Shown: positions 1-64,000 of the stretch, one piece after another
How positions within the stretch are numbered: the stretch's first letter is position 1
Layout: each line of letters starts with the position of its first letter
Assembly (NCBI RefSeq): GCF_014062315.1
Contig: NZ_JACGLT010000009.1
Span: 1 to 64,000 of the forward strand
DNA: 64,000 nucleotides
DNA from: Gelidibacter maritimus
GTDB lineage: Bacteria > Bacteroidota > Bacteroidia > Flavobacteriales > Flavobacteriaceae
Reading direction: 5' to 3'
Notes under the pieces: model-generated
What the model was told of the DNA's origin: nothing
The model's input: only the letters and a program-made list of their open reading frames with translations
Databases searched by the model: none
Program-made: the position numbers and the translations under genes

Positions 1-535
1 TATGATAAGTGTATTGGCTTCCTCTGTCCGAATTATGAACCTCAGGTGCATTATTTTCCTTTAGCGCCATTTTAAGAGCTTCTAAATTGGCTTGGGCCCG
101 CATGTTATCCGATACTATAAATCCAACAATCTTTTTTGTATAAACATCTATTATGAACACAGCGTAATAGTGTTTGCCATTAAGTGGCAAATAGGTTATA
201 TCCGATTGTCATAATACGTTTGGTGCGTTTATTCTTAAGCCTTTTATTAGATTGGGATAAAACTTCTTGCCTGCTATTGTTGTACGTTTATAATTCTTCT
301 TCCTTTTTATCCTGTAACCGAGATCCATCATGGTTTCTATAAACCGATCCCTACCTATAAAATCCGGATTTAATATATCGTACATCTTTTCAACTCCACA
401 ACCAGGATGGTCCTCCCGAAGATCATCTGCCTCTAAAATTAATTGAGACACTCGGCCATCGAAAACTGCTTGTCGCCGTGCATACTGACTGACAGCTTGT
501 TTACTTATGCCTATGGTGTGATAAAGCTGGTTCAT
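1..535 (-). pseudogene. IS3-family transposase OrfB, premature stop, runs off window
   Basis: The minus strand encodes the integrase-core half. The first 108 codons (from ATG at 535) hold an HTH_21-like region ending INAPNVL, followed by TGA at 211-209. Translation then continues in the same frame with QSDITYLPLNGKHYYAVF, IIDVYTKKIVGFIVSDN and EVHNSDRGSQYTYH up to the window edge. The family has Trp (TGG) in the NVLW-x-D-I-T-Y motif, so TGG to TGA is a single-base nonsense change. Two expected catalytic Asp residues, in IIDVY and NSDRG, are kept, so the lesion looks recent. Confidence 0.85.
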
Positions 536-543
536 ACTAAAGC

Positions 544-942
544 TTATTTTTTCTTTATGTGTCCTGAACCAGTTGATTGTGGAGTGCTGAAGTTTTTTTT
601 GATATCTATATTTAAATCGTCCTTTGCGATATCAATCATCTTCTCCAAATAATCTATCTTGATCTGTTTGCGCCCAACTATGGCTTCAAGCTCCTTTATT
701 CGAGCCTGTTGTTCTTTCATCTTCTGGGTGCTACTGTTTTTCATCTCTACAATTCTTGAACCTTTTTCATTAAAGGTAGAAAATTTATGAATCCATTTGT
801 AAATCGATACATTACTTATATTATGCAATTTCTCCAACTGAGTTACACTGAATTCTCCCGATTCAAAGTCTTTTACAATTTGTAGTTTAAACTCATCCGA
901 ATAAATGCGTTGCTTTTTCAATAGTTTAATGTTTGCTTTCAT
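544..942 (-). CDS. IS3-family transposase OrfA
   Basis: This 132-aa protein is the DNA-binding half of an IS3-type transposase. Residues about 10-55 form a helix-turn-helix of the transposase_8 type (SDEFKLQIVKDFESGEFSV, then a second helix around VSIYKWIHKF). Residues about 68-115 are a Lys/Glu-rich heptad region (MKEQQARIKELEAIVG) like the leucine zipper that mediates multimerisation. It starts at the ATG at 942, about 40 nt inside the element end. Its 3' end contains an A-rich slip site, and the -1 frame from there is open into orfB. The frame itself appears intact. Confidence 0.88.
   Translation of the reverse strand: MKANIKLLKKQRIYSDEFKLQIVKDFESGEFSVTQLEKLHNISNVSIYKWIHKFSTFNEKGSRIVEMKNSSTQKMKEQQARIKELEAIVGRKQIKIDYLEKMIDIAKDDLNIDIKKNFSTPQSTGSGHIKKK
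592..598 (-). promoter_or_regulatory. Putative -1 ribosomal frameshift site (A AAA AAC)
   Basis: On the minus strand orfA reads ATC AAA AAA AAC TTC, so the heptamer A AAA AAC is in the correct phase for a -1 slip. After the slip the frame (AAA AAA CTT CAG CAC) stays open to the orfB ATG at 535 and continues in the orfB frame. This is the classic IS3 route to an OrfAB fusion transposase. The phase and open frame are seen; slippage itself is inferred from the family. Confidence 0.65.
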
Positions 943-989
943 AAGTTTACACTTTGTTTAAAGTGGTCAACCTATACTAGGGACATACA

Positions 990-1110
990 CCCCTCAACCC
1001 TCTACCCTCTACCCTCTACCCTCTACCCACTACCTCTACCCCTCTACCCTCAACCCTCTACCCTCTACCCCCCATAGATACTCCATAGATACTCCATAGA
1101 TACTCCATGG
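990..1110. repeat. Simple tandem repeats: (CCCTCTA)n then (CCATAGATACT)n
   Basis: About 80 bp of CCCTCTA-type 7-mers with CCCTCAA and CCTCTACCC variants abut the IS end. They are followed by three copies of the 11-mer CCATAGATACT and a fourth that diverges (about 1071-1110). No coding frame is convincing. From 1111 to 1396 there is further non-coding sequence in which I see nothing recognisable. Confidence 0.8.
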
Positions 1111-1396
1111 ATAAAGCATGCCATTAACACTTCGGCAAAAAGGGTAATAAACGGCAGAAATGGAAATTCGGGCAGAAACTTCATAAAGACACAGAAATCT
1201 ACATATCAGATTAAAAATGGAGAAAACATAACGAATTATTCAATTTCAGAAAGAAATCTCCTAATCGGCAACTATGATAAACCATTACTAAGTTTCCGTA
1301 ATAATTTAGCCTCAGATCCAAACCTGGATATATAAAACAGCGGCCGATGTTTTGCGCGCCCAGCACCGGATCTTAAATAAGCAAATTGTATAATCC

Positions 1397-1418
1397 GAGG
1401 ACGAATGTTTTTGTCCTC
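1397..1418 (+). promoter_or_regulatory. Small hairpin just 5' of the 1434 gene
   Basis: GAGGAC and GTCCTC form a 6-bp perfect stem around a 10-nt T-rich loop, ending 15 nt before the ATG at 1434. It could be a leader structure affecting translation, or a vestigial terminator, since a T run lies in the loop and not after the stem. No function is shown. Confidence 0.35.
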
Positions 1419-1433
1419 ACAAAACTCAAAATC

Positions 1434-2183
1434 ATGGCAAAATTAAAAAGCTTGATCAAGGTCGAAGGCACCCTGGACGACCTTACCTTTTACAAGGGCA
1501 GAGATGGGTATTTAGTACGCACCAAAGGGGGCGTCAGCAAATCACGAATCGCAAAAGATCCAGCATTCGCACGAACCCGTGAAAATGGGTCTGAATTTGG
1601 GTTGGCAGCATCCAGTGGCAGACTGCTGAGACGTGCCATCTTGGACCTGATGGTCGATGCAAAGGATAGTTTGGTAACTTCACGGCTGACACGTGTGATG
1701 ACATTGGTCAAAAATGAAGACACCGTCAGTCCGCGCGGCGAACGTAATGTGGCAATTGGAATAACAACACCACAAGGACAATTAGCTTTAAGGGGCTTTA
1801 ACTTCAACAATAGAGCCATCATGAGTGCTGTAATATTGTCGGACATCATTTTGGATACGGCAACGGGTGAGATAGTCATAACCGATTTTACGCCTGCCCA
1901 AAGAGTGCTTGCTCCCGAAGGCTCCACCCACATAAGTCTAACCTCAGGATTCCTGAATTTAGACTTCACTTCGGGAGCGAAGGACCTGAGACTAAGTCCA
2001 ATTACAAACCTACCTATTGATAACACCACCGCAACGGTAACCTTGACGCCTTCCGCTGTTCCGGTTGGAGCAGGTGCGCAATGTTACTTTCTAAAAGTGG
2101 CATTTTATCAAGAAGTCAACGGTATTCAGTATCCATTGAACAATGGTGCCTATAACGCGCTCCAATTATTGGAAGTGTTATAA
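1434..2183 (+). CDS. Conserved-looking protein of unknown function (249 aa)
   Basis: I do not recognise this protein. The start is placed at the ATG at 1434 (MAKLKSLIKVEGTLDDLTFY) because the longer frame from 1386 runs through the leader hairpin. There is no signal peptide or membrane segment. The N-terminal 60 residues are basic (FYKGRDGYLVRTKGG, SKSRIAKDPAFARTREN), the middle is mixed, and residues about 125-249 are hydrophobic/Thr-rich and look like beta structure, ending YNALQLLEVL. A strong terminator follows. A degenerate copy of the last ~65 codons plus the terminator region lies at 4155-4400, so the gene was duplicated locally. Its position beside an IS, broken genes and repeats suggests an accessory gene. 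Confidence 0.7.
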   Translation: MAKLKSLIKVEGTLDDLTFYKGRDGYLVRTKGGVSKSRIAKDPAFARTRENGSEFGLAASSGRLLRRAILDLMVDAKDSLVTSRLTRVMTLVKNEDTVSPRGERNVAIGITTPQGQLALRGFNFNNRAIMSAVILSDIILDTATGEIVITDFTPAQRVLAPEGSTHISLTSGFLNLDFTSGAKDLRLSPITNLPIDNTTATVTLTPSAVPVGAGAQCYFLKVAFYQEVNGIQYPLNNGAYNALQLLEVL

Positions 2184-2200
2184 CCTGATTACCAAAATGG

Positions 2201-2233
2201 AGCGGACCCCAAAAAGGTCCGCTTTTTTATTTT
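2201..2233 (+). terminator. Rho-independent terminator after the 1434 gene
   Basis: AGCGGACC pairs perfectly with GGTCCGCT across a CCAAAAA loop and is followed by TTTTTATTTTT. It begins 17 nt after the stop codon of the 249-aa gene. Confidence 0.9.
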
Positions 2234-2276
2234 TAATAGTTTAACGAAACCAGCATTGCAAACCTCAATACAAAGC

Positions 2277-2330
2277 GTCATTGCGCGCCTGTCTGCCGTC
2301 CAGACAGAGAGCGACGAAGAAGCGACGCCA
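2277..2330. repeat. Interspersed GTCATTGCG...GCGACGAAGAAGCGACG repeat, copy 1
   Basis: This shares its flanks with the copy at 4943-4993: GTCATTGCGnG on the left and AGCGACGAAGAAGCGACG on the right. Between the flanks lies the 20-mer CCTGTCTGCCGTCCAGACAG (2288-2307), itself a 7-bp inverted repeat (CTGTCTG/CAGACAG). Confidence 0.7.
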
Positions 2331-2410
2331 TGTACATTCAATCAAGCAGTGCTTCCTTTCATATAACCCTCGCAATGATGCTCGCATCGCAGAGCTTCGC
2401 AATAATGCAT

Positions 2411-2731
2411 TTAAATGGTACCTTCAAAATCCCCAAACATCTCATTAACCTCCTCATACAAATCCATCCAATCAGGATTAATACTTTCGATCAATGCAAC
2501 TTTTTTTGCTCTACTGCCTGCTTTTAATTGTTTTTCGCGCCCTATAGCATCACCAATTATTTGAAAAGTCTCATAATAAACCAATTTATCCAGATTATAT
2601 TTTGCAGTAAACGATTTTGGATCGTATTTTTCTTTATGCTACTTCATCCGAATGACACTGGCTGATGTAACACCAACATACAAAGTGGTGTTGTTTTTAT
2701 TGGTGAGGATGTAAATGAAACCTGGCTTCAT
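2411..2731 (-). pseudogene. GIY-YIG nuclease-family protein, internal stop
   Basis: The minus strand reads MKPGFIYILTNKNNTTLYVG, the beginning of a small single-domain GIY-YIG (YhbQ/UPF0213-like) protein. Codon 31 is TAG (2641-2639), then the same frame continues HKEKYDPKSFTAKYNLDKLV, a GREKQLKAGSRAKK segment typical of the family and a C-terminus ending FEGTI before TAA at 2411. The whole would be 106 aa, a normal length, so only the nonsense codon breaks it. Such genes are scattered in flavobacterial intergenic repeats; a second broken one sits beside tRNA-Arg at 29 kb. Confidence 0.75.
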
Positions 2732-2762
2732 GAAATAGTGGTTTTATATATCCAAAATAGCA

Positions 2763-2823
2763 GTCATTGCGCGCTTCTTAATCATGCCGTCATTGCGAAT
2801 GAGGAATGACTGAAGCAATCTGT
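2763..2823. repeat. GTCATTGCG-type interspersed repeat, imperfect double copy
   Basis: GTCATTGCG occurs twice (near 2763 and 2790). The second copy reads on through GAATGAGGAATGACTGAAGCAATC without a palindromic insert, which gives an uninterrupted comparison for the 2277 and 4943 copies. Confidence 0.55.
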
Positions 2824-2948
2824 ATATTGGGAAGGGCGTAACAATAATGAGATTCCCAAATATCTACTCGTACCAACATCTTTAAATAGCATCTTCACAA
2901 TCCGCAAACACTTCCTAACCTCTCAATGCAAATCAGCCCATTTAGAGT

Positions 2949-4010
2949 TTAATTCAAAGCTTTAAGTACTGCATGGTTTACATAATAATTGGTACGCCCA
3001 ATTTTATGTTTTACTAAATGTCCATCAGCAGCCAACTGATTTAAATAATTAGCCGCCGTAATACGGGATATATATAGCTCATTTTGCAAAAACTCTATTT
3101 TGGTGTATGGCTGCTTAAACAAATGATTCAACAGATCTTGACTGTAAAATTTATAATTGTCACGCAAGAGCATCTTATAATCGGCCATGGCCTTTTTGAT
3201 GTTCCTCACTTTCTCCAAAGTGTCTTTTGATGTTTCGGTAATAGCAGTAATCATATAACACAGATAATCTTCCCATTCTCCTGTGTCACGCACCTTTTGC
3301 AGCAACTGGTAATACTGGTTTTTATGTTGGATAATATATTTGCTCAGATACAAAATAGGAGTATCCAACAATTGATATTGTATAAGGTATAAAATATTTA
3401 AAATTCTTCCCGTACGCCCATTGCCATCATAAAATGGATGAATACTTTCAAATTGAAAATGAAACAGCGCCATTTTAATAAGATGATCTATAGGTAAATT
3501 GTCTTCAATATTAATAAAAACCTCGAGGTTTTGCATGAGTTTTACAATATCCTCATGGCTTTGAGGCGGCGTATAAACAATAGCATCAGTATGTTTGTTT
3601 TTAAGTGTGGTACCAGGCACCCTTCTGAACCCCGCATTATTATTTTCCAGTATTTGCTGAATTTGTTTAATGTGATTTATGGATAAAAAATGAATCTTCG
3701 CTACGGTAGCAAAACCTGTTTTCATGGCCACTATATAGTTCTGCACTTCTTTGGCCTGACTTGAGGTCACACTCTCTATACCCATATTGGCTTTGTAAAT
3801 CTCATCGTGGGTCGTTACGATATTTTCTACTTCCGAACTATCTTTCGCCTCCTGTATGGCCAATGTATTTATTAAAATATCCTGTCGAGGAATTGATTGG
3901 GCTACTCCTTTTAATTCGGCTAAAGCCCTATGTGCTTCCGGTAAAAGCTTAAGCACTTTTAGAGTTTCTAAGTTAACGGAATAAGGCAGATTTTGGAGCT
4001 TCCAATTCAT
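2949..4010 (-). CDS. Fic family protein (class II, self-inhibited), probable AMPylase
   Basis: This 353-aa cytosolic protein has the Fic core HPFYDGNGRTGR at residues 191-202, the complete HxFx(D/E)GNGRxxR catalytic and ATP-binding motif that transfers AMP (or another phosphate-containing group) to target hydroxyls. N-terminal to it, S58-x-x-x-E62-N63 (SSEVEN) matches the inhibitory-helix motif (S/T)xxxE(G/N), which places it in class II. Residues about 275-353 look like a winged helix (YISRITAANYLNQLAADGHL), the usual C-terminal DNA-binding-like domain of this subgroup. It is monocistronic and oriented away from the 4107 region. No antitoxin gene is adjacent, as expected for a class II protein. 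Its target cannot be deduced. Confidence 0.9.
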   Translation of the reverse strand: MNWKLQNLPYSVNLETLKVLKLLPEAHRALAELKGVAQSIPRQDILINTLAIQEAKDSSEVENIVTTHDEIYKANMGIESVTSSQAKEVQNYIVAMKTGFATVAKIHFLSINHIKQIQQILENNNAGFRRVPGTTLKNKHTDAIVYTPPQSHEDIVKLMQNLEVFINIEDNLPIDHLIKMALFHFQFESIHPFYDGNGRTGRILNILYLIQYQLLDTPILYLSKYIIQHKNQYYQLLQKVRDTGEWEDYLCYMITAITETSKDTLEKVRNIKKAMADYKMLLRDNYKFYSQDLLNHLFKQPYTKIEFLQNELYISRITAANYLNQLAADGHLVKHKIGRTNYYVNHAVLKALN

Positions 4011-4028
4011 TGTCTATTATTTTGAACA

Positions 4029-4106
4029 CCTATACGTGTAAAGATAATTGGATTTTCTATACACATCACACTTATATGTAAAAAAAAGCAACATATCTAT
4101 ACACAT
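4029..4106 (-). promoter_or_regulatory. Possible operator: repeated CTATACRYRT boxes upstream of fic
   Basis: CCTATACGTGT (4029-4039), TCTATACACAT (4056-4066) and TCTATACACAT (4096-4106) lie just upstream of the fic start at 4010, and a related TTATATGTA sits between them. On the minus strand TATCTTTA (near 4045-4038) resembles the -7 box TAnnTTTG with one mismatch. Repeated boxes around a promoter suggest autoregulation through the winged-helix domain, which is inference. Confidence 0.4.
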
Positions 4107-4154
4107 TTGTATATTTCTCACATTGCTGCAGCTCTTCATCAATCAACAATAATT

Positions 4155-4364
4155 GATAGAAAAAATCTAAGGTTAAGTCCAATGACAAACTTACCTATTG
4201 ATAACACCATCGTAATGGTAACCTTTACGCCTTCAGCTGTTCCAATTGGAGCCGATGCGCAATGTTACTTCCTAAGAGTGCCATTTCATCAAGAAGTCAA
4301 CGGTATCCAGTATCCATTGAACAAAGGTGCCTATAACGCGCTCCAACTATTAAAAGTGTTATAA
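4155..4364 (+). pseudogene. Degenerate copy of the 3' end of the 1434 gene
   Basis: The frame reads LRLSPMTNLPIDNT..., FTPSAVPIGADAQCYFLRVP and FHQEVNGIQYPLNKGAYNAL, closely matching the C-terminal 65 residues of the 249-aa protein (LRLSPITNLPIDNT, LTPSAVPVGAGAQCYFLKVA, FYQEVNGIQYPLNNGAYNAL). Homology extends past the stop: TAA, then ATTACCAAAA, AGCGGACCCC and AAAGTCC, a decayed version of the 2201 terminator. The 5' two-thirds is missing, with fic and its upstream region in its place. It is a truncated, non-functional duplicate. Confidence 0.85.
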
Positions 4365-4450
4365 ACTAATTACCAAAACTAAGCGGACCCCAAGGTAAAG
4401 TCCAAATCAAAGAAATTGTCCAGTAAAATACAATTCGTCATAACCAACGG

Positions 4451-4780
4451 GGTTCGTTCCGAATAGTCGGAAGCACTCACCCTGACAATGGGAAGCCAAA
4501 TCTCTCCTCTCCCATTTAGGGGCAGGGGGTCAAGCCAAACCTCATACCCAATCCAATATCTGGATAAGCACCAATAAAATTCATTAAATATAAAAGGGTT
4601 CCTTCCGAATAGTCGGAAGCGCTCTCCCTAATACATGAAAGTCAAATCCCACCTCACCCCTTTAGGGGCAGGGGGTCAAGCCAAATCTCATACCCAATCC
4701 AATATCTGGATAAGCACCAATAAAATTCATTAAATATAAAAGAGTTCGTTCCGAATAGTCGGAAGCGCTCACCCTGACAT
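4451..4780. repeat. 146-bp tandem repeat, about 2.2 copies
   Basis: The segment GTTCsTTCCGAATAGTCGGAAGC begins at about 4451, 4597 and 4743, giving a 146-bp period in both steps. Copies one and two share long near-identical blocks, including TTTAGGGGCAGGGGGTCAAG and CCAATATCTGGATAAGCACC. TTCCGAATAGTCGGAA is a near-perfect palindrome. No reading frame spans the array. Confidence 0.85.
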
Positions 4781-4786
4781 TGCGTT

Positions 4787-4837
4787 GTCACCCTGAATAG
4801 CTTGTCCTGAGCGAAGTCGAAGGACAGTCGAAGGGCT
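4787..4837. repeat. CACCCTGA...GTCGAAGG interspersed repeat
   Basis: This is a hairpin-prone intergenic repeat, with the overlapping arms CTTGTCCTGAGCGAAGTCGA and AAGGACAGTCGAAGGGCTTG. A related element lies at 22877-22934. It is non-coding. Confidence 0.55.
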
Positions 4838-4942
4838 TGGTATGCAATCTTATTCTGGCGCCAAAATTATGAGATTGCCGCGTCATTCGTGCCTCATGAC
4901 TCGCAATGACGCTAGGGTTGGAAATGCGAGTCGGTTGATTCC

Positions 4943-5005
4943 GTCATTGCGAGCCTCTCTGCCGTCCTGGCAGAAAGCGACGAAGAAGCGACGTGGCAAT
5001 CTCTG
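4943..5005. repeat. GTCATTGCG...GCGACGAAGAAGCGACG repeat, copy 2
   Basis: The flanks are the same as in copy 1 (2277), and the 20-mer between them is CCTCTCTGCCGTCCTGGCAG (4954-4973). The rest of 4365-5117 (outside this and the 146-bp array) shows only simple sequence such as CCACTCACCACTCACCACTC near 5051 and no supported gene. Confidence 0.65.
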
Positions 5006-5117
5006 GATTGTAAAGCTCAATACACAGATTCCATGCTGCTATTTTGCGCATCAACCACTCACCACTCACCACTCCCCTCTAATCCACACTAATCCCTAAT
5101 GCCTAATTCCAATCTCT

Positions 5118-6140
5118 CTACAACCCATAAAACCCACGATACCAAGCCACAAAAGCCGCAATCCCTTCTGCAACTTCCGTATTCGGTTCGTAGTTAAAGT
5201 CCTTTTTCAATAAGCTGACATTGGCATAGGTCTGCTTGACATCGCCGGGCTGCATGGGCATCATTTCTTTGATAGCCGATTTGTCCAAGGCTTTTTCAAT
5301 CGCTTCAATATAGTCTAAAAGTTGCACCGGCTGACTGTTGCCGATATTATAGAGCTTGTATTTTGACGTGTTTTCTGATGGGTCTAACAATGTGGTCAGC
5401 ACCCCAGCCACAATATCATCGATATAGGTAAAATCACGGGAGAGATCGCCATTATTAAAAACTTTGACAGGCTTGTTATTGATAATGGCATCGGTGAACA
5501 AAAACATGGCCATATCCGGTCTTCCCCAAGGACCGTACACCGTGAAGAATCGTAGACCAATGGTTTCAAAACCGTACAAATGGCTGTAGGTATGCGCCAT
5601 CAACTCATTGGCCTTTTTGGTTGCGGCATATAAACTGATGGGGTGATCCACACGGTCTCTTTCTTCAAAAGGCACGGCATCACTATTGCCATAAACACTG
5701 GAACTGCTGGCATAGACTAATTTCGGAACTTTATAGTTACGGCAGCATTCCAATATATTTAGAAAACCGGTCAAATTACTGTCTGCATAAGCTTCAGGGT
5801 TCTCCAAAGAATACCGCACGCCAGCTTGGGCGGCTAAATTGCAGACGATGTCAATTGGATAAGCTTCAAAAAGCTTTGGCAAGGCCTGTCGGTCCTCTAC
5901 ATTCATTTTGACAAAGACCATCTGCTCACCATAAGTGGTGCTGGAGGTATAATGGAGCTCTTGAGCCGCTTCCGTCCTATCAATCCCCAATTGCTCCAAA
6001 CGCGCAAATTTTAAATTGACATCATAGTAAGCGTTGATATTATCGAGTCCGATGACCTTGTGTCCTTTCTCCAAAAGTGCTTTGGAGACGTGAAAGCCAA
6101 TAAATCCAGCTGCGCCGGTAACCAATATTGTTTTTGACAT
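5118..6140 (-). CDS. NAD-dependent UDP-glucuronate 4-epimerase
   Basis: This 340-aa extended SDR interconverts UDP-glucuronate and UDP-galacturonate in the cytosol. The N-terminal Rossmann motif is GAAGFIGFHV (about residues 8-17), followed by GLDNINAYYDVNLKFARL, which is characteristic of the glucuronate epimerases (LspL/GAE type) as opposed to GalE. The catalytic segment is ASSSSVYG plus SLYAATKKANE, with the Y-x-x-x-K pair. It is the last gene of the minus-strand upxY-gmd-fcl-ugd operon and starts 12 nt after ugd ends. Its substrate is the product of that neighbour, which supports the specificity. CapI-like epimerases of other uronates are the alternative. Confidence 0.9.
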   Translation of the reverse strand: MSKTILVTGAAGFIGFHVSKALLEKGHKVIGLDNINAYYDVNLKFARLEQLGIDRTEAAQELHYTSSTTYGEQMVFVKMNVEDRQALPKLFEAYPIDIVCNLAAQAGVRYSLENPEAYADSNLTGFLNILECCRNYKVPKLVYASSSSVYGNSDAVPFEERDRVDHPISLYAATKKANELMAHTYSHLYGFETIGLRFFTVYGPWGRPDMAMFLFTDAIINNKPVKVFNNGDLSRDFTYIDDIVAGVLTTLLDPSENTSKYKLYNIGNSQPVQLLDYIEAIEKALDKSAIKEMMPMQPGDVKQTYANVSLLKKDFNYEPNTEVAEGIAAFVAWYRGFYGL

Positions 6141-6152
6141 CGTGTTTTGGTT

Positions 6153-7544
6153 TTATTTTCCAATGGCGTAAAAATGGAATCCGATGGACTCCAAAGTTGA
6201 TTGATCTAAAATTCCCCGGCCATCAAATACGAAGGCTGGTTTCTTCATTTCATCATAAATTTTTTGCCAATCGTAAGTCTTAAACTCATCCCATTCGGTT
6301 AAAACGGCGACGGCATGTGCATTCTTGCAGGCCTCGTAAGGATCAAGAACGGTGGTCAAATTTGTGGCATTGGCCTCTTCGGTTCGCGTATTGAGGTAAT
6401 TGAGGTCGCTTTGCATTTGATCTGCCGTTACTTTCGGGTCATACACCACAATATTGGCCTGTTCTTCCATCAGTTGATCTGCCACGTATATGGCTGCCGA
6501 CTCCCGGGTATCGTTGGTATCCTTTTTAAAGGCCCAACCCAAGAAAGCAATTTTCTTGCCCGAAATGGTATTGTAGAGCGTTTGAATGATTTTAGAGGCA
6601 AAGCGCCGTTTTTGATAGTCATTCATTATAATGACCTGCTCCCAATAATCGGCCACCTCATTCAATCCGTAGGATTTTGCGATATAAACAAGGTTTAAAA
6701 TATCCTTTTGAAAACAAGAGCCGCCAAAGCCTACGGAGGCTTTTAAAAACTTAGGCCCGATCCGGCTGTCTTTTCCTATGGCGTTGGCCACTTCGTTGAC
6801 ATCTGCTCCCGTGACTTCACATAATTCCGACATGGCATTAATAGAAGATACGCGTTGCGCCAAGAACGCATTGGCAGTCAATTTTGACAACTCGGACGAC
6901 CACAAGTTTGTGGTCAGAATATTTTCAAGAGGCACCCAGGTGGCATAGATATCTACCAAGGCTTGAATGGCCTCCAGCCCCTCCTTGGTCTGCTCACCAC
7001 CAATGAGCACCCGGTCTGGTGCAATTAAATCCTGAACTGCGGTCCCTTCTGCTAGAAACTCTGGATTGGACAATATTTGAAATTGAACGCCATTTCCGGT
7101 ATTGTGCAAAATACTTTTAATGGCCTGTGCGGTCCTCACGGGTAAGGTCGATTTCTCCACAACAATCTTATCGGTTTTTGCAACGCGGGCTATCTGACGG
7201 GAGCACAATTCAATATATTTTAAATCGGCTGCCATCCCCTTTCCCTGTCCATAAGTTTTGGTGGGGGTATTGACCGAAATAAAAATCATATCGGCAGCTT
7301 CAATGGCTGTATCGACGTCTGTACTAAAGAACAAATTTCGATTTCTAGCCTCTTCGACTACCTTGTCCAAGCCAGGCTCATAAATAGGTAGTTTGTTTAA
7401 ATCCTTATCGTTCCAAGCGGCAATTCGGGCAGCATTGATATCTACCACGGTTACTTTTATATCTGGATTTTTTTGTGCGATAACCGCCATGGTAGGTCCG
7501 CCTACGTAACCGGCACCAATACAGCAAATGTTTTTAATTTTCAT
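6153..7544 (-). CDS. ugd: UDP-glucose 6-dehydrogenase
   Basis: The enzyme oxidises UDP-glucose to UDP-glucuronate with two NAD+. At 463 aa and with [20 protein letters not shown] at the N-terminus it resembles the eukaryote-like Ugd subgroup. The dinucleotide fold is GAGYVGGP (about residues 10-17), and the catalytic Cys is in [14 protein letters not shown] (about residues 273-286). A central helix and a C-terminal UDP-binding domain ([16 protein letters not shown]) are present and complete. It lies between fcl and the UDP-glucuronate epimerase in a polysaccharide precursor operon. Confidence 0.95.
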
Positions 7545-7604
7545 TAGTTTATTTTTTCAGATGGGAAATTTACGAAAAAAGCAGTACTCCCCAAGTTCAT
7601 TCTA

Positions 7605-8555
7605 TTATGATAATATGTTTGTTTTTATAGTGTCCTGATTTTGCAAAAACCAGTCATAAGTCATTTTTATGCCTGTCTGCAAATCAATTTCAGCCTTCCA
7701 GCCTTGATTATTCAGCTTACTCACATCCATTAGTTTGCGTGGGGTGCCATCGGGTTTTGAGGAATCCCATTGAATGGTTCCTTGATGTCCCACAATGTTT
7801 TGTATGGTATGTGCCAACTCTTTAATAGTGACATCTTTCCCTGTGCCAACATTATAAAGGTGTTCGGGTAGCACATGTTCGAGGGCGTAAACCACAGCTT
7901 TTGCCATATCGTCAACATGGAGAAGCTCGCGCATTGGCGTTCCGCTTCCCCATAATTCGACAGGCTCATTGTTCTGTTTTGCATCGTGGAATTTTCTGAG
8001 CATAGCGGGTAATACATGCGACGATCTCAAGTCAAAATTATCGTGAGGCCCGTAAAGGTTGGTTGGCATCAAACTGACAAAATCTTTATGGAACTGTTTG
8101 CGAATGGCTTCGCAAGCTTTCACCCCTGCAATTTTCGCAATGGCGTACCACTCATTGGTGGGCTCTAAACTCCCGGTCAACAAATAGTCTTCCTTTAAAG
8201 GTTGGGGCGCCATTTTTGGATAAATACAGGAACTCCCTAAAAAGATGAATTTCTTGACATCATGGTGATGGGCACCATCAATTAAATTATTCTGAATTTG
8301 TAAATTTTCCATCAAAAACAGATAAGGGTGTTCACTGTTGGCCAGAATCCCACCCACTTTAGCAGCGGCATTAATCACAACTTCCGGGCGCTCTTGCTCG
8401 AAAAACTCAGTGACCTGTGCCTGGTTTCTTAAATCAAGATCCTTGCTGCTTTTTCCAATCAGATTGCTATAGCCCAACTGGCTCAAAGCCCGCCAAACGG
8501 CAGAGCCCACCATCCCCTTATGGCCTGCAATATATATTTTCCTGTTTTTATCCAT
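7605..8555 (-). CDS. fcl: GDP-L-fucose synthase
   Basis: This 316-aa NADPH-dependent epimerase/reductase makes GDP-L-fucose from GDP-4-keto-6-deoxymannose. GHKGMVGSAV near residues 12-21 is the nucleotide-binding loop of the Fcl/WcaG family. The catalytic segment GSSCIYPK and the Y-x-x-x-K in NEWYAIAKIAG are intact, as is PTNLYGPHDNFD. It starts 2 nt after the gmd stop, and the two genes catalyse successive steps, so function is well supported. Confidence 0.95.
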   Translation of the reverse strand: MDKNRKIYIAGHKGMVGSAVWRALSQLGYSNLIGKSSKDLDLRNQAQVTEFFEQERPEVVINAAAKVGGILANSEHPYLFLMENLQIQNNLIDGAHHHDVKKFIFLGSSCIYPKMAPQPLKEDYLLTGSLEPTNEWYAIAKIAGVKACEAIRKQFHKDFVSLMPTNLYGPHDNFDLRSSHVLPAMLRKFHDAKQNNEPVELWGSGTPMRELLHVDDMAKAVVYALEHVLPEHLYNVGTGKDVTIKELAHTIQNIVGHQGTIQWDSSKPDGTPRKLMDVSKLNNQGWKAEIDLQTGIKMTYDWFLQNQDTIKTNILS

Positions 8556-8557
8556 GC

Positions 8558-9673
8558 TTATTCATAATAATTGAGGGTCTTATGGCCTCCTTCTTTCAAA
8601 TATTGTTCCTTCTGCATGAGTTTGATATCGCTTTTCATCATGTCTTTGACCAAATCCTGCAGGTTCAGTTGAGGCTCCCAGCCGAGTTTATGCTTAGCCT
8701 TAGAAGCGTCTCCTATTAAAAGATCCACCTCAGTAGGTCTGAAATATTTAGGATCGACATTGACCACCTCAGCTCCTATTGGCAACTGGAATTTCTGATC
8801 ATGGCAAGCTGTCACAAAGGCTTTTTCTTCTACCCCCGAGCCTTTAAACGCGACCTCAATGCCCACCTCTGCAAAGGCCATTTTTATAAAATCTCTTACC
8901 GTCGTGGTCTTACCGGTAGCAATGACCCAATCTTCAGGTTCGTCGGCTTGAAGGATCATCCACATCATACGGACATAATCCTTGGCATGCCCCCAATCTC
9001 TCTTCGCATCCAAATTACCCAAATAGACCCTGTCTTGTAAACCAAGCGCAATACGAGAGACCGCTCGGGTTATTTTTCGGGTGACAAAGGTTTCACCTCT
9101 AATTGGCGATTCGTGATTGAACAAAATACCATTGCAGGCGTACATCCCGTATGCTTCACGGTAATTGACCGTAATCCAATAGGCGTACATTTTTGCTACC
9201 GCATAAGGCGACCGCGGATAAAATGGAGTGGTTTCAGATTGTGGCACCTCCTGTACTTTTCCGTAAAGCTCTGAAGTTGATGCTTGGTAGATTCTTGTTT
9301 TTTTCTCCAGACCCAACAAACGGACCGCTTCCAAGATGCGTAAAGTTCCTAAGCCATCGGTATTGCCCGTATATTCCGGAATCTCAAAAGACACACTGAC
9401 ATGGCTCATGGCGGCCAGGTTATAGATCTCATCAGGCTGAATATCCTTTATCAATCGGATAAGGTTGGTGCTATCGGTCAGATCGCCATAATGCAGGAAA
9501 AAATCCCGATCTTTTTCGTGCGGATCCTGATATAGATGATCTATTCTATCGGTGTTGAACAACGAAGAACGCCTTTTGACACCGTGGACCTCATAGTCCT
9601 TATTCAATAGAAACTCAGCAAGATAGGCGCCGTCCTGTCCAGTTATCCCCGTAATAAGTGCAATTTTTTTCAT
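8558..9673 (-). CDS. gmd: GDP-mannose 4,6-dehydratase
   Basis: At 371 aa, the usual Gmd length, it converts GDP-D-mannose to GDP-4-keto-6-deoxy-D-mannose with bound NADP. The sequence shows [14 protein letters not shown] (cofactor loop), [36 protein letters not shown] and the catalytic [12 protein letters not shown]. It ends in TLNYYE, typical of flavobacterial Gmd. It is the first enzyme gene downstream of the UpxY-like antiterminator and is tightly coupled to fcl. Confidence 0.96.
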
Positions 9674-9836
9674 TTTAAGCGTTTAATAGATTTTTAAGTA
9701 ACTTCAATGCTGCGCTGCTGGCCGTCTAATAACGACGCGCATCTGATTTTAAATCAATTGATTTTCAGGCAAATTAATCGAATTTAGGCTCAAAAAGATG
9801 CAAAAATAGGATTAATTTAGAGATTGGCTTGACTCA

Positions 9837-10298
9837 TTACTTAATTTTCAACTTAATCACATAGCCCAACTGATGCAAAACCACCCAACATTGATTCCCG
9901 GAAATATATTTTACCGTGCCTTTTTTCGCGGTCAAACCATATTGTTTTAAATCAATCTCTTGACCAATTTCAATTTTCTCTGTAGAAATCACTTGTTGCT
10001 TCTGACTCGCAATATCCTTTAAAACCTGCACCTCCTTTGCCGGTACAACTGCCGGCTCACCCAACCAAAATAGATACCGCACTGCTCCGGGAATAAGAAA
10101 AACCTGCGCCCGATCCTTTTCAGCACAATTAACAAGCACCATGGAAGGCAGTAGTGGTACGGTGACTTTCTTTTTACGGTCACTCCACTGCCGGACTTCT
10201 ACTCGAGTGGGACAACAGACTTCAAAGCCAGCTTCAGTCAATCGTTCAGCAACTTTGAGTTCGTGTTTGGGTTTTGTAATAAGGACATACCAAGGCAT
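9837..10298 (-). CDS. UpxY-like (NusG family) transcription antiterminator
   Basis: This 153-aa protein begins MPWYVLITKPKHELKVAERL, the NGN-domain start of NusG/RfaH/UpxY proteins that ride on RNA polymerase and prevent premature termination in long polysaccharide operons. The C-terminal part (YGLTAKKGTVKYISGNQCWV) is a KOW-like barrel. A longer frame begins at 10364, but its first codons lie upstream of or across the TATCTTTG box at 10342-10335, so the ATG at 10298 is preferred. It is the first gene of the minus-strand sugar-nucleotide operon, the normal place for UpxY, with a 163-bp gap before gmd. Confidence 0.85.
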   Translation of the reverse strand: MPWYVLITKPKHELKVAERLTEAGFEVCCPTRVEVRQWSDRKKKVTVPLLPSMVLVNCAEKDRAQVFLIPGAVRYLFWLGEPAVVPAKEVQVLKDIASQKQQVISTEKIEIGQEIDLKQYGLTAKKGTVKYISGNQCWVVLHQLGYVIKLKIK

Positions 10299-10334
10299 AA
10301 GGTCTACTTTAGATGGTTTTAGATTTCGGATGGT

Positions 10335-10342
10335 CAAAGATA
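10335..10342 (-). promoter_or_regulatory. Promoter -7 box (TATCTTTG) for the upxY operon
   Basis: The minus strand reads TATCTTTG, an exact match to the Bacteroidota -7 consensus TAnnTTTG, about 36 nt upstream of the chosen upxY start. No clear -33 TTG is found at the standard distance. Confidence 0.6.
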
Positions 10343-10884
10343 TAAAAGTGTAGCTGAAATTCATGAGACTCTACCAGCTGTATGCCAAAAAATAGGAATT
10401 TTATAATCAAAAGTCTTGTGGAAATGAAACGTAAATAAGACATTGTCTTTGTGTTTGAATGAGGCCTTGAGGGTTAAAACCAACTGATGGAAATCAGAAA
10501 ATGGAACCAATTCCCTTCCATATTGCGCGGTGAATTGTATTTAAGCACCACTGGACTGGTCTAGCATTAATCATGGTAATGATGAACAAGATTTAATGCC
10601 GTAACACATGCTAACTCGGCCCAACCACAGCATCTAATGATTAAATCAAACAATTTATAAGGAATGATGGCCATAAGAAAGCAACGCCATCATTAGTGTC
10701 AAAAGATAATAAGTGGTATTATTCTGACGTTATAAGGCGTTAATTCGTCAATTCCGTTTAATTTTGCAGTGGCTATCATTGGATATTAGCGATTAAAAGA
10801 GGCACGGATTTTGGACCTAAGCACTTTATCGCTATTTTTATGATGTTTTTTTAAATTTTAATATCAACTTAAATAATTCCCATA
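10343..10884. other. Intergenic region between divergent upxY and T9SS genes
   Basis: No supported gene lies here. It holds a 9-bp inverted repeat, AATGATGGC/GCCATCATT (10663-10671 and 10686-10694), and a second TAnnTTTG match, TAATTTTG (10759-10766, plus strand), that could start a longer leader for the downstream gene. Confidence 0.5.
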
Positions 10885-10892
10885 TACTTTTG
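10885..10892 (+). promoter_or_regulatory. Promoter -7 box (TACTTTTG) for the first T9SS gene
   Basis: TACTTTTG matches TAnnTTTG and lies 33 nt before the ATG at 10926. It overlaps the TTG at 10890 that would open a longer frame, so that TTG is not a credible start. Confidence 0.55.
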
Positions 10893-10925
10893 CGCAAAAC
10901 TCAGTGGATGCTTATTAAAATTCTG

Positions 10926-13130
10926 ATGAAACCGATACTTACATTAAGTTTAGTATGCGCTATGGCATTACCTGTTTCGGGACAGGTTATTGCTGCTTTT
11001 TCAGGAACCAAGGTACCCGAAGCGGTTACGGTTCCGAACATCTCCGCTGAGCCGCTTTCGCGAGGTCCTGGACTGACGGTAAGTGGGGGCCCTACCTTTA
11101 ACAGTGGCAATTGGACCTCGGATAAAAGCATTGACACAAGAGACTATATTGAATGGTCCGTTACTGCAGATCCTGGTTATACTGTTGATATTACCGAATT
11201 ACAGATCAATTTTGACCGAGACCCCGATGGGTTTTCTCATTTTTTCACTGGAAACGGGCCGGCAAGAATAAGAATCAGAACCAGTCTGGATGATTTTAAA
11301 TCGGACATTTATGCACACGACAAGGTCAGCAATTCGGGGCAATCGCCCACTATTGAAACTGCCCTAAAATCGGCACCAGGAGCGTCTATAATCTTTAGGC
11401 TCTATGGTTTTGCCGCCAATATTGGCATGTTGGGACCACTGGGCACTTTAGATATAGAAGGCGGGCTCGGGACCGTATTGGGCCTCGAAAATACGGGAAT
11501 ACGACTTAGTGGCAAGATCACCTATGACGGCCTACAATTCAATAACGGCACCTGGACACCATATGCGCCAAGTGCTAAAACTGGCGACAAAAATATCATT
11601 ATCGGTAATGGCGTCTATACAGAAGCCAATGCCGTACAGGTTAAAAATGTTAAAGTTAATCCCGGAGCAGGTATCCTTATTCAGAAAACGGGTTCCCTTA
11701 CGGTCAACGGCAATCTATTTACCGCCAATAAAGTAACCTTGGAATCGGGATCAGACGCGTTTGCCAGCCTGATCGTATCAGGTGAGGTAGCTGGTACAGT
11801 GACCTACAAACGTCAGATGAAAACCAAAACCTTGTTATCGGGATCGGGCAATGAACTTCTTATATCAGCACCCGTGACGGGCGAAACCTTTGAATCCTTT
11901 AGAAAAGCGAATCCGAATATCGTCAGTAATACGGCCAACTCACAATTTCAATTTGGACCATTTAACAAAACCAAAGCGGCCTTTGATAAGTATTCAAAAA
12001 AAGACAAGCCGATTTTAAAAGCCGCTACGGGCTACAGGGCAGCAGCTACTGATAATGGCAGCTTTATATTTAACGGCAACGTGAATACGGGTGAGGTCCA
12101 TAAAACGATGTCACACTCAGGGCCAGCCTTGGCGGCATGGAACCTTTTGGGCAACCCTTATCCCTCCTATCTCAAATTGTCCGACTTCCTCTTGGCCAAC
12201 TCCGAACAATTGGCGCCAGAGTCGGTGGGAATTTATAGTTTTAATGGCGATGCAACACGCGGCTGGCAGGTTTATAACCAAGCGTATCTTACATTATATC
12301 CTCAAGCCAAACTACCGCCTGGTCAAGGATTTATGGTGGCTGCCAAAAAAGATGGTGATACCATTACATTTGAGCCGGGCATGCGTACAATAGGCAAGAC
12401 GAGCGAATTTTTGGTTGACAAACCTATAATCAAAAATAACGTAGGCTATTTAAAACTTGATATGACCAGTGGCATCCGTAATTATAGTACGGAAGTGTAT
12501 TTTAATGACCATTCCACAAAAGGCTTAGATCCAGGGTACGATGCTAGCATTTACGGCGGGAAAGCTCCGGATTTTTCAATCGCCTCACAGTTGGTAGAAG
12601 ACCATACCGATCTTGATATGGCGGTGCAATCGTTGGCTTATACCGATCTTGACGAGGGCGTCATTATTCCACTGGTTGTAAAAGCAACCAAAGATCAAGC
12701 GCTTACCATTCAGATGAAGGGCAGCAGACTTCCCGAAGAGGTAGACGTTTATTTAGAGGATAAGCAGCAAGGCACATTTACCTTATTAAACTTGTCCGAT
12801 TACCAGCTGGATCCAAATGCCAATCTATCTAATAGTGGCCGCTTTTACTTACATATAGTTAATACAACACTTACTTATGGTAGCCATGGCCTGAATGAAC
12901 TCTTAATAGCCACTTCAAATGCCTCACACATACTACAGATTAAGCAAGTGCTTAAACCAGATACGAACATTACGCTTTATGATCTGCAAGGACGAGCTTT
13001 AATCCAACGTCAATTGAATGAGCAGATCAAAAACAACACGTTGGACCTCTCCAAATTATCCAAAGGCATATACATTTTAAAGCTGCGATCAGGGGCTATG
13101 GAGAAGATTAAGAAAATTTTTGTATATTAA
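10926..13130 (+). CDS. Large secreted protein with T9SS type A sorting domain
   Basis: The protein is about 735 aa. MKPILTLSLVCAMALPVSGQ is a Sec signal peptide, with cleavage likely after SG. The in-frame ATG at 10908 is an alternative start. The last ~75 residues form a type A T9SS C-terminal domain: ITLYDLQGRALIQRQL, then LDLSKLSKGIYILKLRSG and the basic end KIKKIFVY. The body is predicted beta-rich and without recognised catalytic motifs; LLGNPYPSYLKLSDFL and LPPGQGFMVAAK recur in its neighbour (13306) as similar segments, so the two are paralogues. It should cross the outer membrane by T9SS and be surface-attached or released. Role unknown; adhesin or matrix protein is plausible. Confidence 0.85.
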   Translation: MKPILTLSLVCAMALPVSGQVIAAFSGTKVPEAVTVPNISAEPLSRGPGLTVSGGPTFNSGNWTSDKSIDTRDYIEWSVTADPGYTVDITELQINFDRDPDGFSHFFTGNGPARIRIRTSLDDFKSDIYAHDKVSNSGQSPTIETALKSAPGASIIFRLYGFAANIGMLGPLGTLDIEGGLGTVLGLENTGIRLSGKITYDGLQFNNGTWTPYAPSAKTGDKNIIIGNGVYTEANAVQVKNVKVNPGAGILIQKTGSLTVNGNLFTANKVTLESGSDAFASLIVSGEVAGTVTYKRQMKTKTLLSGSGNELLISAPVTGETFESFRKANPNIVSNTANSQFQFGPFNKTKAAFDKYSKKDKPILKAATGYRAAATDNGSFIFNGNVNTGEVHKTMSHSGPALAAWNLLGNPYPSYLKLSDFLLANSEQLAPESVGIYSFNGDATRGWQVYNQAYLTLYPQAKLPPGQGFMVAAKKDGDTITFEPGMRTIGKTSEFLVDKPIIKNNVGYLKLDMTSGIRNYSTEVYFNDHSTKGLDPGYDASIYGGKAPDFSIASQLVEDHTDLDMAVQSLAYTDLDEGVIIPLVVKATKDQALTIQMKGSRLPEEVDVYLEDKQQGTFTLLNLSDYQLDPNANLSNSGRFYLHIVNTTLTYGSHGLNELLIATSNASHILQIKQVLKPDTNITLYDLQGRALIQRQLNEQIKNNTLDLSKLSKGIYILKLRSGAMEKIKKIFVY

Positions 13131-13253
13131 GATTTTTAAATTACTACTATTAACAACTTGATTTTAAGAAGATCGTCGTAGATGAATCAGTCTGAAGTTA
13201 AACCACTGTATAATTTATTTATCGACAAACGGTCAAATTGAATTAACTTTTAA

Positions 13254-13261
13254 TATCTTTG
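13254..13261 (+). promoter_or_regulatory. Promoter -7 box (TATCTTTG) for the second T9SS gene
   Basis: An exact TAnnTTTG match, TATCTTTG, lies 45 nt before the ATG at 13306. It suggests that the second T9SS gene, and perhaps the small peptide gene after it, has its own promoter. Confidence 0.55.
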
Positions 13262-13305
13262 CAAACAAGTTAAAAAAACGGTACAACCCAAATTAACAGT
13301 ATATT

Positions 13306-15651
13306 ATGGCAAAAAACTACTCTTCTTGGATGCTATTAGCTATCCTTTTTATAACATTTAATTTATCTTTTTCACAAACTGTTACATTTACTGGCAGTCC
13401 CAATGATTTTCTTCCATCACAAAAAATAACTGGTGACGCTAATGTGGATTATTACGTTTCTTTCGATGAGGAATCTAAAACCATGTATTTTGGAGCGTTT
13501 AGAACATCAGGTACTTTTGGTGCAGATCATTATTTTACGATATATTTCGATGCAGATCCACAAATAGATCTTACTTCTGGCATTGGATCAACAATAGGAA
13601 TGCGGCAGCATGAAAGAACCCCAACGCTTCCGTTCACTGCCAATGATAGATTTGTTATTACCAACAACCCTTCAGGAGAGAAGACGATGCATCATAGAAG
13701 GGGTGGTCGTAATTGGGGAATAATTCCTCCTACCGAACAGGTTGTTCGACACACTAGTTCGGTTGCGCTGGAAATTGCCATAAAAATCTCCAAGCTGGAT
13801 ATCAGCACCATTTCAACCAAAGGTGTTTATTTTAGTATGTTTATGGCTTCCAACGCTGGCTTCTACGGGTATGACAACGTCAACTATCCAATTAAGTTTG
13901 TTAGCAATAACAGTACAGGGTATTTTGGAGGTATTGGCGTGACATCGAAAATCAGTGACCCAACAGCACATCAGAACACACCTATTCTTCATTCTGTAAT
14001 CAATCCCACTACCCTGCCTCTTAATGCAAAATACGCGTACATGGAGTTTGTAGATAATGAATATGATTATGTTACGGATAACATAGAAATCGTTCCAGGT
14101 GGAACACTTTTAATTGGCCCAGATGGTACATTGATCATCGATAACCTTATTAATAATGGCTTAGTGTCTTTTGAATCTAATTCCTCCCAATATTCAGGTT
14201 TAATTGCAAACTCAGTTGGGGGCAGCGGAACTTCGCAATACCAAAGACACGTGAATGTCGCGGGCAGTGGCTCGACAGGCAGAAACGATTTAATATCGTC
14301 ACCATTTGCAGGACAAACTTTCGGATCCTTCGCAGAAGATAACGATAATCTATTATCCCATCCTACGATACCAACCCAAAAGGGCTTTGGGCCATATAAT
14401 AAAGCCACGGCAACATATCAAAACTATGATACCGTGATAAATGAGAATACCCTCTTAGAATCTGGTGTTGGCTATAGAGCAGGTTCAAAAATTGACGGCT
14501 CATCATTAACTGGTGGCCAATTTCTATTTACTGGTACAATCGTCACGAATAACTTTAGTGTCCCAATAGCACACTCGTCCGACAACTATGGAAGATGGAA
14601 TCTTATTGGAAACCCTTATCCATCCTATGTTGATATGTATGAATTGATTCAATTAAATACGCCCCAATTTGATGAGAGCGAAAACTATGATGGCATCTAT
14701 GCATATAATGGCAATCCTAGTAATTCAAACATTAGTAGTGACATATGGGAAGTTCATAACTTATCAACCACCTTATCTGGACAAAGGGATATGGCACCAG
14801 GACAAGGTTTCTATGTATCTTCAAAAACTGGGGGTGGTTCATTTACTTTTACGTTAACTTCAAGGACACCAGGATATGGCGATGATTTTATTGAATTTAG
14901 AGCCGCCGCACCAATCGAAAATGCAAGTTTACGTTTAACAATTACAAATAATTCAAATAGCACATATACAGATATTTATTTTAATAATCAGGGTACCTTA
15001 GACCATGACCGTGGCTATGACAGTGCGCAAATTGGTAATCCTATTTTTACTATATTTTCTAAATTAGTGGAAGATTCGACAAATCGTGATGTACCTTTAG
15101 TTATACAAACCTTACCTTATAGTATATTAGAGACGGAAGTTATTGTTCCTATTGGCATTAAAGCAAGTCAAGGTGAACAGATAACCATTAGTGCCATCGA
15201 CACGCCGGCACCATCACCGCTACCCGAAACCGTTGAGGTTTATTTTGAAGACAAAGTGGCTCAAACATCTACGCTCCTTAATACCTCGACTCTGCCCCAT
15301 AATAATCATCATATTTTCACACCAAGCACAAATCTTACGGGTGACATGGGACGCTTCTCATTAAGATTTACAAACAAATCATTAAGCACGAACAATCCTG
15401 TCTTTGATGCCTTAGATGTTTACAGCCCGCTCAATACTGGTAGCCTTATCGTTAAGGGCACTGTAAATGAAGTTACCAATCTTGAAATCTTTGATCTCAA
15501 CGGTCGTCTTGTACAAACCTTTTATGTACAGCCATACCAGACGGAAAACAGATTTGAAGTATCAAAAATGGCATCAGGAATTTATATCATTAAACTCAAT
15601 AATAATACACAATCTAAAATCAAGAAAATACAGTTAAATAATAAATCCTAG
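13306..15651 (+). CDS. Large secreted protein with T9SS type A sorting domain
   Basis: This 781-aa protein starts with a Sec signal (MAKNYSSWMLLAILFITFNL, cleavage after FSQ) and ends with a type A T9SS domain (NLEIFDLNGRLVQTF, VSKMASGIYIIKLNN, SKIKKIQLNNKS). The N-terminal ~180 residues (VTFTGSPNDFLPSQKITGDA, YYVSFDEES, YFTIYFDADPQIDL) are unrelated to the first T9SS protein. The middle and C-terminal parts are related to it (NLIGNPYPSYVDMYELI, MAPGQGFYVSSK). It lacks recognised enzymatic motifs. Only 61 nt with no terminator separate it from the first small peptide gene, so readthrough is possible. Confidence 0.87.
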   Translation: MAKNYSSWMLLAILFITFNLSFSQTVTFTGSPNDFLPSQKITGDANVDYYVSFDEESKTMYFGAFRTSGTFGADHYFTIYFDADPQIDLTSGIGSTIGMRQHERTPTLPFTANDRFVITNNPSGEKTMHHRRGGRNWGIIPPTEQVVRHTSSVALEIAIKISKLDISTISTKGVYFSMFMASNAGFYGYDNVNYPIKFVSNNSTGYFGGIGVTSKISDPTAHQNTPILHSVINPTTLPLNAKYAYMEFVDNEYDYVTDNIEIVPGGTLLIGPDGTLIIDNLINNGLVSFESNSSQYSGLIANSVGGSGTSQYQRHVNVAGSGSTGRNDLISSPFAGQTFGSFAEDNDNLLSHPTIPTQKGFGPYNKATATYQNYDTVINENTLLESGVGYRAGSKIDGSSLTGGQFLFTGTIVTNNFSVPIAHSSDNYGRWNLIGNPYPSYVDMYELIQLNTPQFDESENYDGIYAYNGNPSNSNISSDIWEVHNLSTTLSGQRDMAPGQGFYVSSKTGGGSFTFTLTSRTPGYGDDFIEFRAAAPIENASLRLTITNNSNSTYTDIYFNNQGTLDHDRGYDSAQIGNPIFTIFSKLVEDSTNRDVPLVIQTLPYSILETEVIVPIGIKASQGEQITISAIDTPAPSPLPETVEVYFEDKVAQTSTLLNTSTLPHNNHHIFTPSTNLTGDMGRFSLRFTNKSLSTNNPVFDALDVYSPLNTGSLIVKGTVNEVTNLEIFDLNGRLVQTFYVQPYQTENRFEVSKMASGIYIIKLNNNTQSKIKKIQLNNKS

Positions 15652-15712
15652 TAAAACAATATTAACGGATTATTATTTATTTTTTTTCCTAAATGATTTT
15701 TATATTTACACT

Positions 15713-15889
15713 ATGAAGAAGAATAAACCTAAAGTTGAGATCACACGAAAAGAGGCTTTGCAGCGAATGGGCAAATATGCCGCCCTTACGGCTGTGGGTA
15801 CTTTTTTGATCTTAAACCCTAAAAAAGCACAAGCACAATCACCTACCCCAGATGATCCATTGGATCCCGGTGGTGGCATGTTTGATTAA
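15713..15889 (+). CDS. Small precursor-like peptide 1 (58 aa), Tat/leader-like N-terminus
   Basis: This short frame reads MKKNKPKVEITRKEALQRMG and then KYAALTAVGTFLILNPKKAQ before AQSPTPDDPLDPGGGMFD and TAA. Aligned with the second small gene (17133), residues 11-41 are nearly identical: (T/S)RKEAL-x-RMGKYAALTAVGTF(L/I)ILNPKKA-x-A. This conservation supports real coding. (T/S)-R-K-E-A-L followed by a hydrophobic stretch and A-x-A resembles a weak Tat signal, or alternatively a RiPP-type leader. The piece after A41 is only 17 residues, acidic and Pro/Gly-rich. A decayed kinase copy follows, as an intact kinase follows peptide 2. Function unknown; precursor peptide is inference. Confidence 0.75.
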   Translation: MKKNKPKVEITRKEALQRMGKYAALTAVGTFLILNPKKAQAQSPTPDDPLDPGGGMFD

Positions 15890-15908
15890 TAATCTTTTTA
15901 AAAACCAT

Positions 15909-16873
15909 TGAAAAATAAATTTTCTCAAAGCACAGAACCCAACTATCAAATAGTTGGGTTCTGTGCTTTGAGAACTCTAATCAATATCCTCCAACTCAAC
16001 AAAAGTTTTGTTAGATGTTTTTTCGTTCTGAAAGTTAATGAGGATCTGAAAAATGCTTAAAAGTTTAATTAAAAACATTCAGACGACAAGTCAAAAACAT
16101 CCTGTGTTGAACGAAGTGAACCCCTAAATATTCATACCCAAATCCAAAAATGCCCATTAAGATCATCCGATTGACACGTCTTACTAAACACTATTCCAAA
16201 CAGTGGGAACCTATAATTTTGGTAAAATTTATGTTACTGTGAATTTTGAAGCTGTAGCTATCCAAAACTTGCCCCACCAACAGCAACCTACACAACAAAT
16301 GTGACAGAAAACAAGCAACTGCCGTGTTTGTTATCTCCTCAAAACAAACTAAGTTTTGTAAATTTAAGGGCAAGGTTTATATAGGTCAGTTTGCATTGAA
16401 ACTCATAAACACATTTTACTATAACAACGAATCAGATTCGAATGCTTCATCTCTTGGCTCAATCGTTTGTAAAGACGAAGTATCCATTTCGATTAGTGAT
16501 GATTTTAGGAATGGGAAAAACAATCCATTAGCAGTATTGACAGCGAACGGCTTGAACGTACTAACATTTGATCATACCCATTGATCAGCTTAAATTAATT
16601 AACTTATCGTTTACCTCAGCCATTTCTGTTAAGGAGAGTGTTTTTGAAATGTTGCAACTAATGTTTATTAATTGTGATCAATTTCCCACATCAATGAGCA
16701 GCTCAAAAAATGTTAATCTTAATCTTTCCAATCCAAAGTTTCGGAAAAGCCACCTCAAAGATTCCCGCACTAAAGTCGTTTATCTTAAATATGAAGTATA
16801 TAATACTAAAGTCGTGGTTGTCAAATCTGGTATCAAAAATAGAACTTTTTTAGGGTGGTTAAAACTGATTTAG
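15909..16873 (+). pseudogene. Decayed duplicate of the HPr-kinase-like gene
   Basis: Scattered in-frame segments match the intact kinase at 17306. Near 15934 TQLSNSWVLCFENSNQY matches TQLSHSWILWFEASNQY. Near 16210 YNFGKIYVTVNF matches YDFGDRSIAVNF. At 16380-16570 GQFALKLINTFYYNNESD and LAVLTANGLNVLTFD match GQFALQIVNTLYDKEESD and LSAVLMANGFDVLADD. Near 16610 SAISVKESVFEMLQLMF matches SGISVKQGSFKTLETLF. Frames change several times and the P-loop GDSGKGKST has become DDFRNGKNN, so it cannot be a working kinase. It follows peptide 1 as the intact kinase follows peptide 2. The 259 bp from 16874 to 17132 hold no gene. Confidence 0.85.
15921..15973. repeat. Perfect 24-bp inverted repeat with 5-nt loop
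   Basis: TTCTCAAAGCACAGAACCCA-ACTA (15921-15944) is exactly complementary to 15950-15973 around TCAAA. It starts 31 nt after the peptide 1 stop. The right arm is homologous to codons of the intact kinase near 17340, where only the inner CCAACTAT/ATAGTTGG pairing exists, so the perfect palindrome was extended in the pseudogene. There is no T-tract, so it is not a standard terminator; it may stabilise the 3' end of the peptide 1 mRNA. Confidence 0.75.
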
Positions 16874-17102
16874 TTTTATGAACACCACTACCCCGACAAC
16901 AACTTAATCCTTTCTCAATTTAATAAATTATTTTATTCATAAGAGCTTCCTTGCACATATTTTCACAAAACCAAAGAAAGTTATAAGCACACTCCAACTT
17001 TCAATATAATCTACAGCTGTTCAAAACATGAAACTTAAAAACAAAATAAAAATAGATCCTAAAAACACATAAAATTGTTATATTTATGAACTGTGGTTTA
17101 AT

Positions 17103-17110
17103 TATTTTTG
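17103..17110 (+). promoter_or_regulatory. Promoter -7 box (TATTTTTG) for the peptide 2-kinase unit
   Basis: An exact TAnnTTTG match 22 nt before the peptide 2 ATG suggests a short-leader transcript that includes peptide 2, the kinase and probably the nucleotidyltransferase. Confidence 0.55.
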
Positions 17111-17132
17111 AACTGATCCTTATTTTTACAAA

Positions 17133-17303
17133 ATGGAAAACAAAAACTCTAATGACCAAATATCACGTAAAGAAGCGCTGCACCGTATGGGCAAATACGC
17201 TGCATTAACCGCTGTGGGCACTTTTATTATATTGAATCCAAAAAAGGCTCATGCGAGTTCTCCCCCTTGTACTGGCGGCGATCCATTTGACGATTGTCCT
17301 TAG
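17133..17303 (+). CDS. Small precursor-like peptide 2 (56 aa), Tat/leader-like N-terminus
   Basis: The frame reads MENKNSNDQISRKEALHRMG, then KYAALTAVGTFIILNPKKAH, then ASSPPCTGGDPFDDCP and TAG. It has the same numbering as peptide 1: S11-R12-K13-E14-A15-L16, R18-M-G-K-Y, hydrophobic core 23-34 and A39-x-A41. If cut after A41 it would leave a 15-mer with two Cys (C46, C55), three Asp and four Pro. The kinase ATG follows 2 nt after the stop, so the two are translationally coupled. Conserved leader plus short variable tail is the pattern of a modified or exported peptide. A truncated Tat-anchored protein would be the alternative. Confidence 0.78.
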   Translation: MENKNSNDQISRKEALHRMGKYAALTAVGTFIILNPKKAHASSPPCTGGDPFDDCP

Positions 17304-17305
17304 AT

Positions 17306-18445
17306 ATGAAAGTAAAACTATCTCCAAAACACCTTACCCAACTATCTCATAGTTGGATTTTATGGTTTGAAGCTTCCAATCAATACATTGTAGTCCCTGA
17401 CGCCTTGAAAACGCTCATGGACTCGTATTTAGCCGCTGCTAATGAAGATGATTTTGAGGAGCGCACAAATGGCTTGCTAGACCTTTCGCAACACGACACC
17501 GCCTCATATTACAATCAGCTAAGGGATGTATTGGTATCAGCCAATACACCTGTAGAAAATGATCTTCTGGAAAAGTCCAAAATTCCAACCGTTGAAAAAA
17601 CCAACTTGAAAGAAGTCTATGATTTTGGAGATCGGTCAATAGCCGTGAATTTTGGTTCGCATTACATCCAGAATTTAATTCACCCCCAGTGGGCGCATGC
17701 GACAATGTTGTCGGCGCAACTGCCCTCTACTACGTTTGACGTTTTCAATAAAGATCCGCATCTTTATTTATTCAAGGACAAACAATACATTGGTCATTAT
17801 TTGACAACTGACCATCATTTATTACAAGGTCAATTCGCCTTGCAAATTGTCAATACACTTTACGATAAAGAAGAATCCGATTGGATAGCTACTTTTCATG
17901 CCTCAACCGTATGCAACAATAAGGAAGCCATTATGATTATTGGCGATTCAGGAAAGGGAAAAAGTACGCTTTCAGCAGTACTGATGGCGAATGGTTTTGA
18001 TGTATTAGCAGACGATTTCACACCGCTATCAGCCAAAAACCAAGAATTGTACCGTTTTCCGTCAGGTATTTCGGTTAAACAAGGGTCGTTTAAAACTTTG
18101 GAGACCTTGTTTTCAAATTTCGAACAATTTCCAATTTACCAAAGCACTTCAAAGCAAGTGAAAATAAAGTATATCCCTCCCATTATAAATTTCGGCCAAG
18201 CCGCATCCCATTTTCCTTGTAAAAAGATAGTTCTGGTCAATTATGATGCGCAGGCAACATCAGAGATGAAAACCATCGGGATAGAAAAAGTTATGGAAAC
18301 CCTAATCCCCGACTCCTGGTTGTCTCCGTTGGCATCCAATGCCCAAGGTTTTTTAGATTGGCTTAAAGGGGTCTCGTGTTATGAGCTTATTTATGCCGAC
18401 AATGCCACTGCCGTTTCCGAATTCAAGAAGTTATTCAATTCATAA
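17306..18445 (+). CDS. HPr-kinase-like P-loop kinase (HprK-related)
   Basis: This 379-aa protein has a Walker A loop GDSGKGKST (residues 213-221) and the HprK-like DVLADD segment (232-237) followed by a GISVKQGS-like strand, the core layout of HPr kinase/phosphorylase-related kinases. It lacks the N-terminal domain of true HprK. Residues 1-60 (LTQLSHSWILWFEASNQYIV) could be a PqqD/RRE-like peptide-binding domain, which is inference. The ATG at 17306 is chosen over the TTG at 17294 because the latter overlaps the peptide 2 stop. HprK-related kinases of this sort occur with PqqD-like and nucleotidyltransferase proteins, and in some lasso peptide clusters they phosphorylate the precursor. The neighbouring peptide is the obvious candidate substrate. 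Confidence 0.82.
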   Translation: MKVKLSPKHLTQLSHSWILWFEASNQYIVVPDALKTLMDSYLAAANEDDFEERTNGLLDLSQHDTASYYNQLRDVLVSANTPVENDLLEKSKIPTVEKTNLKEVYDFGDRSIAVNFGSHYIQNLIHPQWAHATMLSAQLPSTTFDVFNKDPHLYLFKDKQYIGHYLTTDHHLLQGQFALQIVNTLYDKEESDWIATFHASTVCNNKEAIMIIGDSGKGKSTLSAVLMANGFDVLADDFTPLSAKNQELYRFPSGISVKQGSFKTLETLFSNFEQFPIYQSTSKQVKIKYIPPIINFGQAASHFPCKKIVLVNYDAQATSEMKTIGIEKVMETLIPDSWLSPLASNAQGFLDWLKGVSCYELIYADNATAVSEFKKLFNS

Positions 18446-18504
18446 ACACTTAAAATTCCATCACGCTTTCATTACATTTGATGGCAACTTAACATTTTCA
18501 ACTA

Positions 18505-19551
18505 GTGACAAAGCGTCCCGTATATACCACCACGAAATTTATTGCAGACATCTTGAGTTTCACTGAGAATCAGGAGGCGCTCTCTCGACAAATGGAAGAG
18601 ACTTCCATAGATTGGGACCAGGTGGTGGTTATTGGTAGTAAACATTTAATGTTGCCTGCACTCTACTGTCGGTTAAAAGCGAAGAAGCTTATAGCTTTAA
18701 TTCCCGAAGATTTATCGGTTTATCTCAAGGAAATATCCCATATCAATAGAGGCAGAAATGAGGTCTTATTAACAGAAGCTCGTGAGATATCGGAGATTTT
18801 TAAAAAGGAAAACATAGACCATGTGTTTATTAAGGGGATAGCCCTGATTGCTGGTCATTCTTTTAAGGACCCCGCAGAACGCATGTTGACCGATATCGAT
18901 GTTTTAGTGGCCGAAAACCAACTGCAAAATGCTTTTGACCTCTTAACCAAATACGGATATACGGAAACGGTGACCGGTATTATTGAACGGATCAACCATC
19001 GACATTTACCGAGACAGGTCTCGCCCCAAAAGTTTGGCGCCATTGAGCTGCACAGCGAAATCTTACGTCATGAGCACAGACACTTAATTGTGAATGAGCA
19101 GGTACTAAAAAATAAACGCATAGTAAATGGGATCTGTATCCCATCCATAGAAGATGCCATCAAAATCAGTATCTTGGCGTTTCAAATTAATGACAAAGCC
19201 CAGCGTTACGTATATTTCGCATTTAAACCCATTTATGATTGTCTGGCAATAAATCTTACAAACAAACCCGTCGTAATCGAAAATTTATCTGGTCAAAAAC
19301 ATTCCCAATCATTTTTAGCCATAGCTAGCGTGTTTTTTAAAGAGATGACCCCTATAAAATCGTCTAATTACTCTAAGCTTCTAAGACATTATTTTACGCT
19401 AAGCTTACGCTACCCGATTTTAAGAAAAGTGGTATATTCCATCACAAATATATTAGTGAACATTTATGTGCGATTAAATTTATTGCTGTATAACAAAAGT
19501 TATAGAAGACATCTTTTAAAAAACAAAATAGGACTTAAGTTTATCAAATGA
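18505..19551 (+). CDS. Nucleotidyltransferase-family protein (NTP_transf_5-like)
   Basis: This 348-aa protein begins at a GTG at 18505; the only upstream in-frame ATG is followed by TAA. Residues 105-136 carry HVFIKGIALIAGHSF then RMLTDIDVLVAE, the KG...R-x-x-x-D-I-D-V-L-V signature of the uncharacterised nucleotidyltransferase family found with HprK-related kinases; D130 and D132 would bind metal. The middle contains a His-rich stretch (RINHRHLPRQVSP, ELHSEILRHEHRH), and the C-terminus is basic with a possible amphipathic or membrane-associated segment. It starts 60 nt after the kinase. It probably modifies the same substrate, but no activity is established here. Confidence 0.78.
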   Translation: MTKRPVYTTTKFIADILSFTENQEALSRQMEETSIDWDQVVVIGSKHLMLPALYCRLKAKKLIALIPEDLSVYLKEISHINRGRNEVLLTEAREISEIFKKENIDHVFIKGIALIAGHSFKDPAERMLTDIDVLVAENQLQNAFDLLTKYGYTETVTGIIERINHRHLPRQVSPQKFGAIELHSEILRHEHRHLIVNEQVLKNKRIVNGICIPSIEDAIKISILAFQINDKAQRYVYFAFKPIYDCLAINLTNKPVVIENLSGQKHSQSFLAIASVFFKEMTPIKSSNYSKLLRHYFTLSLRYPILRKVVYSITNILVNIYVRLNLLLYNKSYRRHLLKNKIGLKFIK

Positions 19552-19574
19552 GCTAAAAAACTTAGTTGCAATGC

Positions 19575-19605
19575 TTGGAGTATTAGAAGGAAAGGATTAC
19601 TTTTG
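19575..19605 (+). promoter_or_regulatory. Full Bacteroidota promoter (TTG-N20-TACTTTTG)
   Basis: TTG at 19575-19577 and TACTTTTG at 19598-19605 are separated by 20 nt, the canonical -33/-7 arrangement. The TTG inside the -7 box at 19603 is therefore not a start codon, and the ATG at 19621 is used with a very short leader. Confidence 0.75.
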
Positions 19606-19620
19606 TCCCAAAGCCTTTTT

Positions 19621-20181
19621 ATGAAAAAGATTCTTATTTGTCTGTTTATATCAGTTATTGGGGTAACTGCTAACGCCCAAAGATTTTACAGTTTTGAACA
19701 AAATTGGAAAGCTAGTGTTGGTTTGAATACAGTTGGAAGTTTGAATACGGAAAATCCCTTTAAAAGATTGGGCGACTACGCTTTCCGATTCCCACTTGCC
19801 GTTGCTATTGAGCATCAATGGGATAAAGAATTTGCTGCAGAATTTGATATCAGTCTTAATGGCTATAAAACTGGAGACCCTATCAATAACGGGACAGCAC
19901 CGGAAAATCTTACCTATTTCTCTACAAATGCTAATTTTAAATGGTATTTCACAGATTATCTTTTTGATTCTCCACGAATTGACTTGTTTTTAAGTGGAGG
20001 CTTGGGACTGCTTTATGTGGACGACTTAACATCCACAATTAATATAGGCCCTGGCATACAATATTGGTTTAATCAAGACGTTGGAATACGATTCCAGTCA
20101 ACATCTAAGTTTGCACTGGATAAGAAGTTGTACGCCAATAACCACTTCCAACATTCCTTAATGATGATGTTCCGCCTGTAA
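19621..20181 (+). CDS. Small outer-membrane beta-barrel protein
   Basis: The 186-aa protein has a signal peptide (MKKILICLFISVIGVTANAQ) and alternating hydrophobic/polar strands (AFRFPLAVAIEHQWDK, FAAEFDISLNGYK, FKWYFTDYLF, RIDLFLSGGLGLLYV, IGPGIQYWFNQDVGIRFQ), ending MMMFRL with a C-terminal aromatic-x-hydrophobic pattern. This is the OmpA/OmpX-like porin-fold family common in Flavobacteriia. It has its own promoter, so its link to the upstream kinase module is only positional. Confidence 0.8.
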   Translation: MKKILICLFISVIGVTANAQRFYSFEQNWKASVGLNTVGSLNTENPFKRLGDYAFRFPLAVAIEHQWDKEFAAEFDISLNGYKTGDPINNGTAPENLTYFSTNANFKWYFTDYLFDSPRIDLFLSGGLGLLYVDDLTSTINIGPGIQYWFNQDVGIRFQSTSKFALDKKLYANNHFQHSLMMMFRL

Positions 20182-20229
20182 TTTTTCAACCTTAGTTTAT
20201 TAATACGCTGCAAACCTAAAGTTGAGCAT

Positions 20230-21051
20230 CTACTTGGTCAGATTATAGATTTCAGGAAATTGCAGTTTCAATTCCTGTGGAGTTTCTATAAATGTTTCCA
20301 AGAGCACCGCTATAAACTCATAAGCGTTGGTATAGGCGTAGGCTCTAAAGTAATCGGAAGCAATGAGTTCTTTTCTGAGGGTTTCATCTTTTGATAATAA
20401 ACCCATAAGCGCTTTAAACGTATCGGAAAAAATGGTGGCACTCACATCGTTTTGTTTAATGCTGTTGAGATGAATGGCATGGGCAAATTCATGAATGCCC
20501 AAATTTACATTATCATCGCCGTAGGTATAGCCTTTTACAAAATGCTTCCAGGATAGCACCAACGATTTAAACTTCGGATTGAATTCGCCTTTGTGGTAGG
20601 CCTCATTCTGCGGGGAATAAAAAACATCCGGATAAATAAAAATCCGCTCCATTAGGGCAATTTTATAGTCTCTAAATCCAAAAGTCAGCATTACCCCCGT
20701 GGCCGCTATCAACACTTTCATCTCGTCAGTAACCACCAAATTCTCCCGACCGATAATTTTTTTCCTGATTATAAATTGTGCGACGCGATGCTCAAAATGC
20801 TTTTTTTGGTTTGGTGACAGTTTATTATAAAACGGAAATTGAGTTTGGAGAATTGACCGGTGCCGTGCGTTAAGCCTTTTGAGGTAAAAAGGATAATAAA
20901 CAAAAAATGGCCTCTTTCGCAAAAGCACATATACCAACTCCAGCGCCCTGAAACCATAAAAAAGCAAGAGGCTTACAATTAGGAAAATAAGCACGCCTAG
21001 GATGATCTGCCCCTCTGTTGAAATTTCATTAATTATAAATAATGCTGACAC
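20230..21051 (-). CDS. MtfA-like zinc metallopeptidase (M90) with membrane anchor
   Basis: The 273-aa protein has an N-terminal membrane segment (about residues 14-38, GQIILGVLIFLIVSLLLFYG) followed by a soluble MtfA domain. The zinc motif H-E-F-A-H (LGIHEFAHAIHL, near residue 185) is intact, and Glu residues in the C-terminal YEFIAVLLETFIETP helix can supply the third ligand. E. coli MtfA is a peptidase that also binds the Mlc repressor; no Mlc homologue is seen here. The start is GTG at 21051. The gene faces the plus-strand neighbours and stands alone. Confidence 0.85.
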   Translation of the reverse strand: MSALFIINEISTEGQIILGVLIFLIVSLLLFYGFRALELVYVLLRKRPFFVYYPFYLKRLNARHRSILQTQFPFYNKLSPNQKKHFEHRVAQFIIRKKIIGRENLVVTDEMKVLIAATGVMLTFGFRDYKIALMERIFIYPDVFYSPQNEAYHKGEFNPKFKSLVLSWKHFVKGYTYGDDNVNLGIHEFAHAIHLNSIKQNDVSATIFSDTFKALMGLLSKDETLRKELIASDYFRAYAYTNAYEFIAVLLETFIETPQELKLQFPEIYNLTK

Positions 21052-21283
21052 AATGCAAATAACGCCAATCGAAAGCAGATAGCACCGCGTATTTCATATT
21101 TCAACGTTTTTTTCGATAAACGGCAGATGCGTTATCATAGGCAAGGAAAGCTTGCTCGAAATTTTATATAGAGAGACCGATTAAAATCAGAACCAACATA
21201 TAGTATGAACAGACCACCATCGGTATTAAAACTTCCAAAATGTAATTCATAATATTTTACTTCAATCCTCTGAATTAAAACTG

Positions 21284-21291
21284 TAAATTTG
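21284..21291 (+). promoter_or_regulatory. Promoter -7 box (TAAATTTG) for the Crp/Fnr gene
   Basis: TAAATTTG matches TAnnTTTG and lies 52 nt before the ATG at 21344. No -33 box is apparent. Confidence 0.45.
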
Positions 21292-21343
21292 AGTCAGCTG
21301 AAAACAGCATACCATTGTCTCAAATAAATTGGTCAGATAGAAT

Positions 21344-21937
21344 ATGGATCCTCTCAAACTAATTACATACCTGAGTTCAAACTTGGAAGTTGATGCACAG
21401 GATCTTTTACCGATTGTAGAAAACTGCACGATTAAAAAGGTTGAGAAAGACATGTTTTTATTAAGGGAAGATGAATATTGTAAGCATACATTCTTCGTTG
21501 AAAACGGACTGTTAAGACAATATGCCATTGATAGTAAAGGTAAAGAACACACAATTTCTTTTGCTCCTGAGAATTGGTTTGTATCCGATAGAGAAAGTGC
21601 TTATTTTGACGAATCCTCCGCTTATTATATTCAAGCCTTAGAACACAGCAAAGTCATATTAATTGATGAGGGTTTCATCGCTAAGCTTTCAGAGAAAATT
21701 CCGGCATTTATTGATTTTAACAACAAACTACTTCATAATCACATTCGGCATTTGCAGAATCGGATCCATATGTTATTGAGTGCTAGTGCAGAGGAACGTT
21801 ACCTCGAATTCATTGAAATGTACCCCGACATTCTTTTACGCGTTCCGCAAATTATGGTCGCCTCCTATTTGGGCATTACCCCCGAAAGCCTAAGCCGCGT
21901 CCGCAAAGAATTGGCTCGAAAAAACTTCAGAAGTTAG
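21344..21937 (+). CDS. Crp/Fnr family transcriptional regulator
   Basis: At 197 aa it has a cyclic-nucleotide-binding-like beta-barrel in residues about 20-115 (DMFLLREDEYCKHTFFVENG, AKLSEKIPAF) and a long dimerisation helix. The short C-terminal HTH is VPQIMVASYLGITPESLSRV (about residues 168-187). The barrel lacks the classical cAMP-binding Arg-Ser pair and there is no Cys cluster for an FeS centre, so its signal is unknown. It precedes a run of stress-type genes (YceI, pirin, FMN reductase), which may be its targets, as is common in flavobacterial genomes. Confidence 0.88.
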   Translation: MDPLKLITYLSSNLEVDAQDLLPIVENCTIKKVEKDMFLLREDEYCKHTFFVENGLLRQYAIDSKGKEHTISFAPENWFVSDRESAYFDESSAYYIQALEHSKVILIDEGFIAKLSEKIPAFIDFNNKLLHNHIRHLQNRIHMLLSASAEERYLEFIEMYPDILLRVPQIMVASYLGITPESLSRVRKELARKNFRS

Positions 21938-22334
21938 CACCTCCCCACGCTGCCGCAACAAGAAATAGTGTTGCTCTTCCTTTAATTAATGAATATAAAG
22001 TCTTGACCAAATTTCCATCTTGAACGTCTGTACTTTTTAGTTCATACAAAATTAAAAGTTTGTGAAGCATTGATTCTATTGGTGACAATTAGGAACCTTT
22101 AGGATAAGTAGCCTGCATCTGTAAAAGCCACTGTAATCAGATCACTAACCTATTATATAAAGCACTACATCAATAGTTTGAGCTTCACTCTGTTCACTTC
22201 TTATCATACATCAATGTACAGGAAGCTATAGTACTGTATTTTTGTATTAAATAAAGAAACCTTAGGGACCGCAAGCATAAGGCTATAGAACCCAATGGTG
22301 GGAATTAAATGTTTAACCAATAAATAATAACATA
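21938..22334 (+). promoter_or_regulatory. Intergenic region with promoter for yceI
   Basis: No gene is supported in this 397-bp stretch. It contains TATTTTTG (22237-22244), a TAnnTTTG -7 box, giving a leader of about 85 nt to the YceI start. The leader includes CATAAGGCTATAG (22276-22288), which also occurs upstream of the rhodanese genes. Weak GCAACA/TGTTGC arms near 21954-21975 may end the Crp transcript. Confidence 0.4.
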
Positions 22335-22859
22335 ATGCAAACAACAGAAAAAACAAATTGGAAAGTAGATCCGACACATTCAGAAATTGAGTTTAAAGTG
22401 AAACACATGATGATTTCAACGGTAACTGGTAGCTTCAGTGAATTTGACGCCGCTATTGAAGCTGCTGATGACACTTTTAAAGATGCACAGTTCAGTTTCA
22501 ACGCTAAAATTGACTCCATCAGTACTAAAAACGACGATAGAGACACACATTTAAAATCGGATGATTTTTTTAATGCTGAGAAATATCCTGAACTTAAGTT
22601 CAAGTCAAAATCTTTTGATGGCGAGAAAATGGTTGGCGATTTAACCATTAGAGACATTACGAAAGAGATCACGCTTGATGTTGATTTCAATGGCATTGCT
22701 GAAGATCCGTACGGACAGACTAAAGCCGGATTTGAAGCCGAAGGAAGCATCAACCGTAAAGACTTTAACTTGAGCTGGAATGCAGTCACTGAAGCGGGTA
22801 GTATCGTGGTTAGTGATAAAGTACGATTGATTGCGAATCTGCAATTCACCAAACAATAA
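22335..22859 (+). CDS. YceI family protein
   Basis: A 174-aa single-domain protein with the YceI opening NWKVDPTHSEIEFKVKHMMI and the closing GSINRKDFNLSWNAVTEAGS. YceI proteins form a lipocalin-like barrel that binds isoprenoid-type lipids and are often induced by stress. There is no signal peptide, so this version is probably cytosolic, unlike E. coli YceI. A hairpin follows before the pirin gene. Confidence 0.92.
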   Translation: MQTTEKTNWKVDPTHSEIEFKVKHMMISTVTGSFSEFDAAIEAADDTFKDAQFSFNAKIDSISTKNDDRDTHLKSDDFFNAEKYPELKFKSKSFDGEKMVGDLTIRDITKEITLDVDFNGIAEDPYGQTKAGFEAEGSINRKDFNLSWNAVTEAGSIVVSDKVRLIANLQFTKQ

Positions 22860-22876
22860 TAGGTATTAAAACACCA

Positions 22877-22934
22877 GTCACCTTGAGCGTTGTCGGAAGG
22901 CAAAATATAGCGTTTCGACTGCGTTCAAGGTGAC
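22877..22934. repeat. Inverted repeat GTCACCTTGAGCG ... CGTTCAAGGTGAC
   Basis: Two 13-nt arms (one G-T pair) flank a 32-nt spacer containing a GTCGGAAGG/TTTCGACTG segment. It is related to the CACCCTGA...GTCGAAGG element at 4787. It sits between yceI and the pirin gene and could attenuate readthrough; there is only a weak T-tract. Confidence 0.6.
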
Positions 22935-23049
22935 ATTTTATACCATATGACAGTTTAGACGTTGGATATGAACTCTTAAAACCATAAACAACGGAGAATT
23001 ATAACCCATTCCTGGGGATAACATATATTAAATTTTAAATGCCCAAGCA

Positions 23050-23928
23050 ATGAAAACAAAAACAGTAGAATTAGTAGCAAGCCCACGCGAGCCACATTTT
23101 GTTGGCGACGGCTTTAGGGTACATAACTTTATACCGAGCAACTTTAAAATGGATATGCAACGGATGGATCCTTTTATTATGTTGGATTATAACTCCACCT
23201 ATAAATTTCCACCTTCCGATAAGCCCAAAGGCGTCGGCGTTCATCCACATAAAGGTTTTGAGACGGTAACAATTGCCTATAAAGGTAAAGTGGCCCATCA
23301 TGATAGCAGCGGTGGTGGCGGTGTAATTGGCGAAGGAGATATCCAATGGATGACTGCAGCTAAAGGTATTTTGCATAAAGAATACCACGAAGCCGAATGG
23401 AGCAAAACCGGTGGCGACTTCCAAATGGTACAGCTATGGATCAACCTTCCCGCAAAGGATAAAAAGAGCAACCCCAAATATCAAGCCATAACCTATGAAA
23501 CTATTGAACGGCACAACTTGCCGGATAATTCCGGTACTATTGAAGTGATTGCAGGGGAATATAAAGGCACACACGGCTCAGCCTCCACTTTTACACCAGT
23601 ACATATGTTCAATGCTAAATTAAAAAAAGGTGGAAAGGCCGATTTTCAGTTTCCTGCAACATACAACACGCTCCTTCTGGTTATTGAAGGAAATATTATT
23701 GTGAATGGAACAGACAAAACTCCAACAGACCATTTGGCACTCATGACCAACGACGGTGAAAACTTTGAAATTGAAGCCAATGATGATGCTGTAGTTTTAG
23801 TATTAAGTGGCGCACCAATCAATGAGCCCATTGCTGCACAAGGTCCTTTTGTAATGAATACCAGACAAGAACTAATGGAAGCCTTCAACGATTTTAACTT
23901 AGGGAAGTTTGGTTATTTAGAAGATTAA
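23050..23928 (+). CDS. Pirin family protein
   Basis: At 292 aa this is a bicupin. The N-terminal cupin carries the metal motif HPHKGFETVTIAYKGKVAHH and ends with MTAAKGILHKEYHEAEW, both diagnostic of pirins. Several bacterial pirins have quercetin dioxygenase activity or act as redox-linked regulators. The expected His and Glu ligands are visible (HPHKGFE, H in ILHKEYHE). The gene is in a run of same-strand stress genes, starting 190 bp after yceI. Confidence 0.93.
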   Translation: MKTKTVELVASPREPHFVGDGFRVHNFIPSNFKMDMQRMDPFIMLDYNSTYKFPPSDKPKGVGVHPHKGFETVTIAYKGKVAHHDSSGGGGVIGEGDIQWMTAAKGILHKEYHEAEWSKTGGDFQMVQLWINLPAKDKKSNPKYQAITYETIERHNLPDNSGTIEVIAGEYKGTHGSASTFTPVHMFNAKLKKGGKADFQFPATYNTLLLVIEGNIIVNGTDKTPTDHLALMTNDGENFEIEANDDAVVLVLSGAPINEPIAAQGPFVMNTRQELMEAFNDFNLGKFGYLED

Positions 23929-24001
23929 TGATCCCGACTCTATCCTAAAATCAGTCGCATAAACCTCATCATAAATAACGAATATCAATAAATAATAATA
24001 G

Positions 24002-24580
24002 ATGACCTATCAACTCAAAATCATCATTGGCAGCACGAGACCATCACGCAAAGGGCCAATTGTTGCCGATTGGTTTTTAAAAATTGCGCAGCAACACCCC
24101 AATTTTGAAGTAGAACTCCTCGACTTAAAGGAAATAAACCTTCCATTTATGGACGAACCCGAACATCCTCGGCTGCAGAAATACACCAAAGCCCATACTA
24201 AAAAGTGGAGTAACACCATTGACAGTGCTGACGCTTTCGTGATCGTGACCCCCGAATATAATTATGGATACCCGGCCACATTAAAAAATGCACTGGATTA
24301 TTTATCTGCAGAATGGAATGAAAAGCCTATGGCATTTGTAAGTTACGGTGGGGTTTCCGGAGGCACGAGAGCGGTTCAAGATTTAAAGTTGCCCGTAACC
24401 ACTTTAGGGATGATGCCCATACCCCAAGCCGTAAACATTCCTTTTTTTACGCAGTTTATAAATGAGAATAATGTTTTTGAAGCGAACCCTCCTTTAGAAA
24501 GATCGGCAACGGCGATGCTAAATTCACTACAGAGATGGACAAAAGCCTTAAAAAATATGCGTGAAAATCACGTAGAATGA
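24002..24580 (+). CDS. NAD(P)H-dependent FMN reductase
   Basis: This 192-aa flavodoxin-fold protein has the phosphate-binding loop GSTRPSRKGP (residues about 10-19), the flavin-ring contact TPEYNYGYPATLKNALDYLS and YGGVSGGTRAVQDLK, the standard signature of the YieF/ChrR/NADPH-dependent FMN reductase family. It reduces flavins or quinones or azo compounds with NAD(P)H in the cytosol. Position after pirin fits a redox-stress role. Confidence 0.93.
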   Translation: MTYQLKIIIGSTRPSRKGPIVADWFLKIAQQHPNFEVELLDLKEINLPFMDEPEHPRLQKYTKAHTKKWSNTIDSADAFVIVTPEYNYGYPATLKNALDYLSAEWNEKPMAFVSYGGVSGGTRAVQDLKLPVTTLGMMPIPQAVNIPFFTQFINENNVFEANPPLERSATAMLNSLQRWTKALKNMRENHVE

Positions 24581-24733
24581 TTAACTTAAGGCGATGAACG
24601 CGGCCGGAATGGATTGTTAGGGCATCAAACAAACATTGCACGTTCACTAAAACCAATACTACAGAGGATAAAACCGCTAAGCATTTTCAGGAATTAAAAT
24701 ATTTAAATGAATACTCATTAAATTAAAAGAATC

Positions 24734-25663
24734 ATGGAAAATCAACATAAACTACCCGTTCTACCTTACAAAAAATACGTGCAGGAAAAAATGACCTTGC
24801 ACTTATTTTTACAAATTATCGGGAAGATTCGCCTAAAAATGACACCAAGAAAAAACCATTGGTGGTACATCACGGAGTATATTGACACGAAAGGATTTTC
24901 AACACATCCCATTCCCTATAATTCGGGAGCAGACCAATTTGAGATCTGTATAAATGTCCAAAAACATCAATTGGAAGTCCATACCAGTCAAGGTGATTTC
25001 GAGTCCTTCCCGCTGCATGATAAACTTACGGTGGCCGATTTCTATAAAAAGCTGATGAATATATTGGAAACACTCAATATTTCAGTGTCCATTGTTGATA
25101 TGCCTTTTGATCTTGACATTGACAAACCTTTTTCTAAGATTACAGAATACCATCATTATAACGAAGATTACACCAAGAATCTATGGAGAACAATGTTATG
25201 GATAGCCAATGTTTTTAAGGCCTTTAGCGGTCGTTTTTATGGTAAAACCTGTCCCGTTCATCTGTATTGGCATTCTTTTGACTTAGTAGTCACCCGATTC
25301 AATGGTAACGAAGCGCCACCGATGCCAGAGGATGCACGCCTATCAGACAAAGATGCCTATACACACGAGTGCATAAGTTTTGGCTTCTGGCCAGGTGATG
25401 AGAATGTCCCGGAACCGGCATTCTATTCCTATACTTACCCTTCACCCGATGGTATTGATAAAGAATCGATAAAGCCGGCTTCAGCTGAATGGGTTGACAG
25501 CAACGGCAGCCCGATGGCTCTCTTGAAATACAACAGCTTATTGGAATCCGAAAACCCAAGACAGGACTTACTCGATTTCTTAGAATCGACTTACCAAGCG
25601 GGAGCCAAAAAAGCGAATTGGGATATTGATAAATTTAGAGTCCCAGATTTGGAGGATCTGTAA
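24734..25663 (+). CDS. DUF5996 family protein
   Basis: The 309-aa sequence matches what I recall of the DUF5996 family: an aromatic-rich protein with KNHWWYITEYIDTKGFSTHP near the N-terminus, VSIVDMPFDLDIDKPF in the middle, and PVHLYWHSFDLVVTRFNG followed by SFGFWPGDENVPEPAFYSYT. Length is typical. There is no signal peptide or known catalytic motif. Function unknown. It lies between the FMN reductase and a small GNAT protein on the same strand. Confidence 0.8.
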   Translation: MENQHKLPVLPYKKYVQEKMTLHLFLQIIGKIRLKMTPRKNHWWYITEYIDTKGFSTHPIPYNSGADQFEICINVQKHQLEVHTSQGDFESFPLHDKLTVADFYKKLMNILETLNISVSIVDMPFDLDIDKPFSKITEYHHYNEDYTKNLWRTMLWIANVFKAFSGRFYGKTCPVHLYWHSFDLVVTRFNGNEAPPMPEDARLSDKDAYTHECISFGFWPGDENVPEPAFYSYTYPSPDGIDKESIKPASAEWVDSNGSPMALLKYNSLLESENPRQDLLDFLESTYQAGAKKANWDIDKFRVPDLEDL

Positions 25664-25854
25664 CTCATCATAACAAAACAAAAGATTTACAAACGGTTAC
25701 TATAAACCACTCCACATAAATCCTCTTGTTTCTCCATAAAAGGAATCAAGATGATTTCTACAATTTCTCGCTTTAGGGAGAGGAAAAAATGGTAAAAATC
25801 AGCTTAATTTGATATTGGCTGATTAGTTATTACAAACTTTAACGACATCAATTT

Positions 25855-26139
25855 ATGACAAGAATAGAACGAGAAGACAACGGTAAAAAGGGACGATTTG
25901 TTATTTATGACCAGGATGAAGAAGCTGGCGAAATGACCTTTACGTGGGCCGGTACGGATAAATTTATTATTGACCACACTGGCGTAGAAGATAAGTTTAA
26001 TGGCAAAGGATTCGCAAAACAACTGGTTATGGCGGGCGTGGATTATGCACGTGAAAATAATATAAAAATTATTCCACTCTGCCCCTATGCAAAAAGCAGA
26101 TTTGATAGAGATAAAAGCATCGGCGATGTGTTGGCATAA
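25855..26139 (+). CDS. Small GNAT-like N-acetyltransferase (YidJ/GNAT_YhhY-like)
   Basis: A 94-aa protein of the minimal Gcn5-related fold: a beta-hairpin (RFVIYDQDEEAGEMTFTWAG), then FIIDHTGVEDKFNGKGFAKQ, which contains the acetyl-CoA loop region, and the end KIIPLCPYAKSRFD. These short proteins are annotated as N-acetyltransferases, although substrates are not known. The 300 bp after it hold no gene I can support. Confidence 0.87.
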   Translation: MTRIEREDNGKKGRFVIYDQDEEAGEMTFTWAGTDKFIIDHTGVEDKFNGKGFAKQLVMAGVDYARENNIKIIPLCPYAKSRFDRDKSIGDVLA

Positions 26140-26439
26140 GCTGCCAAATCGGTGTTAGATGAACAACAAGTTAGTATCGTGTTTTACTTTACTGTACAAG
26201 ACGCGAGAGTATTAAACTCAGGGTTGTTGGTTACTATGTAAAAAGTAATTCAAATGTCGTTTAAAAAAAGCATTTAAACACGATTAGAACGCAGCCAAAA
26301 GCCGATTTATGCAATTAATTTAAAGTCTGAAATTGATGCAGCACTATTCATTTTCAACAACTACCTGACACTATATTCATAGAGCCTTCTCATACCGGTT
26401 GGGCCATCCAGAGCATAAAAAAACTACAACACTTAAATT

Positions 26440-26646
26440 ATGGAAACAAAAGAATATTCAAACGGAGAAATCACTATTTTATGGAAAGCCGATAAATGCA
26501 TCCATTCGGGCATTTGTGTAAAAACATTACCAAAAGTTTACAATCCAAAAGAAAGACCCTGGATAAAACCCGAAAATGCTACAACGGCGGAACTAATCGA
26601 TCAGGTCTCAAAATGCCCTTCGGGAGCACTGAGTATTAAATCCTAG
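26440..26646 (+). CDS. Divergent 4Fe-4S mono-cluster protein (Fer4_19 type)
   Basis: This 68-aa protein has a C-x5-C motif (CIHSGIC) near residue 26 and a second Cys-Pro (SKCPSGAL) near residue 59, plus the RPWIKPENATTAELIDQV segment that is typical of the divergent 4Fe-4S mono-cluster family. It likely binds one iron-sulfur cluster, perhaps with a His or water ligand given the three Cys. It often sits beside small GNAT proteins, as here. Confidence 0.87.
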   Translation: METKEYSNGEITILWKADKCIHSGICVKTLPKVYNPKERPWIKPENATTAELIDQVSKCPSGALSIKS

Positions 26647-27160
26647 TTCAACAACGCATTTTGCTAAGACATTCAACTATAGATCCCTAATTGAAATCAT
26701 AGTAGAATTTAAGGAATACCTTTAAGTTTGCTGATTACATAACTCCTAAATACATTTGGATGGGTTATGTGCTCTAAACGATGATCTGGTTTCTGAAAGT
26801 TAAAGTTTTGGGTCGGATTCGCTCCATAGATATGTGTAAACAGAATTGACGGCGTCAGCCTCATTTCTATACTTCATTCCATTCGATTCTAAACATTCCA
26901 TTGAGCTACGGAGGTACGTTTTATGACGTCCTTTGCGTAGCAATTTGTGCCCCCTTGCGATTAAGGTTTCTTATCTGGACTCTAAAATTAAATGATATTG
27001 GGATATGGATGTCATATAAGATCTTATTTTCCAAAAAGTCATAAGTCCTTTTGACTCTATTCTTAAATGATTGATTCGTTTTAATGATCCTTTTATGTAT
27101 CCGTCTTTGCTAAAGTTCTCTTATGTAACCAAAGTAACTGTTGGTTGAGTAGTTTTGATT
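26647..27160. other. Intergenic stretch without a recognisable gene
   Basis: About 500 bp with stops in all frames at short intervals and no clear repeat or hairpin. It may be the remains of a lost gene; nothing identifiable is kept. Confidence 0.5.
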
Positions 27161-27168
27161 TAACTTTG
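27161..27168 (+). promoter_or_regulatory. Promoter -7 box (TAACTTTG) for the rhodanese operon
   Basis: TAACTTTG matches TAnnTTTG, with TTG 17 nt upstream at 27141-27143. It gives an ~90-nt leader that contains CATAAGGCTATAG (27180-27192), shared with the yceI leader. Confidence 0.5.
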
Positions 27169-27264
27169 CAGACATACATCATAAGGCTATAGGGTCTGGT
27201 TTCAAGCAAGAAGATCAGAGCCTAATACCTACGGATTGGAAAAAATTTTTTAAAACATACACTT

Positions 27265-27549
27265 ATGAATAGAGAACAAACAATTAAATATAGCGAAGGC
27301 ACCATTGTTGATGTGCGCACGCCCATGGAATTTATGGGAGGGAGTGTTTCTGGAGCCGTGAATATTCCTCTCAATGAAATACCAAATAGAATAGAAGATC
27401 TCAAAGAAATGAAAACCCCTTTGATTTTATGCTGTGCAACAGGAAATAGAAGTGGCCAAGCAGAAAGTTTTTTAAGTCGACAGGGGGTGAACTGTTTCAA
27501 TGGCGGCTCTTGGTTAGAAGTAAATCATTTAACCTCACAAAAATCATAA
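27265..27549 (+). CDS. Rhodanese-like domain protein 1
   Basis: A 94-aa single rhodanese domain with DVRTPMEFMGGSVSGAVNIP and the active-site loop CCATGNRSGQAESFL, in which the second Cys (C-A-T-G-N-R) is the persulfide-forming residue. It would transfer sulfane sulfur in the cytosol. It begins a three-gene operon with a second rhodanese 1 nt downstream and a YgaP-like membrane protein. Confidence 0.92.
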   Translation: MNREQTIKYSEGTIVDVRTPMEFMGGSVSGAVNIPLNEIPNRIEDLKEMKTPLILCCATGNRSGQAESFLSRQGVNCFNGGSWLEVNHLTSQKS

Positions 27550-27550
27550 T

Positions 27551-27865
27551 ATGATTGCAAAACTTAAGGCGTTTTTAGGAATACAACCAGCGCCAAATTA
27601 CAGTCAGCTTCTAAAAGAAGGTGGCGTTATCGTAGATGTAAGAAGCGCAGCGGAATTTAAGGGTGGCCATATTAAAGGTTCTAAAAACATGCCTTTATCA
27701 ACATTATCTGCAAATCTTAGTAAACTTAAAGACAAAAATAAACCAATAATCACCTGTTGTGCTTCTGGGATGCGAAGTGCTTCGGCAAAAAACTTGTTAA
27801 AATCAAAAGGTTTCACTCAGGTTTATAATGGTGGCGGCTGGTCTTCACTTAACAATAAAATTTAA
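27551..27865 (+). CDS. Rhodanese-like domain protein 2
   Basis: A 104-aa rhodanese with DVRSAAEFKGGHIKGSKNMP and the loop CCASGMRSASAKNLL containing the catalytic Cys. It is a diverged tandem paralogue of the preceding gene, with a ~20-residue N-terminal extension (LKAFLGIQPAPNYSQLLKEG). The stop overlaps the approach to the next gene, so the three are translated together. Confidence 0.92.
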   Translation: MIAKLKAFLGIQPAPNYSQLLKEGGVIVDVRSAAEFKGGHIKGSKNMPLSTLSANLSKLKDKNKPIITCCASGMRSASAKNLLKSKGFTQVYNGGGWSSLNNKI

Positions 27866-27872
27866 TTATAAT

Positions 27873-28091
27873 ATGCTAAACAGGATTTTTACCAGATGGA
27901 CCTGGATACGGGCAGCTTATTTTCTAATAGGGTCTTGGGTCATTGTCCAAAGCGCCATGGAAGGCGAGTGGATTGGAATTGCACTTGGTACTTGGCCTGC
28001 AGTTATGGGACTTTTCGGATTGGCCTGCGCTGGAGGAAATTGTAGCAATGGACGTTGTGAGGTAAAGACTGGTGTAAATCATAAACAGTAA
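27873..28091 (+). CDS. Small YgaP-like (DUF2892-type) membrane protein
   Basis: A 72-aa protein with two probable membrane helices (WIRAAYFLIGSWVIVQSAM and WIGIALGTWPAVMGLFGLAC) and a Cys-rich tail C-A-G-G-N-C-S-N-G-R-C. The ATG at 27873 is chosen since the frame from 27828 overlaps the second rhodanese. In E. coli, YgaP joins a rhodanese to such a membrane hairpin; here the parts are separate genes. The three Cys could carry sulfur or bind metal, which is inference. Confidence 0.75.
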   Translation: MLNRIFTRWTWIRAAYFLIGSWVIVQSAMEGEWIGIALGTWPAVMGLFGLACAGGNCSNGRCEVKTGVNHKQ

Positions 28092-28283
28092 AAAAACACC
28101 ACTTACCTTCCACTAAACTTGGTTTGTTTATATTAAGACCCGAATAAGTTAATACTGGTTTTTTGTTTTGAACATCAACTCTACAGTGAATGGGGAAATG
28201 TTTTAAAATACGAATAACTGTGGTCCTTTAATGAAATAAGCTTCTTAAGTACGAGCCAAATCATCTACATCAATACATTTAGA

Positions 28284-28330
28284 TTATTAATATATAAAAG
28301 AGACCTGAGGTCTCTTTTATATATTAATAA
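28284..28330. terminator. Perfect 22-bp hairpin, probable bidirectional terminator
   Basis: The arms 28284-28305 and 28309-28330 are exactly complementary around TGA: an inner GAGACC/GGTCTC stem, then AAAAG/CTTTT and an AT-rich extension. GC core plus T-rich outer arm (TCTCTTTTATATATT) fits an intrinsic terminator working on either strand. It lies 193 nt after the rhodanese operon. The region to 28578 has no other supported feature. Confidence 0.75.
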
Positions 28331-28578
28331 AGTCTCTTATTACCCACCAATTTTATTCAGATTACATCAACCTACAGAGGGCTAAAACCCAAGAAAACCT
28401 ACGGCTTACTTAGTTTTGGCATCATCTGTAGATGGTAAAAGTGACCGCAGCGATATTGCATGTCCTCTGGAATACCTCTTCGGTTTTGGACTAAAAACAA
28501 TAAATTGAAATTCGCCCACCTACCTTGAACAATCGGAATGATGATTTCTTATGCCTAGGTTTTTTAAAATTAATAAAC

Positions 28579-28857
28579 GAAAAAATGCTCAAGAGTGCTT
28601 GGCTAATGGAATTGAATATCACTTAAAGCGCCTCCCGAGACTTCGGGATAAAGTAGTTAGAACTAATAAATGGCTCAAGCGAGCTTGGCATTAGGGATTA
28701 GAGATCCCAAAGCGCCTCCCGAGACTTCGGGATGAAAATAGTTCAAACGAAAAAACGCTCAAGCGAGCTTGGCTTAAGGGATTAGAGATCCCAAAGCGTT
28801 CCGCTTTGAAAATAGTTCAAACGAAAAAACGCTCAAGCGAGCTTGGCGTTTTTTCTT
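28579..28857. repeat. Tandem repeat of ~73-86 bp, four partial copies
   Basis: Copies begin near 28579, 28665, 28749 and 28822 with (AC)GAAAAAACGCTCAAGCGAGC or a variant, then TTGGCnTnAGGGATTAGAGA, TCCCAAAGCG and AAATAGTTCAAAC. Between AAAGCG and the AAAATAG end, copies 1 and 2 hold CCTCCCGAGACTTCGGGAT, whereas copy 3 has TTCCGCTTT, so one hairpin replaced another. The last copy supplies the tRNA terminator. Confidence 0.8.
28824..28855 (-). terminator. Terminator downstream of tRNA-Arg
   Basis: AAAAAACGC pairs with GCGTTTTTT, and inside it CAAGC pairs with GCTTG around GA. On the minus strand it follows the tRNA 3' end by about 20 nt. It is symmetrical and could also act on the plus strand. 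Confidence 0.85.
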
Positions 28858-28874
28858 ATTGAACTATTTATTCG

Positions 28875-28948
28875 TGACCACGAAGGGATTCAAACCCCCG
28901 ACCGCTGGAGCCGAAATCCAGTGCTCTATTCAGCTGAGCTACGTGGCC
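28875..28948 (-). tRNA. tRNA-Arg (anticodon TCG)
   Basis: The minus strand folds as a cloverleaf: acceptor GGCCACG/CGTGGTC (one G-U) with discriminator A, D-arm GCTC/GAGC, anticodon stem CTGGA/TCCAG with loop TTTCGGC (anticodon TCG), variable CGGTC, T-arm GGGGG/CCCTT with loop TTTGAAT. Position 56 is U where C is usual, and the D-loop AGCTGAATA has A where G19 is usual, so the 19-56 pair appears to have changed together. CCA is not encoded. A fragment of this tRNA is duplicated at 29410. Confidence 0.95.
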
Positions 28949-29053
28949 AATAATCCCAGCTAAGGCAGGGATCTCTATTTAGGTTAGAGGAACCTTTATT
29001 ATTTCAATAATCGTCTAACAATCATGATAATCAAGACGTTAACGTTACTCTAT

Positions 29054-29405
29054 TTATAGGCTACATATATCCTGAATTTCATTTTCAGACCATATATTGA
29101 GAATGACTTCCGATACAAAAGTACAAAAGGTCTGATAAATATAGGACAATGATGAGTAATCCTTATTTAACAAAAACTTTCTCAAATATTCCCTACCACT
29201 TTTAAAATACTTTTCTCTTTTGATTGCATCAGTTTCGGAGATAAATGTCTCAAAATATATCAATATCCAAGGCATATATCCCTTTGTTGATTTCACCTTA
29301 CCTTGAATTGTGGTCATTCAAACGATTTTCTAAATCGTGCGTATAACCTTTATAAAGCCTTCCATCAACCTCACTCTTTAATACATATGTAAAATACTCT
29401 TTCAT
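29054..29405 (-). pseudogene. GIY-YIG nuclease-family protein, frameshifted
   Basis: From the ATG at 29405 the frame gives MKEYFTYVLKSEVDGRLYKG and YTHDLENRLNDHNSR, then stops at 29300-29298. In another frame, from about 29306, it continues GKVKSTKGYMPWILIYFETF and AIKREKYFKSGREYLRKFLL to 29054. The two halves join into one normal GIY-YIG domain (usual join HNSGKVKSTKGY), so a small indel in CAATTCAAGGTAAGG broke it. It sits between tRNA-Arg and the duplicated tRNA fragment. Confidence 0.85.
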
Positions 29406-29409
29406 TTTA

Positions 29410-29536
29410 CGAAATCCAGTGCTCCCTGCCTGCCGGCAGGAAGGTATTCAGCTGAGCCCCGCCTGCCGGCGGGCAGGTACGTGGCCAATAATCCCAGCTA
29501 AGGCAGGGATCTCTATTTAGGTTAGAGGAACCTTTA
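29410..29536 (-). pseudogene. Duplicate of tRNA-Arg 5' half and leader, with two 20-bp insertions
   Basis: Removing 29425-29444 and 29458-29477 leaves 87 bp identical at every position to 28912-28998, which runs from the anticodon through the tRNA 5' end and ~50 bp of its leader. Insert 1 is CCTGCCTGCCGGCAGGAAGG, insert 2 is CCCGCCTGCCGGCGGGCAGG; both are 20 bp, palindromic, and lie between a C and a T of the original (GCTC|TATT and GAGC|TACG) with no target duplication. The 3' half of the tRNA is absent, so no functional tRNA can form. Confidence 0.9.
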
Positions 29537-29547
29537 CTATAATCTAT

Positions 29548-29997
29548 CTAGGCCAATTTAGCCCTTACTATCGTTGATATCGTTTTCCCATCAGCTTGTC
29601 CTGCCAATTGCTGATTGACAATTCCCATCACCTTACCCATGTCCTTCATGCCTTCCGCACCAGTTTTTTGAATGGTCTCAACAACTACTTTCTCAATCTC
29701 TGCTTCGCTTAACTGTGCCGGTAAAAACTGACTGATGATTTCTGCTTGTGCCAATTCTGGTTCTGCCAAATCATTTCTGTTTTGCTCAGTATAGATGGCT
29801 GCACTATCCTTACGCTGCTTCACCAACTTAGACAAGATCTTTATTTCTTGTTCTTCAGTTATTTCTTCCTTTGAGCCTGATTCTGTCTGCGCAAGTAGGA
29901 TTTCGGCTTTAATAGCTCTTAATGCCGATAAAGCTTGTTGATCTTTACTCTTCATTGCCGACTTTAAAGCAGTCGTTAAATCTTCCTGCAAACTCAT
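29548..29997 (-). CDS. GatB/YqeY domain-containing protein
   Basis: This 149-aa protein is a complete YqeY: N-terminal helices (LTTALKSAMKSKDQQALSAL, RAIKAEILLAQTESG) and the C-terminal tail domain homologous to GatB (EGMKDMGKVMGIVNQQLAGQ, ADGKTISTIVRAKLA). YqeY proteins are thought to act on or near tRNA because of the shared GatB tail, but a reaction is not established. In many flavobacteria it lies right after ftsZ at the end of the dcw cluster, as here. Confidence 0.92.
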   Translation of the reverse strand: MSLQEDLTTALKSAMKSKDQQALSALRAIKAEILLAQTESGSKEEITEEQEIKILSKLVKQRKDSAAIYTEQNRNDLAEPELAQAEIISQFLPAQLSEAEIEKVVVETIQKTGAEGMKDMGKVMGIVNQQLAGQADGKTISTIVRAKLA

Positions 29998-29999
29998 GG

Positions 30000-30480
30000 T
30001 TTATTTTTTTGATGCTGCGAAGATAATAAAAAGTAAGGAGTGTTGCATAAAGGAATCATAGGATAATTGTAAATTATTCCCACTAGTAGATTTTTAAACC
30101 CTGAAGCTCGCCTCGATCAAAAAAACAATTACTTATTCATATTTTATGGACTTGCCCTACCGTGTCAGCTGGACCGCGTCTAAGTTCTTGATTTTAAAGC
30201 TCTTTACTATGAACCATTTCGACCCATGGTTATGAGGTATCATATTAGAATTACTTTTTTTACTTCGTCGCAGACCGTCGGGTAAGAAAGCCAAAAAATC
30301 CCGATAATCCCGATAATAATCGAGAGGGGGTTATCTCAAAAGCTATCGGGGCAATCCTTCAATCATTAATGCAGCACTTCGCAACTTTTAAATTTGAGTT
30401 TCATTATTTTAAAAAATCTCCAATTTAATTCTGAGATTCCTGCTTCCCGGTCAGCCGACAGGCAGGCGCAGGAATCAGAA
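30000..30480. repeat. Intergenic region with a GATTCCTGC...GCAGGAATC hairpin
   Basis: No gene is supported between yqeY and ftsZ. At 30435-30476, 9-bp arms GATTCCTGC/GCAGGAATC enclose a 24-nt segment that includes GTCAGCCGACAGGCAGGC, which resembles the CCTGCCTGCCGGCAGG elements at 29425 and 29458. CCCGATAATCCCGATAATAA and AGCTATCGGGGC (about 30300-30355) are pieces of a second palindromic repeat type. Confidence 0.55.
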
Positions 30481-30516
30481 AACCCGAAAAGCAATCAAGC
30501 TTTCCGGGTTTTTTAA
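30481..30516 (-). terminator. Terminator at the end of the dcw cluster
   Basis: AACCCGAAAAGC and GCTTTCCGGGTT pair around AATCAA with one weak pair. On the minus strand the hairpin follows the ftsZ stop by about 30 nt and is followed by TTTTC; on the plus strand it is followed by TTTTTT. Confidence 0.8.
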
Positions 30517-30541
30517 GTGTAACACAATATAAAATCTGCTA

Positions 30542-32437
30542 TTAATCTACGTTATCATGTAAGAATGAATTATTACTTCGCAACTGGATTTCATCATTTT
30601 CATCATGGCCAACAGTCGTCCTCGAAGCCTTTACATCTGCAGAATACCTATTCTCATCCAGATGCACGCCTTGACGCTTATAAGCTGGTTCCTTTTCAAT
30701 TTCATCAACCTTAGCAGAACTGAATTTATAATTGAAATCTTTCATTTTACGCCGTCTTTCATCAGCACGTTCTTTCAACATGTCAGAAATTGGACTGGTC
30801 ATAGGATCAACCTCTTCTGGAGCAGGAGCATCTTTTTGAGCTGGAATAACTTTCTTCTCAAATACAATATCCTCCTCATCTTTAGGCTGCGGTTTTGCTT
30901 TCGATTTATTAATTGAAGACTCGTAAGTCATAAAATCATCTAGTGCATAACGTTTTTCACCGGTTTCGTCCGCTTGAGTTACAGAAATGATTTCGACGTG
31001 ATCATTTACCTTCATGTTTTTTGTTTCGTTATCCAAGTCAAAAAGAATTCGGTTTTCCTTTTTAGGAGTTTCCTCTTTCTTCTTATTAAACAAAGGCAGA
31101 TCAAATGTCAATGTTATCTGTTCGTCTTCTTCAAAAGTCTCTTTCGGCGCTTCTACTTTCGGCTCAACTGGAGTGATTACAAAATCGTCTTCTTCAACAT
31201 TATCCAACACTTCATCATAAACAACATTGAGGTTTTTTATGAATTCAGTTGTTGGAATTAATCTATTTTCGACATCTTTTTTCTCTTCCTCTTCGACTAA
31301 CTTATGAACCACTACTTTTTCCACTTCCTCTTCAAGAACGATGTCAGGCTTAATAATGGCCGGTTCGCGTTCTTTAACTTTCACATCATTGCTGTCGTCC
31401 TCCAATGCATGAATAACTTTTTTGGTTTCTGTATTCGAAATTTCATCCTGCTGTTCAATATCAAAACCCGTTGCAATAATGGTTACAGAAATGGATTCTT
31501 CCAATTTCTCATCTTCACCAACACCCATAATGATATTGGCTCCATGTCCAGCTTCATTTTGGATATGATCATTGATCTCTCCAATCTCATCAATTGTAAT
31601 TTCCTGAACACCTGAAACGATGAGCAACAAGACGTTTTTGGCTCCGGTAATTTTATTATCATTTAATAAAGGCGAATCTAATGCCTTCATAATAGCATCT
31701 TGTGCACGTGTTTTACCTGATGCTGTTGCAGACCCCATAATGGCAGTTCCGCTATTGCTTAAAACGGTTTTAGCATCGCGTAAATCAATGTTTTGAGTAT
31801 AATGATGGGTGATGACTTCTGCAATACCTCTTGAAGCAGTTGACAATACCTCATCTGCCTTGGAAAAACCTGCCTTAAAGCCCAAGTTTCCATAAACCTC
31901 ACGCAATTTATTATTATTGATAACCACCAACGAGTCACAATGTGCTCTCAAGGTTTCAATACCTTTTTGTGCCTGTTCATTTCTTATTTTACCTTCAAAC
32001 TGAAAAGGCATGGTCACAATGCCTACGGTAAGTATTTCCAATTCCTTGGACAATTTAGCAATAACCGGTGCTGCTCCTGTACCTGTTCCGCCACCCATTC
32101 CAGCCGTGATAAACACCATCTTTGTGTTGGTGTCCAACATGCGACGAATATCTTCTAAGCTCTCAATTGCTGCTTGCTCTCCTACTTCCGGATTTGCGCC
32201 TGCGCCGAGACCCTCGGTTAAATTAACACCTAACTGAATTTTATTTGGAACACCGCTGTTGTGCAGTGCTTGAGAATCTGTGTTGCAGATAACAAAATCT
32301 ACACCTTTGATTCCTTGGGTGAACATGTGGTTAATGGCATTACCGCCGCCGCCGCCAACCCCAATCACTTTAATGACGTTGGATTGGTTTTTTGGCAAAT
32401 CGAATGCGATATTTCCAAATTCATTTTTATTGCTCAT
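30542..32437 (-). CDS. ftsZ: Cell division protein FtsZ
   Basis: The tubulin-like GTPase that polymerises into the Z-ring. The nucleotide-binding fold begins VIKVIGVGGGGGNAINHM (residues 21-38) and the tubulin signature GGGTGTGAAP is at 115-124. Residues 1 to about 330 form the core, followed by an exceptionally long acidic, Lys/Glu-rich linker (about 330-600), giving 631 aa compared with ~380 in E. coli; extended linkers are normal for Bacteroidota. It is the final gene of the dcw operon, 79 nt after ftsA. Confidence 0.98.
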   Translation of the reverse strand: MSNKNEFGNIAFDLPKNQSNVIKVIGVGGGGGNAINHMFTQGIKGVDFVICNTDSQALHNSGVPNKIQLGVNLTEGLGAGANPEVGEQAAIESLEDIRRMLDTNTKMVFITAGMGGGTGTGAAPVIAKLSKELEILTVGIVTMPFQFEGKIRNEQAQKGIETLRAHCDSLVVINNNKLREVYGNLGFKAGFSKADEVLSTASRGIAEVITHHYTQNIDLRDAKTVLSNSGTAIMGSATASGKTRAQDAIMKALDSPLLNDNKITGAKNVLLLIVSGVQEITIDEIGEINDHIQNEAGHGANIIMGVGEDEKLEESISVTIIATGFDIEQQDEISNTETKKVIHALEDDSNDVKVKEREPAIIKPDIVLEEEVEKVVVHKLVEEEEKKDVENRLIPTTEFIKNLNVVYDEVLDNVEEDDFVITPVEPKVEAPKETFEEDEQITLTFDLPLFNKKKEETPKKENRILFDLDNETKNMKVNDHVEIISVTQADETGEKRYALDDFMTYESSINKSKAKPQPKDEEDIVFEKKVIPAQKDAPAPEEVDPMTSPISDMLKERADERRRKMKDFNYKFSSAKVDEIEKEPAYKRQGVHLDENRYSADVKASRTTVGHDENDEIQLRSNNSFLHDNVD

Positions 32438-32515
32438 AATGTTTTGGGTTTTTTCTGGATTCTTAATTAATATTTTACTTTACTTCGTGTTCTTACGGAC
32501 AGTTGCGACCTGCCC

Positions 32516-33844
32516 CTACTCGGCGTTATCTAAAAAATCTTTGACACGCTCTGTCAATTTATCTAAAAATGTTCGTCGTTCTTTTTTTGGTGGCTTGACC
32601 ACTTCTTCTTCAACTTCAGGCGAAGCTTCATTCATGTCTTCAGCTGCTTCTTCTGCTTCAGCCTTTTCTATACGCTTGCGCTCCTGACGTTTCAATCCGT
32701 CCATGACCAGACCAACTGCCGTAGCATATAGAGGGCTTGCTATATCTTCATCACTATCGCCTGCCAAATGCTCATTAGGGAAACCTATTCTGGTGTCCAT
32801 ACCTGTGATATATTCCACTAATTGCTTTAAGTGTTTTAGCTGTGCGCCGCCACCGGTTAAAACAATACCTGCAATAAGCTTTTTCTTTTGCTCTTCGTGT
32901 CCGTAATTTTTAATTTCAACATAAACCTGCTCAACAATCTCCACAACGCGTGCGTGAATTATTTTGGACAGATTTTTTAAGGTGATCTCCTTTGGCTCTC
33001 TACCTCTTAAACCAGGAATAGATACAATCTCGTTGTCCTTATTTTCACCTGGCCATGCGGAACCAAATTTTATTTTTAATAATTCGGCCTGTTTTTCTAT
33101 AATGGAACAGCCTTCCTTGATATCCTCAGTAATGACATTGCCTCCGAATGGAATGACCGCAGTATGACGAATGATGCCGTCTTTAAAAACAGCTAAATCG
33201 GTTGTACCGCCGCCAATATCAATCAAAGCAACACCAGCTTCCTTTTCTTCCTGACTCAACACCGCATTTGCCGATGCCAAAGGTTCCAAGGTTATGCCTT
33301 CCAACTCCAGGCCTGAGCTCTTTACACAACGTCCAATGTTTCTAATGGATGACACCTGCCCAACAACAACGTGGAAATTGGCTTCCAAGCGCCCGCCGTA
33401 CATCCCGATAGGCTCTTTGATCTCCGCCTGTCCGTCAATCTTATATTCCTGAGGTAATACGTGAATGATTTCTTCACCAGGAAGCATCACCAATTTATGA
33501 ACCTGATTGATCAATCGGTCAATATCCTCATCATCAATCACTAATTCAGAATTGGACCGTGTGATATAATCACTGTGTTGCAAACTTCGGATGTGCTGGC
33601 CCGCAATGCCCACAGTGACCTCTTCAATTTTAACGCCGCTCTCGGCTTCAGCTTCTTGAACAGCTTGTTGAATAGATTGAATGGTCTGCGTGATATTATT
33701 AACTACGCCCCGATGCACACCTAAACTTTTGGCTCTTCCAATTCCTAAAATTTCGGCCTTGCCATACTCATTTTTACGACCGATCATAGCGACGATCTTC
33801 GTCGTACCTACATCCAATCCTACTGAAATTTTATTATTTTCCAT
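32516..33844 (-). CDS. ftsA: Cell division protein FtsA
   Basis: A 442-aa actin-fold protein that anchors FtsZ to the membrane. Phosphate loops VGLDVGTTKIVAMIG (about residues 8-22) and GVALIDIGGGTTDLAVF (about 202-218) and the adenosine motif GIVLTGGGAQLKHL are clear. An acidic stretch (AEAEEAAEDMNEASPEVEEE) precedes the C-terminal amphipathic helix TFLDKLTERVKDFLDNAE, the membrane-targeting sequence. Between ftsQ and ftsZ as usual. Confidence 0.97.
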   Translation of the reverse strand: MENNKISVGLDVGTTKIVAMIGRKNEYGKAEILGIGRAKSLGVHRGVVNNITQTIQSIQQAVQEAEAESGVKIEEVTVGIAGQHIRSLQHSDYITRSNSELVIDDEDIDRLINQVHKLVMLPGEEIIHVLPQEYKIDGQAEIKEPIGMYGGRLEANFHVVVGQVSSIRNIGRCVKSSGLELEGITLEPLASANAVLSQEEKEAGVALIDIGGGTTDLAVFKDGIIRHTAVIPFGGNVITEDIKEGCSIIEKQAELLKIKFGSAWPGENKDNEIVSIPGLRGREPKEITLKNLSKIIHARVVEIVEQVYVEIKNYGHEEQKKKLIAGIVLTGGGAQLKHLKQLVEYITGMDTRIGFPNEHLAGDSDEDIASPLYATAVGLVMDGLKRQERKRIEKAEAEEAAEDMNEASPEVEEEVVKPPKKERRTFLDKLTERVKDFLDNAE

Positions 33845-33847
33845 CTT

Positions 33848-34567
33848 TTACTTTTTGGTGCCTATAACCTGTTTATCAAATTTAAGATTAACGGCACTGT
33901 AATTATTTAGAGTACCATCTTTCATTGCTTTTTGATAGAAAGCCTTAAGATTATTTATCTTTTTATCCAGTTGATCCAAAGATCCTAACTGTATCCTAAA
34001 ATCATTCAATCTAAATTTTAGATCAATATTTCCATTTTCTTTCTGATGAATCTCCGTAACATGGTTCTTTAAAAACTCATCGCTTTGAACCTTTTTTGCA
34101 ACAACATACACATTATACAGTTCATTTTTATTCACAAAACCAGTGACTAAGGGTACTCTTGACGAATAATTTGTTGATAAAGGCATATAAGAACCCTCAT
34201 CATCAACATAATAAGACGCATTAGTACTGACTCTAGCTATAGGTTTCTTTTGTTCAATCTCAGCAGTCAATGTGCCATCAACATTGATGAACACTTGCGC
34301 GCGCTTGATCATGACGTTGGCGTTCAGGGCAGATTCCAAGTCGTTCAAAGCTATTGTTTCTTTAGGCTTATTGGAAACACTTTGTTGGTTTTGTATTAAC
34401 AACTTACTAACAGCGTCATGCGTTATAAATAAATTTTCATCGCCCAAAAATTTAATATTTGGTCCACTCACTTTTCTAGCTGAATTCCGAATGGAGGAAA
34501 ACGCAAAAAGAAAGATCACCAAAGAAAGCAACCCAATGAGTTTTATATAATTATAATTTATCTTCAA
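33848..34567 (-). CDS. ftsQ: Cell division protein FtsQ/DivIB
   Basis: A 239-aa bitopic protein: a short cytosolic N-terminus, one membrane helix (IKLIGLLSLVIFLFAFSSIR, about residues 8-27) and a periplasmic POTRA-like part (IKFLGDENLFITHDAVSKLL) with a beta domain (VFINVDGTLTAEIEQKKPIA). Sequence identity in this family is low, so the call rests on topology, the ARVSTNASYYVDDEGSYMPL segment and position between murC and ftsA. The start overlaps the murC 3' end by 17 nt. Confidence 0.9.
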   Translation of the reverse strand: MKINYNYIKLIGLLSLVIFLFAFSSIRNSARKVSGPNIKFLGDENLFITHDAVSKLLIQNQQSVSNKPKETIALNDLESALNANVMIKRAQVFINVDGTLTAEIEQKKPIARVSTNASYYVDDEGSYMPLSTNYSSRVPLVTGFVNKNELYNVYVVAKKVQSDEFLKNHVTEIHQKENGNIDLKFRLNDFRIQLGSLDQLDKKINNLKAFYQKAMKDGTLNNYSAVNLKFDKQVIGTKK

Positions 34568-35909
34568 GTTCTAAAGCTTGTTTTATAAATTTTACTTGTT
34601 CTCCAATATCTCCTGCCCCAATAGTTAAAATTACGGGGGCATCTGAGGCTAATACTTCTGAAATCAACTCCGATTTCTCGACTAATTTTTTATGGTCATT
34701 CTCAATTTTTTCCAGTAACCATTCTGACGTGATTCCTTCCATTGGCAACTCTCTTGCTGGATATATATCCAATAATATAATTTGATCAAATTGAGCAAGG
34801 CTTTTCGCAAAATCGTCCGCAAAATCACGGGTTCGACTGTACAGATGTGGCTGAAAAACAGCCAACACCTTTTTCTCAGGATACATCTCCCTGACGGCCT
34901 GGTGTACCGCATCAACTTCTCCTGGATGATGGGCATAATCATCAATAAACACCAAATTATCAGTTTTAATTTGATACGTAAAACGTCGTTTGACCCCTTT
35001 ATAAGATGCTAAAGCTTTGGCGAGCTGTTGGTGAGGGATGCCATATTCTACAGACATCGCCAAGGCCATTAGTGCATTCGAGAGATTATGTCTGCCAGGA
35101 AGGTCAAATCTAAAATCGCTCAACGTTCCGTTTGGTGTCTTTACATCAAATTCGTAACTGCCATTGATAATTTTTATATTTTGAGCGGAATAATCAGAAT
35201 CATCTTCAATACCATAAGTTATACCGTCAATTGGCAAGCCATTCTTTACGAATAATTTACCATTTGGTTTTAGTTTTTTTGTAAACTCAATGAATGATTT
35301 TTCAAGCTCTTCTGGTTCACCATAAATATCTAAATGATCAGGTTCCATTGAGGTCAAACCAGCCATATCTGGTGATAAGGTCAGAAACGATCGATCAAAT
35401 TCATCAGCCTCAACAACGGTCACGTCAGTCCCTTTTAAGATGAAATTTGAATTGTAATTCTCACTCACACCACCTAAAAATGCGGTAACAGGAACATTGC
35501 ACTCATAAAGCAAATGCCCTAAAATACTGGTAGTTGTCGTTTTCCCATGGGTTCCAGCAACCGCCAGACAAAATGTATTTTTAGTGATCTCTCCAAGAAC
35601 TACCGAACGCTTTAACACTTCGAAACCTTGATCTTTAAAATAGTTAAACTCCAGATGGCCTTTTGGAATTGCCGGGGTATACACAACTAAAGTATTGCTT
35701 GAATCTAAATATGCCTCAGGTATTTTATCAATGCCATCCTCAAAATGAATCGCCGCACCCAACTCTTCCAGAGCTCTTGTAATATCAGTTGGTGTACGAT
35801 CATAACCAGCCACCGATTTACCTTCAGCGATGAAATATCGTGCAAGCGCGCTCATCCCGATGCCTCCGATGCCGACGAAATAGACGTTATTTATTATTTT
35901 TAAATCCAA
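34551..35909 (-). CDS. murC: UDP-N-acetylmuramate--L-alanine ligase
   Basis: Adds the first amino acid, L-alanine, to UDP-MurNAc with ATP. At 452 aa it has the N-terminal UDP-binding loop VGIGGIGMSALARY (about residues 12-25), the ATP loop AGTHGKTTT (118-126), the EADEFDRSFL segment and FIDDYAHHPGEV in the C-terminal domain, all characteristic of MurC. Lies between murG and ftsQ in the dcw operon. Confidence 0.97.
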   Translation of the reverse strand: MDLKIINNVYFVGIGGIGMSALARYFIAEGKSVAGYDRTPTDITRALEELGAAIHFEDGIDKIPEAYLDSSNTLVVYTPAIPKGHLEFNYFKDQGFEVLKRSVVLGEITKNTFCLAVAGTHGKTTTTSILGHLLYECNVPVTAFLGGVSENYNSNFILKGTDVTVVEADEFDRSFLTLSPDMAGLTSMEPDHLDIYGEPEELEKSFIEFTKKLKPNGKLFVKNGLPIDGITYGIEDDSDYSAQNIKIINGSYEFDVKTPNGTLSDFRFDLPGRHNLSNALMALAMSVEYGIPHQQLAKALASYKGVKRRFTYQIKTDNLVFIDDYAHHPGEVDAVHQAVREMYPEKKVLAVFQPHLYSRTRDFADDFAKSLAQFDQIILLDIYPARELPMEGITSEWLLEKIENDHKKLVEKSELISEVLASDAPVILTIGAGDIGEQVKFIKQALELEDKL

Positions 35910-35975
35910 GATTTGTTGTTGTTTGTTGTATAAGACAGATCTTAATACTTAATACTTTGTTCTTTATTCTTTATT

Positions 35976-37082
35976 CTAATTCTTTCTCAATAATTTCTCA
36001 ACCTCATCTGCGATTTCTTTTGTCGCGTTTACTAAAGCTAATTTTTTAATGTTAGCACTTAATTGCTGTTGTTTTTCCGGAGATGTAACTAATTGTGCAA
36101 ATCGGTTTTCAAAATCAACATCCAGATCCGATTCTTTAATCAATAGTGCCGCATCTTTATCTACCACTGCCAATGCGTTTTTTGTTTGATGATCTTCCGC
36201 TACATTAGGCGACGGAATGAAAATAACCGGTTTTCCAACCACACACAATTCTGATACAGAACTGGCCCCCGCTCTCGAGATAATAAAATCCGATGCCGCA
36301 TAAGCCAAATCCATGGTATTTAAAAACGCATGGACCTGAACATTTTCACTGGCATCATATTTTTTATAGTCTTCATAATACAACTTTCCGCATTGCCAAA
36401 TCACCTGAACATTCTGGGTTTGAAAAAACTCCAATGCGCTTTCTATTAATTCATTAATTCGGCGTGCACCAAGACTTCCTCCTAAAACCAGCAGCGTATG
36501 CTTACCTGACTTTTGTTTAAAGAAACGCTTGGCCTCAATAGTCTTTTCATGTATCTCCAATAAATCCTGACGAATAGGATTGCCAGTTTTGACCAATTTA
36601 TCTTTTGGAAAGAAACGATCCAATCCATCGTAAGCAACACAAATTTTATCAACCTTTTTACCCAATAGCTTATTAGTAATGCCTGGAAACGAATTTTGCT
36701 CCTGAATCAAACTCGGAATGCCCTTAAAAGTGGCAATCTGCAATAGTGGTCCACTTGCAAAGCCACCCGTTCCTATGGCAACATCCGGCTTAAATGTTTT
36801 AATAATTTTTCGCGCCCGTAGCAAACTGACAAGCAATTTTGCTGGGAAGGCCATATTTTTTAAGGTCAACTTTCGTTCAATTCCCGAAATCCAAAGGCCC
36901 TCAATTTTGTAACCTGCCTGGGGCACTTTCTCCATTTCCATCCGGTCCAAAGCACCAACAAAAAGAAACTCCGCATCCGGAAATCGCAATTTCAACTCAT
37001 TGGCAATAGCAATGGCAGGATAGATATGTCCACCTGTACCGCCTCCAGAGAGAATGATTTTATATGTTTCTTTGTTACTCAC
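35976..37082 (-). CDS. murG: UDP-GlcNAc--undecaprenyl-PP-MurNAc-pentapeptide GlcNAc transferase
   Basis: The 368-aa GT28 glycosyltransferase that converts lipid I to lipid II on the inner face of the membrane. [11 protein letters not shown] (about residues 13-23) is the N-terminal G loop, followed by the second loops [12 protein letters not shown] and [15 protein letters not shown]; the UDP-GlcNAc-binding [20 protein letters not shown] is intact. Sixty-six bases separate it from murC. Confidence 0.97.
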
Positions 37083-37169
37083 TTATTTTAAATTTCTAAT
37101 TCCAACAGCTTAAATAAAATGCTGGATCATTATAATTAACATCCCTTTTTTTTGAACCTTTCAAGTTTG

Positions 37170-38363
37170 TCAAATAGCTTCACTTAACACTTCCAACGGA
37201 TTATCCAATCCTTCTTCTTGTTCTTTTAACTCCTCACGTTTTGCACTGACGCTCAAAATAATGCCAATAGCCATACAGGTCATCCATATTGAGGTCCCTC
37301 CACTACTGATCAATGGCAAGGTTTGTCCTGTTACAGGGAACAATTCGACCGCCACCGCCATATTAATGAAGGCTTGAAATACAATAGGCAACCCGACGCC
37401 AAGCACTACCAATTTTCCAAAAACGGTATCAGATTTTTGTGCGATAATCACTATACGAAAGAGCAGCCAACAATACACCACCAAAACAACCAATCCTCCT
37501 ATCAACCCATATTCCTCCACTATAATGGCAAAAATAAAATCGGATGACGATTGTGGTAAAAAGTTCTTTTGCTTACTTTTACCAGGCCCCAATCCTGTTA
37601 TTTCACCCGTTGCAATGGCAATTTTTGCTTTTTCAATTTGATAATCAGCTTCTGTGTCTTCACCATTTGAAAAGTTTTCAATACGGCTCATCCAAGTATC
37701 GATACGATTTGGCATGACCTCTGGAAATGCCTTAGCGGTCAAAATGAACATTCCTAAAGTTAAAATCCCAGCCCCAACAATAACCAGCAGATATCGCCAT
37801 GGATACCCACCAATAAAGGTCAGCATCATTACCATAGAAAATATAATGGCTGCGGTTGAGAAGTTAGCTGGGAGAATCAAGATCAATACTAAAAAAACTG
37901 GAAGCCATAAGGGTAAAATGGATTCTGTAAATGTAATATCACGATCTTGAATTTTCGATAAATACCGAGCCACGTAAACCATCAACACCACAGCAGCAAA
38001 AGTGGATGTCTGAAACGACATTCCTACAATAGGAATTTGGATCCATCGGCTTGCGTTTGCACCATCAATCGTGTTGCCCTGAAACATGGTCAACACCAAT
38101 AAAATCAACACAAAAGGCATCATGACCATTGACAGCCCCCTGAAATAACGATACGGCACACGGTGGATACCATACATAATGGCAAACCCCAAAAACAGGT
38201 GCATAAAATGCTTTACAAAAAAAGAGAAGGTGCTTCCGGAACTGGCAGAATATGCCAAATTACTGGAAGAACTGTACACAGGCAGGAATGAGAATATTGC
38301 CAACAATGCGACAATAGCCCAAATCAACCGATCTCCTTTTATGTTTTTATATATTGCGTCCAT
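37170..38363 (-). CDS. ftsW: Peptidoglycan glycosyltransferase FtsW
   Basis: A 397-aa SEDS-family membrane protein that polymerises glycan strands at the septum with FtsI. About ten membrane helices are visible; marker segments are the GTGL-like GEITGLGPGKSKQKNFLPQS and SSDFIFAIIVEEYGLIGG, and the C-terminal TGQTLPLISSGGTSIWMTCM, which are the catalytic-loop and PxxSxGG motifs of SEDS proteins. Its place between murD and murG distinguishes it from RodA. Confidence 0.95.
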   Translation of the reverse strand: MDAIYKNIKGDRLIWAIVALLAIFSFLPVYSSSSNLAYSASSGSTFSFFVKHFMHLFLGFAIMYGIHRVPYRYFRGLSMVMMPFVLILLVLTMFQGNTIDGANASRWIQIPIVGMSFQTSTFAAVVLMVYVARYLSKIQDRDITFTESILPLWLPVFLVLILILPANFSTAAIIFSMVMMLTFIGGYPWRYLLVIVGAGILTLGMFILTAKAFPEVMPNRIDTWMSRIENFSNGEDTEADYQIEKAKIAIATGEITGLGPGKSKQKNFLPQSSSDFIFAIIVEEYGLIGGLVVLVVYCWLLFRIVIIAQKSDTVFGKLVVLGVGLPIVFQAFINMAVAVELFPVTGQTLPLISSGGTSIWMTCMAIGIILSVSAKREELKEQEEGLDNPLEVLSEAI

Positions 38364-38405
38364 GTTTATGCCGACACTTGTCTTATTAAAAAAATTAAGG
38401 TCTGT

Positions 38406-39764
38406 TTATAAATTTCTTACAGCATCTTTGAACTGGCGCCCTCTATCTTCATAATTTTCAAACAAATCAAAGCTTGCACATGCCGGAGACAGTAATACTG
38501 CATCGCCCGTTTCAGCTATTTTATATGCTATTTTAACCGCTTCAGTCATATATTGGGTCTCTACAATGGTATCGACCATTTTTCCGAAGGTCTTCAATAA
38601 CTTCTCATTATCAACGCCCAGACAGATAATTGCCTTTACCTTTTCATTAATCAAAGGAAACAACTCCCTGTAATCATTACCCTTATCAACTCCTCCAACA
38701 ATCCAAATTGTTGGCGCATCCATACTATCTAAAGCAAAATATGTAGAATTGACATTTGTTGCTTTCGAATCGTTGATATATCGGACCTTATTTATTTTTA
38801 ACACTTCTTCCAAACGGTGTTCTACGCCTTGAAAATTTTCTAAGCTTTCGCGAATGGTCTGTTTTCTTATTTTCAATAAATGCGCTACAGTTGATGCAGC
38901 CATTTGGTTTTTTATATTATGCTTACCCTCTAATGCTAAATTTGTTGTTGACATAATTATCTGATTATTATCTATCGTTATTTTTATTTCTTCTTTGTCT
39001 AAATACGCGCCACCATGCTTACCGGCAGGTAGATTCTCAATAGTTTTTGTCAATGAGAATGGCAATAATGTGGATTGAACTTTATGTGATTTGAGCCATT
39101 CAGCAATCACCTCATCATCGGCATCATAAATCAAATAATCCTCCTTGGTTTGATTCATGATAATCCGAAATTTTGAAGCGATATAATTATCAAAATTATA
39201 ATCATATCGGTCCAAATGATCTGGTGTGATGTTCAGCAACACAGCAATATGCGGTTTAAAATCGGCGATATCGTCCAATTGAAAACTGCTGATTTCCAGT
39301 ACATAATTGGGATAGTCATGTTCCAAAATCTGCTGGGCAAAACTTTTACCGATATTTCCCGACAAGCCTACCTCCAACTCTTGTTTTAAAATGTGATGGG
39401 TCAAACTGGCTGTTGTCGTCTTGCCATTACTTCCCGTAATTCCCACAATAGTTGCATTGGTAAATTTTGATGCAAACTCAATTTCGGAAACCACTTGAAT
39501 GCCTCGGTCTCTTATTTTCGTTACCAAAGCCACTTTATCTGGAATTCCTGGACTTTTCATCACGATGTCGGCATCAAGAATCTTAGACTCTGTATGCTGT
39601 TCATCTTCAAATTCAATCTCATTATGTATAAGAACTTCTTTGTACTTCTCTTTAATCTTTCCTTTATCTGAAAGGAACACGTCGTAACCTTTTGCCTTTC
39701 CCAAAAGCGCTGTTCCGACCCCGCTTTCTCCACCTCCTAAAATGACCAACCTCGTTTTTACCAC
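38406..39764 (-). CDS. murD: UDP-N-acetylmuramoylalanine--D-glutamate ligase
   Basis: Adds D-glutamate to UDP-MurNAc-L-Ala. The 452-aa protein has the N-terminal LGGGESGVGTALLG, the ATP loop GITGSNGKTTT (108-118), LSGNIGKSF, the carbamylated-Lys-type segments and the C-terminal YINDSKATNVNSTYFALDS, the MurD signature. LSPACASFDLFENYEDRG near the end is also typical. Confidence 0.97.
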   Translation of the reverse strand: MVKTRLVILGGGESGVGTALLGKAKGYDVFLSDKGKIKEKYKEVLIHNEIEFEDEQHTESKILDADIVMKSPGIPDKVALVTKIRDRGIQVVSEIEFASKFTNATIVGITGSNGKTTTASLTHHILKQELEVGLSGNIGKSFAQQILEHDYPNYVLEISSFQLDDIADFKPHIAVLLNITPDHLDRYDYNFDNYIASKFRIIMNQTKEDYLIYDADDEVIAEWLKSHKVQSTLLPFSLTKTIENLPAGKHGGAYLDKEEIKITIDNNQIIMSTTNLALEGKHNIKNQMAASTVAHLLKIRKQTIRESLENFQGVEHRLEEVLKINKVRYINDSKATNVNSTYFALDSMDAPTIWIVGGVDKGNDYRELFPLINEKVKAIICLGVDNEKLLKTFGKMVDTIVETQYMTEAVKIAYKIAETGDAVLLSPACASFDLFENYEDRGRQFKDAVRNL

Positions 39765-39952
39765 GAATTCACGAATAACTATTGTTAAACTTCGATTTTA
39801 AAACACCCAAGGCTTGACAAGCTGAGAGCTTTAAAACATTACTGTTTACTATCTTTATTTATTACTCATTGTTCTTGACCTTCAAAATCATATTTTGAAC
39901 CCTTAGACTAACCACGTTAACCTAAAGGCTTCCTGCCTTCGCAGGACTTGGG

Positions 39953-41194
39953 CTATCTGATTTTCAACGTCACTATCGAAACAATTGCAAGTAAAATTCC
40001 GACAATCCAAAAACGGGTGGCAATTTTACTTTCGTGATACCCCATTTTTTGATAGTGGTGATGCAATGGTGCCATCTTAAAAATGCGCCGCCCTTCGCCG
40101 TATTTCTTTTTGGTGTATTTAAACCAGCCCACTTGCATAACTACCGATAAGTTTTCCACTAAAAAAATACCGCACAATACTGGAATCAACCACTCCTTAC
40201 GCACCGCAATAGCTATGACAGCAATAATTCCACCGATGGTCAAACTTCCTGTATCTCCCATAAACACTTGGGCCGGATACGTATTGTACCATAAAAAACC
40301 TATGAGCGCCCCTACAAATGCCGCGATATAAATGGTGATTTCCTCAACTCTTGGAATAAACATGATATTGAGATAATCTGAAAAAATGATATTTCCGGAA
40401 ACCCAGGCAAAAATTCCAAGTGTGAGCACAATTATGGCCGATGTGCCAGCAGCTAAGCCGTCTATACCATCGGTTAAATTAGCGCCATTTGACACTGCTG
40501 TTATTATAAATATGGTTGCCAAGATGAATATAATCCAAGTGTACTTTTCCAAACTAGGACTGATCCATGTCACCAATCGGGCGTAATTAAATTCGTTCTC
40601 CTTGACAAATGGAATGGTTGTTTTTGTCGATTTTTCCTCTGCCTGAAATAACTTTGCTGCTTCCACATTAGGATTGGCCGCTAAGATTTCTTTTTGCTGT
40701 ACTGTTGGTAGCTTCTCTCTGATAGTGACATCTTCATGAAAATAGAGCGTGGCCCCGACAATGATTCCCAAACCGACTTGTCCCAAGACTTTAAACCGTC
40801 CTTGTAAACCCTCTTTATCGTTTTTAAACTTTTTAATATAGTCATCCAAAAACCCTATTGCTCCCATCCAAAGCGTGGTAACGACCAACAGAATGATATA
40901 GATATTATCAATTTTTGCGAACAAAAGTACAGGAATCAAGGTTGCAATAATGATGATGACGCCACCCATTGTAGGTGTTCCCGCCTTTTCTACCTGACCG
41001 TCCAAGCCTAAATCCCTAATGGTTTCTCCTACTTGTTGTCTTCTTAAAAACTTAATAATACGCTTCCCATAGATCGTTGATATTAGCAACGACACGATAA
41101 TTGTCATGGCCGCCCTAAACGTGATAAATCCGAAGAGGGAAGATCCGGGAAAATCAAAATGTTGTTTCAAATATTCAAAGAGGTAATAGAGCAT
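39953..41194 (-). CDS. mraY: Phospho-N-acetylmuramoyl-pentapeptide transferase
   Basis: An integral membrane enzyme that makes lipid I from UDP-MurNAc-pentapeptide and undecaprenyl phosphate. At 413 aa it is longer than the ~360 aa of E. coli because of an insert (residues about 165-205, [20 protein letters not shown] and onward) between two helices, which is usual for Bacteroidota. Signature segments are [44 protein letters not shown] and the HHHYQKMG loop. Catalytic Asp residues (DDY, DGIDG) are kept. Confidence 0.97.
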
Positions 41195-41321
41195 CTTTTA
41201 TTTGTTTCTTGTTTTTGGTTAAAAGTTTCTGATTTGCTGAAACTTTAGTTATTGGTTATTTTTTGTATTTAATATTTGTTTTAATTTTTCCAGCTTTACG
41301 CTTCATGCTTCATACTCCATT

Positions 41322-42785
41322 CTATTTTCCGAGCTGCTTCAACAATTCCTGAACTATTTTATAATCATCAAAATCAGTTTTGACCCCTTTGATCTCCTGA
41401 TAGGTTTCATGTCCCTTTCCTGCAATGAGAATAATATCGTTGGGCTGTGCCATTTGACAAGCAGTTTTAATGGCTTGCTTTCTATCGGTAATGGCCAGCG
41501 TTTTCTTGAAATCCTGAGGTTCCACGCCCTTTTCTATATCTTCTATAATGGTTTCCGGGACTTCACTTCTTGGATTATCGCTTGTAAAAATCACTTTTGT
41601 ACTTAAAGCTGAAGCAATATGCCCCATCTTAGGGCGCTTGGATTTATCCCTATCGCCTCCGCATCCCACCACTGTAATCAATTCTTCATTTTTAGCACGA
41701 ATGCTGTTGATGGTATCCAACACATTTTGCAAAGCATCGGGCGTATGCGCATAATCAATTATGGCCGTTATTTTATCCTCAGAAATCAAGTATTGAAATC
41801 GTCCTGACACGCTTTCCAATTCGCTGATTAAACGCAAATTCTCTACTTTCTCAAGTCCTAGCACATCTGCGGCAGCGTAAATTGCTAAAATATTATAAGC
41901 ATTAAAATTTCCGATTAAGCGGGTCCACACCTCATTGTCATTGATCTTCAGCAATAAGCCCGTAAATTGATTTTCTAATATATGTGCTTTATAATCGGCA
42001 TAGGTTTTTAAAGCGTAAGCATATTTTTTGGCTTTTGTATTCTGCAACATGACCAAACCGTTCTTGTCGTCAATATTGACCAATGCAAATGCATCTTTGG
42101 ATAAATTATCGAAAAACGATTTTTTCACATCCCTATATTCGGCAAAGCTGCTGTGGTAATCCAAATGGTCGTGCGACAGATTAGTGAAAATACCACCCTT
42201 AAAATGAAGCCCTTGTGTCCTATTCTGATGAATCCCATGAGAACTGACTTCCATAAAACAGAATTCAACTCCAGCAGTACTCATCATACTTAAATACCTA
42301 TTAATAGTCAACGAATCCGGTGTGGTATGGGTTGCAGGAAACTCTTTGGTGTCTACCATTACTTTAACCGTGGACAATAACCCCACTTTAAAGCCTGCCT
42401 TTTTAAACAGTTGATATAATAGAGTGGCGATGGTAGTTTTACCATTCGTGCCCGTCACCCCTATTAATTTTAAATTGCCTGAGGGATTATCGTAAAAATT
42501 GGCAGCCATAAAAGCCAGGGCCGTACTTGCACTTTCAACTTCTATATAGCTAATGCCATTTTGCAAAGTCTCTGGCAAAGTCTCACAAACAACGGCAATT
42601 GCACCTTTTTCAATGGCCAAGTCAATGAAATTATGACCATCGGTAATACTTCCTTTAATGGCAACAAAAACATCATTTTTGGCTACGCTCCGAGAATCAA
42701 ATGCAATGGCATTGACCTGCACACTCGTACTGCCAACAACGGCGTTGATGGTAACCTTATACAATATGTCTTTTAATTGTGCCAT
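41322..42785 (-). CDS. murE: UDP-MurNAc-L-Ala-D-Glu--meso-DAP ligase
   Basis: Adds the third amino acid of the stem peptide. The 487-aa protein has the ATP loop GVTGTNGKTT (109-118), CFMEVSSHGIHQNRT, and DYAHTPDALQNVL, and at 403-406 the sequence DNPR, which specifies meso-diaminopimelate; a lysine enzyme would have a different motif. The start overlaps the ftsI stop by 1 nt (TAATG), showing translational coupling. Confidence 0.97.
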   Translation of the reverse strand: MAQLKDILYKVTINAVVGSTSVQVNAIAFDSRSVAKNDVFVAIKGSITDGHNFIDLAIEKGAIAVVCETLPETLQNGISYIEVESASTALAFMAANFYDNPSGNLKLIGVTGTNGKTTIATLLYQLFKKAGFKVGLLSTVKVMVDTKEFPATHTTPDSLTINRYLSMMSTAGVEFCFMEVSSHGIHQNRTQGLHFKGGIFTNLSHDHLDYHSSFAEYRDVKKSFFDNLSKDAFALVNIDDKNGLVMLQNTKAKKYAYALKTYADYKAHILENQFTGLLLKINDNEVWTRLIGNFNAYNILAIYAAADVLGLEKVENLRLISELESVSGRFQYLISEDKITAIIDYAHTPDALQNVLDTINSIRAKNEELITVVGCGGDRDKSKRPKMGHIASALSTKVIFTSDNPRSEVPETIIEDIEKGVEPQDFKKTLAITDRKQAIKTACQMAQPNDIILIAGKGHETYQEIKGVKTDFDDYKIVQELLKQLGK

Positions 42786-44785
42786 TATATATCTAAATAG
42801 ACTTCTTGATTACGTTTAATTTTGACGCCTTTTTCAATGGATTGCTTCTTGACCACACCCACGCCTTCAATTCTAACTTTAAGACCCATATTTTCCAAGA
42901 GCGCCAAAGCATCCATTGTTGGCATTCCTGTGACATCTGGCATGATGGTTTTATAGGTTTGGGCAATGTCAAAGTAGTTTTCAAAATCTTTTTGGACTAT
43001 TGTATTCTGGAAATTCAAAGTCTCCACCTCATCTGTAATGGGGGTATCCGTAAATATTTTTTGGGCAATCTTTTTAAATACAGGCCCTGACACATCTGCT
43101 CCATAATAACCCACACTTTTATCCGGCTCATGAATGACGACGATACAGGAGTATTTTGGATTATCCGCCGGAAAAAAACCGGCAAACGATGAGATATAGC
43201 TCAATTTATCCTTATTGGCATAATCCTTTTGACAGGTTCCAGTTTTTCCGGCCATAGAGAAATTAGGGGAATACAACTTGCTTCCCGTACCATGTTCAAC
43301 AACGTTTTCCAATAGTTTTTTAACTTTGTCAACGGTTTCCTGAGAACAGATTTTAGGATTGATGACCTCTTTCTTGAATGGCACAATTGTTTTATCAAAT
43401 TCGCGAACTTCACGTAAAAATTGTGGTTTCACCATTTCTCCATTATTGGCAATGGCATTGTAAAAAGTTAAGGTCTGTAAAGGTGTAAACGATACGCCAT
43501 ATCCATAAGCCATCCACTGCAAGGCAATCCCACTCCAGCGACCATTTTTAATTCTCGGGTCTGGAATGATTGGGTCTGGCTCTCCAATAATTGGCAGGTC
43601 CAAGTTATCGTTTAGGTTCATAGCGTATAAACGGTCAACAAATTTGCTAGGCTGGTCTTTATAAGCTTTATCAATTGCCGCCACGATTGCCGTATTTGAA
43701 GACACCTCAATGGCCTTTGCAAGCGTGATCTCTCCGTAGCCCCCGTGCTTAGAATCGCGTACTTTTTTACCATAGAAACTCAACACCCCTTTTTTGGTAT
43801 CAACAACATCACTGGTATCAATAACCTTGTCCTCTAAAGCTGCGGTTATGGCCATTACCTTAAAGGTGGAGCCCGGCTCACTACTTTCGCCCACGGCATA
43901 ATTTAAACGCTCATAATAATGCCCATTGGAATTTCTGCCCAAATTGGAAATGGCTTTAATTTCACCCGTTTTGGTCTCCATGACAATCACAGAACCATGA
44001 TCAGCCTTATATTTTTCAAGTTGCTCTAACAAGGCATGGTGCGCAATGTCCTGAATATTGACATCTATGGTCGTATAGACGTCATAACCATCTCTTGGCT
44101 CTATTTCATTATAATCGGTAATTGGCTTCCATTGTCCTTTCCCAATTTTTTGTTTCATACGATGACCATCCTTACCTCTCAAATACATTTCACCAAAAGC
44201 ACCATCAATACCTGCTCTTACATAATGACCATCTTTATCAATACGCTCATACCCAATAGAGCGTTGCGCAATACCTCCCATAGGATGTTCACGCTTGGTT
44301 GTTTGCTCCACAATGAGCCCTCCTTTAAAGGCGCCAAGATTTAACAATGGGAAATTTCGAAGCCTTGCATAATCCGTATAACTGATATTTCTTGCCAGAA
44401 GAAAATACCTGTTTTTATTAGCCCTTGCCTTTCGCAGCTCCTTTTCATAATACGCCGATGATTTGCCCGAGTATTTTGATAATGAATCGCTCAAGGGTTT
44501 TAAAAATTTCTCAAACGTTTTATTGGTGGGTGTCAAGGCATCAAAACGAATGTCATATTTTGGAATGGACGTGGCCAACAAGCTTCCATCAGATGCGTAT
44601 ACATTACCTCGATTGGCAGGAATGGTAACATTCTTAACCGTGCGCTTCTCGGCCAGGTCGCGGTATTTATCGCCATCCACCATCTGAATGGTAAACAACT
44701 TAAACACCACAGCCAATGCAAAGACAAACATAATGCTTGCTACAAAGTACAATCGGTTCAATATGTGTTTTTCAGTGACTGCCAC
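42785..44785 (-). CDS. ftsI: Penicillin-binding protein, FtsI/PBP3-type transpeptidase with PASTA domain
   Basis: A 666-aa class B PBP that cross-links septal peptidoglycan. One N-terminal membrane helix (residues about 12-32), a dimerisation/pedestal region, then the transpeptidase with the acyl-Ser motif S306-T-F-K309, the SSN motif (VSSNTAIV) and KTGT (MAGKTGTCQKDY). The last ~55 residues (IMPDVTGMPTMDALALLENM) form one PASTA domain. The start is GTG directly after the ftsL TAA. Order between ftsL and murE confirms FtsI and not an elongation PBP2. Confidence 0.95.
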   Translation of the reverse strand: MAVTEKHILNRLYFVASIMFVFALAVVFKLFTIQMVDGDKYRDLAEKRTVKNVTIPANRGNVYASDGSLLATSIPKYDIRFDALTPTNKTFEKFLKPLSDSLSKYSGKSSAYYEKELRKARANKNRYFLLARNISYTDYARLRNFPLLNLGAFKGGLIVEQTTKREHPMGGIAQRSIGYERIDKDGHYVRAGIDGAFGEMYLRGKDGHRMKQKIGKGQWKPITDYNEIEPRDGYDVYTTIDVNIQDIAHHALLEQLEKYKADHGSVIVMETKTGEIKAISNLGRNSNGHYYERLNYAVGESSEPGSTFKVMAITAALEDKVIDTSDVVDTKKGVLSFYGKKVRDSKHGGYGEITLAKAIEVSSNTAIVAAIDKAYKDQPSKFVDRLYAMNLNDNLDLPIIGEPDPIIPDPRIKNGRWSGIALQWMAYGYGVSFTPLQTLTFYNAIANNGEMVKPQFLREVREFDKTIVPFKKEVINPKICSQETVDKVKKLLENVVEHGTGSKLYSPNFSMAGKTGTCQKDYANKDKLSYISSFAGFFPADNPKYSCIVVIHEPDKSVGYYGADVSGPVFKKIAQKIFTDTPITDEVETLNFQNTIVQKDFENYFDIAQTYKTIMPDVTGMPTMDALALLENMGLKVRIEGVGVVKKQSIEKGVKIKRNQEVYLDI

Positions 44786-45106
44786 TTAATCCTTTTCTGA
44801 TTTAACTTTTATTTTCTTTGGCGGGTTTGGAGAAGGCGAAATACCTTTTTCTGCCATTTTCTGTACAATTCCAGATTCCATTTTAAGACGCATCAATTTT
44901 GATCTGCCATCTACAAATGCTGAGCGCCACTCTTTGACCTCATTATTCAATCGCGCTATATCATGAACTTTTTTATCTGCACTGTGCGAACTTGCAATCA
45001 TCACAAACGCCAATACAGAAATAAAAATGATGATTCTCCAATTTTTGAAGGAATCATCGCTGACCAAAAACTTACCTCTTAATATGTGATAGATGTTGTT
45101 TTTCAT
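44786..45106 (-). CDS. ftsL: FtsL-like cell division protein
   Basis: A 106-aa bitopic protein with one membrane helix (RIIIFISVLAFVMIASS, about residues 25-41) and a periplasmic heptad region (VHDIARLNNEVKEWRSAFVD, GRSKLMRLKMESGIVQ) that can form the FtsL/FtsB coiled coil. The tail is basic and Pro-rich. Family members are too divergent for certainty by reading; size, topology and the position between rsmH and ftsI support the call. A Bacteroidota-specific FtsL family fits. Confidence 0.88.
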   Translation of the reverse strand: MKNNIYHILRGKFLVSDDSFKNWRIIIFISVLAFVMIASSHSADKKVHDIARLNNEVKEWRSAFVDGRSKLMRLKMESGIVQKMAEKGISPSPNPPKKIKVKSEKD

Positions 45107-45269
45107 CTCAGTTTCTGCGACTCCCGATAGCTATCGAGAAGGACGCTACCTTTTAATTAGATTATATATTCTTCAAACCTGAAAGGCTTCATTATACCTA
45201 CTGGCAACCTTTCGTCTTAAATTCCTTTTCGGGAATTCAATCCACCTTCCCCTAAAAAAGAAGGATTTT
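45107..45269. repeat. ftsL-rsmH gap with CCCGATAGCTATCGAG palindrome
   Basis: CTCCCGATAGCTATCGAGAA (45121-45140) is a palindromic intergenic element of the same general kind as CTCCCGAGACTTCGGGAT at 28.6-28.7 kb and the AGCTATCGGGGC fragment at 30.3 kb. It lies inside the dcw operon without an obvious terminator T-tract. Confidence 0.5.
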
Positions 45270-46166
45270 TTATATTTTTTCTGCAACCCGAAGTTTTGCA
45301 CTACGCGCTCTACTATTTTCTCTTATTTCTGCTTTTGATGGCACAATCAACTTACCAACCTTTTTTAAAGGCACTTCAAAATGTCCATAAACATCGCGTT
45401 CAGGCTCACCTTCAAACAATCCATTCCGTATAAAACGCTTCACCAATCGATCTTCTAAAGAGTGGTAGGAAATACAGCTCAAACGACCTCCTGTCTTCAA
45501 AACTTCAGGAACCTGAAGCAACAACTCTTTTAAGGCTTCAATTTCCTGATTCACTTCAATACGAATGGCCTGATAGATTTGCGCCAATACCTTATGTTCA
45601 TTTTTATGTTTTACAAATTTTTTCAAAACCTCTTTCAAGTGCTCACTGGATTTGATCTCGTTATTTGATCGTTCTCCCACAATCACTCGCGCCATTGCTG
45701 GTGCTTGACGCAATTCGCCATACTGCAAAAACACTTCTGCAATCTGCTTTTCTTCATATTTGTTGATGACATGATATGCCGATAATTTATTATCTTGATT
45801 CATTCGCATATCTAAATCCGCCTCAAAACGTGTTGAAAATCCGCGTTCAGCAACATCAAACTGATGTGACGACACCCCAAAATCCGCTAAAATTCCATCC
45901 GCCTCCTTAACACCATAAAACCTCAAAAAGCGCTTTAAATACCTGAAATTCTCATTGATCAGTGTAAAACGCGCATCATCAATAGTATTTGGAAGCGCAT
46001 CTTTATCTTGGTCAAAACCGAATAACTTTCCGTTTGAACCGAGACGTTTTAAAATCTCACGACTATGTCCGCCACCACCAAACGTAACGTCTACATATAC
46101 GCCATCAGGATTGATATTCAACCCATCTACCGCCTCCGTAAGCAATACCGGATTATGATACTCCAT
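45270..46166 (-). CDS. rsmH: 16S rRNA (cytosine(1402)-N4)-methyltransferase
   Basis: Methylates N4 of C1402 in 16S rRNA using SAM. The start MEYHNPVLLTEAVDGLNI (ATG 46166) is chosen to match the family; it overlaps the mraZ 3' end by 14 nt, and in-frame ATGs at 46175 and 46178 are alternatives. The SAM motif DVTFGGGGHSREIL and the GILADFGVSSHQFDVAERGF and SYHSLEDRLVKRF segments are all present. Length about 299 aa is normal. Confidence 0.96.
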   Translation of the reverse strand: MEYHNPVLLTEAVDGLNINPDGVYVDVTFGGGGHSREILKRLGSNGKLFGFDQDKDALPNTIDDARFTLINENFRYLKRFLRFYGVKEADGILADFGVSSHQFDVAERGFSTRFEADLDMRMNQDNKLSAYHVINKYEEKQIAEVFLQYGELRQAPAMARVIVGERSNNEIKSSEHLKEVLKKFVKHKNEHKVLAQIYQAIRIEVNQEIEALKELLLQVPEVLKTGGRLSCISYHSLEDRLVKRFIRNGLFEGEPERDVYGHFEVPLKKVGKLIVPSKAEIRENSRARSAKLRVAEKI

Positions 46167-46623
46167 TTTCGTCATCATCTTGTCCCATAACCTCCTCGGC
46201 CAAATCTGCAAAATCGTCAGCCGCATCGTCTATAGCTTGTTCATATCTATCTTTATCCCATATCTCCACAATATTTATTGCTGAAGACACGACGATTTCT
46301 TTCGAAATACCAGAAAAAGCCATCAAGTCCTTGGGTATCAGCAACCGCCCAGTACTATCTACTTCTACCATTTTAACACCGGCTGTAAATCTCCGGATGA
46401 AATCGTTATTTTTCTTTTTAAAGCGATTAAGTTTGTTCATTTTTTGCATCAACGACTCCCATTCGACCATCGGATACAGCTCTAAACAAGGTTGAAAAAC
46501 CGCTCTTTTTAAAACAAATCCGTTTTGAAGTGCAGGCAACAACTGTTTTTTGATCGCAACAGGCAACATAAGCCTACCTTTTGCGTCAACTTTACATTCG
46601 TATGTTCCTATTAATGAGTTCAA
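46153..46623 (-). CDS. mraZ: Division/cell wall cluster transcriptional repressor MraZ
   Basis: A 156-aa protein with two AbrB-like SpoVT swapped-hairpin halves: MNSLIGTYECKVDAKGRLML and FTAGVKMVEVDSTGRLLIPK, each carrying the D-x-(K/T)-GR-L motif that contacts DNA. First gene of the dcw operon. In other bacteria MraZ represses its own operon by binding direct repeats upstream; three such boxes lie 50-77 nt upstream here. The C-terminal tail is acidic (AIDDAADDFADLAEEVMGQD). Confidence 0.97.
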   Translation of the reverse strand: MNSLIGTYECKVDAKGRLMLPVAIKKQLLPALQNGFVLKRAVFQPCLELYPMVEWESLMQKMNKLNRFKKKNNDFIRRFTAGVKMVEVDSTGRLLIPKDLMAFSGISKEIVVSSAINIVEIWDKDRYEQAIDDAADDFADLAEEVMGQDDDENGVS

Positions 46624-46656
46624 AAGCTTTTGTTTATTTATCTAACGACTACGATT

Positions 46657-46664
46657 CAAATATA
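46657..46664 (-). promoter_or_regulatory. Promoter -7 box (TATATTTG) of the dcw operon
   Basis: TATATTTG on the minus strand matches TAnnTTTG and lies 34-41 nt upstream of the mraZ ATG, immediately downstream of the repeated MraZ-type boxes. Confidence 0.6.
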
Positions 46665-46672
46665 TTGAAAAT

Positions 46673-46700
46673 ATTACCACCTTTTACCACAATTTACCAC
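46673..46700 (-). promoter_or_regulatory. Putative MraZ operator: three GTGGTAAA boxes, 10-bp period
   Basis: On the minus strand GTGGTAAA (46700-46693), GTGGTAAA (46690-46683) and GTGGTAAT (46680-46673) are spaced exactly 10 bp apart, one helical turn. Known MraZ operators are direct repeats of a TGGG-like box with the same spacing. They cover the -33 region of the promoter, which fits repression. Confidence 0.8.
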
Positions 46701-46884
46701 TTTTGTTGATAAGTTTATGATTTTGAGCACTATTTTCGATAAACGGGCGAAAGGAGCAATAAATAAGCCCTTGTTTTTCAGAATATTAAAAAGTGGGATA
46801 AAAGCATTTTAAGATTGTAGACAAATATTGTAGAAGTATTGCAGTGAAACTCGCTAAAATGAAATAAAATTTGATTGAAATAAC

Positions 46885-46892
46885 TATATTTG
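46885..46892 (+). promoter_or_regulatory. Promoter -7 box (TATATTTG) for the hydrolase gene
   Basis: TATATTTG lies 28 nt before the ATG at 46920 and matches TAnnTTTG; it faces away from the mraZ promoter. Confidence 0.55.
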
Positions 46893-46919
46893 TTTTTTAT
46901 GCATAACGACTAACCATTA

Positions 46920-47684
46920 ATGAGACATCTCTTAAAAAAAGAAAAAAAGTACAGCTATATTGAAGTAGGTGAAGGCCAACCCATTATAATTCTTCACGGA
47001 TTAATGGGAGGTCTTAGTAATTTTGATGGTGTCTTGGAGTATTTTGGAAACAAGGGCTACAAAATCATTATCCCCGAATTGCCAATTTATTCGATGTCTT
47101 TGTTAAAAACCAACGTACGAAATTTTGCAAAATATCTTCATGACTTTATAATCTATAAAGAGTTGGATGACGTTATTCTGTTGGGAAATTCTCTTGGTGG
47201 TCATATCGGCCTCTACCACACAAAACTCTATCCAGAGAAGGTAAAGGCGCTAATCATCACCGGAAGTTCAGGCTTGTACGAAAGTGCTATGGGCGGTGGC
47301 TACACCAAACGCGGCGATTATGAGGTCATCAAGAAAAAAGCGCAAGATGTTTTTTATGATCCGGCCGTAGCAACCAAAGAAATTGTGGATGAAGTTTATG
47401 AAACGGTCAATGACCGAAATAAATTAATTAAGACCTTAGCCATTGCCAAAAGTGCCATCCGACATAATATGGCCAAGGACTTGCCTAAAATGGATTTACC
47501 TGTATGCATCATTTGGGGAAAGAACGATATTGTAACCCCACCTGAAGTTGCCGTCGAATTTCATGAACTTTTACCAGATTCTGATCTCTATTGGATTGAT
47601 AAATGCGGACATGCCGCTATGATGGAACATCCCGATGAGTTCAATGCGATACTTGAAGAATGGCTAAAGAAGCGGAAACTTTGA
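46920..47684 (+). CDS. Alpha/beta hydrolase
   Basis: A 254-aa cytosolic alpha/beta hydrolase. The oxyanion segment is IILHGLMGGLSNFDGVLEYF, the nucleophile elbow is GNSLGGH (near residue 98), the acid is likely Asp in IIWGKNDIVTPPEVA, and the His is in DKCGHAAMMEHPDEF. The catalytic triad is therefore complete. Substrate unknown. This gene is commonly found between mraZ and engB in flavobacteria, which is recognised context only. Confidence 0.9.
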   Translation: MRHLLKKEKKYSYIEVGEGQPIIILHGLMGGLSNFDGVLEYFGNKGYKIIIPELPIYSMSLLKTNVRNFAKYLHDFIIYKELDDVILLGNSLGGHIGLYHTKLYPEKVKALIITGSSGLYESAMGGGYTKRGDYEVIKKKAQDVFYDPAVATKEIVDEVYETVNDRNKLIKTLAIAKSAIRHNMAKDLPKMDLPVCIIWGKNDIVTPPEVAVEFHELLPDSDLYWIDKCGHAAMMEHPDEFNAILEEWLKKRKL

Positions 47685-47781
47685 GGTTGAAGTGAGTGAT
47701 GAGTGGCCAATGGAGATTGAGACTACCAACTGGGGACTGATGACTGATGACTGCCAACTGAAAATAAAATCCTAAAAAAAC

Positions 47782-48399
47782 ATGATTATCAAATCTGCTG
47801 AATTTGTAATGAGCAACTCTGAAGTGGCCAAGTGCCCTAAGAACAACTTGCCAGAATATGCATTTATCGGTCGCAGCAACGTCGGGAAGTCGTCATTGAT
47901 AAACATGCTGACCAATCATAAAAATTTAGCAAAAACCTCGGGCAGACCTGGTAAAACCCAACTTATCAATCACTTTTTAATCAATAAAAACTGGTTTTTG
48001 GTAGATTTACCTGGATACGGCTACGCTCGTGTTTCAAAATCGTCCAAAAAACAATTTCAGAGATTCATTCCGGATTACTTTCAGGAGCGGCAACAACTGG
48101 TCTTAGCGTTTGTCTTAGTGGACATCAGGCATGAGGCGCAAAAAATTGATCTCGAATTTATGGAATATATGGGCGAAAACGGTATTCCGTTTTCCATCAT
48201 CTTTACCAAAGCTGATAAACTCAAACCAAAAGCTATTGAACGGAATGTAGCTGCTTATCTACAAGAGCTTCTCAAAACATGGGAGGAAACTCCACAATAC
48301 TTTGTAACCTCATCTTCATCCGCTATCGGAAGGGATGAAGTACTCAACGAAATTGAGCGTACGAATCGGCAAATGAATGCATTGAAAGAACAAAGTTAA
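47782..48399 (+). CDS. engB: Ribosome biogenesis GTP-binding protein YihA/YsxC
   Basis: A 205-aa Ras-like GTPase for assembly of the 50S subunit. The G1 loop is [14 protein letters not shown] (about residues 30-43), G3 [15 protein letters not shown]4 TKADKLKP and G5 TSSSSAIG. The 97-bp gap before it contains the simple repeat TGATGACTGATGACTG. It ends 60 nt before a bidirectional terminator. Confidence 0.96.
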
Positions 48400-48461
48400 A
48401 CCTTATTCGGGCTTCATTAATGAACCTTTCCCGGAAAGTCATGTTGTAAAAACATCAAAAA

Positions 48462-48496
48462 AAAAGCTCCAAAGTTTCGTAAACTTTGGAGCTTTT
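48462..48496. terminator. Bidirectional terminator between engB and the protease gene
   Basis: AAAAGCTCCAAAGTTT and AAACTTTGGAGCTTTT form a perfect 16-bp stem around CGT, with A and T runs on either side. The two flanking genes converge on it. Confidence 0.93.
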
Positions 48497-48514
48497 TTAT
48501 GGGTTTACAAAGGT

Positions 48515-50722
48515 TTATTCATTCACATTATTAACAACCTTCTTCATATCAGCTGACCCTCTTAAATCGCTCAAAAGGTTCAATGCTTCTTCAACATACA
48601 CATCGTGGCTCAGCGCTTTGTGCCAACGATCGCGCTTTTCTTTTAATATGCTATCTGCAGCCATCAATTTGTTTTCGTAAGGCAAAGAGCTAAAGGTCAG
48701 ATTTGTTTTATAATCCGTCAATTTCTCAAACTGTTTTGCCTCTTCTTCATTTAATTTCAAGGCCGCTTTATAGGTGTCATATTTAAGCGAGTATTCTTCC
48801 TTATCTCGGATTTTCTTAACCCATCTGGCGTTATCATCAATCAATTTTAATTGCTGATTATTTTTGATCCGCGCATAACTATTGTCAATAGCTTTTTGAT
48901 AATCTATATTGTGATCCCACAGCTTATAATCTGTAGCATCAATTTTGTCATAGGCCATCGGGTTGTCTTGATTTTTTTCACCTAAAGCAATATAACTGTA
49001 ACGGTCTGGAACTACCACATCACTTTTAACGCCTTCCAATTGCGTTGACCCGCCATTGATTCGGTAATATTTCTGTATGGTATATTTTAAAGCTCCCATA
49101 TCACCACTGGTATTGTTTCTCACCATACGATTTAGGTCCAAAACAGTCTGAACGGTTCCCTTTCCAAAGGTTTGTTTACTACCAATCACCAAAGCACGCT
49201 TATAGTCCTGCATGGCAGCTGCTAAAATTTCAGATGCTGAAGCCGAATTCTCATTTACCATAATGACCAATGGACCATCCCAGGTTACGGATTTGTCTTT
49301 ATCTCTCAACACCTCTTTCTGTCCGCCAGTAGTTTTAACCTGAACAATTGGGCCTTCTTTAATAAATAAACCAGCCATATCAATTACGGTTTGCAAAGAC
49401 CCTCCGCCATTATTTCTAAGGTCCAGAACCAAACCTTCAATACCTTCTTCCTTTAAACGTTCTATCTCAAGTTTAACATCCGTAGCGGCGTTTCGTTTTT
49501 TATAGTCTTCCATATTGACATAGAAGCCCGGAAGATTAATCATGCCAAACTTTTTATCGTCCTTAATAACAGTCGTAGATTTTGCATACACTTCCTCCAA
49601 CTCTACTACATCTCTGGTTATGGTCAGGTCTTCAATAGTTCCATCCACCTTTTTCACGGTTAGGATGACATCGGTTCCTTTAGGCCCTTTAATTAGTTTA
49701 ACGGCATCTTCCAGTCGCATGCCTACAATATTAACTGCCGGTTCACCATCATCTTGTTGTACTTTAAGAATTTGATCTCCTGCCTCCAATTCATTTTTTT
49801 TCCACGCTGGGCCACCACTAATAATTTCGATGATGGTTACCACATCCATTTTCTTTTGAAGCCTCGCACCAATACCTTCAAATTTCCCTGACATGGCTAC
49901 ATCAAAACGTTCCTTGTCTTCAGGGGCATAATAAAAAGTATGCGGATCAAACTCAGCAACAATCGCATTTAAATAAACGCCAAACCAATCGTCACGTTTA
50001 CGCTCATCAATATAATCATAAAGCTCATTTAAGGAATTTAGCGTTGTTTCTCTTGCTTCCGCCTCCAATTCCGTAAGAGATTTCTTTTCTTTAGGTGCAT
50101 CAGAATCCTCAGATTCAACTGATATGAAATCGCCACCCTCCCCTTCAACAGATGTCATTTTCTCTACTTTTTTCTTATCAGAAAAGGTGTTTTCCTGTTG
50201 GGAAATCAAATCATCGTAATTTGCAATAGCTGAAAACTTAAGTTGAGTTCTCCAACGTTCCCTCATTTCTTTTTTAGAATTGACATAAGCCAAATTTTTA
50301 TATTCTGTGTTGATTTGTTCATCTATTGTATAATCAAACGGCTTGGCCAAAACCTCTCTGTACATTTCCTGAGATTCTTCCAATCTTTGCAATAGACGAT
50401 TATGGGTCAGGTTAAAAAATGTCAACTCTTGATTTTTCAACTGATCGTCAATTTTATTTTTATAGGCTTGGAACTCTTTAATATCTGAAGCATAGAAATA
50501 GCGTTTAAAAGGATCTAACTGATCCAAATACGCCTTAAAAACATTCTCAGAGAATTCGTCATTGATTTCCTTCGGACTGAAATGCCCCTCTTCAAGTACA
50601 TACGTTATTAATTGCATCAACAATTTGTCCTTATCTGGATCCTCAAAAGTTTTAGTTGTGAAACTACATGAGGCAAACGCCAACATAAGCGCCAACAATA
50701 AAATCTTATAATTCCTTTTCAT
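48515..50722 (-). CDS. Carboxy-terminal (tail-specific) protease, Prc/Tsp type, lipoprotein
   Basis: About 735 aa. The ATG at 50722 gives MKRNYKILLLALMLAFASCS, a lipoprotein signal with lipobox FASC. An N-terminal helical domain is followed by a PDZ domain (about residues 265-350, FEGIGARLQKKMDVVTIIEI), the S41 core (GLVLDLRNNGGGSLQTVIDM), the catalytic Ser in NENSASASEILAAAM (near 490) and Lys in GSKQTFGKGTVQ (near 518), and the C-terminal DUF3340 domain. It trims or degrades periplasmic proteins, probably including cell-wall enzymes. The ATG at 50734 is the alternative start. Confidence 0.94.
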   Translation of the reverse strand: MKRNYKILLLALMLAFASCSFTTKTFEDPDKDKLLMQLITYVLEEGHFSPKEINDEFSENVFKAYLDQLDPFKRYFYASDIKEFQAYKNKIDDQLKNQELTFFNLTHNRLLQRLEESQEMYREVLAKPFDYTIDEQINTEYKNLAYVNSKKEMRERWRTQLKFSAIANYDDLISQQENTFSDKKKVEKMTSVEGEGGDFISVESEDSDAPKEKKSLTELEAEARETTLNSLNELYDYIDERKRDDWFGVYLNAIVAEFDPHTFYYAPEDKERFDVAMSGKFEGIGARLQKKMDVVTIIEIISGGPAWKKNELEAGDQILKVQQDDGEPAVNIVGMRLEDAVKLIKGPKGTDVILTVKKVDGTIEDLTITRDVVELEEVYAKSTTVIKDDKKFGMINLPGFYVNMEDYKKRNAATDVKLEIERLKEEGIEGLVLDLRNNGGGSLQTVIDMAGLFIKEGPIVQVKTTGGQKEVLRDKDKSVTWDGPLVIMVNENSASASEILAAAMQDYKRALVIGSKQTFGKGTVQTVLDLNRMVRNNTSGDMGALKYTIQKYYRINGGSTQLEGVKSDVVVPDRYSYIALGEKNQDNPMAYDKIDATDYKLWDHNIDYQKAIDNSYARIKNNQQLKLIDDNARWVKKIRDKEEYSLKYDTYKAALKLNEEEAKQFEKLTDYKTNLTFSSLPYENKLMAADSILKEKRDRWHKALSHDVYVEEALNLLSDLRGSADMKKVVNNVNE

Positions 50723-50911
50723 GATATCTTTCATATTTTTTTAGCGGCATTGATTAAGTCTAAACACTCTAGACCCATTAATATTTTTTACTAAAGTAAA
50801 AGAAAAAACCATGCCAATAAAACCAATGCCTACTAATTTTTTGTTAAACCACTCTGAATGGGAATATAACGTCTAATTTATGTATTTTAGCACTCTAAAT
50901 CCTAATGCAGA

Positions 50912-51688
50912 ATGAACAAGAAACCATTGATTTTAGTAACCAATGATGATGGCATTACCGCCCCAGGACTAAGAACCCTGATTGAAGTTATGAACACCAT
51001 TGGCGAGGTTGTTGTAGTGGCTCCTGATAGCCCACAAAGTGGTATGGGTCACGCCATTACGGTCAACTCAACATTATATGTAGAAAAAGTCAAAATAGAC
51101 AATAATCCCCAAACAGAGTATAGTTGCTCGGGCACCCCAGTAGATTGTGTAAAACTGGCAGTTAAGCAGATTCTCGGCAGACGACCTGATATATGTGTTT
51201 CGGGCATCAACCACGGCGCCAACTCATCCATCAACGTTATTTATTCGGGAACTATGAGTGCGGCCTTGGAAGCGGGCATTGAGGGTATACCTGCCATTGG
51301 TTTCTCACTGTGTAATTATAATTGGAGCGCCGATTTTGAAGCGAGCAAGAGTTTTGTCAAAACCATTACTGAAAACGTATTGGAGCACGGTCTTCCTGAA
51401 GGTGTGGTGCTCAACGTAAATATTCCTGATTTACCAAAAAAGGAAATTAAGGGCATTAAAGTATGCCGGCAAGCTAAAGCCAATTGGGAAGAAGAGTTTA
51501 CAAAACGTCAAAACCCAAGTGGACGTGACTATTACTGGTTAGCTGGAAAATTTGTCAATTTGGATGAGGGTGAAGACACTGACGAATGGGCTTTAGAACA
51601 TGGTTATATTTCTTTGGTACCTGTTCAATTTGACCTAACCGCTCACCATTATATGCAAAACTTAAACTCCTGGAATCTAAATGATTAA
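50912..51688 (+). CDS. surE: 5'/3'-nucleotidase SurE
   Basis: A 258-aa metal-dependent nucleotidase that removes phosphate from nucleoside monophosphates. The metal site NDDGITAPGLRTLIEVM and the conserved CSGTPVDCVKLAV, SGINHGANSSINVIYSGTMSA motifs are intact. Overlaps the next gene by 8 nt. Confidence 0.96.
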   Translation: MNKKPLILVTNDDGITAPGLRTLIEVMNTIGEVVVVAPDSPQSGMGHAITVNSTLYVEKVKIDNNPQTEYSCSGTPVDCVKLAVKQILGRRPDICVSGINHGANSSINVIYSGTMSAALEAGIEGIPAIGFSLCNYNWSADFEASKSFVKTITENVLEHGLPEGVVLNVNIPDLPKKEIKGIKVCRQAKANWEEEFTKRQNPSGRDYYWLAGKFVNLDEGEDTDEWALEHGYISLVPVQFDLTAHHYMQNLNSWNLND

Positions 51689-51965
51689 AAAAGAAGTATT
51701 TATCGGTTTTATAGTAGGATTGATTGCCAACGCCATCGGTTTTATCATTGCCATCCTTATTTTTGGAAGTGGCGAGAATTTCGCAACGGCCTATAGACAA
51801 TCTTTAGCCCAAGGATTTTTCAGTAAATTGGTAAGTATGGGCGCGCTACTCAATCTGGTAGTGTTTTTCGTATTTATCAAACAAAGACGTGATTATCGAG
51901 CCCGAGGTGTTATTATGGCCACCATAGTTGTGACGATTGCCACCTTTTTATTAAATTACAATTAA
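51681..51965 (+). CDS. Small membrane protein of unknown function (94 aa)
   Basis: Overlaps the surE 3' end by 8 nt, which supports coding. It has three hydrophobic segments: IGFIVGLIANAIGFIIAILI, LVSMGALLNLVVFFVFIKQ and VIMATIVVTIATFLL, with a short basic loop KQRRDYRARG. A protein of this size and topology is common between surE and lpxB in Flavobacteriia, but has no known role. Confidence 0.8.
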   Translation: MIKKEVFIGFIVGLIANAIGFIIAILIFGSGENFATAYRQSLAQGFFSKLVSMGALLNLVVFFVFIKQRRDYRARGVIMATIVVTIATFLLNYN

Positions 51966-52020
51966 TAACATTTCGCATATTTCAACGTGTTTTGATCCTA
52001 AAAATTACGATTCTTAAAAA

Positions 52021-53148
52021 ATGAAATACTACATCATTGCTGGCGAGGCCTCTGGAGATTTACATGGTGCCAACCTCATGAAAGCACTGCAAAAACAAGA
52101 TGTCAACGCGCAATTCAGATTTTGGGGAGGTGATTTGATGGAGGCTGTTAGCCCTAAGCTTGTAAAACATTATCGTGATTTGGCTTTCATGGGCTTTTTG
52201 GAAGTGGTTATGAATTTAAGGACCATTACCAAAAACCTTAGCTTTTGTAAAACTGATATTGAACGTTACAATCCGGATGCCCTGATATTTATTGACTATC
52301 CGGGCTTTAACTTACGCATTGCCAAATGGGCAAAACAGAAAGGCTACAAAACCCACTATTATATTTCCCCTCAAATTTGGGCCTGGAAAGAAAATAGAAT
52401 TCACGCCATCAAACGTGATGTTGATAAAATGTACGTCATCTTGCCTTTCGAGAAAGCGTTTTATGAAGACAAACATCAATATCCTGTTGAATTTGTTGGA
52501 CACCCGTTAATTGACGCGATTGCCGATAGGCATCAAGTGAGTGAATATGAGTTTAGAGCCAAACGCGGCCTCTCAGACAAACCAATCATTGCCTTATTAC
52601 CGGGAAGCAGAAAGCAGGAAATACGCAAGATGCTTGCGGTAATGTTAAGCATTGTCAAAGATTTTGAAGACTATCAATTTGTTATTGCTGGTGCCCCTAG
52701 TCAAGATTATGAATTTTATAGAGGCTTTATTAAAAAAGAAAATGTCTCTTTTGTCAACAATAAAACTTATGATCTTTTAAGCTTAGCTACCGCAGCATTG
52801 GTTACTTCTGGAACGGCAACTTTAGAAACTGCTTTGTTTAAAGTGCCAGAAGTGGTGTGTTATAAGGGAAGCTGGATGTCTTATCAAATTGCGAAACGGG
52901 TTATTAATTTAAAGTATATTTCCCTGGTCAATCTCATCATGGACAAACCTGTTGTCACCGAATTGATTCAGGGTGATTTTAATTCCAAACGTCTCAAAAA
53001 GGAATTGCAGGATATCTTACGACCCGAAAAAAGAGAGACGCTTTTTATGGAGTACTTTCAATTAGAAAAGAAATTAGGAGGAAAAGGGGCGAGCGAAAAC
53101 ACGGCAAAATTAATTTATCAAGAGGTGAAAAAAGATAAAGTACAGTAA
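52021..53148 (+). CDS. lpxB: Lipid-A-disaccharide synthase
   Basis: The 375-aa GT19 enzyme joins UDP-2,3-diacylglucosamine and lipid X into the tetraacyl disaccharide of lipid A at the inner membrane. YYIIAGEASGDLHGANLMKA, the IDYPGFNLRIAKWAKQKG segment, YISPQIWAWKENRI and LLPGSRKQEI are all LpxB signatures; VTSGTATLETALFKVPEVV is the donor-binding loop. It ends in a basic tail. Confidence 0.97.
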   Translation: MKYYIIAGEASGDLHGANLMKALQKQDVNAQFRFWGGDLMEAVSPKLVKHYRDLAFMGFLEVVMNLRTITKNLSFCKTDIERYNPDALIFIDYPGFNLRIAKWAKQKGYKTHYYISPQIWAWKENRIHAIKRDVDKMYVILPFEKAFYEDKHQYPVEFVGHPLIDAIADRHQVSEYEFRAKRGLSDKPIIALLPGSRKQEIRKMLAVMLSIVKDFEDYQFVIAGAPSQDYEFYRGFIKKENVSFVNNKTYDLLSLATAALVTSGTATLETALFKVPEVVCYKGSWMSYQIAKRVINLKYISLVNLIMDKPVVTELIQGDFNSKRLKKELQDILRPEKRETLFMEYFQLEKKLGGKGASENTAKLIYQEVKKDKVQ

Positions 53149-53258
53149 TTTTTAGAGAAACTTTATACTTTAGAAATTCGATCATCGTTTATTGAACATG
53201 TTGATAGAACTCAATTAACAACTACGATTATTTTTATTAATAGAATGATTTTGACCTT

Positions 53259-53870
53259 ATGAAGAAGATTGTCTTATGCCTTCTTTTATTCATCGCATTT
53301 AGCAGCTGCACTTCAACTAAGGAAATAGCGATGACCACATCTAAAACAAGGCAACCTGAATCAAATTCGCTATTGTGTGCCACCAAGCCTATTCTGCCTG
53401 TTGATGTCAAGTCTATTACATTAAACCCTGTGGATGTAGCACCAATTAGCCTGAATATTTCAAGTGAACTTCCAAAGTCTATCCATACAAAAGCCAGCAG
53501 GATTGTAGACTATGCTTTTGCGTTTGATGGTGTAAAATACAAACGTGGCGGAACAACGTTAGAGGGCATGGATTGTTCCGGATTGGTTGTTACTACTTTT
53601 AACAGCGAAAACATTACTTTGCCGAGAATCTCAAGAGATATGGCAAATACGGGTAGTTTAATTGATTTAAAAGAGGTCAGTAAAGGCGATTTATTATTTT
53701 TTGCCACCCGTAAAAACAGTAAGTCCATTAGCCATGTCGGAATTGTTACGACGGCAGCGGATGGATTTGTAGAGTTTATCCATGCCAGTGTCAATAAGGG
53801 CGTAATTGTTTCTAATATGGCAGAAAAATATTGGCATTTGACCTTTGTGCAGGCAAGGCGCGTCATATAG
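53259..53870 (+). CDS. NlpC/P60 (C40) family lipoprotein peptidase 1
   Basis: A 203-aa protein with lipoprotein signal MKKIVLCLLLFIAFSSCTST (lipobox FSSC). A ~70-residue linker precedes the C40 domain: catalytic Cys in GMDCSGLVVTTFN, His in ISHVGIVTTAADG and the third polar residue in FIHAS. It cuts peptidoglycan stem peptides (gamma-D-Glu-DAP type by family). The next gene is a close paralogue. Confidence 0.92.
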   Translation: MKKIVLCLLLFIAFSSCTSTKEIAMTTSKTRQPESNSLLCATKPILPVDVKSITLNPVDVAPISLNISSELPKSIHTKASRIVDYAFAFDGVKYKRGGTTLEGMDCSGLVVTTFNSENITLPRISRDMANTGSLIDLKEVSKGDLLFFATRKNSKSISHVGIVTTAADGFVEFIHASVNKGVIVSNMAEKYWHLTFVQARRVI

Positions 53871-53953
53871 CAGCTATAACAACTAAATTACACACATTTT
53901 GCTCAAAGTTGTAATAAATTAATATTTTTATAAAAAATTTACCATTCTTCAAA

Positions 53954-54475
53954 ATGAAAAAGATTGCCCTACTCCTTCTTTTACTGATCACTTTTAGCAG
54001 CTGTAAATCATCTAAAAAAGTCGCGACCACAAAATCAAAGTCCGTAAAAATTGAGTCACGTTCTCGAAAATCAGCTTCAACATCTTTCAATCCACAAGCC
54101 GATAAAGTCGTCGATTACGCCCTCAAATTTGATGGCGTAAAATACAAATATGGTGGCACTACAAGAAAAGGCATGGATTGCTCTGGGTTAATAGTAACCT
54201 CTTTCAACAGTGAGAATATTTCGTTGCCAAGAACTACCGGAGACCTGTCAACAACTGGCGATTGGATTGACCTAAAACAAGTGACTAAAGGGGATCTATT
54301 GTTTTTTGCAACCCGAAAAAACAGTAGAAAGGTCAACCATGTGGGCATTGTAACAGAAGCCTATAATGGGAACGTTGAGTTTATACACGCTAGTACCAGT
54401 AATGGAGTGATGGTTTCAAATCTTGCAGAAAAATATTGGTACTTCGCCTTCGTACAGGCAAGACGTGTTTTATAG
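53954..54475 (+). CDS. NlpC/P60 (C40) family lipoprotein peptidase 2
   Basis: A 173-aa protein with the signal MKKIALLLLLLITFSSCKSS (lipobox FSSC) and a C40 domain: Cys in GMDCSGLIVTSFN, His in VNHVGIVTEAYNG, FIHAS. It is a tandem duplicate of the preceding gene; the linker is shorter and basic. The two differ mainly before the catalytic domain. Confidence 0.92.
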   Translation: MKKIALLLLLLITFSSCKSSKKVATTKSKSVKIESRSRKSASTSFNPQADKVVDYALKFDGVKYKYGGTTRKGMDCSGLIVTSFNSENISLPRTTGDLSTTGDWIDLKQVTKGDLLFFATRKNSRKVNHVGIVTEAYNGNVEFIHASTSNGVMVSNLAEKYWYFAFVQARRVL

Positions 54476-54500
54476 TCCTTATTTTTAGTAACTTAGATTC

Positions 54501-56543
54501 ATGAAGTTACTGAATTTTGCGATTATCAAGCTTACCCTCTGCCTTATAATAGGCATTCTTTTGGCGCATTATTTTGACACCCCATTTGTTTATAGCTTAG
54601 CGCTTACTGCAACCTTAATTTTAGCTCTAGCCGCATTTCTGGTTGGTGAAAAAAAACGTTTGGTAAAATCTTTTGGATTCGGGTTGCTGACTATTTTCAC
54701 GTTTATTGGACTGGGGAATTTGAGTTATCAGCTCCATGATCAAAGCTCCTTCAAAAACCACTACACGCAACATATTGATCCTGCAAACGACACGATAAAA
54801 ACGCTATATTTTCAAGTTAGAGAGGTGCTCAAACCAAGCGTGTATCACGATAAATATACTGTGGACATTCTCAATATTAATGATCAGCAGCTTGTTGGAA
54901 AGACACTTTTAAATGTTGAAAAAGACAGTGTGGCCATACCGATTAAAGTGGATGCTATTTTTGTAACTACTTCACCACTATCCGACTTAAATCCGCCAAT
55001 TAATCCTAATCAATTCGATTATAAAAGATATCTTCAAAAACAATATATCTATCACCAAATTTTCACGAGTAGAGCTGAGCTATTTCTCGTTTCTTCACAC
55101 ACGAATACGATTTTTGGGCACGCAGCACAGTTGCGAAATCATATCAATTCAAAGTTAAAATCCTATAATTTCAAACCTGACGAGCTAGCTTTAATAAATG
55201 CCCTATTGCTGGGCCAACGACAAGACATCAGCCCTGAAATCTACAATAGTTACTCCAGGGCGGGCGCAGTTCATATTTTGGCAGTTTCGGGACTTCATGT
55301 GGGTATTGTATTGCTGCTTCTCAATTCATTGTTCAGACCTTTGGAATATCTCAAAAACGGAAAAACCATAAAGATTGCTTTGATTTTGCTGATTTTATGG
55401 GGCTTTGCAGTGGTTGCGGGTTTATCAGCATCAGTAACCCGAGCGGTAACTATGTTTAGTGTTGTTGCCATTGGAATGAATTTAAAGCGATCTACCAACA
55501 TATTTAATACGCTGGCCATTTCTATGTTTATCCTTTTGCTTTTTAAGCCAATGTTCTTATTTGACGTGGGATTTCAGATGAGCTATTTGGCAGTAATTGC
55601 CATTGTAAGTTTTCAACCCTTGCTGGAACGCTTATGGCAACCAAAATTAAAGCCTGTGAAAAAACTATGGGATATATTTACGGTAACCTTAGCAGCCCAA
55701 TTTGGCGTCGTGCCTATTAGTTTGTTTTATTTCCATCAATTTCCTGGCTTGTTCTTTATATCCAATCTGGTTATTATTCCTTTCTTAGGATTTATTCTGG
55801 GGATGGGTATTCTGATTATTCTAATGGCCTCGGTAAATATACTACCATTCTGGTTTGCCGATATTTATGGCGGCATTATAAGCGTAATGAACAACTTCAT
55901 ACAGTGGGTGTCTCTTCAAGAGCGGTTTGTTTTTTCAGACCTGAGCTTTAGCTTACTTCAAGTACTTACTGCCTACTTGGTTATAGTAACCTTAGTTTCT
56001 GTATTCAAAAAGCCAGTTTTCAAACGCTTAACGATGGCCATGTTTGCAGTATTAACTTTTCAATCGGTATTAATTTTTGAAGAAAAAATGAATCAGACTG
56101 AAGAGTTTGTGGTCTTTCACAAAAGCAGACAAAGTCTTATTGGGTTAAAATCAAATACCACTTTGACTGTATCGCATAATTTTGACAGCATCACTTCAGT
56201 CACTGATAATGTGATCAGAAATTATAAAATTGGCAATGCCATAAAAAATATAAAGCATCACAGCATAGAAGACATCTATATCTTCGGAACGAAAAGAATT
56301 TTAATAGTTGACAGTTTAGGTGTTTACAGGGTTCCAAATCTCCATCCCGAGATCGTGATTTTGAGAAGTTCACCAAAAATAAACCTAAACCGTCTATTGG
56401 ATTCCGTAAAACCCATAGTGATTATTGCTGACGGCAGCAATTACAAAAGCTATTTTGAGCGATGGGAACGAAGTTGTATGAAACAAAATATCACATTTCA
56501 TTCTACGGGGAGAGATGGTGCGTTTGTGCTGAGAGAACCATAA
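54501..56543 (+). CDS. ComEC/Rec2 family DNA-uptake membrane protein
   Basis: A 680-aa polytopic protein. Two helices open it, then a DUF4131-type soluble part (FKNHYTQHIDPANDTIKTLY), and the Competence domain with GAVHILAVSGLHVGIVLLLL and GLSASVTRAVTMFSVV, at least eight helices. The C-terminal ~165 residues resemble the beta-lactamase-like region but no H-x-H-x-D-H metal motif is present. The family forms the inner-membrane channel for DNA during transformation. Confidence 0.9.
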   Translation: MKLLNFAIIKLTLCLIIGILLAHYFDTPFVYSLALTATLILALAAFLVGEKKRLVKSFGFGLLTIFTFIGLGNLSYQLHDQSSFKNHYTQHIDPANDTIKTLYFQVREVLKPSVYHDKYTVDILNINDQQLVGKTLLNVEKDSVAIPIKVDAIFVTTSPLSDLNPPINPNQFDYKRYLQKQYIYHQIFTSRAELFLVSSHTNTIFGHAAQLRNHINSKLKSYNFKPDELALINALLLGQRQDISPEIYNSYSRAGAVHILAVSGLHVGIVLLLLNSLFRPLEYLKNGKTIKIALILLILWGFAVVAGLSASVTRAVTMFSVVAIGMNLKRSTNIFNTLAISMFILLLFKPMFLFDVGFQMSYLAVIAIVSFQPLLERLWQPKLKPVKKLWDIFTVTLAAQFGVVPISLFYFHQFPGLFFISNLVIIPFLGFILGMGILIILMASVNILPFWFADIYGGIISVMNNFIQWVSLQERFVFSDLSFSLLQVLTAYLVIVTLVSVFKKPVFKRLTMAMFAVLTFQSVLIFEEKMNQTEEFVVFHKSRQSLIGLKSNTTLTVSHNFDSITSVTDNVIRNYKIGNAIKNIKHHSIEDIYIFGTKRILIVDSLGVYRVPNLHPEIVILRSSPKINLNRLLDSVKPIVIIADGSNYKSYFERWERSCMKQNITFHSTGRDGAFVLREP

Positions 56544-56646
56544 TTCCAATGTCATTCTGCCTCCTGAAGATTTTCGAAGATGTGTTTGTGTTTCCCGCAG
56601 ATTTCGCAGATTTACGCAGAGACTTCTCAGCCCCAAATAAGAAAAA

Positions 56647-56675
56647 ACCCTTTTCACATAACCAGCAAAAAGGGT
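56647..56675 (-). terminator. Terminator downstream of the thioredoxin-like gene
   Basis: ACCCTTTT pairs with AAAAGGGT over a 13-nt loop; on the minus strand TTTTTTC follows the stem. It lies about 97 nt after the minus-strand stop at 56772. Confidence 0.65.
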
Positions 56676-56771
56676 AACTCTATATTTTAAGAATTTGACT
56701 TAAAAGTAAAAGGAAACCTACTGTATTTCACAAATGAGAACTTCTATTTAAGAGCCCTTAGTAATTTCTTT

Positions 56772-57320
56772 CTACCCTTTAAACTGAGGTTCAAACGCGG
56801 TATGGTAGGCGTTGAAATCTTCTTGGGTTTCCATTTCCTTGTGCTTATCATTCAGGAACATTTTAAGGTATAATTCCAGTTGTTGCGGATTTTGATAGCC
56901 TCTAAGGGGTGTTATAATATCGCCGTTTTCATCAAAAAACATGATGGTTGGATAGGCGTTTACCTGGAAAGCATAGGTTAAATCGTGTACACTATTTCGG
57001 CGGCTGGTCATTTCTGGTTTATAGCCCTTATTAGAATAGGTCTTGCCTTTGTATTTGACAACTTCATTACCCTCACCATTAAATTTTACGGCATAGTAAT
57101 TAGCGTTGACATATTTGGCAACATCAGGATTTTGGAAGGTATTCCTATCCAACATTTTACACGGCCCACACCAATTGGTATAGACATCCATCATTATTTT
57201 TTTAGGTGCTTTTTTTTGAAGCTCCAAGGCCTCTTCAAAAGTAATCCAATTTATTTCTTGTGCGACACCGTTAAAGGCCATTAATAATGTCAAGACCCCT
57301 ATAAATGCTAACTTTTTCAT
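56772..57320 (-). CDS. Exported thioredoxin-like protein
   Basis: A 182-aa protein with signal peptide MKKLAFIGVLTLLMAFNGVA (cleavage near VAQ) and a thioredoxin fold with the redox site NWCGPCKMLDRNTF (C-x-x-C near residue 50) and the cis-Pro segment QVNAYPTIMFFDENG. Likely periplasmic thiol oxidoreductase. The middle insert (NGEGNEVVKYKGKTYSNKGY) is found in Bacteroidota thioredoxin-like proteins of the DUF255-related type. Confidence 0.9.
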   Translation of the reverse strand: MKKLAFIGVLTLLMAFNGVAQEINWITFEEALELQKKAPKKIMMDVYTNWCGPCKMLDRNTFQNPDVAKYVNANYYAVKFNGEGNEVVKYKGKTYSNKGYKPEMTSRRNSVHDLTYAFQVNAYPTIMFFDENGDIITPLRGYQNPQQLELYLKMFLNDKHKEMETQEDFNAYHTAFEPQFKG

Positions 57321-57359
57321 TCTAATTATTTTTTTACAAATCTAAGTGGAAACTACAAA

Positions 57360-57383
57360 AAATGCTCCAAAGTTGGAGCATTT
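57360..57383 (-). terminator. Terminator after the POT transporter genes
   Basis: AAATGCTCCAA and TTGGAGCATTT pair perfectly around AG; on the minus strand TTTT follows. It lies 26 nt after the stop of the transporter gene. Confidence 0.9.
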
Positions 57384-57408
57384 GACGTTTATTTAACAAA
57401 TTTTTCGA

Positions 57409-59196
57409 TTAGCGCACGCCGTGCATTAGTTTTTTGAGTACAGGATTCAGTACCATTGACACGAATCCAACGGCAATAGGAATGACGGCAAATATCAAAA
57501 AGAAAGTCCCCAAAGAATACTCTGCAGAAATCTTATCAATCATCCCACCCATGGTATTTGCAAGTTTTTGGCCCACGGCGATGGCCAGGTACCAAACCCC
57601 AAACATAAATCCTATCATACGTGCTGGCACCAATTTACTTAAATATGACAATCCTAATGGCGATAAACAAAGTTCGCCCATTGTGTGGAACAAATAGGCC
57701 AGAATCAAAAAGATCATACTTACAGAAGCCGTTCTTGCTCCCGACGGAATATCTGAAGCGCCATAAGCCAAAACTCCAAATCCTACTCCTAAAAGTATCA
57801 ATCCTATAGCATACTTCATTGCAGCACTCGGATTGTATTTACTTTCCCACCATTTTGAGAAAAGGGGCGCAAGTGTAATAATAAAGAAAGAGTTTAAAAT
57901 GCCGAACCATGTGGCATCAACTTTCAACTCTTCTGAAAAGGATTTGTCGTAAATACGGTAAATAACAAGAATCCATAAACATAGAAAGGCAATCCCTAGC
58001 ACGACATTTGAAGCCCCAATTTTGGTAAAGGTTTTTTTGAAGATTAAGAAAATAACATAAGTGATAATGATGAGTGGTATGGTGGTCAACAAGCCGTCAA
58101 CAATCTTAAAAACAGTGGCCGTATTCCCAGCTAAGTCACGATTGGTATAATCACTGGCAAACAAGGTCATCGAACCGAGAGATTGCTCAAAAAACGCGAA
58201 AAAGAAAACGGTGAACAACGCAAATATCGAAACTGCAACCAAACGATCTCTCACAATTGGAATATATCGAGAAATCCGCATGACCAGCACTATTAGAAAG
58301 AGAATTAGCGCAGCAATAACAACCAAATTTGAGCCACTCATTCCCATAAACTCAAAAGGTAACATGGTGCTTCCGCCTATTTTCTCAATGGGATCATTAA
58401 ACAAATAAAATAATCCTCCAACTGATGATAAGGCGATAAGTACTTTATCAAAAGTGGTAAAAGGGTTCAATTTTGAAGCGGCCTCAACTTCATCCTTTAT
58501 AACTTCCGGATCGGTAATATCCTCGGCATCATGCAGCACCACATCAATTTTCTTAGATGGAACCGCACCTATTTTTCCAAATATTTTATGTGCCAATAAG
58601 AATTGCAGCATTCCCAATAACATAAAAATTCCGGCAAGACCAAAGCCGTAGGCCCATCCGTAATTCTCAGCCAGATATCCGCAAAGCATCATTCCAAAGA
58701 AAGCACCAGCATTGACCCCCATGTAAAAAATGGTGTAGGCACCGTCCTTTTTAGACTCTCTGGTTTTGTACATTTCGGAGATGATGGACGTAATATTTGG
58801 TTTAAAAAACCCAGTTCCGAGCACTAATAAGGCCAAACCTAAATAAAAAGACATTGTTGTTTCCAATGCCATAGCGGCATGACCCAGGGTCATAATGATA
58901 CAGCCTATAACAACGGCTAATCGGTAACCCGTCCATTTATCAGCAATCCATCCGCCAATAATAGGCGTTAAATATAAAAGTGACGCATAGGTACCAATTA
59001 ATGAAAGCGCGTGTTCACGTGGCCAATCCCAACCTGGATTATCGCTCACTAACGGTGCAGTTAAAAACAAGATTAAAAGAATACGCATTCCATAGAAGGA
59101 AAAGCGTTCCCACATTTCTGTAAAGAAGAGAATAAATAAGCCTATAGGATGTCCGAGAACCGTGTCTTTAAAGAGATTTTCAATATCAGTATTCAT
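57409..59196 (-). CDS. POT family proton-dependent oligopeptide transporter 1
   Basis: A 595-aa MFS-type peptide:H+ symporter. N-terminal motif FFTEMWERFSFYGMRILLIL (about residues 24-43, the PTR2 signature with ERFxxYG), GTGFFKPNITSIISEMY (second signature) and about 14 helices; a soluble loop (about 215-250) is rich in Asp/Glu. Imports di- and tripeptides across the inner membrane. Starts 19 nt after transporter 2, in one operon with the S9 peptidase upstream. Confidence 0.95.
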   Translation of the reverse strand: MNTDIENLFKDTVLGHPIGLFILFFTEMWERFSFYGMRILLILFLTAPLVSDNPGWDWPREHALSLIGTYASLLYLTPIIGGWIADKWTGYRLAVVIGCIIMTLGHAAMALETTMSFYLGLALLVLGTGFFKPNITSIISEMYKTRESKKDGAYTIFYMGVNAGAFFGMMLCGYLAENYGWAYGFGLAGIFMLLGMLQFLLAHKIFGKIGAVPSKKIDVVLHDAEDITDPEVIKDEVEAASKLNPFTTFDKVLIALSSVGGLFYLFNDPIEKIGGSTMLPFEFMGMSGSNLVVIAALILFLIVLVMRISRYIPIVRDRLVAVSIFALFTVFFFAFFEQSLGSMTLFASDYTNRDLAGNTATVFKIVDGLLTTIPLIIITYVIFLIFKKTFTKIGASNVVLGIAFLCLWILVIYRIYDKSFSEELKVDATWFGILNSFFIITLAPLFSKWWESKYNPSAAMKYAIGLILLGVGFGVLAYGASDIPSGARTASVSMIFLILAYLFHTMGELCLSPLGLSYLSKLVPARMIGFMFGVWYLAIAVGQKLANTMGGMIDKISAEYSLGTFFLIFAVIPIAVGFVSMVLNPVLKKLMHGVR

Positions 59197-59215
59197 AATA
59201 TGCTATACTATATAA

Positions 59216-61048
59216 TTAGTTGTTAATATCTGGGTCTGCAAGTTCAAAAGGTTCATTGTCCTTGATTTCATGTTCATGGTCTTCAGCACCATGGGTCAGT
59301 TTTTTAAGCTTTTTCAAGAACACAATCAGCAACAGACCAAAAGCTACGGTAAAAATGGTCAACCACATAAACGTAGCATACTCTTGCGCACTTTGATCTT
59401 CTTCTAAAACAAAGGACACCCCGTAATCTTTCCCATCACCTTTATTCTCTAAATTCTGTGCTTTGTCCTTATCCTTTTCAAAAACCAACCTAGCGTGGTA
59501 CGGATTTGAAGCCGTGATTCCATCTTCCTTAAGAGTTTCCAATAGCTCGTCAGTATTTGCGTCGGGTTTCTGAGATAGTTCAAAAAGATTGTTTAGTGTA
59601 GTGCCACTATTTATCTCTTTATAGATGACTTGGTCATTCTCGGCGAAAACTTCTGCTTTGATACTAAAGTTTTTATCCTCATTGATTGGGTAATCATAAA
59701 TGGTGACAATTTTCTTTTCCTGATTTCTTATTTTCATGGAATCCTTAGAAATAAACGGGAGAATTTCCTGTTTGCTCACGATCATTTCACCTTGAAACGG
59801 TTCCAATTGTGAAGACGAACCAATACTTCCTGCCAATCGATTTCCAAAACCTGTTGCTGCAAAATAAACTCCCATCATGATGGACGCATATTTCAGTGGT
59901 GCTAATTTGGTGATAAATGATAAGGAAACCGGAGAGGTGCATAATTCTCCAATGGTATGGAATAGGTAGGCCAAAAAGATCCAAAACATGGCGGCTTTCC
60001 CAAAAGCTTCAGCACTCGCCTCTTTTGATGCGAACATCATAAAAACAAACCCTAAGCCCATGATGATAGTTCCAACGGCCATTTTAAATAAAGACGACGA
60101 TTCTCTACCTTTCTTTTTCCACCAAATCCAGAAACTACCTACGACAGTTCCGAAAATGATAATGTATCCTGCGTTTAAGGATTGGAATACGGCGGCCGGA
60201 ATTTCTTCCAACCAGCTCAATCCAACAGTTCGATCAACTTTGGAGTCTGTATAAAGATTCATCAATCCTCCAGCTTGCTCAAAAGCACCCCAAAAAACAA
60301 TAACAATCAAAAACGAAATAAGCAATACGACTACACGATCTTTCTCAATTTTACTGAGCGGTTTTTTCCGGGCTAATTTTTCTGCTTCACTTGCCGATTC
60401 CCCTCCAGAAAACTCGCCAACGCCTTTCAGAAATTTCTGTCCCCAAACAAAAACAATTTGGCCAATCAGCATTCCAATGCCTGCAAGCCCAAACCCATAA
60501 TGCCATCCGTAATAATAGGCCACAAAACCAACAGTAATACTGGCCAAGAAGGCACCAATATTAATGCCGATATAAAAAATGGTAAAGCCACTATCGCGTC
60601 TGATATCGCCTTCTTGGTATAGGCCACCCACCATGGTTGAGATGTTCGGTTTTAATCCACCAACACCCAATATTATGAGAATAAGACCAGTGAAAAACGC
60701 CCAATCTTGGGGAATTGCCAAGATACCATGTCCAAAACAAAGTAACAGTCCTCCGAAGAGCACGGTTTTCTTTTGTCCTAAAAATTTATCGGCAATCCAA
60801 CCTCCAGGAATCGAAGCCACATACACCAACATCGTATACCAGCCATAGAGCCAAATCGCATCTTTATTACTCCACCCTAATCCTGGGTCTATTGCTGTGG
60901 CAGAAGTAGCGATATATAACACCAGAATTCCCCGCATCCCATAGTATGAGAAGCGCTCCCACATTTCAGTGAAAAATAGTATAAAAAGACCTGCTGGATG
61001 CCCAAAAATTTCTTTGCGATTTTTGGGTTGAGATACGGTTGTTGCCAT
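59216..61048 (-). CDS. POT family proton-dependent oligopeptide transporter 2
   Basis: A 610-aa paralogue with FFTEMWERFSYYGMRGILVL and GVGGLKPNISTMVGGLYQEG. It carries a soluble insert of ~130 residues near the C-terminus (about 440-560, containing SKQEILPFISKDSMKIRNQE and KEDGITASNPYHARL) between the last helices, which is found in a Bacteroidota subgroup and faces the periplasm or cytosol. Function as for transporter 1. Confidence 0.95.
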   Translation of the reverse strand: MATTVSQPKNRKEIFGHPAGLFILFFTEMWERFSYYGMRGILVLYIATSATAIDPGLGWSNKDAIWLYGWYTMLVYVASIPGGWIADKFLGQKKTVLFGGLLLCFGHGILAIPQDWAFFTGLILIILGVGGLKPNISTMVGGLYQEGDIRRDSGFTIFYIGINIGAFLASITVGFVAYYYGWHYGFGLAGIGMLIGQIVFVWGQKFLKGVGEFSGGESASEAEKLARKKPLSKIEKDRVVVLLISFLIVIVFWGAFEQAGGLMNLYTDSKVDRTVGLSWLEEIPAAVFQSLNAGYIIIFGTVVGSFWIWWKKKGRESSSLFKMAVGTIIMGLGFVFMMFASKEASAEAFGKAAMFWIFLAYLFHTIGELCTSPVSLSFITKLAPLKYASIMMGVYFAATGFGNRLAGSIGSSSQLEPFQGEMIVSKQEILPFISKDSMKIRNQEKKIVTIYDYPINEDKNFSIKAEVFAENDQVIYKEINSGTTLNNLFELSQKPDANTDELLETLKEDGITASNPYHARLVFEKDKDKAQNLENKGDGKDYGVSFVLEEDQSAQEYATFMWLTIFTVAFGLLLIVFLKKLKKLTHGAEDHEHEIKDNEPFELADPDINN

Positions 61049-61163
61049 AAGATATTGTTTCGTTTAGGTTTTAAAAATAGTATATTAATTTTTGTGAGGC
61101 ACTCTATATCGTAAATAATCTACATTTACAGATTTTAAAGTTGCACAATGAAATGGATAAACA

Positions 61164-61391
61164 CTAGTATAATTGCATAGCATCGGCATTGCTCCACTCC
61201 CAGCCACCTTTGCTTATTTCTGTTATTAAGAATACGGTTAATAACGCTCGCATTCCGTAGTAACTGAAACGTTCCCACATTTCAGTAAAAAATAATATAA
61301 ACAATCCGGCAGGATGTCCCATTACCATTTTATCATCTACACCTTGTTTAGCAAGATGGGCAATTAATCCTGGGTCTCTCTCTTGACTCAT
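61164..61391 (-). pseudogene. Truncated POT family transporter, N-terminal fragment only
   Basis: The 75 codons end ADAMQLY then TAG. Up to that point it is a normal POT start: GHPAGLFILFFTEMWERFSY and YGMRALLTVFLITEIS. A complete gene would go on for about 500 more codons (paralogues continue GWYT...). The 115 bp between its stop and transporter 2 show no trace of the rest, so a deletion removed it. It begins 12 nt after the S9 peptidase stop. Confidence 0.9.
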
Positions 61392-61403
61392 AAAATTTAA
61401 TTT

Positions 61404-63572
61404 TTATAGGTTGTCTTTAATATAGTTAGTCATTTTGGTGTATAAATGCAATCGGGTATTTCCACCATAAATACCATGGTTTTTATCAGGATAGATCATC
61501 CATTCAAACTGTTTATTAGCCTGAATCAAAGCTTCTACCATTTGCATGGTATTCTGAACATGGACGTTGTCATCGGCTGATCCATGGATCAATAAAAAAT
61601 TACCTTTTAATTTGTCCACATGAAATATTGGAGAATTGTCGTCATAGCCAGTAGGATTTTCTTGAGGTGTGGTCATATAACGCTCCGTATAAATGGTGTC
61701 ATAATACCTCCAGCTGGTTACCGGCGCTACTGCAATGGCCATTTTAAAAACATCATTACCTTTAAATAGTGCGTTGCTGCTCATAAATCCGCCGTAACTC
61801 CACCCCCATATTCCTATTCGGTCCTGATCAATGTAGTTTCTCGCACCTAATTGCTTTGCGGCATCAATTTGGTCTTCTACTTCATATTTACCCAATTCAT
61901 TTTGTGTTACCTTTTTGAAATCGGCACCTTTAAATCCGGTACCTCTACCATCCACACAGGCCACGATATACCCTTTTTGGGCTAAAAAGTAATACCAGTA
62001 ATCGTTGGCACTGTGCCATGCATTCTTAACCGATTGCGACCCTGGGCCAGAGTATTGAAACATAAATAACGGATAGGTTTTGGAAGCATCAAAGTCGGTT
62101 GGCTTGATCATCCACATGTTTAGGTCGTTTCCGTTAATGGCAATTGTGCTAAATTCCTTTTTAGGAAGATCATAAGCATCCAGTTTTTTCTCTAACGCAA
62201 TGTTCTCTTTGATGACTTTAACCAGTTTTCCATTTTTCGCAGTATGCAATGTATATTGGGGTGCCTCTGTTGCACTTGAAAACGTATTGATGAAGTAGGT
62301 GAAATCTGCGCTAAAATCGGCTGAGTTGGTGCCTTCATTTTGAGTCAGGCGTTTTTTGTTCTTCCCATTTATTCTGATCGAATAGACATCTCTATTGATG
62401 GAGCCATTTTCTACAGACTGATAAAATACCGTATTGTTCTTTTCGTCAAATCCATAATAATTGGTGACTTCCCAGGGACCTTGAGTCACCTGATTGATCA
62501 ATTGACCATCTTTGGAATAGTGATAAATATGATTGTAGCCATCGGCTTCCGAGGTCCATATAAAACTGTTATCCTTTAAAAAAGTCAAATTATCGGTCAC
62601 ATCGATATAGGCCTTATCTTTTTCTGCAAGCACCAATTTTGAACTCATATTATCGGCGCTAATCATCCATAAATCGAGTTCATTTTGATGTCTATTGGTA
62701 TATTGTGCGCTAAGGATGTTGGCGTCATTGGTCCATTCAATACGCGGAATGTAAAAATCAGAATACGGTTTTGAGAGTTGCACATCCTTGATTTTATCCG
62801 ATTTCAAATCATAAATATGAAGTGAGACCAGCGCATTGGCTTCACCTGCTTTAGGATATTTGAAGACCTCTTGTTCCGGATACAGCCCCTGTCCATAAAC
62901 GTCCATTGAGAACTCTGGAACTTCGGTCTCATCAAATCGGATAAAAGCCAAATAAGTGCCGTCCGCATTCCATTCAAAGGCACGTACAAAAGCAAATTCT
63001 TCTTCGTACACCCAATCGGTAATACCATTTATGATTTTATTCCTTTCGCCATCAGAGGTGATTTGGATAATTTGGCCACTTTCCAAATCTCTGATGTACA
63101 AGTTATTTTCAAAGCCATAAGCTACCTTCTTTCCATCAGGAGATAAGGTTGGTTCCTGTATCTTTTCATCGGAAATTTTAGTTAAGCTTTTTGTTTTGAT
63201 ATCATAAACATAAAATACCCCTAAAGTTGAACGGCGAAAGATTGGCTCAACCTCGGTGGCCAAAATAATTTTACTCTCGTCTGCACTAAAAGTGTAATCC
63301 GAGAATTGTGATATTGCATCCAAGTCAGCTGAATTCACTAAAGTCTGAACTTTGGTTAGGGTTTTATAATCATAAACATCTATGGCCGTTGAACCTTGCT
63401 TAAAATTTAAAACGGCATAATGTTTTCCATTATTCATGGAGTGCAAAGACTGCATTCCTTCGGTTCTAAAAGTGCCATTCCAGATGGCATCAAGAGTGAT
63501 TTCCTTGTTTTGGGCTGAGGCTAAAACAGTTACCAGGAAGCAGACAAACAAGGTGCTTTTTAAATACTTCAT
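61404..63572 (-). CDS. S9 family prolyl-dipeptidyl peptidase (DPP-IV type)
   Basis: About 722 aa. The ATG at 63572 gives the signal peptide MKYLKSTLFVCFLVTVLASA; the longer frame from 63605 is disregarded. An N-terminal eight-bladed propeller (repeats such as FSADESKIILATEVEPIFRR, LSPDGKKVAYGFENNLYIRD) carries the double-Glu site YEEEFAFV. The hydrolase has GWSYGGFMS (catalytic Ser near 592), HGSADDNVH (Asp near 664) and DKNHGIYGG (His near 696). It releases X-Pro or X-Ala dipeptides in the periplasm or surface. Directly upstream of the POT transporters, it likely feeds them. Confidence 0.95.
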   Translation of the reverse strand: MKYLKSTLFVCFLVTVLASAQNKEITLDAIWNGTFRTEGMQSLHSMNNGKHYAVLNFKQGSTAIDVYDYKTLTKVQTLVNSADLDAISQFSDYTFSADESKIILATEVEPIFRRSTLGVFYVYDIKTKSLTKISDEKIQEPTLSPDGKKVAYGFENNLYIRDLESGQIIQITSDGERNKIINGITDWVYEEEFAFVRAFEWNADGTYLAFIRFDETEVPEFSMDVYGQGLYPEQEVFKYPKAGEANALVSLHIYDLKSDKIKDVQLSKPYSDFYIPRIEWTNDANILSAQYTNRHQNELDLWMISADNMSSKLVLAEKDKAYIDVTDNLTFLKDNSFIWTSEADGYNHIYHYSKDGQLINQVTQGPWEVTNYYGFDEKNNTVFYQSVENGSINRDVYSIRINGKNKKRLTQNEGTNSADFSADFTYFINTFSSATEAPQYTLHTAKNGKLVKVIKENIALEKKLDAYDLPKKEFSTIAINGNDLNMWMIKPTDFDASKTYPLFMFQYSGPGSQSVKNAWHSANDYWYYFLAQKGYIVACVDGRGTGFKGADFKKVTQNELGKYEVEDQIDAAKQLGARNYIDQDRIGIWGWSYGGFMSSNALFKGNDVFKMAIAVAPVTSWRYYDTIYTERYMTTPQENPTGYDDNSPIFHVDKLKGNFLLIHGSADDNVHVQNTMQMVEALIQANKQFEWMIYPDKNHGIYGGNTRLHLYTKMTNYIKDNL

Positions 63573-63694
63573 TAAGGGATTTATTTTTTGATAAAATGCT
63601 GTCAAGTTTAGTGAAAATAATGCAAAAACACTAACCTTTAATAGTTAAAAGCACAAAGCTATAATTTGTAACTTTATAATCATGACAAGAATAG

Positions 63695-63702
63695 TATCTT
63701 TG
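63695..63702 (+). promoter_or_regulatory. Promoter -7 box (TATCTTTG) for the HMG-CoA reductase gene
   Basis: TATCTTTG matches TAnnTTTG and lies 19 nt before the ATG at 63721. Confidence 0.55.
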
Positions 63703-63720
63703 TATTTATAAACACTTCTT

Positions 63721-64000
63721 ATGCGCAAACCAATAGACGGCTTCTCAAAACTATCCAAATTAGATAAAATTGAATGGATTACCAACACCTATTTTAAAGA
63801 TTCTGAAGCCGCAAAACAAGCCATCAAACAATATTGGAACACGGACCAAAAGCTTCAACAGCTTCATGATGAGTTTATTGAAAACACCATCACCAATTAC
63901 TATTTACCTTTTGGGGTTGCACCCAACTTTTTAATAAATGGTAAGTTATACACCATACCCATGGCCATTGAAGAGAGTTCGGTTGTGGCCGCAGCTAGTA
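63721..64000 (+). CDS. Hydroxymethylglutaryl-CoA reductase, class II (5' part only)
   Basis: The 93 codons in the window read MRKPIDGFSKLSKLDKIEWI at the start, then ENTITNYYLPFGVAPNFLIN and GKLYTIPMAIEESSVVAAAS. The ENT...PFGVAPNFLING and PMAIEESSVVAA segments (with the catalytic Glu) are the opening of class II (degradative-type) HMG-CoA reductases. In Bacteroidota this enzyme usually makes mevalonate. The gene runs off the right edge. Confidence 0.9.
   Translation, partial: MRKPIDGFSKLSKLDKIEWITNTYFKDSEAAKQAIKQYWNTDQKLQQLHDEFIENTITNYYLPFGVAPNFLINGKLYTIPMAIEESSVVAAAS

Follow-up and report, generated by a model that had tools for sequence, protein, structure and literature searches.

A small peptide encoded with an HprK-like kinase and a nucleotidyltransferase beside T9SS cargo genes in Gelidibacter maritimus: a candidate system of peptide modification

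We have studied a locus of Gelidibacter maritimus which probably encodes a system of peptide modification: an RRE-bearing kinase would phosphorylate a serine in a small peptide, a nucleotidyltransferase (NTase) would act with it, and the peptide would be exported and have a T9SS surface protein as its partner. The locus lies in a stretch of 64,000 nucleotides, which we call the window. The original prediction saw the peptide as the substrate of the kinase, with the NTase as partner and a linear product. This part has stood, given the co-occurrence of the genes, the conserved serine, the RRE-like domain and the likeness to the linear polyphosphorylated peptides (LPP). The placement after T9SS genes, which it thought unusual, has to be read differently, and LPP rather than lasso peptides is the closest relative that we have found.

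All genes of the locus are on the + strand. It starts with the two T9SS cargo proteins which had been predicted, both of type A. Cargo protein 1 (10890..13130, sorting domain E 3.2e-11) and cargo protein 2 (13306..15651, TIGR04183 E 1.5e-9) have a pre-CTD module at 11784-12893 (E 2.3e-135) and 14218-15405 (E 1.1e-117) respectively, each being itself a member of the profile used. Their sorting domains, at 12930-13124 and 15451-15630, are both above the Pfam cut-off. Peptide 1 (58 aa, 15713..15889) comes 61 nt after cargo protein 2, which is immediately 5' of it. Then there is a second kinase copy (15928..16939), which the original prediction did not include: it has decayed through frameshifts and stops and is found by tblastn in pieces (E 9e-24). 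Peptide 2 (56 aa, 17133..17303) is followed by the intact kinase (379 aa, 17306..18445), which has the motifs GDSGKGKST and LADD; its ATG at 17306 comes after the stop of the peptide at 17303, so that the 2-nt coupling described beforehand is correct. The gene after it (348 aa, GTG start, 18505..19551) had been called NTase-like and indeed matches PF14907 (NTP_transf_5, E 1.6e-26). The dead kinase between the peptides shows that peptide and kinase were duplicated in tandem here and that one of the two kinases has since been lost. An RNA element was also considered and ruled out, since Rfam has nothing above threshold across 13000-20300.

A near-identical leader with different short tails had been noted in the two peptides, and this is confirmed: residues 10-41 coincide at 28 of 32 positions (counted by hand), followed by the tails SPTPDDPLDPGGGMFD in peptide 1 and SPPCTGGDPFDDCP in peptide 2. 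Both have a conserved Ser43 (codons 15839-15841 and 17259-17261). Throughout the 54 distinct tails which we have collected, 53 have Ser at one fixed position just past the leader, one or two residues after its A-x-A end. The exception is a single peptide (L086) with Tyr, found in a genome (G289) with no detected kinase. Ser and kinase do not always go together, since Ser is retained in L083 and L084 (genome G281) and in L085 (G143), where no kinase was detected either. Peptide 1 differs from the peptide of a sister species by 14 synonymous and 6 non-synonymous codons; it is maintained under purifying selection despite its own kinase being dead. With its Tat-like motif and A-x-A, the leader resembles an export signal as well. 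In Flavobacteriaceae the motif is RK or RN, not twin arginine, and the (-3,-1) rule is broken in 7 of the 54 tails, with Ser at +2.

The kinase matches HprK-related kinase A (TIGR04352, E 3.3e-17), with which its kinase domain is homologous, over residues 196-376 only; the score of 62.5 bits is below the curated cut-off of 200 bits. The P-loop is at residues 213-221. A set of His-Lys-Asp-Asp residues has been reported as catalytic in lasso peptide kinases, in the part available of PMC9266682; their counterparts matched by position (His198, Lys219, Asp236 and Asp237) are invariant in 30 of 30 kinases and also in 11 of 11 from Alphaproteobacteria. At least two kinase matches confirmed by a P-loop appeared in a scan of the genome contigs. 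The N-terminal part resembles an RRE (PqqD-like) domain with a bbb-aaa winged helix. We base this on the bbb-aaa order of residues 9-79 in the predicted structure (block pLDDT 84-94) and on the homology with the alphaproteobacterial kinases: hhalign gives 99.9% (E 1.9e-33) over the full length, N-terminus included, and 4 of those 11 kinases match PF05402 at E<=1, the best at 4.7e-9. Direct searches speak against it. In Pfam no PqqD was found for the flavobacterial kinases, also among the 25 families listed of 30; NCBIfam has a weak PqqD-type match (E 0.0027) in just 2 of 30. The N-terminal profile found no PqqD in the PDB, and hhalign of this domain alone with one M. tardum protein gave no alignment.

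Profile searches had been proposed as a check, and kinases with no small peptide beside them as a reason to abandon the prediction; this did not come true. Kinase and peptide are present in the same 9 of 9 genomes of the genus. Among 299 genomes of the family, 28 have both, one has the kinase alone, four the peptide alone and 266 neither (Fisher p 6e-34, in a test which ignores relatedness). In the only one of the 29 kinase genomes with no peptide the locus is cut at the contig start. The peptide match of genome G301 is interrupted by stops. The kinase occurs in 24 of 236 genera, a count which includes the genus of the dropped genome G252. The NTase adjoins the kinase in 31 of 35 kinase loci; it does not in L066, L070 and L071, and L059 stops at the contig end. 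In locus L138 there is a kinase with neither NTase nor peptide. Capsule-type genes flank many loci. The recurring neighbours named by Pfam (10 proteins, a part of the neighbours) include YqeY, FtsQ, FtsA, FtsZ and a Mur ligase, as well as peptidase M90, a NusG-like protein and a UDP-sugar dehydrogenase, with no transporter among them.

Some of these data allow a different explanation: an unmodified exported or membrane peptide would assist the T9SS cargo, while kinase and NTase act elsewhere, for example on a surface glycan precursor or on HPr. Cargo-peptide pairs do exist apart from the kinase. Genomes G389 and G603 each have one kinase-NTase pair and six unlinked peptides beside cargo genes, an arrangement which also counts in favour of the modification system. 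Of the four full peptides found where no kinase was detected, three keep Ser, and the capsule-type genes fit as well. However the presence of the peptide in nearly all kinase genomes, the 2 nt between peptide 2 and kinase, the RRE-like domain and the joint presence of peptide, kinase and NTase in Alphaproteobacteria, with no module gene matched there, argue against this explanation, which we consider unlikely. The patchy spread of the system (29 of 299 family genomes) and its RiPP-like enzymes would also agree with a secreted antimicrobial or signalling RiPP, for which the T9SS protein would be carrier, receptor or immunity factor. But the tails are little diversified: of the 54, 52 contain PG, GG or PD and 51 have an F or W, and the six peptide copies within one genome have almost identical tails. 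The lack of a transporter among the named neighbours points in the same direction, and we find this possibility quite improbable.

The position after T9SS cargo genes had been thought unusual, which turns out to be the opposite of what is found. With a profile built from 31 genes, 47 of 49 tested peptides sit after a cargo gene bearing one pre-CTD module of about 370 residues, although the module profiles were trained on peptide-linked genes from the very genomes tested. Outside the loci which supplied the training genes the score is 18 of 20: 18 matches, with both misses counted in. One miss is the window's peptide 2, preceded by the dead kinase; the other is L078. The whole set comprises 62 peptide rows. 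The motif pattern passed over six of them (the fragment L088 and the RKQA leaders L080, L081, L082, L083 and L085), another three, from short loci, were left out (L129, L130 and L131), and for four no ORF of 80 aa has its end in the preceding 700 nt (the second tandem peptides of L039, L043 and L044, and L065). L080, L081 and L082 are each located at the end of a contig and have no genes upstream; no cargo or module gene precedes L083 and L085. The C-terminal sorting domain TIGR04183 is present in 30 of 31 and in 13 of 13 upstream proteins of two sets. A chance T9SS neighbour is rejected, because the source genome has 44 sorting-domain matches (42 above cut-off) in 4.7 Mb and five strong module proteins, yet nearly all tested peptides follow a module gene. 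Peptides specific for each cargo are rejected too, as tails are almost identical across different cargos of one genome. By this association the upstream cargo gene belongs to the system, as the usual partner of the peptide.

The module is encoded in all 29 kinase-bearing genomes of the family; in seven more it is present without the kinase, and no genome has the kinase without the module. G128 (99% complete) has a module (E 3.9e-66), yet no kinase or peptide match. The sequences of RemA and RemZ of Flavobacterium johnsoniae (8gl6, 8gl8) contain a distant relative of the module (E 1e-32); in the available part of PMC10994853 their CTDs are treated as type A. In ten genomes peptide-linked modules (E<=1.2e-81) are separated from the other matches (E>=2.1e-38), whereas across 299 genomes a few scores fall in between.

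Of the 11 plasmid loci from Alphaproteobacteria which we examined, 10 also contain the trio of peptide, kinase and NTase; no module gene was matched in them. Their peptides have twin-arginine-type leaders, with Ser in the same region as in Flavobacteriaceae. The RR pair is present in 10 peptides of the first set and in 5 of a follow-up set. The leader pattern was drawn up after the first sequences were known: a single small ORF fits it in 10 of the 11 kinase loci, and 220 shuffles gave no match. In the follow-up it finds one ORF in each of five further loci, which are relatives of the first set, and none in six controls. We also considered a phage or plasmid origin for the window copy and rejected it: searching viral contigs with just the kinase gave no relative, and the plasmid matches are the distant alphaproteobacterial ones.

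Lasso peptide clusters had been offered as the comparison, but the closest relative we have found is LPP, described in Bacillota in 2026 (PMC13381572). According to the available part of that paper, an HprK-like kinase stands side by side with an NTP transferase, as here; the precursor is linear, LppK phosphorylates Ser3 just past the leader cut, a place comparable to that of the conserved Ser here, polysaccharide genes are often nearby and recognition is mediated by an RRE. There are also differences: the RRE of LPP is a discrete protein, whereas here the kinase itself carries the RRE-like domain as a fused N-terminus; the LPP leader motif YxxPxVLxHQxIxFETxxS is absent from the 35 peptides checked; and here the leader resembles an export signal, the partner is T9SS cargo and the hosts are Bacteroidota and Alphaproteobacteria. 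The SpI peptidase and MsbA transporter of LPP are not found among the 10 Pfam-named neighbours or in the ORF lists. The phosphorylated lasso peptides paeninodin and pseudomycoidin likewise have an NTase homologue, and their kinase has the His-Lys-Asp-Asp set, as the part available of PMC9266682 describes; one such homologue, PsmN, is linked there to hexose addition on phosphorylated Ser. However their phosphorylated Ser is C-terminal in a macrolactam-forming core, while here it is at the tail start. We have dropped the lasso reading, since neither macrolactam cyclase nor B2 leader protease was noticed in the neighbouring ORF lists. With the NTase model as query, Foldseek ranks MenT1 first (E 2e-4), which might suggest a toxin-antitoxin-like pair with a MenT-type toxin. 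This is extremely improbable: the NTase is usually accompanied by leader peptide, kinase and surface protein, and its fold is common to other nucleotidyltransferases, including ANT(2'').

In the modification system which we favour, the N-terminal RRE of the kinase would bind the leader of the small peptide. The HprK-like domain would then phosphorylate the conserved Ser behind A-x-A, as its conservation and the case of LPP suggest, and the NTase would elaborate or cap the phosphate. The Tat/Sec-like leader would export the peptide and be cut. The product may be a modified Pro-Gly-rich exopeptide, with a median of about 12 residues from Ser onward in Flavobacteriaceae, where it most likely would work with the adjoining T9SS surface proteins and their dedicated pre-CTD module. 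If this is true, kinase-modified linear peptides extend from Bacillota to two Gram-negative phyla, and peptide modification is coupled with T9SS surface proteins of one defined class. An export signal which acts as leader could replace a dedicated protease and transporter. It would also open a way to study how certain type A proteins of the T9SS stay at the surface or act on it, and Ser43 is a testable candidate substrate for an uncharacterised kinase and NTase.

A bolder proposal, which we regard as rather doubtful, is a general system for tagging the surface, in which the export signal doubles as RiPP leader and the NTase loads the phosphorylated first Ser of the short peptide with a sugar- or nucleotide-phosphate. 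Outside the cell the peptide would be a dedicated ligand or covalent acceptor fixing large surface proteins to envelope polysaccharide: in Bacteroidota the T9SS cargo and its RemA-like module, in Leisingera giant proteins of Ig/cadherin-like type. Unrelated envelopes would then be united by one peptide chemistry.

Directly 3' of the NTase there is a small protein of about 190 aa (19621..20181, + strand), another feature beyond the original prediction. It has no match in a Pfam search and looks outer-membrane-like, as judged by eye only. It is a possible member of the system, and in 17 out of 49 regions it comes next after the NTase.

Downstream of two T9SS cargo genes, the original prediction placed two small peptides, an HprK-like kinase and a nucleotidyltransferase; all of them are present in positions 10890–19551. 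The cargo genes (10890–13130 and 13306–15651) are followed by peptide 1 (15713–15889), a decayed kinase found as tblastn pieces (15928–16939), peptide 2 (17133–17303), an intact kinase (17306–18445), the nucleotidyltransferase (18505–19551; PF14907, Pfam E 1.6e-26) and a small gene of about 190 codons (19621–20181). A weak similarity to HPr kinase (E 4.6e-4) is all that Pfam sees in the kinase, and the NCBIfam model HprK_rel_A gives 62.5 bits, below its cut-off of 200. The peptides match no Pfam model at E<=1; their single NCBIfam match has E 0.12.

The expected association of peptide and kinase in related genomes was found: 28 of the 299 genomes of the family have both, and a peptide is near the kinase in 30 of 35 loci (the window and L039–L072, counting the truncated peptide of L059). 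The nucleotidyltransferase adjoins the kinase in 31 of these loci; in L069 the order is reversed and it comes before the kinase. The kinase is present in all nine genomes of the genus. As a single query protein it finds 32 of the 299 family genomes at E<=1e-3; its profile finds 30 at E<=1e-5, or 29 after removal of G252, which has a partial match (1.6e-11). The peptide profile finds 32. Only G055 has a kinase without peptide, and this kinase is truncated by the contig start. Four genomes with a completeness of 82–92% (G143, G281, G289 and G301) have a peptide and no kinase at E<=1e-3; the peptide match of G301 is interrupted by stops. Among 395 sampled Bacteroidota genomes the peptide appears in five, all of them Flavobacteriaceae. 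The kinase is found in 11 of 366 genomes of the order (E<=1e-20), two of which belong to another family, f68; both carry the nucleotidyltransferase. Two further loci, L073 and L074, have weaker HprK-like genes (E 1.4e-14 and 4.6e-8), which look like parts of a different kinase system; in L073 a nucleotidyltransferase-like gene lies about 4 kb away.

The fragments of a second kinase between peptides 1 and 2 (tblastn with the kinase, E 9e-24) had been overlooked in the first reading of the sequence. Remnants are likewise found between the tandem peptides of the related loci L039 (best E 4e-12) and L043 (3e-10), while L044 has no more than a faint trace (E 0.004). Between peptide 1 and its sister copy in L039 there are 14 synonymous and 6 non-synonymous codon differences, an excess of synonymous changes (p 1.8e-5, for an assumed neutral synonymous share of 0.24); peptide 1 has thus been retained despite the death of its own kinase. 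An inverted repeat around CCAACTAT..ATAGTTGG, at about 15936–15960 and 17336–17358, is common to the kinase start region and the decayed copy (plus/minus tblastn match). It may be a coding coincidence or a control element.

Eight residues are invariant in 35 aligned peptides: M1, R12, A15, T26, A27, L34, P36 and S43. The 62 peptide rows correspond to 59 distinct peptides and, with the truncated L059 and L088 set aside, to 54 distinct full tails. The serine just behind the leader, the proposed phosphosite, has one common position in 53 of these tails. The exception, L086, has Tyr instead and lies in G289 (89% complete), where no kinase was found. The serine is kept in L083, L084 and L085, although no kinase was found in their genomes (G281 and G143). 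When it is placed at +2, the (-3,-1) rule is satisfied by 47 of the 54 tails; 52 contain PG, GG or PD and 51 contain F or W. The length counted from the serine has a median of 12, with a range of 7–54.

Clustering of the neighbouring genes gives one T9SS protein family in 34 of 49 regions, usually directly upstream of the peptide. The sorting domain TIGR04183 is found in 30 of 31 cargo proteins of a first set and in all 13 of a second one; the remaining domains of the 31 are diverse. Common to the cargo proteins is a module of about 370 residues preceding the sorting domain, to which no Pfam model matches significantly (best E 0.011); its profile matches 12 of the 13 proteins in the second set. 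A module gene precedes 47 of the 49 tested peptides, 18 of them outside the loci that supplied the profile. Module scores in ten genomes are bimodal (strong E<=1.2e-81, weak E>=2.1e-38), and G009 and G014, which have no kinase or peptide match, have no strong module. At E<=1e-40 the module is present in 36 of the 299 family genomes, among them all 29 kinase genomes; most of the latter gave rows to the profile, and two without rows, G055 and G158, score 1e-137 and 1e-90. The other seven are G073, G103, G128, G259, G281, G289 and G298. In-between scores are found in G103 and G259 (1e-42), in fragments of G074 (1e-45 to 1e-54) and in G128 (1e-66). The module is also present in one of the two f68 genomes (L134). 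Some module cargos have no adjoining peptide, for example three in the G. maritimus genome. Among solved entries, the module is distantly related to RemA and RemZ (E 1e-32), two T9SS substrates of F. johnsoniae; according to PMC10994853 the CTD of RemZ alone is well resolved. In G062 two contigs (L081 and L082) start within peptide genes and others break within the module, as if this genome had several near-identical module-peptide ends.

Peptides are also found away from the kinase. G389 and G603 have six each, adjoining six T9SS genes in G389 and five in G603, where two peptides are in tandem; their tails are of the type ASPEAPGSGF or ASPEDPGTGF. Each genome has one kinase-nucleotidyltransferase pair elsewhere, with neither peptide nor module gene near it. 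Both peptides of G130 are also distant from the kinase, one behind a module gene and the other (L078) not. In these three genomes the enzymes would act in trans, provided that the peptides are their substrate. Near the orphan peptide L078 there are five tandem, near-identical ORFs of 119 aa with a spacing of 391 bp (L078:3080–5003).

In the kinase model (pLDDT 92.6), residues 9–79 form an RRE-like part of three strands and three helices; Foldseek relates the model to PEP carboxykinase (4.7e-8) and HPr kinase (2.7e-5). His198, Lys219, Asp236 and Asp237 are invariant in all 30 kinases; by position we equate them with the His-Lys-Asp-Asp of lasso kinases (PMC9266682). The nucleotidyltransferase model (pLDDT 92.9) is closest to MenT1 (Foldseek, 2e-4), followed by further nucleotidyltransferases, all above E 0.001; a search of solved structures with its sequence profile yields no relative, the one match having E 0.18. 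All 29 sequences keep Lys110, Gly111, Asp130, Asp132, Glu181 and His183.

A tblastn search of plasmids with the window kinase gave 9 records, all with alphaproteobacterial names; an Ensifer relative as query gave 29. The M. tardum protein, annotated as a PqqD family chaperone, has PF05402 in addition to the kinase, and 19 nt before its gene there is a small ORF whose leader is of the twin-arginine type. We selected 11 alphaproteobacterial loci from these records. Ten have exactly one small ORF matching the leader pattern and ten have the nucleotidyltransferase; L138 has neither. By eye, the serine stands in A-x-A-x-S in eight of the ten peptides and in A-x-A-S in L136 and L142. The pattern, written after the first alphaproteobacterial sequences were known, has no match in 220 shuffles or in 12 flavobacterial control regions. 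Unchanged, it finds one ORF in each of five further loci, all related to the first set; six controls give no match, and across the whole window it finds just peptides 1 and 2. Flavobacterial and alphaproteobacterial kinase profiles align over their full length, RRE-like part included (99.9%, 1.9e-33), and 4 of the 11 alphaproteobacterial kinases have a PqqD match at E<=1. Three Leisingera loci have a polysaccharide export gene next to them, together with a giant that is cadherin- or Ig-like.

The nearest published system that we found is that of the linear polyphosphorylated peptides (LPP) of Bacillota (PMC13381572). The kinase LppK adds phosphates to Ser3 behind the leader, which is cut by a signal-peptidase-like enzyme; the authors leave open the role of LppN, the NTP transferase, and consider LPP restricted to Bacillota. 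Both enzymes and a serine close behind the leader are common to the two systems. However, the present one shares neither the discrete RRE nor the leader motif of LPP. No SpI-like peptidase or MsbA-like transporter was noticed among the neighbours that were named or read at our loci; the export-signal-like leader would use the export machinery and signal peptidase of the cell itself. The present system was not recognised in the open-licence literature, as judged by titles and abstract starts, a set which excludes most subscription-journal papers and all bioRxiv preprints.

Capsule-type genes are neighbours of the present loci, as reported for LPP loci. In the window they are divergent to the module (5118–10364, minus strand): sugar epimerases, a UDP-sugar dehydrogenase and a NusG-like regulator. 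The epimerase family occurs in 13 and the regulator family in 10 of the 49 regions, many of which come from one genus. A peptidase M90 family protein is found on the opposite strand (20230–21051, minus strand), and near the module in 11 of the 49 regions. The locus is often close to the end of the cell-division cluster, as in L044, with the YqeY family in 10 of the 49 regions and those of FtsQ, FtsA and FtsZ in 9; by eye, the window ORFs in 29548–33844 appear to be these genes.
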